A DNA stretch of 38,614 nucleotides, taken from assembly GCA_945870505.1 (NCBI GenBank), contig CAMBSN010000021.1:1-38614 (forward strand). The letters are read 5' to 3'. The position numbers and the translations under genes were made by a program. Below, in pieces: positions 1-38,614 of this stretch. This stretch comes from Candidatus Kuenenia stuttgartensis. GTDB taxonomy: Bacteria; Planctomycetota; Planctomycetia; Pirellulales; UBA1268. The notes beneath the pieces are model-generated. The model saw only the letters and a list, made by a program, of their open reading frames with translations. It made no database searches and was not told the origin of the DNA. The stretch's first letter is position 1; the number at the start of each line of letters is the position of its first letter.

Positions 1-41
1 GGTTTTTTATGAGGCAAGAAAAAACCGTCAAGCCTCAAAAT

Positions 42-205
42 CCAAAATGGGACGAATCGGGCATGGGTAGGGACGAATCGGGCGCGCTTGGGACGAATCG
101 GGCAAATCTAGGGACGAATCGGCGGCGCGAGTTGCCGCTCCCCCACGCCCTCGCCCGTCCCCGCCTCTCCGTCCGGGCAGCCATCCGCGACCATTCCTGC
201 ATTGG
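42..205. repeat. Direct-repeat block, copy 1 (four units at ~21-bp spacing plus flank)
   Basis: Four copies of the core GACGAATCGG begin at 51, 72, 92 and 113, a spacing of 21, 20 and 21 bp, about two helical turns. A further ~90 bp of GC-rich sequence continues the block. The same arrangement with the same spacing recurs at 3091-3245. The spacing resembles iterons or a phased protein-binding array, but no replication or partition gene is nearby, so the role is unknown. Confidence 0.75.
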
Positions 206-380
206 CCCGGCGAGGTCCGCGCCGCCGAGCGACCACATAGGTAACACCGGACGCGCGCTAGGCGCCGCGCTAGGCGCGGCGGGATTTTGCCGCAATCACC
301 TGGCAACCCTGTCTATGGAAACGCCCGAGAAAACAAGTATCCGCCAAACGTCCGCTCGCGGGATTACCCATCTTTTCGCA
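206..380. other. Gene-free stretch
   Basis: No credible coding sequence is seen. A tandem pair of the 11-mer GCGCTAGGCGC lies at 255-265 and 267-277. The open frames crossing this stretch also run through the tRNA remnant and the direct-repeat block, which argues that they are not genes. Confidence 0.5.
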
Positions 381-422
381 CTGAAAATCCATGTGTCGCC
401 GGTTCGATTCCGGCCCTGTCCA
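381..422 (+). pseudogene. 3' half of a tRNA-Phe (candidate attachment-site remnant)
   Basis: The segment reads as an exact tRNA 3' half. It has an anticodon loop CTGAAAA (anticodon GAA, Phe), a 3' anticodon stem TCCAT, a variable loop GTGTC, a perfect T stem GCCGG/CCGGC around the loop TTCGATT, a 7-nt acceptor strand CCTGTCC and discriminator A. The matching 5' acceptor strand GGACAGG, the D arm and the 5' anticodon stem ATGGA are absent upstream, so this is not a complete gene. Half-tRNAs that begin at the anticodon loop are the usual trace left by tRNA-targeting integrases. No integrase is visible in the window. Confidence 0.8.
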
Positions 423-456
423 CTGATGGGAAGGTCGATCCCGCCGGGAAAACGGG

Positions 457-762
457 TCACGCTGCCCGATAGATGCAGATGCCGACCCGGTCGATGTGAT
501 CCCGCAGCGGCTGGTGGCGTATCCGGGCGATGGGCTGCACCTCGAACCTGTAGGGGAGCGGGAGTTCGTCGAGTTCGCCCGCAATCGCTTTGGCCTGGAG
601 CGGCGTGAGGTCTCCGCGAACTGCGAGATCAACGTCCGATCGGTCGCTGGCAGTGCCCTTGGCACGAGATCCGAAGAGCGTCACGGAGGAAACTTCCGGA
701 TGACGGCGAAACACGTCGCTCACCATGGCGATCTCGAACTCGGCAAGCTGCGGCCGGTTCAT
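457..762 (-). CDS. MNT-type nucleotidyltransferase (toxin-antitoxin style)
   Basis: This 101-residue protein has the minimal nucleotidyltransferase core: GSRAKG about residue 31, then SDVDLAV, giving the GSx10DxD metal- and NTP-binding signature of the MNT family. In characterised HEPN/MNT pairs the MNT protein is the antitoxin and adenylylates the HEPN toxin. The ATG at 762 is preferred over the longer frame because it overlaps the upstream gene's TGA as ATGA and has an AGGAGG ribosome-binding site at 768-773. The gene is the second of a translationally coupled pair. The core looks intact. The tRNA-Phe remnant begins only 35 bp beyond its stop, suggesting it travelled with an integrated element. 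Confidence 0.85.
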   Translation of the reverse strand: MNRPQLAEFEIAMVSDVFRRHPEVSSVTLFGSRAKGTASDRSDVDLAVRGDLTPLQAKAIAGELDELPLPYRFEVQPIARIRHQPLRDHIDRVGICIYRAA

Positions 763-1013
763 GCGATCCTCCTGCTCTCGAGCAGATCGCGCACCTGCCC
801 GAAGGCGGTCAGCACGACCCTGCTCTCCTCCAGATAGTCCTTGATCGTTTTCCATGCCAGTTCCAAGGTGTATTCGAAACGCTGGACGACTCCCTCCTTT
901 TCCAGTTGGTTGAGCGCAGCAGGCCCGTTCGCCAGTGCCTCGCGCAGCAGGCCGAGGGCACGGTCAAAGTTATCGAACCGCTGCTGCCAGCGAATGTCGG
1001 GGTTTCGGTTCAT
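759..1013 (-). CDS. Short HEPN-like nucleotidyltransferase substrate-binding protein (HI0074 type)
   Basis: This 84-residue protein begins with the helical pattern typical of HI0074/TIGR01987 partners of MNT enzymes: a run around RFDNFDRAL (residues 12-20), LEKEGVVQRFEYTLELAWKT (38-57) and KDYLEE (58-63). Family members are usually about 130-145 residues long, and the second half carries the RN..H motif. Here the protein stops after FGQVRDLLESRRIA, so that half and the motif are missing. The ATG at 1013 was chosen because the family-like sequence starts there; the extension to 1295 runs through a PEP-CTERM fossil and IS debris. It overlaps the MNT start by four bases. It could be a degraded toxin, a neutralised remnant or a minimal partner. 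Confidence 0.7.
   Translation of the reverse strand: MNRNPDIRWQQRFDNFDRALGLLREALANGPAALNQLEKEGVVQRFEYTLELAWKTIKDYLEESRVVLTAFGQVRDLLESRRIA
768..773 (-). promoter_or_regulatory. Strong ribosome-binding site for the MNT gene
   Basis: AGGAGG on the minus strand, five bases before the ATG at 762 and inside the 3' end of the HEPN-like gene. It decides the MNT start and indicates coupled translation of the pair. Confidence 0.7.
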
Positions 1014-1158
1014 GAGTGGTGCTCGAAAAGTATTGTATCGACGGGCCCCGATTGTCCTTTCACAGCGGACGGAAAAACAGCGCGAATCGCGGACGGGAGC
1101 GATTTGCCGAAACTCGCCCCCGTCCTGATTTCCCCGCTTCCGCTCCCGAGCACCGCTG
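1014..1158. other. Gene-free stretch upstream of the HEPN/MNT pair
   Basis: I see no gene here. It would hold the promoter of the minus-strand HEPN/MNT pair, but I could not pick out convincing -35 and -10 boxes. Confidence 0.4.
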
Positions 1159-1250
1159 TCAGCGTGCGCGACGACGGCGAAACACGACAGAGCCGCCGCA
1201 GGCGATGCCGGCGAGGGCCATGGCATACGGCGAGGGGCTCGGGGACGGCA
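1159..1250 (-). pseudogene. PEP-CTERM tail fossil with frameshift
   Basis: Read on the minus strand, one frame gives AAVPEPLAV. A second frame, shifted by one base, gives SPYAMALAGIACGGSVVF followed by an Arg-rich end and TGA at 1159-1161. Together they reconstruct a PEP-CTERM sorting tail broken by one extra C in the CCCC run. The DNA aligns with the tail of the intact gene at 2597-3007. No upstream body survives, because IS3-like end sequence starts directly at 1251. This is a remnant of a gene for a sorted or exported protein. Confidence 0.6.
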
Positions 1251-1311
1251 GCGATCCCTTGGCAGGGCAACCCTGATGATTGAAACCGGTTTCATTCATG
1301 GGGGGAGGTCA
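1251..1311 (+). mobile_element. IS3-family right-end fragment (copy 1)
   Basis: The segment aligns with 3369-3429, both starting GCGATCCCTTGG and ending in a TTC-rich block plus a terminal GGGGGGAGGTCA (1300-1311). The complement of that end, TGACCTCCCCCC, resembles the terminal inverted repeat of an IS3-family subgroup. No transposase remains. It abuts the PEP-CTERM fossil. Confidence 0.5.
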
Positions 1312-1353
1312 ATTCCTCCCCACCGAGGCTGGCGAGCAGGTTCAGCAGAAACG

Positions 1354-2454
1354 CTAGTCGTTCGACCTTGCCGCAGCGGGTTCTGCGAGCAGTTCTTCAA
1401 TTCGCTCCCGCATCCACTGATCCCCTGTCGCCCCCTGCCACTTCAGCTCGCCGGGCCAGAAATGCCGGAGATAGCCGCGTTTATCAACCAGATAGACAGA
1501 CGGCCACATGGAGTTTCCCCACGCGTTCCAGTTGGCCTTCGTGCTGTCGATGAGAACCGGGAATTGAAAGCCTGCACGATCGGCCTTCGCTTTCACGGCC
1601 GCGGATTCTTGTTCAGCAGTTGTCTCCGGCGTGTGAATCCCAAGGATCACCACGTCTTTGTCTCGGAACCGTTCCTGCCAGTCGAGATACACCGGGTAGT
1701 TGTTGATGCAGTTGGAGCAGCCGAAGGCATAGAAATGCACAACGACCACCTTGCCGGCCAGAGCTTTGATCGTGAGCGGTGCGGAATTCAACCAGTCGCC
1801 GGACTCGACCAGTTCGGGGGCATTGAACGCAGGCCGGCCGAGTGTGGTCAGGTCAAAATCTCGGCCCAATGTCTTCTTCCAGATTGAGCGCTGGGCCGAT
1901 GTGAGAACGTCGGCGACTTTTCGCAGTTCATCTCGCTTGAGTTCCGCGTACTCTCTCTCCAGAGGCTCGCGGGGCTCTCCGTTCCCGACGCGCTTTTCGA
2001 GATCCCTGGTTGCCGCCAGCGTTTCTGAGATCACCTGCTCAAGCCGCTCTTTCTGCTGCGGCTTGTAGTTCATCCGTTTCATCATCCCGGCCTGCAGGAG
2101 CGCCGTAGTTCCCTGCTGTCTGGTCTGGAGCTCTGTGAGCCGGCGGAACTGTGGCTCTGATAGCAGGGCCTCAAGGCGAGATGTCGCGTCGGCCAGAATT
2201 TCGGCAGCGGCGTTCGCTGCTTCGTCGGTCGGTTTGTTGCGAAGCGGGAAGAACTTTGCGTCCAGTTCATCCAGCAGGCCGCGAAACTGCTCGCGCTGGG
2301 TGGGCGTCAGCGCGAGTTCCTGCACGACAGCGGGTTCGTGAAGAAGGCTCCAAACAGGGTCGGCGCCCCAAAACGGGTCTGCCGCAGCGCTTCGGCTCAC
2401 ACCAGTGACGAGCCCCGCAAGAAGAGCGAGCGTGGCGATCCCGAGACAGCGCAT
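1354..2454 (-). CDS. Exported thioredoxin-like (TlpA/redoxin) protein with helical LTxxQ region
   Basis: The 366-residue protein has a signal peptide (about 1-25, ending SAAA). Residues 35-200 are a charged helical region containing LTPTQ (49-53) and LTSAQ (184-188), similar to the LTxxQ motifs of Spy/CpxP-type periplasmic proteins. Residues 205-350 form a thioredoxin fold with the active-site motif CSNC (246-249) after VVVHFYAFG and the cis-proline in WPSV (P318). It is expected to act as a thiol-disulfide oxidoreductase or reductant outside the cytoplasmic membrane. The ATG at 2454 has GTGAGG upstream and a good signal peptide. The neighbours are fossils, so context gives no substrate. The coupling of a chaperone-like helical region to the redox domain suggests a protein-folding role. 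Confidence 0.88.
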   Translation of the reverse strand: MRCLGIATLALLAGLVTGVSRSAAADPFWGADPVWSLLHEPAVVQELALTPTQREQFRGLLDELDAKFFPLRNKPTDEAANAAAEILADATSRLEALLSEPQFRRLTELQTRQQGTTALLQAGMMKRMNYKPQQKERLEQVISETLAATRDLEKRVGNGEPREPLEREYAELKRDELRKVADVLTSAQRSIWKKTLGRDFDLTTLGRPAFNAPELVESGDWLNSAPLTIKALAGKVVVVHFYAFGCSNCINNYPVYLDWQERFRDKDVVILGIHTPETTAEQESAAVKAKADRAGFQFPVLIDSTKANWNAWGNSMWPSVYLVDKRGYLRHFWPGELKWQGATGDQWMRERIEELLAEPAAARSND

Positions 2455-2596
2455 GTGCAGGCCTCACGAAACGTCGAAGCGAGGCGCCAGCATAGCAATC
2501 CCCATCCCCTCACTGCCCCACCTCGAGGCAGGGTTTTGTGGGTGATGCCAGTGAATCAACCCCCACTCGCGCTCTCATCACGTTGGCTGGTGCGTG

Positions 2597-3007
2597 TCAG
2601 GCCCGCTTGCGATGGCGGAACAGCGAGTAGCCGCCGCAGGCCAGACCGGCGAGGGTCATGGCGCAGGTGGAGGGCTCAGGGACGGCAATCGGAGCGGCGA
2701 GACGAAAGCCGATCTCTGGGCTTTCCTCCGACTTGCCCTGGCTCCAAGAGAATCTCGACTCAGACGACGACACCCCGCCGAGAGCACCGCTCGTGTAAGA
2801 ACCGCCTCGCTGCCCGATCGTCACGTCGTACTTGCCGATCTGGTAGTCGTAGCCCACGGCACCAAAACCGCTCGTGTGGTTGGCGTTGCCGGCGTTCCCG
2901 ACTGGCACGAGGTCATACGTGATGGCGTGAGCGGAACCAGCCAGCGAACCAAGCAGGGCCGCGACGCCGACGGAAAAGACAACGCGGGACAGACGGGGGA
3001 AAGACAT
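2597..3007 (-). CDS. Miniature PEP-CTERM protein derived from an SUMF1/FGE-like gene
   Basis: This 136-residue protein has a signal peptide (to SAHA), an N-terminal segment with VGNAGNAN and YDYQIGKYDVTIGQ, then RGGSYTS, EIGFRLAAP and a complete PEP-CTERM tail (VPEPSTCA, hydrophobic helix, RHRKRA). The two inner segments match opposite ends of the formylglycine-generating-enzyme-like (SUMF1) PEP-CTERM proteins common in planctomycetes, where the 'GKYEVTIGQY' strand and the 'RGGSW...GFRLAS' end are normally separated by roughly 150-200 residues. Here they are fused in frame at GQ/RGG, so the central domain appears deleted. The ATG at 3007 is preferred to the upstream TTG at 3016. The secretion and sorting signals remain intact, but the catalytic-type fold cannot form. 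Confidence 0.75.
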   Translation of the reverse strand: MSFPRLSRVVFSVGVAALLGSLAGSAHAITYDLVPVGNAGNANHTSGFGAVGYDYQIGKYDVTIGQRGGSYTSGALGGVSSSESRFSWSQGKSEESPEIGFRLAAPIAVPEPSTCAMTLAGLACGGYSLFRHRKRA

Positions 3008-3090
3008 CGCGAGCAACTTTCTGTTGGGCGGGAGCGAACGACTTGCGTGAGTCGTTCTAAAGCCACATCACTCGCCAGTGGCCACACAAA

Positions 3091-3245
3091 CCAAAAATGT
3101 GACGAATCGGGCATGGGCAGGGACGAGTCGGGCGCGCTTGGGACGAATCGGGCAAAAGTAGGGACGAATCAGCGGCGCAAGGCGCCGCTACTCCACTCCC
3201 TCGCCCATCCCCACCACGCCCTACGGGCAGTCATAGTGCTCATCG
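3091..3245. repeat. Direct-repeat block, copy 2
   Basis: Four units begin at 3101, 3122, 3142 and 3163 (GACGAATCGG, one with GACGAGTCGG), with the same 21/20/21-bp spacing as at 51-113, followed by a similar GC-rich flank. Both copies are in the same orientation and enclose about 3.05 kb containing the tRNA-Phe half, the HEPN/MNT pair and the thioredoxin-like gene. Confidence 0.75.
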
Positions 3246-3429
3246 GTCGCTGGCGGAAGGCCCACAATGCCGTTCGCCAGCACAGCTCGCTGGGGTATCG
3301 ACCCCCGGCTCCAGAGTCGCGTCGCTCTTGTCCGCTCGGTTTTGCTACGCCTCACCAAGCGGACAGGGGCGATCCCTTGGTAGGACTACACTGGTGGTAG
3401 ACACTCGTTCCATTCACGGGGGCAGGTCA
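3239..3429 (+). mobile_element. IS3-family transposase C-terminal fragment and right end
   Basis: Translation of 3239-3400 gives AHNAVRQHSSLGYRPPAPES, the highly conserved C-terminus of IS3-family OrfB integrase-type transposases (normally (Y/H)N..RPHSSLGYRPPA.E), then a stop at 3400. The sequence runs to GGGGGCAGGTCA at 3418-3429, which fits the IS right terminal repeat. The catalytic DDE region and the left end are missing, so the element is dead. The second direct-repeat block joins directly to its left side. Confidence 0.75.
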
Positions 3430-3452
3430 GGCAGGCGTTCCGGAAACCGCTT

Positions 3453-3659
3453 TTGGGGCCCGGGAGACGGCAGCACGTGGCTCACGTGCCGCTCATCAGC
3501 TTGGAAATGGTGGCGGAAGTGCCATTGGCCGGGCTATTCTTCGTTGCGGTGCCCGAGCCTTCAGCGTGGGTGATGCCCCTCGCCGGCTTGGCCTGCGGCT
3601 GCTGGATGCTCGGACGGCAAAAGCCGGCTGGCGGACCGCGTCGGTCATCTCTTTCGTGA
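3453..3659 (+). pseudogene. Orphan PEP-CTERM tail
   Basis: The frame contains VAVPEPSAWVMPLAGLACG followed by a short basic end (GRQKPAGGPRR) and a stop at 3659, a full PEP-CTERM sorting domain. There is no signal peptide or protein body upstream. The IS3 right end stops only 24 bp before the frame opens, so the 5' part was probably removed with the insertion. It lies just upstream of an intact PEP-CTERM gene on the same strand. Confidence 0.6.
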
Positions 3660-3670
3660 GGTTCGTCTGC

Positions 3671-5362
3671 ATGGTCTCTGTGCCGAGATTCCGCGGGTTG
3701 TGGCTCGCGTGCCTGCTGCTGCCGCTTGTCACCTCGGCCCGTGCCCAAGATCAGACGGTCACGGGCACCGGGGCGGCTGGCTTTTCCCCGGTCACGAACT
3801 GGTCCGCAGGCAGCCGTGGATACCAGATCACGCTGCAGAGCCACACGTGGTCCGACCCGGCCAACCCTCTCCCCGGGCTGCAATCCTTCGCCTCGGCCGT
3901 CTACGACAACGAATGGGTGATGGTCGCGGGCCGCACCAACGGAATGCACGATTTCACGAACAGCGGCGAGGCGAATTTTCCTCCCAACCGGCAGAACGTT
4001 GACGTGTACGTGGTCAATCCGGTCACACAGCAGACGTGGCGCCGATCGCTCGCCGACGGCACGAGCCTCTCGCTCGATCAGCTCAGCGGGCTTTCCGCCA
4101 CCAACACCCAATCGTTCCAACGCGGCGACGGTTTCTTCGTCGCTGGCGGCTACGGGGCGATCCTGACCTCCGCGTCTTACAGCTCCATCACCGGTTCCAC
4201 GACCATCGTTTCCAGTGGCTCGTTCGTGACCCACAACTCGCTCACCGCGATCCACCTGCCGGAGCTGGTCGGCTGGGTCAAAAGCGGCACAGCGGCCGTG
4301 CCCACGAGTCTGCCCGCGAGCGCCGTCACCCAGATTTCCGGTGCGAACGATTTCTTCGCCGTCTCGGGCGGGGAGACCTTGAGAACGGCGAACGACCAGG
4401 TGCACCTGGTCTTCGGCCAGAACTTCCAAGGACCTTACACCGGCTCCTCCACCGGTATCTACACGTCCCAGGTCCGCAGCTTCACGGTGGACTACACGCC
4501 TAGCAGTGAAGGAGGCTCTTCCACGCTCTCGTACACCCCGATGAGCACGTCTCCGGAGCCGGGCGACGCCACGCTGTTTCGGCGCCGCGATCTCAACGTC
4601 GTGCCCAGCATCCGCCGCGATCCGAACGACCCCGCCGCCGTGCAGGAAGGCATGACCGCCTACGCGGGCGTGTTCACCGGCCCTGCGATCGCCACGGGAA
4701 CGGGCACAGTATCTTCCGCCGGCAACGGTGTGTGGACGCTGCCGGTGGAGATTTCGGCGACCGGAGCGCCCACCATGGTGGGCACCACGTCGACGGCCAG
4801 CAGTTTCGTGCAACCCATGAACCAATACTCATCGGCGAATCTGAGCGTGTATTCCGGCAGCACGGGCGACTTCACGACGTTCATGTTCGGCGGCATCACG
4901 GCCAACGCCTACGACCCGCAGTCCGCCGCGCTGACCTATCAAGCGGAGTATCCCTTCACCAACCAGATCACCGCCGTGACTCGCGATCTCGCCGGCACCT
5001 ACAGTCAGCAGTACGTGGGCGAATACCCTTTCACGCCGATCGTATCCGGAACCCGCACCTTCTCGCTGTATGGCGCGGAGGCGAAGTTCTTCCCCGGCCC
5101 CGGCCTGCCGGCGAACGCGATGTTTCAGAACGGCGTGTTCAAGCTCGACGAACTGCTGGCCTTGGGGAGCGGCACGATTGGCTACATCTTCGGCGGGATC
5201 GTCTCCAGTGCTCCCAACACCAGTTCCCGGCTCGACAGCACGGCGTCCCCGGAAATCTTCTCCGTGATCATCGCGCCCGTCCCGGAACCGTGCACCTGCG
5301 TGATCGCCCTCGCGGGCCTCGCCGGCGGCTACTCGCTCTTCCGCCGTCGCCGTGTTCGCTGA
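3671..5362 (+). CDS. PEP-CTERM protein with kelch-like repeats
   Basis: The 563-residue protein has a signal peptide (basic MVSVPRFRG, hydrophobic core, SARAQ at about 22-26) and a C-terminal PEP-CTERM domain (PVPEPCTCV, hydrophobic helix, RRRRVR). The body has spaced segments such as EWVMVAG (81-87), VDVYVVNP..QQTWRR (110-125), FFVAGGYG, FMFGGI and GYIFGGI. This pattern resembles kelch or beta-propeller blades. PEP-CTERM proteins are exported and processed by an exosortase; none is encoded here. The ATG at 3671 is preferred because the signal peptide starts there; the 35-residue extension to 3566 reads through the orphan PEP-CTERM tail in another frame. The function is unknown, possibly an adhesive or extracellular-matrix protein. 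Confidence 0.87.
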   Translation: MVSVPRFRGLWLACLLLPLVTSARAQDQTVTGTGAAGFSPVTNWSAGSRGYQITLQSHTWSDPANPLPGLQSFASAVYDNEWVMVAGRTNGMHDFTNSGEANFPPNRQNVDVYVVNPVTQQTWRRSLADGTSLSLDQLSGLSATNTQSFQRGDGFFVAGGYGAILTSASYSSITGSTTIVSSGSFVTHNSLTAIHLPELVGWVKSGTAAVPTSLPASAVTQISGANDFFAVSGGETLRTANDQVHLVFGQNFQGPYTGSSTGIYTSQVRSFTVDYTPSSEGGSSTLSYTPMSTSPEPGDATLFRRRDLNVVPSIRRDPNDPAAVQEGMTAYAGVFTGPAIATGTGTVSSAGNGVWTLPVEISATGAPTMVGTTSTASSFVQPMNQYSSANLSVYSGSTGDFTTFMFGGITANAYDPQSAALTYQAEYPFTNQITAVTRDLAGTYSQQYVGEYPFTPIVSGTRTFSLYGAEAKFFPGPGLPANAMFQNGVFKLDELLALGSGTIGYIFGGIVSSAPNTSSRLDSTASPEIFSVIIAPVPEPCTCVIALAGLAGGYSLFRRRRVR

Positions 5363-5555
5363 CCTGAGCCCTACGCAGCGATCGTGATCTCACGCTGGGC
5401 AGGTCAATCACGGTCGCCCAGTTGACGGCCGCGTTCATTGAGCGATCGTCTGCGAAGCCTACCGACCCCTCCCCAGTTTCTGTATCAGTGTTCATGAGAG
5501 AGTAGGGGAACAGTCCGCGACTCGCTCGGCCTCATCGGCCCACCCAGAAACACCA

Positions 5556-5587
5556 CCGGGCAGAGCATCGTGCGATGCCCTGCCCGG
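5556..5587. terminator. Hairpin between convergent PEP-CTERM genes
   Basis: A 14-bp inverted repeat, CCGGGCAGAGCATC / GATGCCCTGCCCGG, with one mismatch and a GTGC loop. It lies between the stops at 5362 (+) and 5615 (-). No T-run follows on either strand, so a bidirectional terminator role is likely but not certain. Confidence 0.55.
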
Positions 5588-5614
5588 CATGAGATTACGA
5601 GTGCCGCGAAGGGC

Positions 5615-6283
5615 TCAGGTCGCGATCTTCGCCGACCGCCTTCTCCGCACGTACGCCACCCCGCCACAACTTACGGCAATGCCAGCCAGCGCGAGTGAAC
5701 TCGGCTCTGGTAGCTGCACGGCCGTATTGGAAACTCCGAGGATAGAGCCCGAGAAGCTGGCCTCGATCGTGTCGCGCACCCAGATCGTCTGGATCGCCGG
5801 CAGGCTCACGGTCGAGCCCGAACTCGAGTTGATCAAGCTCAACGACCACGTGCCGGAGCCGGGTGCCGTGCCCGTGTTAAAAGCCGCAAACGTGTCGAAG
5901 ATATCTTTGGTGACCGTCGTGATGGTGCCTGTCGAGTTCACGCTGAGCGCCATGGACTCAAAGTAGTTATCCGTGCTCGTGATCAGGATCTCATACCCAA
6001 AGCTCAGCGTAAACGGACCGATCTTGTCGCTGAGCCCGTTGACGGTCAGCGAGTGGGAGTCTAGCGGGATGTTCGACGAGATCGTGAAGAGCTCAAGATT
6101 GTCCCAACTCCTGCTCTGCGTGAGGTACGTGAACTGCTTGTCGCCCGAGGTCTGAACCGGATTCGCTGCCCAGTCGGAAATGGTGCCGATGAACGTGGAT
6201 TGGGCAGAGGCGGCTCCCGCAAGGAGCACAATAGACGACAGGCTCGCGGCCACGATGTGCCGAATGGACTTGGTGCGATTCAT
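5615..6283 (-). CDS. Small PEP-CTERM exported protein
   Basis: The 222-residue protein has a clear signal peptide (MNRTKSIRH, hydrophobic core, AASAQ at about 24-28). Its body is beta-rich and Ser/Thr-rich, without a family I recognise. The C-terminus is a PEP-CTERM domain (QLPEPSSLALAGIAV, then YVRRRRSAK). The ATG at 6283 is preceded by GTGAGG at a normal distance. Its body does not resemble those of the other two PEP-CTERM proteins in the window, which share mainly the sorting tail. It is probably a surface or matrix protein. It is convergent with the kelch-like gene across the hairpin at 5556-5587. Confidence 0.85.
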   Translation of the reverse strand: MNRTKSIRHIVAASLSSIVLLAGAASAQSTFIGTISDWAANPVQTSGDKQFTYLTQSRSWDNLELFTISSNIPLDSHSLTVNGLSDKIGPFTLSFGYEILITSTDNYFESMALSVNSTGTITTVTKDIFDTFAAFNTGTAPGSGTWSLSLINSSSGSTVSLPAIQTIWVRDTIEASFSGSILGVSNTAVQLPEPSSLALAGIAVSCGGVAYVRRRRSAKIAT

Positions 6284-6837
6284 GGTGGTTCCTCACTGGG
6301 GTATGGAGCGGCAGCAGCTCCGGCACTCAGGCGAGCGCCGGAAAACAACAGGCCGTCATAGGACGCGACGCTCATAGCCGTTCGCGTGAACGCGTTCAGC
6401 CACCCCGAGCGACGCCCAGGACAGATCCGGAAAGAGCCGAACCCATCCTTCTCGTGTTTCGAGAACAGGCCCCGGTGCCGGCATGCACATCGAATGACGT
6501 GCGTTGCCTGCCCCGGTGCCGTGCTTCACTCTTGTCGCCGCTTCTTCGCGAGGCAATACGGCTGGTCGTAGACTCTACGTTTCGATACGGAACAGCTCTC
6601 TATGAGCCAGTGGACACGTGGCGGAAGGTGCCACGACCCCACGCCCGCGCCCGCCACGCCCTCGGGGCAGCCCTCCGCGACTTGCTCGGCCTCATCGGCC
6701 CCGCGTTGAGACGCGGGGCAGGGCGGGATGAACCGCAGGTTACCCACCCGCGGCTCCTTGAACGCCCCCATCGCTCGCGGGATTGGGCTTCGTAGAGCCG
6801 CAGGAAGCGTAACTCCGTGAGGCGTGTGGCGACGCCG
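6284..6837. other. 554-bp gene-free stretch with repeat fragments
   Basis: No convincing gene is present. At 6613-6701 the sequence resembles the flank of the direct-repeat blocks. A 28-nt stretch at 6674-6701 repeats 5514-5541 with one mismatch. A perfect 8-bp hairpin, CCCCGCGT/ACGCGGGG with loop TGAG, lies at 6699-6718, and the 12-mer GCCCCGGTGCCG occurs twice near 6471 and 6511. The 81-codon minus-strand frame at 6526-6771 runs through these repeats and is not accepted as a gene. Confidence 0.5.
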
Positions 6838-7740
6838 CTATGGGCGGCGAAGAATCGCCGGCGCGAAGATCGCGTCGTCCAGATTCGGGTTGAGCGTGAC
6901 GTTTGTGTAGGTGAACTCCGCCATCAATGGCGGCTGTTGGCCGGGCGTTTCTGGCCAGTCGTACACGTCAAAACGCACCGGCACGTGCAGTTCGGAATCG
7001 ATCGACACGCTGGCGCTGAAGAACTGCAGGCCGTCGCGGCGCTGCGGGTGCGTGATCCGCAGCATCTCGCAGGGGCGGCCGTTGATCGTCGCCGTGGTGA
7101 TGCGTTCCACGATCGTGTTGTTGCCGGATGGGTCGGCTACGAGATCCTGCTGCAAGGTGCGGATCGTCCGGTCGAGCAGATGGGAAAACCCGATCTCGGT
7201 GATCGGCATGAGGCTCTCCCGCTGGACGATGGAGCCAAACGGATCGATATCGATAACGACGTGGCTGAATCGCCTTCCGCCCTTGCGGACCAGCAGTCGG
7301 TCTTCGTTTTCACCGGCAACGAATAGCGCCCTCCGGCCTTCGACGTCGGAGGGGCCGAGAAACTCGAGCAGCACGCTGAGTGGCTGCGTCACCTGCCCGG
7401 CCGAGGAGGTTTCTTCACGGACGTGCATATCGATGTAGTAGTAGTCCTGCAGCTCGCCCTCGATCCGCTCACGCTTGGTGACCCGGCATGTGAAGTCGCG
7501 CACGGTCTGCTGCAGGTAGGCGCGCTCACTGCGGGCGAACTTCAACACGGCAGTGAGTGGATGATCGGCCACGGGCCGCGGGCCGGCCACGGCCGGCAGG
7601 AAGGCCTCGACCGGTGTCGCGGAAGCCGGCGGGGTGGCGAAGGTGCCAGCCTGTTGGGCATGAACGCCCTGGAGCCCTGAAGCAGGCCCGCTGAGCGTGA
7701 GCAGGATCGCCGCACCGGTGCGAAGCCATCGTCGGGACAT
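6838..7740 (-). CDS. DUF1571-type exported protein
   Basis: The 300-residue protein has a signal peptide (MSRRWLRTG, hydrophobic core, VHAQQ near residue 28) and a single domain matching the planctomycete DUF1571 pattern: RDFTCRVTKRERIEG, YYYIDMHVREE, EFLGP.DVEGR.ALFV, INGRPCEMLRITHP, and the C-terminal FTYTNVTLNPNLDDAIF. Its biochemical role is not established. The fold is related to the lipoprotein-carrier-like beta barrels in which a sheet holds a hydrophobic ligand, but that link is my inference. The ATG at 7740 is chosen over 7782 because the signal peptide starts there. The gene stands alone, and palindromic repeats occupy its upstream region. Confidence 0.85.
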   Translation of the reverse strand: MSRRWLRTGAAILLTLSGPASGLQGVHAQQAGTFATPPASATPVEAFLPAVAGPRPVADHPLTAVLKFARSERAYLQQTVRDFTCRVTKRERIEGELQDYYYIDMHVREETSSAGQVTQPLSVLLEFLGPSDVEGRRALFVAGENEDRLLVRKGGRRFSHVVIDIDPFGSIVQRESLMPITEIGFSHLLDRTIRTLQQDLVADPSGNNTIVERITTATINGRPCEMLRITHPQRRDGLQFFSASVSIDSELHVPVRFDVYDWPETPGQQPPLMAEFTYTNVTLNPNLDDAIFAPAILRRP

Positions 7741-7899
7741 GACATGACCCTTCAGGCAGGGACCCGCGAAAGACCTGATCATACCCGCTGGTGATCGAGT
7801 TCCGCGTGAAATCGGCAGTCTGTCGTCAGCCTGGCAAGGTACCTGCGCAGCCGCAGAGTCTGCCTGGTCAGCCTATCCGCTACGGATCGTCGTGGCCGG

Positions 7900-7993
7900 T
7901 AGCACAGGTTTCCAACCTGTGCTGGATGTGCCGCAGGTTGACAACCTGCGCTACGTTGCGGCGTGGCTGGTAGCACAGGTTGTCAACCTGTGC
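7900..7993. repeat. Cluster of three TAGCACAGGTT palindromes
   Basis: Copies lie at 7900-7922, 7931-7954 (reverse orientation, variant with CGCAGGTT) and 7971-7993. Each is a near-perfect inverted repeat CACAGGTT / AACCTGTG around a 3-nt centre and can form an 8-bp hairpin. They lie between the 5' end of the DUF1571 gene and the 3' end of the glutaminase gene, both on the minus strand. Spacing is irregular and the spacers are not unique protospacer-like segments. Confidence 0.85.
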
Positions 7994-8032
7994 CCCGTAC
8001 CAGCGTGGCGCGTGAAAGCCGACCGCCTGCAG

Positions 8033-9880
8033 TCACTCCCGCTCGGCGATGAGGATCCGGACGTCTTCGTTGACCTTCCGCAGCTTCGTCGCCAGCGACA
8101 CGCCGATGTTCCGCAGGATCTTGGTGTGGAGCTGGGGATGCGTCTGGAGCAGGCGGTTGAAATCCTGCAGCTCAAATACGGCGCACTCCACGTTTCCCTC
8201 GGCCACCACATTCGCCGACCGCTGGGCCCCGTCGAGAAACGCCATCTCGCCCACCATCGTCCCGACCGAGAAGCTCGCCACCCGGTTGCCGTTTTGGTGA
8301 TCGCCCAGCCACACCCCGACGACCCCCATCGTGACGAGGAACAGGCTCGTGGCCTCGTCGCCGCGGCGAATCACATAGTCTCCCGGCGCATACGATCGCT
8401 GCACGAGCAATCCGCTGAACACGCCGAGTTCCTCGGCAGCGAGGCCGGCGGCAATTTCAAAGATCCGTAGGTCGTCTACCTTGAGCGGCCCTGTCGGCAT
8501 GAGTTCCTGTAGCAGATCGTCTTCGCACCACTCGAGCGCCGCATCGGTGGACCGGAAACGAAACAGGCCTTCGACGGCGGAGGCATCGGTGAGATGCGCG
8601 GCCATCTCCTGGCGGAGCAGCGGAAGGTGCTGCGTCGAGGTGAAAAAGGCCGCAGTGCCTTGGTGGCCGAGCGTGTCGGCCAGCTTGGCAAACAGCTGCG
8701 CTGCCACGCGGTTGATGCCGGTGACGTGGTGGAAGTCGAGGATCACGCCCCGCCGGCGACCGGCGCAGCCGACGACGTCGCGGATGATCGGTTCGACCGT
8801 GGCGAAGGCCAGGTTCCCCTGAGCCTCGAACAGGTGAATCTGTCCGCCGTGTTCGCCGAGGCAGGCCCGTTCCATGGGATGACGGATCCGGCTCGAGTGC
8901 CGCTCCGCGCCCGTGCACCGCATTCGTCGGCTCGTGTGGGCGCAAAAAGGCGGATTGAACTGGTGCAGCTGCCAGGCCTGTGAGAGTTCCCGGCACACCT
9001 GGAGCGCCCGGGCACTGTTGCTCTGGGCGTCGAGCCGCGGGGAGTAGACGCCAATGCCCAACTGGCCTGCCAGGACAGCCACCACGCCCCCCGCCACGCC
9101 GCTCTTGGCCGGCATGCCGACGTTGTAGATCCAGCCGCCTGAAAAGTCATACATCCCACAGGAGGCCATCACGCTGAGCACGCTCCGCACGTGCGCGTCG
9201 CTGATCGCCCGCTCCCCGGTCAGCGGGTTGACGCCCTGATTGGCCAGCGTGGCCCCCATGAGCGCGAGGTCAACGCAGTTCACGGAGATGGCACATTGCC
9301 GGAAATACGTGTCCACCGCTGCCGTCGGATCGCCCTCCAGGACTTCGAAGTTTCGCAGGAGGTGACCGATGGCGCGGTTGCGGTGTCCGGTGAGGTTCTC
9401 GGATGCGTAGACCGCCTCGTCAACATGCATCGCGTGGCCCGTGTATCGGGAAAACATCTCCAGAATCCGCTCGAAGCACGGCCCTGGTTCGGCGGCCCCG
9501 ATCTGGCCTGTGGTGGCGATGGCCCCGGCGTTGATCATGGGGTTGAGCGGACAGCCACTCGTCTTGTGGAGGCTGATGGCGTTGAAGGCATCGCCGCTGG
9601 GTTCCACGCCGACCTTCGTCAGCATGTATTCCGGGCCCCGCTCGTCGAGGGCCAGGCCATACACAAACGGCTTGGAGATCGATTGGATCGTGAACCCCTG
9701 CCGCGAATCACCAACTTCGTAGACGAAGCCGTCGGCGGTGGCGACACAAATGCCGAAAAGCTCCGGATTGGCGGTGGCCAACTCGGGGATGTAAGTCGCC
9801 ACCTCCCCCTCGCGGAAATCGGCGTACTTCGCGTGGAGGAGTTCGAGAAAGTCCTGGATCGGCGAAAGCCGGTCGGGCAT
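8033..9880 (-). CDS. glsA: Glutaminase fused to STAS and cyclic-nucleotide-binding domains
   Basis: The 615-residue protein catalyses glutamine to glutamate plus ammonia. Residues 1-310 are a serine-dependent beta-lactamase-fold glutaminase: SxxK as S67-ISK70, NAGA (N117), YASEN (E161), HRNRA (N168), Y192, and IYNVGMPAKSGVAGG (251-265). Residues about 345-450 match a STAS domain (VILDFHHVTGINRVAAQLFAKL). Residues about 485-610 form a cyclic-nucleotide-binding domain with the phosphate-binding cassette GTMVGEMAFLDGAQRSANV (540-558). Ordinary bacterial GlsA is about 310 residues long, so half of this protein is regulatory. This GlsA-STAS-cNMP order is known in other bacteria. It implies control of glutamine breakdown by a nucleotide or membrane signal. 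The ATG at 9880 fits the family start. The gene is divergent from the sulfotransferase. Confidence 0.95.
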   Translation of the reverse strand: MPDRLSPIQDFLELLHAKYADFREGEVATYIPELATANPELFGICVATADGFVYEVGDSRQGFTIQSISKPFVYGLALDERGPEYMLTKVGVEPSGDAFNAISLHKTSGCPLNPMINAGAIATTGQIGAAEPGPCFERILEMFSRYTGHAMHVDEAVYASENLTGHRNRAIGHLLRNFEVLEGDPTAAVDTYFRQCAISVNCVDLALMGATLANQGVNPLTGERAISDAHVRSVLSVMASCGMYDFSGGWIYNVGMPAKSGVAGGVVAVLAGQLGIGVYSPRLDAQSNSARALQVCRELSQAWQLHQFNPPFCAHTSRRMRCTGAERHSSRIRHPMERACLGEHGGQIHLFEAQGNLAFATVEPIIRDVVGCAGRRRGVILDFHHVTGINRVAAQLFAKLADTLGHQGTAAFFTSTQHLPLLRQEMAAHLTDASAVEGLFRFRSTDAALEWCEDDLLQELMPTGPLKVDDLRIFEIAAGLAAEELGVFSGLLVQRSYAPGDYVIRRGDEATSLFLVTMGVVGVWLGDHQNGNRVASFSVGTMVGEMAFLDGAQRSANVVAEGNVECAVFELQDFNRLLQTHPQLHTKILRNIGVSLATKLRKVNEDVRILIAERE

Positions 9881-9981
9881 GGGCGATCACTCCGGCGTTG
9901 GCGACCTGCGTCCAGAAATGGGATGCGTCCGTACGTTAGAGTTTTTCCCTTGAGCCGCACAGGGCCGCCATGTCGCTGGGC

Positions 9982-10006
9982 CCGGGGAGCAGGCTCGATT
10001 CCCCGG
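9982..10006. other. Inverted repeat in the glsA / sulfotransferase divergent region
   Basis: CCGGGGA / TCCCCGG arms of seven bases flank an 11-base centre in the 229-bp region between the divergent starts. It could be an operator or an RNA hairpin; nothing further is visible. Confidence 0.3.
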
Positions 10007-10109
10007 TTGCCTGGCTTGCCCGGTTTTGGCGGCCTCAACTCTTCGCCGTGGGGTGTCGATCCCCTGCCTCCGGGGAACTGACAGGAAAAGTCATCGCGAT
10101 CGGAGCGAC

Positions 10110-11075
10110 ATGACCGCCGGCGTGGCTGCCAGCGACGGTCCCGGGGGGGAGCGTCCACTGATCATCTGCGGGATGCACCGCTCCGGCACGTCGTTTGTGG
10201 CGTCGCTGGTCGCCGGCGCCGGCGTGCATCTCGGCGATACACTGCTCGAGTCGTCGCCCGGAAATCCACGCGGCCACTTCGAGGACGTGGGCATCCTCGA
10301 CTTCCACCGCACGGTGCTGATTGCCAACGGCATCGTCTCCGAGGGCTACACGACGCAGGCCACGATCGCGCTCTCGCCATCGCTGCGACGACTGGCGGCC
10401 GATCTGGTCGCCGCAAGGGCCGGACGTGGGCGGATGTGGGGCTGGAAGGAGCCGCGAACGACACTGTTTCTCGATTTCTGGCAGACGCTGGTGCCGCAGG
10501 CCCGCTTCCTGCTCCTCTTCCGCAGGCCGTGGGAGGTGGTCGACTCTCTGTTCCGCCGCGGAGAGACCGCGTTTCGCCACCACCCGGCGTTTGCGCTCGA
10601 CGTGTGGCTGCACTACAACCGCCTGCTGCTCGACTTCGCCACCCGCAATCCAGCAGCCGCGCTCGTGTGCGAGGCCGCCCAGGCGGCCGCCGATCCGCGC
10701 GGGCTGTGCGATTCGATCCGCCAGCGGCTCGGCGTGCCGATCGGCGATCCGCCCGACTGCTACGACGACTCGCTGCTCCAGCAGGATGGCGACGGAGGCC
10801 GGCCCGCACTGCTCGCCGCAATGTGCCCAGAGTCGATCGTGCTCTACCGGCAGCTGCAAGAACGAACGGGCGCGCCGGCAGACGGCTTCACGGCCCCGAC
10901 GCCGCTAGCCCTGCGGGGCCACCTCCTTGCGGAGTGGCAGCGGTCGGCCGGTTTGGCAGACGCCGCGCGCGGCACTCGTGGCCACGACACGCGTCGATCG
11001 CCGCGCGGGGGTGGCTGGCGGCGGCGGTGGCCGCTCGCGTGGTGGCGACGACCGCCGCCACGCCGGGCGGCGTGA
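10110..11075 (+). CDS. Sulfotransferase family protein
   Basis: The 321-residue protein transfers a sulfuryl group from PAPS to an unidentified acceptor, probably a glycan given its neighbour. The 5'-phosphosulfate-binding loop is GMHRSGTSF (21-29) after the strand PLIIC. The 3'-phosphate-binding region is ARFLLLFRRPWEVVDSLFRR, with the Arg and Ser expected in the family. MWGWKEPRTT lies between them. The C-terminal ~30 residues are Arg/Trp/Pro-rich and probably not part of the fold. The ATG at 10110 has GGAG five bases upstream; the 28-residue extension to 10026 lacks this. The double glycosyltransferase starts 40 bp downstream on the same strand, suggesting a two-gene unit that builds and sulfates a surface polysaccharide. 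Confidence 0.9.
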   Translation: MTAGVAASDGPGGERPLIICGMHRSGTSFVASLVAGAGVHLGDTLLESSPGNPRGHFEDVGILDFHRTVLIANGIVSEGYTTQATIALSPSLRRLAADLVAARAGRGRMWGWKEPRTTLFLDFWQTLVPQARFLLLFRRPWEVVDSLFRRGETAFRHHPAFALDVWLHYNRLLLDFATRNPAAALVCEAAQAAADPRGLCDSIRQRLGVPIGDPPDCYDDSLLQQDGDGGRPALLAAMCPESIVLYRQLQERTGAPADGFTAPTPLALRGHLLAEWQRSAGLADAARGTRGHDTRRSPRGGGWRRRWPLAWWRRPPPRRAA

Positions 11076-11115
11076 GCCGCCGGCCGGAGGGGTGGACGCT
11101 CCCGGGGGGGAACGA

Positions 11116-13668
11116 ATGCAAAAACGACATTTCAGGATCGCGAGGCCCGACGCCATCGGCGAGTTCGCCGATGCGTTGCCGCCCGCGGCCCACCCCCGCT
11201 GGCAGCAGACCGTTCAGGATGCGTGTGGCACCGTGCGGGCAGCGCTCCGCGGCGCCGAGCAGGCCGTCCGTCGGCTGCGGAAGCGGCGGAAAGCAGCCGG
11301 GCCACTGCCGGAGGAGTATGGCCTCGGGATGGAGCGGCCTGCTCCGCGGTCGCTCGCGCCGCGGGTGCTGATCGTCGCGGAGACGAGCATCCCGCAGTGC
11401 CTGAAGTATCGCGTGGTTCAGCGGCAGGAGGCCTTTCAGAGGATCGGCGTCGAGTGCACCTGGCGGCCCTGGGCCGATCAAGTGGGCTGCCGCGCAGCGC
11501 TCCAGACGCACTCGCACGCGATCTTCTACCGCGTGCCGGCGGACGACAGCGTGCTCGGCCTCATCGCCGAGGCGCGCCGGCTCCGCGTGCCCACGTGGTG
11601 GGAGGCGGATGACCTGATCTTTGATGAGGCGGTGATCCGCTCGAGCCGCGCCATCGCCAGGCTGGGCCGCAAGACGATCGAATCGCTCGCCGCCGGTGCT
11701 CGTCTCTATCGGCGGGCCATGCTCGCATGCGATGCGGCGATCGCCTCGACTCCGGGGCTCGCTGAGGCGATGCGGCGTGCGGGGATGGACGAGGTGTGTG
11801 TGATCGCGAACGGACTCGACGAGCAGACGCTCGCGGCGGCGGCGGCGATCACCGCCCGCGCCGCAGCGACGGGCGGGCACGCCGCAGACGACGGCCTCGT
11901 GCGAATCGTCTACGGATCGGGCACGAACGCGCACGACGTCGACTTCGAACAAGCGGCGCCGGCGATCGCCCGGGTGCTCGACCGCTTCTCCCAGGCGCGG
12001 CTGCGGCTGGTGGGGCCGGTGGCGGTGCCGGCCTGCCTCGAGCGGCATGGCGACCAGCTCGAGCGGCTGCCGGCGACCGGCTTCGAGGACTATCTCGCCG
12101 TGCTGGCCGCCGGTGACATCAGCATCGCCCCGCTCGAGGGCGGCGAGTTCAACGATGCCAAGAGCGCGATCAAGTATCTGGAGGCGTCGATCCTCGGGCT
12201 GCCGAGCGTGTGTTCGCCTCGGGCGGCGTTTGCGGCCGCGATCGTAGACGGCGTGAACGGCCTGCTCTGCGACGACGACCGCACCTGGGAAGAGGCGCTC
12301 GCGAGCCTGGTGGCCGAACCCGCGCTCCGGCGTCGGATCGGTGCCGCCGCCCGCGGGACGGTGATGCGCGACTCATCGCCGGCCCGCATCGCCCGCCGCC
12401 AGGTCGCGCCGCTGGTCGCTTGCGGCCGCGACGACGCGACGCGGGTTCTGTCGGTCAATGTCTTCTACGGCCCGCGGACGTTCGGCGGGGCGACGATCGT
12501 GGCGGAGAACGTGAATCGGCTGATGCACGAGCAGCACGGCGTCGAGGTGCAGGTCTTCACCACCGTGCCCACGGCCGTTGCACCGCCGCACACACTCCAT
12601 CGCTACGAGTTTGACGGCATCGGTGTGTTTGGCATGGGGCTGCCCGAAGGGGCGCACGATGGCCCGGGCGGATTCGACAACCCGGCGGCCGTCTCGTGTT
12701 TCAACGAGGTGCTCGACGCGGTGCAGCCCGATGTGGTGCACTTTCACTGCGTTCAGGGCATCGGCATTGGGGCGGTTGAGACGTGTCGAGCGCGGAGCGT
12801 GCCCTACGCGATCACCCTGCACGACGCCTGGTGGCTCTGCGGCCGCCAGTTCATGGTCGATCGGCAGGGGCGCTACTGCCACCAGCGGCGCATCGACGAA
12901 CAGGTCTGCGCTGCCTGCGTTGACAACGTCCGAACGCTATCGGGTCGCAGCCGCCGGACCCGCGAGGCATTGGCCGCCGCCGACCTGCTCATGGCTCCGA
13001 GCAGGTTCTTCGCCGACTTTCACGCGGCCAACGGTTTCCCGGGAGTGCTCGTCAACAAAAACGGCATCTCTCCGCCGCTCGCCCGCAGTCGCGTTCGCCG
13101 AGACGGTCGTGTGCGGGTTGGATACGTGGGCGGCAATACGCCCATCAAAGGTTTTCATTTGGTGCGAAAGGCATTCGCCGGCCTCGGTGACCTGCCCGCC
13201 ACCCTGGTGCTCGTTGACAACACGCTGAACCTCGGCTTCGCGTCGTTTGGTGCCGACGCGATCGGCGGCATCCCACACGTGGAGGTCGTGCCCGCCTACA
13301 CGCACCGGACGATCGACGACTTCTTCGCCGGAATCGACGTGCTCCTCTTTCCGACGCAGTGGAAGGAGAGCTTTGGGCTCACGGTGCGGGAGGCGATCGC
13401 CCGGCACGTGTGGGTGATCGCCACCGATGCCGGCGGCGTGGTCGAAGACATCCTGCCGGGCCGCAACGGCACGGTGATTCCCTTCGAGGACGACGGCACG
13501 GCGCTGCGGGCCGCGGTCGTCGATGCCGTGGGGATGATCGGCCGCCTCGCTCCGGGATCACCGGTGACGTTTGCAGCGGAGGGGATCCGCTTCTGGGATG
13601 AGCAGGCCGCCGAACTCGCCGGCATGCTCCGCGGATGCACGCAAGCCCTTTCCCGCCGCGCAGCGTGA
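11116..13668 (+). CDS. Tandem double glycosyltransferase (two GT4-type modules)
   Basis: The 850-residue protein contains two glycosyltransferase modules of the GT-B type. The first spans about residues 75-435 (RVLIVAETSIPQCLKYRV, IFYRVPADD, WWEADDLIFDE, VIANGLDE, IVYGSGTNAHD, FNDAKSAIKYLEA). The second spans about 455-845 (VFYGPRTFGGATIVAENVNR, ADLLMAPSRFF, VGYVGGNTPIKGFH, then the E-x7-E motif ESFGLTVRE and ATDAGGVVEDIL). The second also has the Cys-rich segment WLCGRQF..YCHQ..CAACV often seen after HDAWW in GT4 enzymes. The ATG at 11116 follows a G-rich ribosome-binding site; the upstream 63 codons overlap the sulfotransferase in another frame. It probably adds two sugars in sequence during surface polysaccharide assembly. 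Confidence 0.9.
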   Translation: MQKRHFRIARPDAIGEFADALPPAAHPRWQQTVQDACGTVRAALRGAEQAVRRLRKRRKAAGPLPEEYGLGMERPAPRSLAPRVLIVAETSIPQCLKYRVVQRQEAFQRIGVECTWRPWADQVGCRAALQTHSHAIFYRVPADDSVLGLIAEARRLRVPTWWEADDLIFDEAVIRSSRAIARLGRKTIESLAAGARLYRRAMLACDAAIASTPGLAEAMRRAGMDEVCVIANGLDEQTLAAAAAITARAAATGGHAADDGLVRIVYGSGTNAHDVDFEQAAPAIARVLDRFSQARLRLVGPVAVPACLERHGDQLERLPATGFEDYLAVLAAGDISIAPLEGGEFNDAKSAIKYLEASILGLPSVCSPRAAFAAAIVDGVNGLLCDDDRTWEEALASLVAEPALRRRIGAAARGTVMRDSSPARIARRQVAPLVACGRDDATRVLSVNVFYGPRTFGGATIVAENVNRLMHEQHGVEVQVFTTVPTAVAPPHTLHRYEFDGIGVFGMGLPEGAHDGPGGFDNPAAVSCFNEVLDAVQPDVVHFHCVQGIGIGAVETCRARSVPYAITLHDAWWLCGRQFMVDRQGRYCHQRRIDEQVCAACVDNVRTLSGRSRRTREALAAADLLMAPSRFFADFHAANGFPGVLVNKNGISPPLARSRVRRDGRVRVGYVGGNTPIKGFHLVRKAFAGLGDLPATLVLVDNTLNLGFASFGADAIGGIPHVEVVPAYTHRTIDDFFAGIDVLLFPTQWKESFGLTVREAIARHVWVIATDAGGVVEDILPGRNGTVIPFEDDGTALRAAVVDAVGMIGRLAPGSPVTFAAEGIRFWDEQAAELAGMLRGCTQALSRRAA

Positions 13669-13679
13669 GCTGCCTTTCG

Positions 13680-13893
13680 TAGCACAGGTTTTCAACCTGT
13701 GTGTCTTCGCAGTTCGCAACGGGCTCGGGGCTGCCCGCGCCCGTCGCCGGACACTCGCTGCGGGCATCCTGCCCTTCGCTCGCTCGATGCTTTCTCCGCT
13801 TCGCCATCGTGGCTTCACGGAGAAAGCAACGCCGGCTCCCGGGCACGGGCAGCCCCTCGCCGCCTCCTCGTAGCACAGGTTTTCAACCTGTGT
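13680..13893. repeat. Composite repeat, locus A (palindrome / 136-bp unit / palindrome)
   Basis: Palindrome copies lie at 13680-13702 and 13871-13893. Between them at 13724-13859 is a 136-bp unit with terminal inverted repeats GGGGCTGCCCGCGCCC (13727-13742) and GGGCACGGGCAGCCCC (13841-13856), matching at 15 of 16. The whole is 214 bp with a 191-bp period between palindromes, identical in layout to the locus at 34507-34720. After the second palindrome the next period starts (TGTCTTC..CG..TTCGCA) but decays. The repeat fills the gap between the convergent glycosyltransferase and methyltransferase genes. Confidence 0.85.
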
Positions 13894-13970
13894 GTCTTCA
13901 CGATTCGCAACGGGCTCGCCTGCGATTCCGGCAGGACGCGCCACCGCGCGAGGATCACGCGCGGGCCGTA

Positions 13971-14789
13971 TCAGGCTGCCTTCCGCGGCCGGTAGGCGAT
14001 GGTGGGCTCGACCGCCTCAATGCCTACCGACGCATCGCGGCCCAGCACCGCGTAGAGCGAGTCGCTCAGCGGCCAGCGGTCGAAGGCGTTCATGCGCACG
14101 ACCTGCAACCCTGCGGCGCGTGCCGCGGCGGCGAGGGTCTGCGGCGTGAAATGATTGACACGATCGGGCCAACGGTAGCCGTGCCAGCGGCCACCGAGGA
14201 TTCTGCGGCCGACGCAGGCGTCGTTCGGCACCTTCACGACGATTCGACCGTCGAGGGCGAGCCGTTCCCGGCAACGACGGAGCAGAGCGAGTGGCGCGAT
14301 CTCGTGTTCCAGGGTGCCGGAGAGAACGATGACGTGAGCGCTGCCCCGCTCGACGTCGCCGAGGCCGTCGATTCCGGTGCCGTGGATGCAGTGGCCGCCC
14401 TGGCCGCGGAGCGCGAGGTGGGCGAGCTTCGCGAGGTGGTTCGAGATCTCGATTCCGATCGGTTGGAAACGGTTGGCGACGCGGCGCGGCAGCCGCTCGG
14501 CGATCCGCAGGGTGAGTCCGCCCTGGGCACAACCGACATCAACGAGCCGAATCGGCCCCTCGGCGGTGCCGCCAGCTGCGTCGCGGAGCATCCGCCCAAC
14601 CAAGGCGGCCAGTTTGTCGTTCCGGCAGAGGAACCGGTGGCGAAACGTCTTCAAGGCGCCGCGAAGGGCGTAGAGAAGCGGCTCCCAGCGGCGAACGTCC
14701 CAGCGGGCAGCCGCCCTAACAAACGGCACCGAAGGGGTGTCGCGTGGCAGTGACGGGGATAGAAGAGAGGGGCCGTTCGTGTGGTGCAT
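13971..14789 (-). CDS. Class I SAM-dependent methyltransferase
   Basis: The 272-residue protein has the Rossmann-type SAM-binding pattern: motif I IRLVDVGCAQGGLTLRI, a post-I acidic strand QPIGIEIS, a motif near AHVIVLSGTLEHEI, and DGRIVVKVPND at the following strand. It belongs to the Methyltransf_11/23-like group that acts on small molecules, lipids or sugars. The region GYRWPDRVNHFTPQTLAAAARAAGL is typical of the C-terminal part of such enzymes near polysaccharide genes. The ATG at 14789 has GAGG seven bases upstream; the longer frame to 14972 includes low-complexity intergenic sequence. It is convergent with the glycosyltransferase gene and may modify the same glycan. Confidence 0.85.
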   Translation of the reverse strand: MHHTNGPSLLSPSLPRDTPSVPFVRAAARWDVRRWEPLLYALRGALKTFRHRFLCRNDKLAALVGRMLRDAAGGTAEGPIRLVDVGCAQGGLTLRIAERLPRRVANRFQPIGIEISNHLAKLAHLALRGQGGHCIHGTGIDGLGDVERGSAHVIVLSGTLEHEIAPLALLRRCRERLALDGRIVVKVPNDACVGRRILGGRWHGYRWPDRVNHFTPQTLAAAARAAGLQVVRMNAFDRWPLSDSLYAVLGRDASVGIEAVEPTIAYRPRKAA

Positions 14790-14970
14790 GTCGCGGCCTC
14801 GCAGGACGGAATGGAATGGGGCGAACGCGAGCGGACATGCGCCAGCCCTACCAGCTTTATCGGCAAAGCCCTCCCTGTTTCCCCAGTCGCTCGTGTCATG
14901 CTGATCGGAAATGAGGCTGCCCCGCTTGCCAGGCTTGCCCCAACGTGTCCGAAAGGAGTTCACGCCACAC

Positions 14971-15006
14971 AAAAAAAGCGGGCGGCATCATGATGATGCC
15001 GCCCGC
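14971..15006 (-). terminator. Intrinsic terminator of the HU-like gene
   Basis: On the minus strand a GC-rich inverted repeat (arms 14993-15006 and 14978-14991, GCGGGCGGCATCAT and its complement) is followed directly by seven T residues (14977-14971). This is a canonical rho-independent terminator 40 bp after the HU stop. Confidence 0.9.
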
Positions 15007-15045
15007 CGGAATGAACAGGTTCGGTGGTGAGGAGCCGGGCTGAGA

Positions 15046-15375
15046 TCAGCCAGACACCATCGCCTTGAGGTTCTTCAGCGCGCGAACCCGGACCTTGACG
15101 CTGGCCGGCTTCGCGGGACGATCCTGCAGCTCGCCGGTGAAGGGGTTCTTGACGCCCTTCTGAGCCGGGCGGGCCGGAACCTTCCGCCGCTCGATCTTGA
15201 CCAGACCGGGGATCGAGAACACGCCGATGCCCGAGCCCTTGAGGGCCTTCTGGATTTCGGTCGTTAGTGACTCGAGCACAGCAACGACGTCCTTCTTCGG
15301 AAGGTTGGTCGTCTCCGAGATGCTCCGCATGATCTCGGTCTTCGTCATCGGCTTGCTTCCCGACTTCTTCGCCAT
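15046..15375 (-). CDS. HU-family DNA-binding protein
   Basis: The 109-residue protein is a histone-like nucleoid protein that binds and bends DNA as a dimer. The HU fold is visible as MTKTEIMRSISETTNLPKK (helices 1-2), VVAVLESLTTEIQKAL (dimer helix), then GVFSIPGLVKIERRKVPAR and the DNA-binding arm with KNPFTGE, matching the usual GRNPxTGE. It differs from E. coli HU in the basic N-terminal tag AKKSGSK and in a longer C-terminus (VRVRALKNLKAMVSG). The ATG at 15375 follows GGAGG at normal spacing; the extension to 15447 is rejected. It has its own terminator and probable promoter and is divergent from the long plus-strand gene train. Confidence 0.92.
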   Translation of the reverse strand: MAKKSGSKPMTKTEIMRSISETTNLPKKDVVAVLESLTTEIQKALKGSGIGVFSIPGLVKIERRKVPARPAQKGVKNPFTGELQDRPAKPASVKVRVRALKNLKAMVSG

Positions 15376-15696
15376 CGCCAGTACCTCCAGTTGAGTCAGA
15401 GTTGGATGCGGCAGGTTCCCCACCGCCGTCAGAGAGATTGACCACAAAACTCGGCCGCAATCGCCGAACGCGGCCCCGATTAGACTTCGCGAGTTTGAAA
15501 ATGCAACCCAAGAAAAGGGGTTGGCTCAGCGAAAACAGGCTCTTTTTTGAGGAAATTCTGGCCCGGCGGGCTCCGCGAGGATGAAAAACACCGTGAAAAT
15601 CAGCTTTTGCGAGGCCCGTCCGGAGCCAGCCGCGGGAGCCGAGTCGAGTGCTAGGATGCACTTGTTCCGGCAATCGAGAGACCTTCGGGCGACGCC
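15376..15696. other. Divergent intergenic region (HU / beta-propeller)
   Basis: These 321 bp separate two divergent genes and must carry both promoters. The stretch around 15485-15600 is relatively AT-rich. The HU candidate promoter is listed separately; no good plus-strand promoter was found. Confidence 0.45.
15479..15506 (-). promoter_or_regulatory. Possible sigma-70-like promoter of the HU-like gene
   Basis: On the minus strand TTGCAT (15506-15501) is followed after 16 bp by TCTAAT (15484-15479), about 100 bp before the start codon. The -10 box matches five of six consensus bases and the -35 three of six. This is only a weak prediction. Confidence 0.35.
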
Positions 15697-18600
15697 ATGA
15701 CCGTGGTGGCCTCCGTTTTTTGGCGACAGCCGTCTGGCCCCCGTGGCCGGGGTGGCCGCAGGCTCACCCTGCTCGTCGTCGCCTGTGCGGCGTGGCTCTC
15801 CGCGGTGGCGCCTCCCGCGGCCGGACAGGGCGACGGCATCGCGCCGGTTGCGAATCAGGACGATGAGGAGCGACCGTCGGCGGAGGATGCGGGAGTCTTT
15901 CTGCCGTCCGACCGGGCGAGGGAACGGCAGCTCGATCGCGCCACGAGGTTGCTCGCCGCCAGCGAGTGGGCCGACGCGGTGGCGTTGCTCGACGAGATCC
16001 TGGCCGACGATCGCGACGCCTTCGTGGTGACAGCTTCCGGCGACGGGACGCGGCGGAGCATCCGATCTGAAGCCACGCGGCTGATCGGGGCGCTGCCACC
16101 ACCGGGGCGCGACGCCTATTCACTTCTCTGCCGCGGGCGGGCTGACCGGGCGCTGGCCGAAGCGGTCGGCGGCGCGGACGCCGCCGGCGTGGTTGCCGTG
16201 GCCCGCCGCTGGTTCGCCACGCCCGCGGGGCGACGGGCAGCCGTGATCACCGCGCAGCTGGCGCTCGAGGCCGATGATCCCTGCACGGCTTCGGCGTGGC
16301 TCGAGCGACTCGCCGCCGGCGGCGACCCGGCATGGAAGCCAACGCTGACGCTGATGCAGGCGGCTGCCGCGGTCGGTGCTGGAGACCGCGCGACGGCCGA
16401 ACGACTCGTCGAGGAGACGCGGCGGATGCCGGCGGCCGTGAGTCGAATCGGCGGCCGTGAGGTGGCGGCTTCCGGCGACCGGCCATCGCAGGAATGGCTC
16501 GATCGGTTTGCCCCGCGGGCGATCCGCGAGCCGGCGGGCGATTGGCTGCTGGCCCGCGGCGATGCCGCCCGCAACGCCGTCGTCGAGGCCACGCGGCCCT
16601 TGCTCGTGCCGCGATATCGCGTGCCTCTCACCCGACATCCCGAGGAGGCGCGGCTGCTCGAGAAACGTCGGCGGGCGCTGGTGGCCGACGGGGGGCTGGC
16701 AGCTCCGGCGGGCACGCCGCTGGCCATCGCCGAAACGCTCGTCATGCAGACGCCCCTGGGAATCCTCGGAATCGACTTTGAGACCGGGAAGCGGCTCTGG
16801 CTCCAGTCGGCGGTCGCGGCCACGCGGGTGTCGGCCGTGGAAGCGGCGCTCGGCCGCGGGTTTGACGATGCGACCAGTGGCGGGCTGTCGAGCGACGGCG
16901 TGCGCGTGTTCGCGGTGGAGAGCCACCCCGACGCGCTGACGCCGGCAGCCGACCTCACCATCGGCATGGGACTCGATGCCGCGGACGGTCGCTGGGTCGG
17001 CGGCAACGCGCTCACGGCGTATGACGTGACCGCCCGGGGCGAGGTGTCGTGGAGGCTGCCGCACGCGGATCCGGGCGATGCGAACCGCGACGACGCGGCG
17101 CGGGAATGGTTCATGGGCGCGCCGCTCGTTGTTGGTCGCGATCTGTTCGTGCTCGTCGAGGCCAACGGTCAGGTGCGGGTCGACGTGCTCGACGCCGCGG
17201 ACGGCACGGTGCAGTGGTCGCAGCCGCTTGCCGACCTCGAGGAGCGGCAGTCGGCGGCCAGTCCCGACGGCTACGCCCGGCGGCTGGCCGGTCTCACGCC
17301 GGCGCTCGACGACGGAGTGCTCGTCTGTCCGATCGGCGGCGGCACCGTGGTGGCGATTGACCTCACCTCCCGCGCGCTGCTCTGGGCACACAGCTACCGA
17401 CGTGCGGCCGGCCGCGGCGAGGACATCGGCGGCGCGGCGCGGCTTCGCGGGCTCACTGGCGAACCCAGGGAACCGGCCACCGGCCGCAGCGGCGACCCGT
17501 GGCCCGTGATCGCCTCCGGCCGCGTGTTTCTCATGCCATACGACGCCGAGGGGCTTGTCTGCCTGGGCCTTCGCGATGGCGCCGCCGGCTGGCAGCGGCC
17601 GATGCCGGGCCGCCGCCAGATCGCCGGCGTCGTTGACGGCAGCCTGATCCTCGTGGGGGCCGACGGCGTCGATGCGGTGTCGATCGATACTGGGCGGCAG
17701 CGCTGGACGCGGCCGCACCCACCGGGCATCCGCCCGAGCGGCCGCGGGCTCCTGACCGGCGCTCGGCTGTTTCTCTCGGTCGACGCTCCCGGGGTCATCG
17801 AGATCGATCTCGCCGACGGCAGGCTCGTGGGCCAGCACGCGGTCCGCGGCGGGGGCGTTCCCGGAAACCTGATCGCGGTCCGCGGCGAGGTGATCTCGCG
17901 AGGCATCGACTTCCTGGATGTGTTTCACCAGACCGCGGAACTCGAGTCGAAGGTGGAGACAGCCGGTCGGGACGAGCGGCCGCGGCCCTGGGCCGACTAC
18001 TGGGGCGGTCAGCTCGAGCTCACGGCCGGCGACGTGGGGCCGGCGCTCGAGCGAATCCGCGCCGCCGCGGAATCCGCGCGGGCGTCGCCAGTCGCCATTG
18101 CCGACGCGCTCGTGTTCGCCATGCGGCGTGATTGTGCGACCGCCGTGACGGCGTGGCGGTCGTGGGATGATGCGGGCGATGCAGCGGCTGCGACGCCCGA
18201 GGTGCTCCGCTCGGTGATCGACGGCAGCCTGCGTGCGCAGGACGACGCCACGGCCTGGCGGGCCTGCCAGCGACTCGCATCGGTGACTGGTGCGGGGCCC
18301 ACGGCGCCCCTGATCAGCGATCCCTCCGAGGCCGGGCTCGAGGTTGACCCCGACCGCTGGGCCCGCGGCCGGCTGGCCGATCTCACGTCCCGCGGCGACG
18401 CGTCACTCCGCAGGCAGGTTGACGAGCTCGTGGATCGAATGGGGGGCCACGTCGATCGCCCCGGCGTTGAGCCGGCGGCCGTGCAGGGCGATGCCGCGGC
18501 TGAGGAGTGGCCGCTCGGCCGCGTCGTGGTGTCGCGGCCGCGCCGCACGAAGCCGGAGCAGGGCACCCCTGGCAGTCAGGTGGTGTCGGTGCCGCTCGTC

Positions 18601-20079
18601 GGGGTGACCGACTCGGTCGTGCCGGGCGTTACCGTCTCCTACGACATGCAGCAGCGGAGGCTGCTCGTCGCGGACGGGTATGGCCGCCGCGTCGTGGAGC
18701 CCTTGCCGCTTGAGCCGGCAGCGTCGATGCCGTGGCTCAATCAGATGTCGCCCATCGAACCATCCGTGGTCGGCAGCACGCTCGTGGTCCGGACGGGCGC
18801 GGGCGTCAGCGCGTTCGACATCGGCGCGACGGCGGGCGACAGCCGCCTCCTCTGGAAGACGGCGAGCCGCTCTGTCACGGGCCGCGATCTGGTGTCGGTG
18901 CGGGCGGTTGCCGGCGGCCGCGTGGCCCGCAACGGCGGCGTGCCGCTTGGCCGCCGGATCACCGAAGCCGACGACCTCGACGGGCCCCGCGCCACGATCG
19001 CGCCGCCGGCGCGACGCTCTGGCGTGCTGGTGCCCGCGGGCCGGGCGGTGTCGCTGCTCGATCCGGCGACCGGCCGCGTGCTCTGGGAACGGCAGGGGGT
19101 GCCAGGGATCGTGGAGTGGATCGCCGACGATGACACCGCCTGCGGGTGCACCGCGGACGGGCTTTCATCGCCAGTGATCTCCATGTGCGATGGCCGCCTG
19201 CTCCGCGCCGTGGATCTGCCCGGCCGCCGGCAGCGGCTTGCCAGCCACGGCCGATACGTGGTGGCTGTCGTGCCCAGCGACGAAACCCCGCTCGCGAGCC
19301 GCGTGCGGATCGACCGCATCGATCCGCTGCTGCAAGAGTCGCGGCCGCTCGGGGAGTTTGCGGGCGAAGCGCGGGCTGCGATCATCGGCGATGGCCGGCT
19401 TGCGGTGCTCGAGCCCGACGGGATGCTCACCGTGATCGACGTCGCCGCCGGCGCCGGCGTCTGGCGGACGCGACTGACCGGTGGGGCGGCCGGGATGGAT
19501 GAACTGCACGTCATGCCCTGGCGCGATCGGTATCTCGTGTTCGCGGCCGCGGCGGACATCGCCACGCACGACGACTCGGCGGCGATCTCGCCGCTGCAGG
19601 GCATCCTGATGGCGAGCGAATCGACGGCGCCACTGTCGGGGGCCATCTGGGCGGTGGGCCGCGACGACGGCCGGCTGCTCTGGCAGGCGCCGGCCACGGT
19701 CCGGCAGCACTGCCTGCTGCTCGCGCAGCCGGCAGACCTGCCGGTGCTCGTGCTGACCCGGCAGATGCGGCCGGGCGACGGTGGCCGGCCCGAACTCGTC
19801 GTGCTCTGCCTCGACAAGCGGACTGGTCATGCCGTGCTCGAGGAGCACCGGCTGGCGTTGCAGCAACACCTCTTCGTCGGCTGCGAGGTGGTCGGTGCTC
19901 CACGCGAACACACCATCTCCATTCGTGGCGCCGGTGCGATGTCGCCCACGGTGACACTCGCCTTCACCGGGGAACCGCTGCCGCCGCAGTCGCCCTTTCA
20001 GGCGGAAGGCCGCCCGCCGGCTCCTGGCCTCGGCCTCGAGCCCCTCGGGCGTGCCGACGAGGGCGGCGACAGCCCCTGA
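15697..20079 (+). CDS. Giant exported PQQ-type beta-propeller protein
   Basis: The 1,460-residue protein has a signal peptide (Arg-rich start, hydrophobic core about 22-38, ending PPAAGQ). Residues 65-240 are helical and TPR-like (DRATRLLAASEWADAVALLDEIL). Two blocks of PQQ-like beta-propeller blades follow: about 330-750 (LGIDFETGKRLW, VDVLDAADGTVQWSQ, VVAIDLTSRALLWAH, VDAVSIDTGRQRWT) and about 950-1440 (SLLDPATGRVLWERQ, VIDVAAGAGVWRT, AVGRDDGRLLWQ), separated by a helical segment. The repeat 'x-D-x-x-T/D-G-x-x-x-W' marks each blade. No metal or quinone site is certain, so it is more likely a scaffold than a dehydrogenase. It is the first gene of the plus-strand train, 54 bp before the toroid gene. 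The ATG at 15697 fits the signal peptide. Confidence 0.85.
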   Translation: MTVVASVFWRQPSGPRGRGGRRLTLLVVACAAWLSAVAPPAAGQGDGIAPVANQDDEERPSAEDAGVFLPSDRARERQLDRATRLLAASEWADAVALLDEILADDRDAFVVTASGDGTRRSIRSEATRLIGALPPPGRDAYSLLCRGRADRALAEAVGGADAAGVVAVARRWFATPAGRRAAVITAQLALEADDPCTASAWLERLAAGGDPAWKPTLTLMQAAAAVGAGDRATAERLVEETRRMPAAVSRIGGREVAASGDRPSQEWLDRFAPRAIREPAGDWLLARGDAARNAVVEATRPLLVPRYRVPLTRHPEEARLLEKRRRALVADGGLAAPAGTPLAIAETLVMQTPLGILGIDFETGKRLWLQSAVAATRVSAVEAALGRGFDDATSGGLSSDGVRVFAVESHPDALTPAADLTIGMGLDAADGRWVGGNALTAYDVTARGEVSWRLPHADPGDANRDDAAREWFMGAPLVVGRDLFVLVEANGQVRVDVLDAADGTVQWSQPLADLEERQSAASPDGYARRLAGLTPALDDGVLVCPIGGGTVVAIDLTSRALLWAHSYRRAAGRGEDIGGAARLRGLTGEPREPATGRSGDPWPVIASGRVFLMPYDAEGLVCLGLRDGAAGWQRPMPGRRQIAGVVDGSLILVGADGVDAVSIDTGRQRWTRPHPPGIRPSGRGLLTGARLFLSVDAPGVIEIDLADGRLVGQHAVRGGGVPGNLIAVRGEVISRGIDFLDVFHQTAELESKVETAGRDERPRPWADYWGGQLELTAGDVGPALERIRAAAESARASPVAIADALVFAMRRDCATAVTAWRSWDDAGDAAAATPEVLRSVIDGSLRAQDDATAWRACQRLASVTGAGPTAPLISDPSEAGLEVDPDRWARGRLADLTSRGDASLRRQVDELVDRMGGHVDRPGVEPAAVQGDAAAEEWPLGRVVVSRPRRTKPEQGTPGSQVVSVPLVGVTDSVVPGVTVSYDMQQRRLLVADGYGRRVVEPLPLEPAASMPWLNQMSPIEPSVVGSTLVVRTGAGVSAFDIGATAGDSRLLWKTASRSVTGRDLVSVRAVAGGRVARNGGVPLGRRITEADDLDGPRATIAPPARRSGVLVPAGRAVSLLDPATGRVLWERQGVPGIVEWIADDDTACGCTADGLSSPVISMCDGRLLRAVDLPGRRQRLASHGRYVVAVVPSDETPLASRVRIDRIDPLLQESRPLGEFAGEARAAIIGDGRLAVLEPDGMLTVIDVAAGAGVWRTRLTGGAAGMDELHVMPWRDRYLVFAAAADIATHDDSAAISPLQGILMASESTAPLSGAIWAVGRDDGRLLWQAPATVRQHCLLLAQPADLPVLVLTRQMRPGDGGRPELVVLCLDKRTGHAVLEEHRLALQQHLFVGCEVVGAPREHTISIRGAGAMSPTVTLAFTGEPLPPQSPFQAEGRPPAPGLGLEPLGRADEGGDSP

Positions 20080-20133
20080 CGGGGCCGGCGGCCCGGCGCG
20101 GCCCGTCTGCCGGCGCGGCCGTATGATGGTTGC

Positions 20134-21237
20134 ATGCTGATCCTTCTCCGCCATCGTTCGCCGTGCCGCGCCGCGTGGGGCACGGGCTGGCGTGCCGCCA
20201 TCGTGGCGGTGATGGCAGCGACGATGTCGGCGCCGCTGCTCGCTGCCGCACCCAACGATGCTGCCCGGCCCCCAGCTTCATCTCAAGGGCCGGTCGAGGG
20301 CGTGGTGGCCGACGGGCTGGCCTGGCTCGAGGCGAAGCAATCGCGGCGGGGCAACTGGTCGGCCAACGAGGGCCGCTACCCGACGGCGATGACGGCACTG
20401 GCCGGCATGGCCCTGTTGATGGAGGGCTCGACCACGTCGCAGGGCCGCCATGCGGAGGCGATCCGGCTGGCGGTTGACTACCTCGTGAGCCGCTCGCGTG
20501 CCAACGGCCTGATCGGCGACCCGCAGTCGGACGACCGCTACACCTACGGCCACGGCTTCGCGATGCTTTTTCTCTCGCAGGTGCTCGGCGAGGAGGAAGA
20601 CGAGCGGCGGCGGGAGGAACTCGTCGGCGTGCTCACCAAGGCGGTGGTGTTCTCCGGCCGCGCGCAGACGAAGGACGGCGGCTGGGGCTATGTGAGCGCC
20701 CAAGACGCCAACGACTTCGACGAGGGCTCGACGACGATCACCCAGGTGCAGGGCCTACGGGGATGTCGCAACGCGGGCATTCCGGTGCCGCGGGAGATCA
20801 TCGACAAGGCGATCGCCTACATCCACGCCTGCACGCTGCCCGACGGCGGCGTGCAATACAGCTCAAAGGGGGGCGGCGGCCGGCCGGCGATCTCGGCGGC
20901 GGCGATCGCCTGCCTGTTTAACGCCGGCGAGGAAGACGACACGCACGTGCCGCGGATGCTCGCCTACGCGAAGCGAAATCTGGGCAACATCGGCAACAAC
21001 AGTTTTGGCCACTGGCACTACGCCCACTTCTACTACTCCCAGGTGATGTATCGTGAGGGAGGCGCAGCCTGGGAGTCGTATCACGGCCAGATCGGCAAGC
21101 GGCTCGTCGCCGAGGCCCAGAGAGACCGCGACGGTGCGTTTTGGCCGCAGGGCTACATCGGCACCGTCTACACCACCGCCACCAACCTCGTGATCCTCCA
21201 GCTCGACAAGGGCTCGTTGCCGATCTATCAGCGCTGA
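20134..21237 (+). CDS. Exported alpha-alpha toroid protein (prenyltransferase/squalene-oxidase repeat type)
   Basis: The 367-residue protein has an N-terminal signal peptide (basic start, hydrophobic core to AAAP near 40). The rest consists of repeated helix pairs with terpenoid-cyclase/prenyltransferase beta-subunit motifs: GLAWLEAKQSRRGNW, YPTAMTALAGMALL, KDGGWGYVS, TTITQVQGLRGCRNAGI, LPDGGVQYS, and a final TAT-NLVILQL. Related exported toroids in planctomycetes have no proven enzymatic role. The DxDD cyclase motif is not seen, so a terpene cyclase is unlikely, and binding or scaffolding of peptides is more probable. It lies 27 bp before the MoxR gene, suggesting co-expression. Confidence 0.85.
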   Translation: MLILLRHRSPCRAAWGTGWRAAIVAVMAATMSAPLLAAAPNDAARPPASSQGPVEGVVADGLAWLEAKQSRRGNWSANEGRYPTAMTALAGMALLMEGSTTSQGRHAEAIRLAVDYLVSRSRANGLIGDPQSDDRYTYGHGFAMLFLSQVLGEEEDERRREELVGVLTKAVVFSGRAQTKDGGWGYVSAQDANDFDEGSTTITQVQGLRGCRNAGIPVPREIIDKAIAYIHACTLPDGGVQYSSKGGGGRPAISAAAIACLFNAGEEDDTHVPRMLAYAKRNLGNIGNNSFGHWHYAHFYYSQVMYREGGAAWESYHGQIGKRLVAEAQRDRDGAFWPQGYIGTVYTTATNLVILQLDKGSLPIYQR

Positions 21238-21264
21238 CGATCCCCCGCCTTTCCCGGAGCCCCC

Positions 21265-22305
<1,041 letters not shown>

Positions 22306-23227
22306 CGCGATCGCCCGCATCCATCGGCTCGAGCTTCGTGCCCGGGCCGTGGTCGAAGGCGCACTGGCGGGGCTCCACAAGAGCCCCTTCAAGGGCCAGT
22401 CGGTGGAGTTTCTCCAGCATCGCGAGTACGTCCGCGGCGACGACCTGCGGCGCGTTGACTGGAAGGTCTGGGGACGGCAGGACCGCTTCACCGTCAAGGA
22501 GTTCGAAGAGGAGACGAACCTCCGGCTCACGCTCCTCGTTGACGGCTCCACGAGCATGGACTACCGCGGCGGAGCGGAGGCGGTGCCGCCGCGGCCCACG
22601 AAATACGACGCCGCCGCCACGCTGGCGGCAAGCCTCGGCTGGCTGGCCCTGTCGCACGGTGATGCCGTCGGCTGTGGCGTGTTTGACGACCGGCTGCGGG
22701 CCAGCGTGCCGGCCCGCACGAAGCGGTCGCAGCTGGCGAGCATCTGCGAGGTGCTCGAAGCGCCGCGAAACGCCGGCGCCGGTGACTTCCAGCGCGTCCT
22801 CCGCTCCGTCGCCGAAGCGCTGCCGAAGCGCGGCATGATCGTGATCGTTTCCGACCTGCTCGGCGACCGGGACGGGATCTTCGCAGGGCTGCAGCTGCTG
22901 CGGACGCGGGGCCACGACCTGGCGATCGTGCACGTGCTCGACGACGACGAGATCGACTTTCGCTTCGAGGGAGCGACGCGGTTTGAGGGACTCGAACTCC
23001 CGGCCCACATCGCCTGCAACCCACGCGCCTTGCGCGAGGGCTATCTGGCGGCGGTCGAGGCCTTTCTCGCCGAGGTTCGCCGGCGGGCGGCGGCCGTCCG
23101 CTGCGACTACGCGCTGGTTCGCACCGGTGAGCCGCTCGACGCGGCGCTCGTGCGGTTTCTCTCGCGGCGGGCGAGCGTGGCGGTCTAGGTGGCGTTCTCG
23201 GTGGCTGTTTAGGCGGAACCCTCGCGT

Positions 23228-25516
23228 ATGCCCACTCTCGAGTTCGCGCCGCTCTTCTGGTGGGGCCTGCCGCTCGCGGCGGCGCCCGTCCTGATCCACC
23301 TGATCAACCTGCTGCGGCAGCGGCGGGTGAAGTGGGCGGCGATGGAGTTTCTGCTCGCCAGCCAGCGGCGCTACCGCACCCGCGTGCTGCTCCGCCAGAT
23401 CGCCCTGCTCGCCCTGCGGACGCTGGCGGTGCTCGGGCTCGTCGCGGCGCTCGCGCAGCCGCGTTGGCGTGCGGCGGGCGGCATCGCGGGCGGCGACGCG
23501 ACGACACACCTGGTGATCCTCGACGACAGCTGCTCGATGGGCGATACGACCGGCGCCGAGAGTGATCTCGAGACCGACACCACCGCCGGCGATACCCGGC
23601 GGGCGACGGCGTTCGATCGTGGCCGGCGGGTGGTGGAGCGGATTGCCGCCGATCTCGCAGCGACGGCGGGGCGTCATCGGCTCGCCGTCGCGGTCACGTC
23701 GCAACTCGCCACCTCGTCCGATGTGCTCCCTCCGCTGCTGCCACTGCTGCCGTTCACCGACATCGCCCCGGGAACCATTCAGACGGTGCGCGACGCGGTC
23801 GGCCGGGCGGCGGCCGGCGATGGGGCGACCGGGCTGCGGGAGGCGTGCCCGGCCATGCGTCGGCTCGCGGCCGCCGCCGGTGGTCGGAGGGTGGTGTGGC
23901 TCGTGGGCGACTTCCGCAGCCGCGACTGGCTCGGCAGCGACGAGCCGGCGGCGACCCTGCGGCAGCTGGCCGCCGATGGCGCCACGCTCCGGCTGGTTGA
24001 CTGCGCCGGCGACGGCCCCGGCGGCAACCTCACGCTCGAGCGGCTCGAGGTGGTGGGTGGCGTGCCTGCGGCCAACGTGCTGCTGCCGGTGGAAGTGGAG
24101 GTTCGCAACGACGGCTCGACCCCCGTTCGTGATGTGGCCATCGAACTCCGCGAGGATGGTGGCGGCCGGCCTGGCGTGCGGATCGACGAGATTCCGGCGG
24201 GTGGCATGGTCAGCCGCCGATTCGACGTCCGCTTCACGGCCCCCGGCAGCCATACGATCGAGGCAGCGCTTCCCGGCGATGTGCTGAAGGCCGACGATGG
24301 GCGTCAGACCGTGATCGACGTGGTCGATCGCGTCGACGTGCTGGTGGTGGACGGTGCCCCCGATGCCGCCTCCGGTGGAGGGGCAGGAAGCTCGGGCGAC
24401 GGTTTCTACGTGGCGACAGCGCTCGCCCCCGGAGCCGGCGCCGCGACCGGACTGCGGCCACGGGTCGTGCCGCCGGCGGCCCTGGCGGCGACCGACCTAT
24501 CGAGATTCGCCTGTCTCTGGGTCCTCGATGTCGAGCGGCTCGACGCGGCGGCCGTCGCCGCGATCGAGGCCTATGTCCGCGCGGGGGGCGGTGTGGTCTT
24601 CTTCTGCGGGCCTCGAACCCGCGGCGATGTCGTGAATGACACGCTTCATCGCAGCGGCGCGGGCCTCTTTCCGGTGCCGCTCGCCGGCGCGATCGACCTG
24701 TTGCCCGACGCCAAGGCCGCCGCGCAGACGCCCGACGTCACCGTCGAGGATCACCCCGTGGTGGCCGTGCTCGCCGGCCAGCGGAACCCGCTTCTCGACG
24801 CCGTGCGGATCGAGCGGTTTTGGGCGATCGACCGCGGCTTCGATGCCGCCGGGCACGGTGTGCGGCGGCTGCTCTCGCTCCGCACCGGTCAGCCGCTCGT
24901 GATCGAGAAGACATTCGGCGACGGCCTCGTCGTGGCGGTGCTCACGACCGCCGCCCCCGAGTGGAACAACTGGGCTCGGGCCAACCCGAGCTGGGTGGTC
25001 GTGCTCTTGGAACTCGAGGGCCATCTCGCGCGGTTGCGACGGCGGGCAGAGTCGGTCACGGTCGGCGAGCCCGTCACGGTGCGGCTCGAGGCCGGCGTGG
25101 ACGAACCCGACGTCGACTTCCTCGTGCCGCCCGATGCCGCCCTGCTGCGGCAGACGGCCGTCGCCACGTCGGGACCGATGCTCGAGGCCACACTCCCGGC
25201 AACGGCTCACGCAGGCCTCGTCGAGGCGCGGTGGCGGAGGCTCGACGGCACCGAGCGGCAGCGGTCGTTCGCCGTCAACGTCGATCCCGGTGAGGGACGC
25301 CTGGAGCGGGCCGGGGTCGGGCGGCTGGAGGCGGCCCTGCGAGGCGTGCCCTTCCGCTACGATCGAGCCGCCGACGTCGCAGCCACGGCGGGCGACTTCG
25401 CCGGCCGTCCGCTGGCCCTGCCACTGCTGATTGTCGTCGCGGCGCTCTTGCTGCTGGAACAGCTGGTCGCCTACGCGGCCGGATATCACCCCGTCGCCCG
25501 CCGGCCAACGGCCTGA
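23228..25516 (+). CDS. BatA-like membrane VWA protein
   Basis: The 762-residue protein starts with the BatA N-terminal domain (TIGR02226-like): FAPLFWWGLPLAAAPVLIHL, INLLRQRRVKWAAMEFLLAS, RTRVLLRQIALLALRTLAV, forming two membrane segments. A VWA domain follows with MIDAS residues D99-D-S101-C-S103, then a long extracytoplasmic segment with a beta-rich module and a GATase-like VDVLVVDGAP region. The C-terminus has another membrane helix (LPLLIVVAALLLLEQLVA). BatA-type proteins are membrane partners in aerotolerance operons. It is 39 bp after the DUF58 gene. The gene order MoxR, DUF58, BatA is conserved in many bacteria, and the large C-terminal extension is typical of planctomycetes. Confidence 0.92.
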   Translation: MPTLEFAPLFWWGLPLAAAPVLIHLINLLRQRRVKWAAMEFLLASQRRYRTRVLLRQIALLALRTLAVLGLVAALAQPRWRAAGGIAGGDATTHLVILDDSCSMGDTTGAESDLETDTTAGDTRRATAFDRGRRVVERIAADLAATAGRHRLAVAVTSQLATSSDVLPPLLPLLPFTDIAPGTIQTVRDAVGRAAAGDGATGLREACPAMRRLAAAAGGRRVVWLVGDFRSRDWLGSDEPAATLRQLAADGATLRLVDCAGDGPGGNLTLERLEVVGGVPAANVLLPVEVEVRNDGSTPVRDVAIELREDGGGRPGVRIDEIPAGGMVSRRFDVRFTAPGSHTIEAALPGDVLKADDGRQTVIDVVDRVDVLVVDGAPDAASGGGAGSSGDGFYVATALAPGAGAATGLRPRVVPPAALAATDLSRFACLWVLDVERLDAAAVAAIEAYVRAGGGVVFFCGPRTRGDVVNDTLHRSGAGLFPVPLAGAIDLLPDAKAAAQTPDVTVEDHPVVAVLAGQRNPLLDAVRIERFWAIDRGFDAAGHGVRRLLSLRTGQPLVIEKTFGDGLVVAVLTTAAPEWNNWARANPSWVVVLLELEGHLARLRRRAESVTVGEPVTVRLEAGVDEPDVDFLVPPDAALLRQTAVATSGPMLEATLPATAHAGLVEARWRRLDGTERQRSFAVNVDPGEGRLERAGVGRLEAALRGVPFRYDRAADVAATAGDFAGRPLALPLLIVVAALLLLEQLVAYAAGYHPVARRPTA

Positions 25517-25653
25517 GCCCTGCGCCCATGACGCCGCTCCCACCGCCGCTGCTGCTCGCCGTCGCCGACGACGTGATACGGCTCGTTCCCCATCTCCCGT
25601 GGTTCCTGTCCGGGACCGTAGGTTTTCAGTCTGTGCCTCCCTGCTTGGCGTCG

Positions 25654-25740
25654 ACTCGGGTCTGCCCGCGCCCCGTCGCCGGACGTTCGCTACGGGCTTC
25701 CGGCCCTTCGCTCGCTGCACGCCGGCTGCGCTTCGCCATC
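25654..25740. repeat. Truncated 136-bp unit, locus B
   Basis: The left part (CTCGGGTCTGCCCGCGCCCC, GTCGCCGGACGTTCGCT, CTTCGCCATCGTGGC) matches the units at 13724 and 34551, but the right terminal repeat is absent. Confidence 0.65.
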
Positions 25741-25771
25741 GTGGCTGCGTTCTCGCCACGTCGTTCCCCAG

Positions 25772-25836
25772 TAGCACAGGTTGCCAACCTGTGCCTACCC
25801 ACGTCCGCCCCCGTAGCACAGGTTGTCAACCTGTGC
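25772..25836. repeat. Two TAGCACAGGTT palindromes
   Basis: Copies at 25772-25794 and 25814-25836, each CACAGGTT-NNC-AACCTGTG. They lie between two genes in the same direction, so if they terminate transcription they would split the train. Confidence 0.85.
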
Positions 25837-25908
25837 CTGCCCGTCGTGCGCCCGCTCCCGCCCTCATCGCCGGCGGGTCATCGCGAGGCCACGCCCCGCG
25901 GGAATCAC

Positions 25909-25913
25909 GGAGG
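25909..25913 (+). promoter_or_regulatory. Ribosome-binding site deciding the second VWA gene start
   Basis: GGAGG six bases before the ATG at 25920. The frame itself is open back to 25431, through the repeats, so this site and the membrane-protein N-terminus define the start. Confidence 0.7.
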
Positions 25914-25919
25914 AGCCTC

Positions 25920-28268
25920 ATGAGACACCGCGTCTCGAGCCGACTGCTCGACGGCTTTGACGACTGGTGGCAGATGCCAGTGTCGCTCCTGCTGGTCGCC
26001 GCCGTGGCCGTGTACGTCGCCTGGATGGTACGGCGCGACGCCGCTGAGCTTCCGTGGCCGGTGGCCGTGCTCCTCGCCGCGCTCCGGCTTGCGGCCCTGG
26101 CCGTCGTCGCGGCGGCGATCCTCGACATCGAACGCATTGCCGAGCACGAGATCGCCCTGCCGTCGCGCGTGGCCGTGCTCGTGGATTCGAGCGCCAGCAT
26201 GTCGCTGGCCGACGGCGACGATGCCGCTGGCACGCGGGCCGCTCGCGCTGCCGACCTCGTGGAGTCGGATCTCCTCGCGGCGGTGCTCCCCCGGCACGAC
26301 GTGAGCGTGTGGCGGTTCGACGCCGACGCGACGTCCGTGCTTCGACTCTCCTCCACCGGCTCAGGAACGGAGGCGAACGCGGCGGCCGATGGTGACTGGC
26401 GATCGCGGCTCGCGCCGGGCGGGGCCGAGACCCGGTTGGGCGAGGCTGTGGCACGCGCGGTCGAGGCTGGGCCGGCCGGCACGCTTGCGGGCGTGGTGGT
26501 GCTCTCCGACGGCGGGCAAAACGCTGGTCTCGATCCCCGGTCGGCGGCTGCGGCGGCCACGCGGGCGGGCGTGGCGGTGCATGCGATCGGCGTGGGGAGC
26601 GATGTGCTGCCGGCAAACGTCCGCATCGCCGACCTCGTGGCGCCGGCCCGCGTGTTCCCCGGCGACCGGTTTGCCGTGTCGGCCTTTCTGCAGTCGCAGG
26701 GCCTGGCCGGCGAGCGGGTGCGCATCGAACTCGAGGAGCGGCCGTCCGACGGGGCAGGGGAGTCGGTCGCGGGTCGCGTGCTCGATGGTGTCGAGGTGCT
26801 GCTCGGGGCCGATGGAGAGCTCGTGCCCGTGCGGTTCGACGTGCCCGGCCTGACGACGCCGGGCCGGCGGCTGGTCGCGGTGCGGGTGGTTCCTCCGGCG
26901 GCGGATCACTCGGCCACCGACGACGTGCAGGCCGTGGACGTCGAGGTGGTGGACCGCGTGACGCAGGTGCTGCTGATGGCGGGCGGCCCGGGCCGCGAGT
27001 ATCAGTTCATGCGCAACGTCCTCGAGCGGGACAAGAGCTTCGCGGTCGACGTGCTCCTCGGCACCGCGGCAGCCGGGATCTCGCAGGACGCCCGCCGCAT
27101 TCTCGACGCGTTTCCACCGGCCGACGAGCCGCTCGGCGAATACGATGCCGTGGTGGCGATCGACTACGACTGGCGGCTGCTCGAACCGGCGGCCCAGGCG
27201 CGGCTGGAGCGGTGGGTGGCGGGCGAGTCGGGCGGGCTCATGCTGGTGGCAGGGAGTGTGTTCATGGATAGCTGGCTCGGCGACGCGCGGACGGCGACGA
27301 TCAGAGGGCTGTATCCGCTCGACCTGCGGCGGCGGAGCGATGCGGCGACGGCCGGCATGGCGGCCGACGATCCGCGGCGGCTCGAACTCACCCGCGACGG
27401 CAGCGAGGCGGAGTTTCTCAGGCTCGCCGGCACGAGGGCCGCCAGCGACGCGGTCTGGAGGGAGTTTCCCGGCGTCTTTGCCTGCTATCCCGCAGCCGGC
27501 GTGAAGCCGGGCGCGACGGTCTACGCACGACTTGCCGCGGGGGCGGGTGGCGACGGACCGGCCTATTTCGCGGGGCAGTTCTATGGATCGGGGAGCGTGC
27601 TCGCGATGGGCAGCGGTGAACTCTGGCGGCTGCGGGCCCTGGGCGACGACGTCTACGAGCGGCTGGTGGCGCAGCTCGTGCGGCACGTGGCGCAGGGCCG
27701 CCTGATGCGCGGAGCCCGCCGCGGACGGCTGATCGTGGAGCAGGATCGCGTGGCGGTCGGCGGCACGGTGCGGATCCGGATCGTCGCGCCCGGAGCGGGA
27801 CGCCCACCCGAGTGTCGTGCCGTTGCACCGGACGGCAGCCATGTGTCGGTACCGCTCGTCGCCGAGCCCGCGCGCCCCGGCACGTTTGCGGGCGGGTTTG
27901 TCGTCACCCGCGAGGGCGGCTGGCTCGTGGAGGTCGAGCCGCTCTCCGCCGGCGACGAGCGGCTGTCTCGTCGGATCCAGGTGCAGCTGCCCGATCGCGA
28001 ACTGGCGAACCCCCGGCTCGATCGCGCGGTGCTCGCCCAGCTCACGAACGACACGGGCGGGACCACGCGGTTCCTTGCCGACGGTGGCGCCTCCGGCGAG
28101 ATCGCCGAGGCGATCGCCGCGGCACTCCCCGACCGGTCGCGACGGGAGTATGAGACAGGGGCAGCCGACCCGGCGTTTAAGCGTTGGCTCAACGCCGCCC
28201 TGCTCGCGGTCGGCGCCGGCTGTTTGTGCCTCGAATGGATCGTCCGCCGGCTCGCGAGGCTCGCCTGA
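25920..28268 (+). CDS. Second membrane VWA protein with amidotransferase-like segment
   Basis: The 782-residue protein starts with two membrane helices (MPVSLLLVAAVAVYVAWMV about 19-37, VAVLLAALRLAALAVVAAAIL about 48-68), then a VWA domain with an intact MIDAS motif D89-S-S91-A-S93. The middle has an Ig-like beta module (VFPGDRFAVSAFL...). A region from about 345 (VTQVLLMAGGPGREYQFMRNVL) resembles class I glutamine-amidotransferase folds without an obvious catalytic Cys. The C-terminus is a helix, WLNAALLAVGAGCLCLEW, with a basic end. It is known in planctomycete MoxR clusters as a large VWA protein. The next gene starts three bases later. The likely role is as a membrane scaffold working with MoxR. 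Confidence 0.88.
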   Translation: MRHRVSSRLLDGFDDWWQMPVSLLLVAAVAVYVAWMVRRDAAELPWPVAVLLAALRLAALAVVAAAILDIERIAEHEIALPSRVAVLVDSSASMSLADGDDAAGTRAARAADLVESDLLAAVLPRHDVSVWRFDADATSVLRLSSTGSGTEANAAADGDWRSRLAPGGAETRLGEAVARAVEAGPAGTLAGVVVLSDGGQNAGLDPRSAAAAATRAGVAVHAIGVGSDVLPANVRIADLVAPARVFPGDRFAVSAFLQSQGLAGERVRIELEERPSDGAGESVAGRVLDGVEVLLGADGELVPVRFDVPGLTTPGRRLVAVRVVPPAADHSATDDVQAVDVEVVDRVTQVLLMAGGPGREYQFMRNVLERDKSFAVDVLLGTAAAGISQDARRILDAFPPADEPLGEYDAVVAIDYDWRLLEPAAQARLERWVAGESGGLMLVAGSVFMDSWLGDARTATIRGLYPLDLRRRSDAATAGMAADDPRRLELTRDGSEAEFLRLAGTRAASDAVWREFPGVFACYPAAGVKPGATVYARLAAGAGGDGPAYFAGQFYGSGSVLAMGSGELWRLRALGDDVYERLVAQLVRHVAQGRLMRGARRGRLIVEQDRVAVGGTVRIRIVAPGAGRPPECRAVAPDGSHVSVPLVAEPARPGTFAGGFVVTREGGWLVEVEPLSAGDERLSRRIQVQLPDRELANPRLDRAVLAQLTNDTGGTTRFLADGGASGEIAEAIAAALPDRSRREYETGAADPAFKRWLNAALLAVGAGCLCLEWIVRRLARLA

Positions 28269-28271
28269 CGC

Positions 28272-30473
28272 ATGGACACCGCACCCCATCCTGCCGTGAC
28301 TCAGGCCCCGCATGACGAAGCGATCGCGTCGATCCTCGGAATGCTCGCGGCGGTCCGCCGCCGCACGCGGATCTGGATCTGGGCGGAGTCGCTCGCGCTT
28401 GCGGCGGCCGTGGCCCTGGCTGGTGCGTGGCTGTCGCTCGTGCTCGATCGGCTCGTCGAACCGCCGATCTGGGTACGGGTCGCGATGCTTGTGGCGGTCG
28501 CCGCCGCGGTGGCGTGGGTGCTCGTCACACGACTCGCGATGCGGCTGGCGGTGCCGCTCACCGACGAATCACTCGCCCTCGTCGTCGAGCGGGCACATCC
28601 CGAGTTTGGCGACGCGCTGTCAACGGCCGTGTCGTGCAGCCTCGGCGGCAACACCGAAGTGGATCCGGAGATGCTCGCGGCAACGGTGTCGGCCGCTGCG
28701 GCACGCGCCGGCGTGATCCGAACCGGGGCTATCTTCCGCAGGCGGCGGCTTGCGGGCGTGCTGGCGGCCGTCGCTGCTGCGGTGTCTGTCACGGCGGTGG
28801 CGGCGGCGACGCGGCCGACGGAGACGGCGATCTGGACGCGGCGAATGCTCGGGCTCTCCGACGCGCCCTGGCCGCGGCGGGTGGCGTTTGAGCCAGAGGG
28901 CTTCGTGGACGGGCGGCGGGTGGTGGCCCGCGGTGACGACGTGGACGTGCTCGTGCGGGCGATCGCTGCCTGGGGTGATCCGCCTGAGATGGTCGAACTC
29001 CGCACGCGGGGCCGAGGTGGCGTGCGGTCCGAGCGGATGGGGGGCCGTGGCGGCGCGACGGCCGCCGGACAGTCGTTCGGCCACGTGCTCAAGGGGGTCG
29101 ATGAGGATCTCGACGTGGAAATTCGCGGCGGAGACGCCAGGCTGCGCGGGCTCCGCGTCGTGGTCGAAGATCCTCCCGTGGTGACGGCGCTCGAGATCAC
29201 CTCCACGCCGCCGCCCTACCTCGGTGGTGGACCACGAACCTCGGCGGCGAGCCGTGTCGTGACCGTGCCCCGCGGATCGATCGTGAGCCTGGCATGCACG
29301 TCGAGCAAGCCACTGTCGGCCGCGAGTGTGTCGATCCGCAGGGCGGCAGCCGCCGATGGGACAGATGCCGTGGAGGAGCTGATCGCCCGGCTCGACTCGG
29401 CATCCGCCCCAACGAAGGCGATCTCGGCCGTGACACCGCCGATCGATGTCGATACCGCCGTGCTCGTGCGGCTCGTCGACGATCACGGGCTCGTGAACCG
29501 GGATCCTGTCGCGGTGGTGCTCGCGGCCGTTCCCGACGAGCCACCGCGGGTGGCGGTGCGACTCGCGGGCATCTCGTCGGCCGTGACGCCGCAGGCGACG
29601 CTCCCGATCGAGGGCTCGATCACCGACGATCACGCCCTGGCCTCGGCCGACGTGCGGCTGGCGGTGGGCGATGCGAGCCAGATCGTGCCGATCGGCCGCG
29701 CTCGTGATGGAGTGGCGGCGGTCGATCTTGCCGCAGACCGCCCGGAACTGGTGCGGCTGGAGCAGGCGGGCCTCGCCATCGGCGCGCGGCTCGAGGTGTC
29801 GGTCTCGGCCCGCGATCGCTGCACGCTCGCCGATGGGCCGCACGAGACCGTCGGCGAGACATGGACGCTCGACGTGGTCTCGCCCGAGTCGCTGCGGGCG
29901 CTGGTGGAGGCCCGCGAGGTGCTGCTGCGGCGGCGGCTCGAGGGCGTGATCGACGATCTCGTGAAGGCGCGAGACGCTGCCGCCGCGACTCCGCCACAGC
30001 CGGCCGACAAGGGCGATGATGGCGATGATCGTGGCGGCGATGGCGTTGCTCGGCGGTGTGGCGAAGCGGCCGCCCGCGCGGCGGGGGAGACTGCCGAGAT
30101 CGCCGGGGAGTTCAAAGGAATCCACCGCGAACTGGTCAACAACGCTCTGGCGACGCCCGACGTCGAGGCCCGCCTCCTTGGCCAGATCGCCGAGCCGCTC
30201 ACGGCGATCGTGACGGAGGAACTAGCCACCGCGATCAGCCGCTGCCGGCAGGCAGGCGAGGGCGACGCCGCCGGTGGCCGCCAGGCCATGGCCGCCGCCC
30301 TCGATGCCGCGGTGGCCAAACTCCGGGCGGTGCTCGATCGCATGCTGGAACTCGAATCGATCAACGAGGTGATCGAGCGGCTCCGCGGCGTGATTCGCGT
30401 GCAGGAGCAGATCCGCGACGACACGCTCGAGCGGCAGCGGAGGCGGGGCCGCGAGGCCCTGGAGTCGCCATGA
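28272..30473 (+). CDS. DUF4175-like large membrane protein
   Basis: The 733-residue protein has a cytoplasmic N-terminus (about 1-33), two membrane helices (WAESLALAAAVALAGAWLSLV and VRVAMLVAVAAAVAWVLV), a short loop with ESLALVVERAHPEFGDALSTAV, and a third helix (LAGVLAAVAAAVSVTAVAA). A long extracytoplasmic part of beta modules follows (VVTALEITSTPPPYLGG, ERTRGS-like), and the C-terminal 150 residues are helical and charged (VRDAAAATPPQ, AELEELATAI, LERQRRRG). This layout resembles the DUF4175 family, whose function is unknown. It starts three bases after the VWA gene and overlaps the next start by four bases (ATGA), so it is tightly coupled. Confidence 0.8.
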   Translation: MDTAPHPAVTQAPHDEAIASILGMLAAVRRRTRIWIWAESLALAAAVALAGAWLSLVLDRLVEPPIWVRVAMLVAVAAAVAWVLVTRLAMRLAVPLTDESLALVVERAHPEFGDALSTAVSCSLGGNTEVDPEMLAATVSAAAARAGVIRTGAIFRRRRLAGVLAAVAAAVSVTAVAAATRPTETAIWTRRMLGLSDAPWPRRVAFEPEGFVDGRRVVARGDDVDVLVRAIAAWGDPPEMVELRTRGRGGVRSERMGGRGGATAAGQSFGHVLKGVDEDLDVEIRGGDARLRGLRVVVEDPPVVTALEITSTPPPYLGGGPRTSAASRVVTVPRGSIVSLACTSSKPLSAASVSIRRAAAADGTDAVEELIARLDSASAPTKAISAVTPPIDVDTAVLVRLVDDHGLVNRDPVAVVLAAVPDEPPRVAVRLAGISSAVTPQATLPIEGSITDDHALASADVRLAVGDASQIVPIGRARDGVAAVDLAADRPELVRLEQAGLAIGARLEVSVSARDRCTLADGPHETVGETWTLDVVSPESLRALVEAREVLLRRRLEGVIDDLVKARDAAAATPPQPADKGDDGDDRGGDGVARRCGEAAARAAGETAEIAGEFKGIHRELVNNALATPDVEARLLGQIAEPLTAIVTEELATAISRCRQAGEGDAAGGRQAMAAALDAAVAKLRAVLDRMLELESINEVIERLRGVIRVQEQIRDDTLERQRRRGREALESP

Positions 30474-32023
30474 GACGCTGCCTGCTTCCCGTCGTGGCGG
30501 CTGTGCTCGCCGCATCGACCTGGTGCCCTGCGTGGGCGGTTGACGCGCCGCGGTCAGACGCCACCGCGCTCGCGGCCCGTGAGGCCGAGTTGCTCGCACG
30601 CTATCAGGAGCTCGAACGGTCGTTCCTACGACTTGCCGACGTGCTCGCGGCGACCGATCCACGGCGGGCCGCGGCGCTGCGGGCGGCGTTTGATCACGCC
30701 CGCGAGGAGCAGCTGGGGGATCGCGTGGCGGCGATCGTCGCGATGCTCGAGCAGGGCCAGTTGCTCAAAGCCGGCACGAGCCAGCAGGATGCGATCGGCC
30801 AGTTTCGCTCGCTCCTCGATCTGCTCGAGGCGGGGGCTGGGGAGCAGCGGGCGGCCGACACCGCGAAGCAACTGAAGGCCTTCATGGGGAGGATCACCAA
30901 GCAGATCGCGAAGCAGCGGGACATCGAGGGCGTGACGGAGGCGGGAGGCGCCGGCCGCGACCTGACGGAGCGGCAGCGGGCGGCCGCGGACGAGACGCGG
31001 GCGCTCGGCGACGACGTGCAGCGGTTCGCCGAACGGCTCGCTGAGGATGCGAAGAAGCCCGCGGCCGATTCGGCTGAGAAATCCGAGGCGCCCGGGAAGG
31101 AGCGCGGCCGCGAGGCGGAGCCATCCAGCCCCGACGGAAACGAGCCGGCGCCGGCAAACGCCGCCGAGGAGCCTCAGGTCGAGGGCAACGACGACACGGC
31201 CCGGAGCCGCCGGACGGCGCAGCGGCTGCGGGCCGCCGAGCAGCGGATGCGACAGGCCCAGGAGCGTCTGGAGAACACCGACCCCGGGGCCGCACGGGGC
31301 GAGCAGGAGCGGGCCGTCGAGGAACTCGAAACGGCGCGGGCCGAGCTCGAGCAGATCCTGCGGCAGATGCGGGAGGAGGAGGTGACGCGGCTGCTCGTCC
31401 AGCTCGAGACGCGGCTTCGCGGCATGCTCAAGGCCGAACGCGGCGTGCTCGCCGACGCGGAGCGATTGGCCGCAGCGACCGAGCAGTCGGATCGGGAGCG
31501 GCAGCTGGAGGCGGCGCGGTTGGGGAGAGAGCAGGGAACGATTACAGCCGAGGCCGCCAAGGCCCTCGTGCTCGTCCGCGACGACGGCTCGGCGGTGGCG
31601 ATTCCGCAGGCGCTCGAGCAGGTGCACGACGACTCGGGCCAGGCAGCCACGCGGCTGGCTCGCGGCGACGCGGGCCGCGACACGATCAGCCTGCTCGGCG
31701 AGATCGTCATCGGCCTGGAGGAGATGCTCGCGGCCGTCGAACGGGCGCGCGAGGACCAGCAGGATGCGGCCGCCGCGCCGGCGGGCGGACGCCCCGGAGA
31801 GGTGGGCGAGCAGCCGCTCGTCGACAAGCTCGCCGAACTCAAGATGCTGCGGTCGTTGCAGGCCCGGGTGAACGCGCGAACGCAGCGGCTCGCACGGCTG
31901 CTCGATGCCGACGACACACCCGTGAAAGGGACGGATCTGCGGGCCGCCCTTGCGCGGCTCGCCGACCGGCAGCGGCAGATCGAACGGGCCGCCCGCGACA
32001 TCGTCGAAGGGCTCACCGAGTAG
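30470..32023 (+). CDS. Exported coiled-coil protein
   Basis: The 517-residue protein has a signal peptide (MRRCLLPVVAAVLAAST, ending AWAVD). The rest is almost entirely helical and rich in Ala, Glu, Arg and Gln, with long heptad-like stretches (LAAREAELLARYQELERSFL, LRAAEQRMRQAQERLENT, VEELETARAELEQILRQM). A charged, Pro-rich linker at about 200-240 splits it in two. No family is recognised. The ATG overlaps the previous TGA by four bases. The pairing of the DUF4175-like membrane protein with a large periplasmic coiled coil suggests that they form one complex. Confidence 0.8.
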   Translation: MRRCLLPVVAAVLAASTWCPAWAVDAPRSDATALAAREAELLARYQELERSFLRLADVLAATDPRRAAALRAAFDHAREEQLGDRVAAIVAMLEQGQLLKAGTSQQDAIGQFRSLLDLLEAGAGEQRAADTAKQLKAFMGRITKQIAKQRDIEGVTEAGGAGRDLTERQRAAADETRALGDDVQRFAERLAEDAKKPAADSAEKSEAPGKERGREAEPSSPDGNEPAPANAAEEPQVEGNDDTARSRRTAQRLRAAEQRMRQAQERLENTDPGAARGEQERAVEELETARAELEQILRQMREEEVTRLLVQLETRLRGMLKAERGVLADAERLAAATEQSDRERQLEAARLGREQGTITAEAAKALVLVRDDGSAVAIPQALEQVHDDSGQAATRLARGDAGRDTISLLGEIVIGLEEMLAAVERAREDQQDAAAAPAGGRPGEVGEQPLVDKLAELKMLRSLQARVNARTQRLARLLDADDTPVKGTDLRAALARLADRQRQIERAARDIVEGLTE

Positions 32024-32107
32024 CGCGTTGGCCGAAGGTTTCCCCCGGCGTGGCTGCGAAGACTACACTCACAGATGGTGCTTCGTTCCCGACCTCCGGA
32101 GCCGCGC

Positions 32108-33193
32108 ATGCCCTTGCCCTCGATCCGCCGCACGCTGGCCCGAGGCCTGTTCGTGGCGGCTGCCTGGGCCGCGGTCGGGCCGCCGCCGGAGTGCGCCATC
32201 GCGGTGTCGGAGCCGGCGCTTTCCCGCGAGCCCACGTGGTCGATTCCCACCGCCAGCGCGGTGAGATTGAAGGTGGAGCAGTGGCCCGCGGGATCGGTCT
32301 CCCAGGAGACGGTTGATCCGACGCGGGCTGCCGCCGTGCGGGCAGCCTGGAACGACGTGGCCGCCGGCCGGAGAGACCTGCTCGACACGGTGGTGGATGC
32401 GATCGGAGATCATGAGCCGCGTGCCGCCCAGCTGGTGGCGACGGTGGCTCGTGGGCAGGATCCGCCGATCGAATGGCTCGACGACCCAGCGACCGACGCC
32501 TTCGTGCGGGATGCGCTGACGCTCTGGTGGGGCCGCGAACTCGTCCGTCGCGACCGCTTCGACGAGGCGCTGCCGCTGCTGGAACGCCTCGAGGTCGGTG
32601 ATTCGGTCGATCCCGCGACCGTGCTCTTCCACCGGGCCGCATGCGAGCATTGGCTCCTCAAGATCGATGAGGCGATCGAGTCGCTCGACCGGCTGCTGGA
32701 GCGAGAGTCGGAGATCCCCGTGCGATACGCCAGCGTGGCGCGACTCCTGCGGGCGGACGTCGCCGCGTTGGAGAAGGGCTCGCTCGATCACATCGCCCGC
32801 CGGATGCGAGACGTCACCAGGCGGCTCGACCTCGGCAGTGCCGGCCCCACGACCCGCGAGGTGCAGGACGGCGTGATGGCGTCGCTCGACGAACTGATCA
32901 AGCGGCTCGAGGACCAGCAGCAGGACCAACAAGGCGAGTCGTCGTCCGGCGCGGGCAGTGGCTCGGGGCAGGGGGGCGGAGGGCGGCCTATGGAAGACAG
33001 TCGCATCGCCCGCGGCCGCGGGACGGGCGAGGTGCGGAAGCGAGACCTCGCCCCGGGCGAGTCGTGGGGCAACCTGCCGCCTCACGATCGCGAGCGAGCG
33101 CTTCAGCAGATCGGCCGCGAGTTTCCGCCGCACTACCGCGAGGCGATCGAACAGTATTTCAAGCGGTTGTCCACCGGCGCGGAGGATCGCTGA
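32108..33193 (+). CDS. Exported helical-repeat (TPR-like) protein
   Basis: The 361-residue protein has a signal peptide (MPLPSIRRTLARGLFVAAAW). Residues about 110-240 form TPR-like helix pairs (WGRELVRRDRFDEALPLLERL, FHRAACEHWLLKIDEAIESLDRLL, RYASVARLLRADVAAL). A Gln/Ser/Gly-rich linker at about 275-300 (QQQDQQGESSSG, GSGQGGGG) precedes a conserved C-terminal tail with RERALQQIGREFPPHYREAIEQYFKRL, which occurs at the end of many planctomycete proteins from MoxR clusters. The ATG at 32108 has GGAG upstream and is preferred over 32075 because it starts the signal peptide. It lies 84 bp after the coiled-coil gene. Confidence 0.82.
   Translation: MPLPSIRRTLARGLFVAAAWAAVGPPPECAIAVSEPALSREPTWSIPTASAVRLKVEQWPAGSVSQETVDPTRAAAVRAAWNDVAAGRRDLLDTVVDAIGDHEPRAAQLVATVARGQDPPIEWLDDPATDAFVRDALTLWWGRELVRRDRFDEALPLLERLEVGDSVDPATVLFHRAACEHWLLKIDEAIESLDRLLERESEIPVRYASVARLLRADVAALEKGSLDHIARRMRDVTRRLDLGSAGPTTREVQDGVMASLDELIKRLEDQQQDQQGESSSGAGSGSGQGGGGRPMEDSRIARGRGTGEVRKRDLAPGESWGNLPPHDRERALQQIGREFPPHYREAIEQYFKRLSTGAEDR
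33181..33185 (+). promoter_or_regulatory. Ribosome-binding site supporting a GTG start at 33195
   Basis: GGAGG nine bases before GTG, inside the end of the preceding gene. The alternative ATG at 33219 has no such site. Confidence 0.6.
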
Positions 33194-33194
33194 C

Positions 33195-34412
33195 GTGAGC
33201 TGCTGCCCCGTCATCACGATGTCTTGCGGCGTGGGCCTGCGAACCGCGGCGCGGACGGCTTTGTGCTGGGCCGTTCTGGCGGTCGGCGGGATCGCCGCCG
33301 GCCCCGATGTGCAGGTGCGGGTGGACGGCACCACCGCCGCGCCGCTCCAGGGCGTGCTCCGGTCGATCGATCGCGAGGCCCTCGAACTGATCGTGGATGG
33401 TGAGTCGCGGCGGGTCCCCCTGGCCGGCGTACGGACGCTCACCGCGGTCGCCGGTGCTGAAGGCGGGCCGGTGCCACCTGCGGCCGTCGAGGTGGTGGGA
33501 GACGGCGGGCTCACGATCGGCGGCGACGACCTCCGCTGGGAGGAAGGTCGCGCGACGATCGTCCGCGGCACCGCGGCCATCGACCTGCCGATCGAGCGGC
33601 TGCGTCGGGCGGCGTGGCGACCGGCGGCGGATGCCGCAGGGGCGGACATTCCCGACTGGCTCGCGGCGGTGCCCGCCGAACCGGCGGCCGATCTCGTCGC
33701 CGTTACGCAGCCGGAGGGGTTCGAACTCGTGGAGTGCGCGATCACCGCGATCTCGCCCATCGCGGTCACGGTGATGCTCGACGGTGAGCGGATCCCCGTG
33801 AACCGCCGCAAGGTGCTCGGGCTTGTCTGGGTGCGGCCGCCGGTGGCGAAGGCGACTCCGGCGACGGGGGCCACGCAGGTCTCGATTGTCGGCGGCACCC
33901 TCGGCGCTTCGACGGTCGAGTGGCGGGATGGCGGGCTCGTGCTCGACGGCGAGATTCGCGTTCCCGGCGAGATGCTCCGGTCGATCGACTTTGCAGCCGG
34001 GCGGACGGTCGCGCTCGTCGCGGTCGAACCTGAGACCACGTCGAGCGAGCCGTTCTTCGGAGGCCTGACCGCGATCGACGGCCTGGCCTCTTTTTTTGCG
34101 CCGCGGATCGTGACTCCCGCCGAAGGGCAGCCCGCCTGGTTGATGCGGCCCAAGGCGACCGCCACCTGGAGGGTGCCCGACGACAGCCGCCGGTTTCACG
34201 CCCGGGCGGTTCGCGTGGCGGCGACCTCGGCGGTCGTTGTCTGGGCGCGAGCCGACGATGGCGCCGAGTGGCGGCAGCGGCTCGACGGCGCTGGTGCGAT
34301 TCCCATCGAGATCGACCTCCACGACGCGCGGCGGCTGACGATCGGCGTCGAGTTTGCCGATGGGGGTGTCGGTGTCCCCGTGCGCTTCGATGACGCGGGG
34401 TTCGAGAAGTGA
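33195..34412 (+). CDS. Exported beta-rich protein, family not recognised
   Basis: The 405-residue protein starts with a GTG two bases after the previous stop, and its N-terminus contains a signal-peptide-like segment (RTAARTALCWAVLAVGGIAAG). Residues 30-100 have a short beta segment (LQGVLRSIDREALELIVDGESRRVPL), repeated loosely near 120-150 and 190-225 (ECAITAISPIAVTVMLDGERIPV). This suggests repeated small beta domains, perhaps of the SH3 or Sm type. The last 110 residues (VTPAEGQPAWLMRPKATATWRVPDD, TIGVEFADGG) resemble an NPCBM-like jelly-roll carbohydrate-binding fold, but I am not certain. It is followed by a repeat-filled gap before the HtrA-like genes. Confidence 0.75.
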   Translation: MSCCPVITMSCGVGLRTAARTALCWAVLAVGGIAAGPDVQVRVDGTTAAPLQGVLRSIDREALELIVDGESRRVPLAGVRTLTAVAGAEGGPVPPAAVEVVGDGGLTIGGDDLRWEEGRATIVRGTAAIDLPIERLRRAAWRPAADAAGADIPDWLAAVPAEPAADLVAVTQPEGFELVECAITAISPIAVTVMLDGERIPVNRRKVLGLVWVRPPVAKATPATGATQVSIVGGTLGASTVEWRDGGLVLDGEIRVPGEMLRSIDFAAGRTVALVAVEPETTSSEPFFGGLTAIDGLASFFAPRIVTPAEGQPAWLMRPKATATWRVPDDSRRFHARAVRVAATSAVVVWARADDGAEWRQRLDGAGAIPIEIDLHDARRLTIGVEFADGGVGVPVRFDDAGFEK

Positions 34413-34452
34413 TCCGAGGTGCGCGTCATTCCCAGGCGTGGGCTCTCCCCCG

Positions 34453-34475
34453 TAGCACAGGTTGTCAACCTGTGT
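34453..34475. repeat. TAGCACAGGTT palindrome
   Basis: A copy with centre GTC, 32 bp before the first palindrome of the composite repeat. Confidence 0.85.
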
Positions 34476-34506
34476 GTCGTCCCGGTTCACGCGGGGGGCT
34501 CCTTCG

Positions 34507-34720
34507 TAGCACAGGTTGTCAACCTGTGTGTCTTCCCGGTGTGCAGTGGGCTCGGGACTGCCCGTGCCATCTCGCCGGACGTTCGCTGCGGGCATCCTGC
34601 CCTCCGCTCACTCGAAGGAGACCTCGCTTCGCCCTCCAGGCTTCGCTCGGTTTCCTACGCCGCTCGATTGGCACGGGCAGCCCCTCACAGCCCCTCGTAG
34701 CGCAGGTTTTCAACCTGTGT
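34507..34720. repeat. Composite repeat, locus C (palindrome / 136-bp unit / palindrome)
   Basis: Palindromes lie at 34507-34529 and 34698-34720 (variant CGCAGGTT). The 136-bp unit at 34551-34686 has terminal repeats GGGACTGCCCGTGCC (34554-34568) and GGCACGGGCAGCCCC (34670-34684), matching at 14 of 15. Length (214 bp) and period (191 bp) are identical to locus A, while the interior differs more than the ends. Confidence 0.85.
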
Positions 34721-34804
34721 GTCTTCCCGTTTCGCAGTGCGCTCCTGTGCGTGCCTCCGATCCAGATGCTCCCCCTCTCAGAGTCACAGGAAGCGATGAT
34801 GCCG

Positions 34805-34938
34805 CGAGGGGCTGCCCGTGCCCGGGAGCCGGCGTTGCTGACGAGCGGAGTCTGGATCGCGGAGCGAAGTCAGCATCGAGCGAGCGGAGGGCCGGAGCCC
34901 GCAGCGAGCGTCCGGCGACGGGCACGGGCAGCCCCGAG
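34805..34938. repeat. Inverted 136-bp-type unit, locus D
   Basis: Perfect 16-bp terminal inverted repeats, GGGGCTGCCCGTGCCC (34808-34823) and its complement (34920-34935). The reverse complement aligns closely with locus A along its length. It ends 44 bp before the first ATG of the HtrA-like protein's hydrophobic segment. Confidence 0.8.
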
Positions 34939-34981
34939 CGCCGGGAGACATCGTGGCCTTCGGGGCCTCGTGGTCGCGATC

Positions 34982-36649
34982 ATGATGGCCGCGGCCACGA
35001 TCGCCAGCGGCGTCGAGGTCGATCCTGCCGTCCTTGAGGCCCAGCAGGCCAGGATCGACGCGATCCGCCGGGCCACGCCAGCGGCCGTGTCGATCTTCGC
35101 CGGCGAATCCGGAGGAGGCTCCGGTGTGCTGCTCACCCGCGATGGGTATGCCGCCACCAACTTTCACGTCGTGCAGGCGGCGGGCCCGGCGGTCACCTGC
35201 GGGCTCGCTGACGGACGGCTCTACGACGCGGCGCTCGTGGGCATCGATCCCACCGGCGACCTCGCAATCGTGAAACTGCTCGGTCGCGATGATTTTCCGG
35301 TCGCCGGGTTGGCCGACAGTGATCGCGTGCAGGTTGGCGACGAATGCTTTGCGATCGGCAACCCCTTCCTGCTCGGCACCGATCTGCAGCCCTCGATCAG
35401 CGCGGGCATCGTCTCGGGCGTGCACCGCTACCAGTTTCCCGCGGGCACGATCCTGGAATACACCGATTGCATCCAGGTCGATGCCGCGATCAATCCGGGT
35501 AACTCCGGTGGCGGCCTCTTCGATGCAGTGGGGAGGCTGATCGGCATCAACGGCCGGGCGTCGTTCGAGAAGCGGGGACGCGTGAACGTCGGCGCCGGAT
35601 ATGCGATCTCGGCGAACCAACTGCGAAACTTCCTCGGGGCGCTCCGGTCAGGTCGCATCTGCGACCATGCGACGCTCGGCGCGACGGTCTCGACCGCCGT
35701 GGATGGCCGCGTGGTGGTGGCGGATATCCTCGAATCGTCCGACGCCTGGCGGCGCGGGCTGCGGTACGACGACGAGATCGTGTCGCTCGCGGGCCGGCCG
35801 GTGCGGACGGTAAACGCGTTCAAGAACGTGCTCGGCATCCTGCCCGCGGGATGGCAGGTGCCGCTCGTGATCCGCAGGGACGGCCGCCGGCAGGACCTGC
35901 TCGTGCGACTGCACGCGGTGCATTCACCGGCAAAACTCGCAGAACTCGCCAGCGGCGACGCCGCCGAAGAGTCGCGGGGTGGCAGCGATGGGCCGGAGGT
36001 GCCGGCGGCGGTTCGCCACGTCTACGAGCGGCGGGCCGGATTCGCCAACCATCACTTCAATGTTGTCGAGCGGGATCGCGTCGCGGCGGGGCTCGCCGCC
36101 ATTCGCGACGCGCGGCCGGACGGGCCGTGGGTGCTGGCCGGTCAGCTTGCGGCCGGTGGCGAGTTTCGCATCGAGCTCTCCGACGCCACGGCGACGATCG
36201 ACCTGCCCACCGGCACCTCGACGCTCGCGGGTGAGGACGAGTTCGACCGCCAGCCGGTGCCTCCGGGCAGCGGCGGTCTCCTGCCGGCGCTTGTGCTCTG
36301 GCGACGGCTCGTCGTCGAGGGCCCTACGGCGGTGGGGCAGACCATCTTCTGGGGAACCGCGCCGCGGCAGCCCGCCACGTTTGCGGCCGACGCGGCGGGG
36401 GAACTCGTTGACGTGCTCGAATCGGCGGTGGCCGGCGTGGTGGCCCGGTTTGGTGTGGACGCCGCCGGCCGCGTCGTGTGGATCGACCTCTGGACGTCGC
36501 CCGACGCCGATCCGTGTGAGGTGAGGCTCACGTGGCCGGAGGAGGGCACCGCGGGCGGGATGCCGTTATCGATGGAGGCCAGCTTTGGCAGCGAGCCCTT
36601 CGCAACCTTCGTGATGGATGCGCCCGCGGCAGCGGAGGCATCGCGATGA
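34982..36649 (+). CDS. HtrA/DegP-like serine protease with PDZ domain (triad intact)
   Basis: From the ATG at 34982 the protein is 555 residues long. The trypsin-like domain has all three catalytic residues: H62 in TNFHVV, D93 in TGDLAIVKL and S175 in NPGNSGGGL. A PDZ domain follows (about 235-310; VVVADILESSDAWRRGLRYDDEIVSL). A C-terminal region of about 240 residues has no recognised family. The enzyme is expected to degrade or sense misfolded envelope proteins. The start is uncertain. MMAAATIASG lacks the basic segment of a signal peptide, while the upstream in-frame RHRGLRGLVV provides it without an ATG. Candidates are a GTG at 34970 or the ATG at 34796, inside the repeats and preceded by AGGAA. 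It overlaps the next gene by four bases. Confidence 0.88.
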   Translation: MMAAATIASGVEVDPAVLEAQQARIDAIRRATPAAVSIFAGESGGGSGVLLTRDGYAATNFHVVQAAGPAVTCGLADGRLYDAALVGIDPTGDLAIVKLLGRDDFPVAGLADSDRVQVGDECFAIGNPFLLGTDLQPSISAGIVSGVHRYQFPAGTILEYTDCIQVDAAINPGNSGGGLFDAVGRLIGINGRASFEKRGRVNVGAGYAISANQLRNFLGALRSGRICDHATLGATVSTAVDGRVVVADILESSDAWRRGLRYDDEIVSLAGRPVRTVNAFKNVLGILPAGWQVPLVIRRDGRRQDLLVRLHAVHSPAKLAELASGDAAEESRGGSDGPEVPAAVRHVYERRAGFANHHFNVVERDRVAAGLAAIRDARPDGPWVLAGQLAAGGEFRIELSDATATIDLPTGTSTLAGEDEFDRQPVPPGSGGLLPALVLWRRLVVEGPTAVGQTIFWGTAPRQPATFAADAAGELVDVLESAVAGVVARFGVDAAGRVVWIDLWTSPDADPCEVRLTWPEEGTAGGMPLSMEASFGSEPFATFVMDAPAAAEASR

Positions 36650-37680
36650 TCCCGTGCCGTGCAGCCGCTGTCCTTATCGCGCTGCTGACGACCCGCGTGG
36701 TCGGCGCCGCGACCGAGTCGTCGCCGCAGCTGGTGGCGGCCAGCGCGGCACACAGCGTCGTCAAGATCTACGGCGCGGGCGGGCTTCGCGGCCTCGAGGC
36801 CTACCAGTCGGGGATCATCCTTTCGCCCGACGGCCGGATCGCCACCGCGATGAGCACGGTGCTCGATTCGGATGGCATCGACTGCGTGCTCGACGACGGC
36901 CGCCGCTTCGAGGCCACACCCCTGGGGGTCGATCCGCGACGGGAACTGGCGGTGCTCTCGATCGACGCCACCGACCTGCCGGCGGCCTTGCCCGCGGAGG
37001 AGCGTGTGGCGGCGGGCACGCGGGTGCTGGCGGTGTCGAACATGTTCGGCGTTGCCGTCGGCGATGAGCGGGCGAGCGTGCAGCGGGGCGTGATCGCGTC
37101 GGTCGTGCCGCTTGAGGCACGACGGGGCGCCGCCGATGCCCCGTACACCGGCATGGTCTACGTGCTCGACTTCACGACCAACAATCCCGGCTCACCGGGC
37201 GGTGCGATCGTTGACTCCCGCGGGCGGCTGCTCGGAATGATCGGCAAGGAACTGCGGTCGTCGGCCGGCGGCATCTGGCTCAACTACGCCCTGCCCGTGG
37301 ACGAACTGCTGGTCGGCTGCGAGGCGATCGTCGCGGGTAGCGGCGTGGCGGCTCCTGCGGCCGCCGCGACACCATTTGATCTGGGGCTCCTCGGGATCGT
37401 GCTCGTGCCGGACCTCCTCGACCGCACGCCCCCGTTCGTCGAGACGGTGCTTCCGGGATCGGCGGCGGCACGGGCTGGGCTCGCCGCGGACGACCTGCTG
37501 ATCGCTGTCGGCGCTCGGGCGGTCGGTTCGCACGCCGCTGCGGAGCGGGCCGTGGGGGCGATTCCTTCAGGCGATCCGGTGCGGCTCTCAGTCATCCGCA
37601 CGGGGACGGTCGTGGACTATGAACTCGGCCCGAGGCCGGCGGTGGCGGAAGGCCGAGCGCCGCAGGGAGCCACGCCATGA
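36646..37680 (+). CDS. HtrA-like pseudoprotease with PDZ domain
   Basis: The 344-residue protein has a signal peptide (MIPCRAAAVLIALLTTRVVGA). The chymotrypsin-like fold is clearly recognisable (SGIILSPDGRIATA, GRRFEATPLGVDPRRELAVLSIDA, NNPGSPGGAIVDSRGRLLGMI), but the triad is lost. The TNxHVV histidine aligns with S70 (AMSTV), the aspartate of TDLAVL with E100 (RELAVL), and the serine of GNSGG with P184 (GSPGG). A PDZ domain follows (about 245-325; FVETVLPGSAAARAGLAADDLLIAVG). It should be unable to cleave peptides but could bind them. The ATG overlaps the TGA of the active protease as ATGA, so the two are made together. It is likely a regulator or adaptor. Confidence 0.9.
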   Translation: MIPCRAAAVLIALLTTRVVGAATESSPQLVAASAAHSVVKIYGAGGLRGLEAYQSGIILSPDGRIATAMSTVLDSDGIDCVLDDGRRFEATPLGVDPRRELAVLSIDATDLPAALPAEERVAAGTRVLAVSNMFGVAVGDERASVQRGVIASVVPLEARRGAADAPYTGMVYVLDFTTNNPGSPGGAIVDSRGRLLGMIGKELRSSAGGIWLNYALPVDELLVGCEAIVAGSGVAAPAAAATPFDLGLLGIVLVPDLLDRTPPFVETVLPGSAAARAGLAADDLLIAVGARAVGSHAAAERAVGAIPSGDPVRLSVIRTGTVVDYELGPRPAVAEGRAPQGATP

Positions 37681-38614
37681 ACTGGCCGCACGGCATGCTG
37701 AAGCTTGTGGTGGCGTCGATGCTTTCCACGGTGGGCGGTGCCGCGACCGCGGGCGAGCCGACGCTCGCCGAAGAGGCGGCGTTTGGCGCGGCGGTGAGGC
37801 AGGTTGCCGGTGCCGTGGTGCGGATCGAGCCCGTCGCTGGCGCAGCCGTGGCGGGGGCCGCCGGCGAGGAGGCGGGCGTGGCCTCGGGGCCATCGACGGG
37901 GCTCGTGGTCGATTCGGCGGGGCTCGTGCTCACCACGTCGTTCGCCGTGCCCGAGACCGCTCGCGAGGCGGTGGTGGTGCTGCCCGATGGCCGCCGCGTG
38001 GCGGCCAAGCCTCTCGGCCGCGACGTGCCACGGGGCATCGTGCTCCTGAAGACCGACCCGATTCCGGCCGCGCCGGTGATCGAGCCGGCGCCTCGCGGCA
38101 GTCTTGCGCCGGGCCAGTGGACGATCGCCGTCGGCCGCGGCTGGTCGGCCGCCGAGCCGAGCGTGTCGGTGGGCATCCTGTCCGCGGTGGAACGCGGCTG
38201 GGGGCTCGCCGTGCAGACCGACGCGGCGGTCTCGCCAATGAACTACGGAGGTCCGCTCATCGACATCGCCGGTCGGGTGATCGGCATCGTGGCGCCGCTC
38301 CCTGCCGAGCCCGCGAAGATGATGCGAGGCACGGAGCTCTACGACGCCGGCATCGGCTTCGCGGTGCCGCTCGAGGACCTGCTCGCGGTGCTTCCGCGGC
38401 TCGCCGCAGGAGAGTCGCTCGGGAGCGGCATCCTCGGTATCGGTTATCGATCGCGGGATGCGATCAACGGCTCTCCTGTTATTGCGTCGGTGCGCCAGGG
38501 CTCCCCCGCCGCCCGTGCCGGCCTCCGGCCGGGTGATCGAATCGTCGCCGTAGACGGTCGTCTGGTCCGGCGGATCGCCGACGTGCGGCACGCGGTTGCG
38601 CCGCGGCATGCGGG
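37677..38614 (+). CDS. Second HtrA-like pseudoprotease (3' truncated by window end)
   Basis: The visible 312 residues start with a signal peptide (MLKLVVASMLSTVGGAATAG). The protease-like fold continues with GLVVDSAGLVLTTSFAV, PDGRRVAAKPLGRDVPRG and SPMNYGGPLIDIAGRVIGI. The histidine position is F89, the aspartate position G120, and the serine position Y190 (MNYGG instead of GNSGG), so all three catalytic residues are replaced, by residues different from those in the preceding pseudoprotease. A PDZ domain starts at about 250 (ILGIGYRSR, GSPAARAGLRPGDRIVAVDG) and reaches the window edge. The ATG overlaps the previous TGA by four bases. There is no stop before 38614. Confidence 0.88.
   Translation, partial: MNWPHGMLKLVVASMLSTVGGAATAGEPTLAEEAAFGAAVRQVAGAVVRIEPVAGAAVAGAAGEEAGVASGPSTGLVVDSAGLVLTTSFAVPETAREAVVVLPDGRRVAAKPLGRDVPRGIVLLKTDPIPAAPVIEPAPRGSLAPGQWTIAVGRGWSAAEPSVSVGILSAVERGWGLAVQTDAAVSPMNYGGPLIDIAGRVIGIVAPLPAEPAKMMRGTELYDAGIGFAVPLEDLLAVLPRLAAGESLGSGILGIGYRSRDAINGSPVIASVRQGSPAARAGLRPGDRIVAVDGRLVRRIADVRHAVAPRHA

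Follow-up and report, generated by a model that had tools for sequence, protein, structure and literature searches.

HtrA proteases, among them DegP, DegQ and DegS (which we take to belong to MEROPS family S1C), are understood as homo-oligomers. Mixed protease assemblies of differing subunits are found in ClpP/ClpR and Deg5/Deg8, with inactive subunits present in ClpP/ClpR. Bat (aerotolerance) type operons encode MoxR, DUF58, BatA and VWA proteins, and we know of no Bat operon that carries an HtrA trio. In magnetotactic bacteria the pairing of an active with an inactive HtrA protein arose more than once, with MamO, a dead HtrA homologue, activating the active protease MamE without catalysis, as described in the excerpted text of that study (PMC4794232).

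The window described here, the whole stretch of DNA that was analysed, is positions 1 to 38,614 of the forward strand of contig CAMBSN010000021.1 from Candidatus Kuenenia stuttgartensis (GCA_945870505.1). It is the entire contig (38,614 bases) and ends inside the last of three consecutive genes, A, B and C (Table 1), such that gene C is incomplete. By analogy with MamE/MamO, as far as the excerpted text describes that pair, the trio would be a known kind of arrangement, with an active HtrA protease encoded beside a dead homologue, and new in that there are two such dead homologues. It differs further from MamE/MamO in that A, B and C make up three sequence groups distributed over many families of a single phylum, in the nearly fixed tyrosine and aromatic replacement and the hydrolase-like domain of C, and in the link of the trio to a MoxR/VWA cluster. 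Neither B nor C had a Pfam match to TauE, with NCBIfam MamO scores of 26 and 19 bits, respectively, against a cut-off of 800. A putative assembly of the trio would resemble ClpP/ClpR and Deg5/Deg8 in its differing subunits, which in ClpP/ClpR include inactive ones. A word-based literature search of partial coverage found no publication on dead HtrA paralogues in planctomycetes, and a word search of the main text of an essential-gene paper on Planctopirus limnophila found HtrA, trypsin, PDZ, peptidase and MoxR to be absent from it (PMC10632474).

B and C are most likely ancient non-catalytic partners of A. On balance we lean towards A being the sole protease of the set and B and C being true pseudoproteases that act on A, probably in a mixed HtrA oligomer tied to the MoxR-DUF58-BatA-VWA cluster. 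Counting against this, no physical interaction between MamO and MamE had been detected according to the excerpted text (PMC4794232), and therefore activation need not mean assembly.

Table 1. Features of the HtrA trio and of the cluster upstream of it, in coordinates of the window
Feature	Position	Strand	Basis and remarks
MoxR-type AAA+ ATPase	21265..22305	+	Pfam AAA_3, 208.7 bits
DUF58 protein	22271..23188	+	Pfam DUF58, 127.2 bits
BatA N-terminal domain protein	23228..25516	+	Pfam BatA, 45.9 bits
von Willebrand factor A protein	25431..28268	+	Pfam VWA, 29.1 bits (cut-off 23.8); true start probably further in
Four further cluster genes	28272-30473, ~30470-32023, 32075-33193, ~33219-34412	+	Within 28272..34412
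Gene A, HtrA-type serine protease (predicted)	34982..36649	+	555 aa from ATG 34982; Trypsin_2 and PDZ (Pfam), alignment
ATGA overlap, A stop/B start	36646..36649	+	Sequence
Gene B, first dead HtrA homologue (predicted)	36646..37680	+	344 aa; Trypsin_2 and PDZ (Pfam), alignment
ATGA overlap, B stop/C start	37677..37680	+	Sequence
Gene C, second dead HtrA homologue (predicted)	37677..38614	+	312 aa up to contig end; Pfam, alignment

The first-pass annotation had described three open reading frames joined by two ATGA overlaps and encoding HtrA-like proteins with a chymotrypsin fold and PDZ domains. Both the frames and the overlaps are present in the sequence, with Trypsin_2 scores of 101, 66 and 78 bits for A, B and C (cut-off 27.6) and at least one PDZ model above its Pfam cut-off in each. 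The homology of fold and PDZ domain to DegP is seen by Pfam and phmmer in B and C and, for C, also in a structure model and by Foldseek, with HtrA-type structures in all of the best 50 PDB matches listed for the models of both A and C. A search of 34300-38614 for a sigma-70-like promoter gave none, though this is a weak test for this phylum.

The H-D-S triad (H62/D93/S175) and C-terminal PDZ domain (residues ~230-310; PDZ_2 29.8 bits, cut-off 27) place A as an HtrA/Deg serine protease, predicted to be catalytically active. The trio shares the fold and PDZ of DegP, DegQ and DegS, with the triad retained in A and absent from B and C. A scores 198.5 bits against TIGR02037, below the cut-off of 416.2, and differs from these proteases in the further domain that its structure model places in the last ~200 residues (~340-548), for which the only assignment was Pfam DUF4292 in five of 49 members (best E 1.4e-4). 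A has a hydrophobic N-terminus, and its start is uncertain, lying either at ATG 34982 or at the in-frame GTG 34970.

When the trio was aligned by MAFFT together with E. coli DegP, DegQ and DegS, the triad positions held H/D/S in A, S/E/P in B and F/G/Y in C, as had been read at first pass, and phmmer against solved DegP chains placed the catalytic positions as in the MAFFT alignment. No triad appeared elsewhere in B or C in this alignment, and a misaligned or relocated triad was ruled out by phmmer, the alignment and a survey of histidine columns. Triad counts were made on 85 A, 86 B and 89 C sequences, the score thresholds leaving out the A of G183 (297 bits) and of G113 (293 bits), both thought real, as well as the B of G096 (a fused ORF, 178 bits), paralogues and the middle gene of the divergent trio of G065 (120 bits; R/G/F at the triad positions by alignment). 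The triad of A is intact in every covering sequence (H in 81, D in 81 and S in 83 of 85, the remainder being gaps). In B, the histidine position is replaced in all 85 covered rows, by serine in 73, and the serine position in 84 of 85, the exception being the second copy in G043, which has glycine for the histidine. These are the two consistently lost positions of B; the aspartate position varies, with Asp in 13 and Glu in 49 of 86, such that the description "fully inactivated" is exact for B and C of the window but too strict for the B family at this position. In C, tyrosine occupies the serine position in 87 of 89 sequences and Phe, Tyr or Trp the histidine position in 86 of 89. The replacements go beyond chance because closely similar ones recur in 86 B and 89 C sequences, which share ancestry and do not represent independent events. 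This fixed loss across many lineages of a group of aquatic bacteria suggests for B and C a role as in-built regulators or in binding substrates.

The conservation of the folds and of many fold residues in B and C, together with an oxyanion Gly193 in all 85 covered B rows and in the window's own B, would be expected of enzymes that use other residues. Such a role is nevertheless very unlikely, with Gly193 missing from all 89 C sequences (and replaced in the window's C) and with conservation of histidine columns reaching at most 55% in B and 49% in C, counting columns occupied in 70% of rows or more and irrespective of where the di-histidine metal site of MamO would fall. An alternative histidine-based active site in B or C was ruled out, there being no conserved histidine. 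With a fold and PDZ homologous to DegP and the triad absent, B and C are, as judged from their sequences, HtrA homologues and not peptidases.

Relatives of C at full length are mostly 650-730 aa (665 aa in G005) and add the remaining PDZ, a second PDZ that is clear by Pfam in L103, and a C-terminal alpha/beta-hydrolase-like domain, with the hydrolase assignment drawn from Pfam matches in fewer than half of 46 members (Abhydrolase_3 in six and Abhydrolase_1 in four). The nucleophile serine of this domain is found in none of 48 sequences and a serine one place ahead of it in 19 of 48, which misfits G-x-S-x-G as aligned, so that calling the domain dead depends on the alignment. The second PDZ and a hydrolase-like domain lacking its nucleophile resemble a binding scaffold, in keeping with a possible but doubtful alternative in which B and C are repurposed binders (of a ligand, a metal or a partner) that serve the MoxR/VWA cluster without acting on A, the three being co-encoded because they serve the same cluster. 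The dead protease domain of MamO binds metal, according to the excerpted text (PMC4794232), and the trio is retained when scattered, with all three genes at unlinked places in G146 and G164, for which direct contact is unnecessary. Retention at unlinked places in these two genomes, and of C on another contig in G040, also counts in favour of B and C acting on A. Against this, A, B and C are mostly kept or missing together across 199 genomes, and the second trio of G043 looks to have been passed on as a set, its A, B and C each grouping in the tree with sequences from the same outside families.

B orthologues were found in 55 and C orthologues in 56 of 60 related genomes, on our reading of the search results, mostly as one orthologue per genome. 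Strong matches to A, B and C were present in 32 of 199 genomes of the phylum, adjacent and on the same strand in 30 of the 32, with the order A-B-C given by match positions in G006. Joint presence is imperfect, which counts against B and C acting on A. In G248 only B is missing, perhaps through an assembly gap, as A and C lie on separate contigs. G065 (311 bits) and G080 (295 bits) reach the score level of A without a B match; these two were left out of the A presence set, though both scores exceed that of the A of G113 (294 bits in this search) and G065 also exceeds that of G183 (299 bits). Also counted against it are G009 and G010, in which a cluster gene is present and the trio was not found. 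The cluster gene of G009 lies less than 2 kb from a contig start, and a gap is possible.

Orthologue-level A, B and C are lacking from G052, a single contig with a completeness of 99%, and from G013, which is 97% complete; a cluster gene is lacking from both as well, and this joint absence counts in favour of B and C acting on A. The missing trio, together with the variable aspartate position of B, could also be taken to mean that B and C are decaying duplicates heading for loss. This has a negligible probability given open frames across the phylum, dN/dS of 0.08-0.28 (values for B and C being near those of A) and replacement residues that are nearly invariant in C. In the tree A, B and C fall into three separate old groups, one for each gene. 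Pseudogene decay was thus ruled out by the conserved replacements, the purifying selection and the tree. Decay and a triad located elsewhere had been named at first pass as what would refute the proposal; neither does, and the view that an active HtrA is accompanied by two conserved inactive paralogues is supported. Such a set, whose age has let its members separate into three groups in many families of the phylum, would exemplify in nature the control of a protease by inactive relatives of its own. The finding also supports, outside magnetosome formers, the idea of selection for active/inactive HtrA pairing in the excerpted account of MamE/MamO (PMC4794232).

If B and C do act on A as partners, they would bind substrate or ligand via their PDZ domains and altered clefts and would activate, gate or direct A, probably within a mixed HtrA oligomer. 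The N-terminus of B is signal-peptide-like and the starts of both B and C look signal-like by eye, which suggests that the trio is exported and would lie outside the inner membrane. The HtrA trimer position, which we placed presumptively via human HtrA2 F256, is commonly aromatic in A and C; B mostly has arginine there (57 of 86), which counts against clear trimer compatibility of B. A more specific and tentative proposal, which we think rather unlikely, is an obligate asymmetric HtrA machine, each trimer of which would combine a single catalytic subunit with two non-catalytic ones that differ from each other. A pseudo-site plugged by an aromatic residue and a subunit with two pseudoenzyme domains would bind a signal and gate the single active site, and the machine would act as the output of a MoxR AAA+/VWA complex outside the inner membrane in many Planctomycetota.

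The cluster upstream of A has MoxR, DUF58, BatA and VWA Pfam domains in the order of Bat operons and differs from these in the HtrA trio at its 3' end, the Pfam scan having covered MoxR and some neighbours. A conflict-system origin for this locus has some basis, in that nearly all trypsin domains at effector positions of MoxR-vWA ternary conflict systems are reported to be inactive and planctomycetes are named as carriers of one class of them, in the excerpted text (PMC7159879), with the MoxR of the window also above the Pfam bpMoxR cut-off (40.9 against 27 bits). B and C as inactive decoy or dominant-negative effectors of such a system are nonetheless improbable, since AAA_3 is a far better match to this MoxR, the effectors are described there as hypervariable (PMC7159879) whereas B and C show conservation and purifying selection, and B and C have starts that look signal-like and mostly one orthologue per genome.

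The trio may instead work as part of the MoxR-DUF58-BatA-VWA cluster, usually at its end, with the MoxR/VWA machinery as a candidate target. The link to MoxR/VWA suggested at first pass holds by synteny in part of the material: MoxR was present in 12 of 20 upstream regions and the same cluster was cut by the stretch edge in three more, such that the trio often terminates a conserved cluster, but five had no MoxR within reach, so the link is not universal, which counts against the favoured reading. The trio offers a testable handle on these poorly understood MoxR/DUF58/VWA clusters. Downstream of C, the best-shared ORF matched 15 other regions of 40, and C therefore looks like the last conserved gene. 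Upstream of A, a homologue of the gene at 32075 was found in 19 of the 20 regions read.

The window spans an entire contig (38614 bases) of a planctomycete genome assembly that is 87% complete and has MAGs of Planctomycetota and Pirellulales as its closest named relatives. The three consecutive HtrA-type genes at its right end (A, B and C) are connected by two ATGA overlaps, A/B and B/C, with each protein scoring above cut-off for both the Pfam Trypsin_2 and PDZ models. The catalytic triads, in His/Asp/Ser order, are H/D/S in A, S/E/P in B and F/G/Y in C, as the first-pass annotation had rightly read them, both in phmmer matches to solved DegP chains and in an alignment made together with DegP, DegQ and DegS of E. 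coli. A second histidine of A, H229 (window 35666-35668), lies beyond the protease domain and is invariant in A alignments.

Features of the trio and its upstream neighbourhood, upstream genes in order toward A
Feature	Position	Description
Upstream gene 1		Large PQQ-like protein (label by eye)
Upstream gene 2		Squalene-hopene-cyclase-like protein (24.5 bits, under the cut-off of 26.1)
Upstream genes 3-6		MoxR, DUF58, BatA, VWA, in that order
Genes after VWA		Four less known genes
Palindromic repeat CAGGTTGNCAACCTG	34447-34744; also 7905-7990, 13685-13890, 25777-25833	
Gene A	34982-36649	Right end of window; Trypsin_2 + PDZ
Gene B	36646-37680	Right end of window; Trypsin_2 + PDZ
Gene C	37677 to contig end (incomplete by contig end)	Trypsin_2 + PDZ

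Counts from 85 A, 86 B and 89 C sequences, which are related to one another with some genomes giving two pieces, show the REPLACEMENTS to be fixed. The triad of A was intact wherever covered. In B the His position holds Ser in 73 sequences (Gly 5, Asn 4, Gln 2, Thr 1, gap 1), the Asp position Glu in 49 (Asp 13, Gly 11, Gln 6, Lys 4, Ala 1, Ser 1, gap 1) and the Ser position Ala in 37 and Pro in 26 (Gln 11, Tyr 4, Phe 2, one each of Thr, Asp, Gly and Glu, Ser 1, gap 1). The sole B with a nucleophile-position Ser, a second copy in genome G043, has Gly at its His position. In C the Ser position is Tyr in 87 sequences (Val 1, Thr 1) and the His position Phe in 78 (Tyr 4, Trp 4, Leu 1, Ala 1, Asn 1), with the Asp position variable. 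By column conservation within each family, the Tyr and Phe of C stand at the 92nd and 83rd percentiles and the Ser at the His position of B at the 86th, the nucleophile-position residue of B reaching only the 40th. The oxyanion glycine, Gly193 in chymotrypsin numbering, is kept in B and never present in C, and thus the B site is lost but open while the C site is changed and probably filled, with aromatic side chains that would plug it.

The dead genes are mostly retained with the live one. Among 60 related genomes, the window's own included, searches at E 1e-20 found B in 57 and C in 59, paralogues counted in, while our reading of score gaps in the match lists gave orthologues of B in 55 and of C in 56 (both lacking in G009, G010, G013 and G052, B alone in G011). 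All three genes were present at 52 of 60 loci (59 fetched and the window), in A-B-C order on one strand at 51 by script and at the 52nd (G006) by match positions. The other eight are contig ends or split contigs with the exception of G040, in which no C lies within 4.8 kb after B and C is on another contig. Across 199 genomes drawn from the phylum, strong matches (reaching down to 294 bits for A, 182 for B and 248 for C) to all three occurred in 32, and the chance of the B/C co-occurrence was 3e-36 by a hypergeometric count that ignores relatedness. The genes were adjacent in 30 of the 32, with G146 and G164 (loci L151-L156) keeping all three far apart at unlinked places. G248 had A and C only; G065 (311 bits) and G080 (295 bits), with A-level matches without B, were excluded from the A list.

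Over nine genome pairs NG86 dN/dS was 0.08-0.28 and alike for A, B and C (measurable in seven, eight and nine pairs, respectively). A quick-method tree of 102 protease domains, with SH-aLRT as its only support measure and 43 of its 99 inner branches drawn open, put A, B and C into one group each (support 93, 93 and 98). All three groups stood apart from the three Deg proteins of E. coli and from four further HtrA paralogues of planctomycetes. A more distant trio in G065 (locus L177) has one live (H/D/S) and two dead members (R/G/F and N/N/T); in the tree one of the three proteins is a sister to the A group, another a sister to the C group, and another a long unplaced branch. The separate groups and the G065 placements suggest that the A/B/C split predates the families sampled. 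G043 also carries a second A-B-C trio (locus L121, 13501 bases); in each of the three tree parts this clusters with G170, G136, G203 and G076, whose families lie outside the order, suggesting transfer as a set.

Full-length C was examined in relatives, with that of G005 having 665 aa and an AlphaFold2 mean pLDDT of 90. Pfam marked one PDZ stretch in the G005 protein and two in that of locus L103, the second PDZ of G005 being placed by alignment and model. Members of the C family matched Abhydrolase_3 (6/46) and Abhydrolase_1 (4/46), and the Ser of the nucleophile elbow G-x-S-x-G was missing in all 48 full-length sequences (Gly 26, Glu 7, Lys 5, Gln 5, Arg 2, Ala 2, Asp 1), 19 having a Ser one place before. 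Coming on top of the dead protease domain, this would make C a double pseudoenzyme, provided that both the domain assignment and the alignment are correct. The model of A (mean pLDDT 88) also has a C-terminal domain, matching DUF4292 in 5 of 49 members.

In the most likely working A is the protease, with B and C as its conserved non-catalytic partners, most likely acting on A as regulators or substrate receptors. HtrA proteins trimerise, and a mixed trimer of A, B and C is therefore an attractive possibility. At one position, presumably in the trimer interface, A has W/F in 50/85, C has W/F/Y in 82/89 and B has Arg in 57/86. The closest tested case is MamO with MamE, for which the published account (PMC4794232) describes MamO as dead, metal-binding and required for MamE-dependent proteolysis, physical binding between the two not having been found, and makes the case that pairs of an active and an inactive HtrA protein are selected for. 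A word-based search of a partial literature library found no earlier description of this set; planctomycetes are noted to have multiple PDZ proteins in a PDZ survey (PMC6411480), with "inactive" and "catalytic triad" both absent from its main text by word search.

The trio had also been guessed to be linked with the MoxR/VWA genes upstream, and comparison of 20 upstream regions from the order, class and other families supports this at the level of synteny. A homologue of the further cluster gene at 32075 was present in 19 of the 20 and MoxR in 12, with the stretch edge cutting the cluster in three more (G136, G170 and G079). MoxR was not found within reach in G083, G235, G103, G207 and G164, and in the last no cluster gene was found in the stretch upstream of A (locus L284). 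The palindromic repeat CAGGTTGNCAACCTG, at up to one mismatch, occurs 10 times in the window and in none of 100 shuffles. Three 53-nt copies lie, along with other inverted repeats, between A and the preceding gene, resembling a small repeat of mobile or regulatory type.
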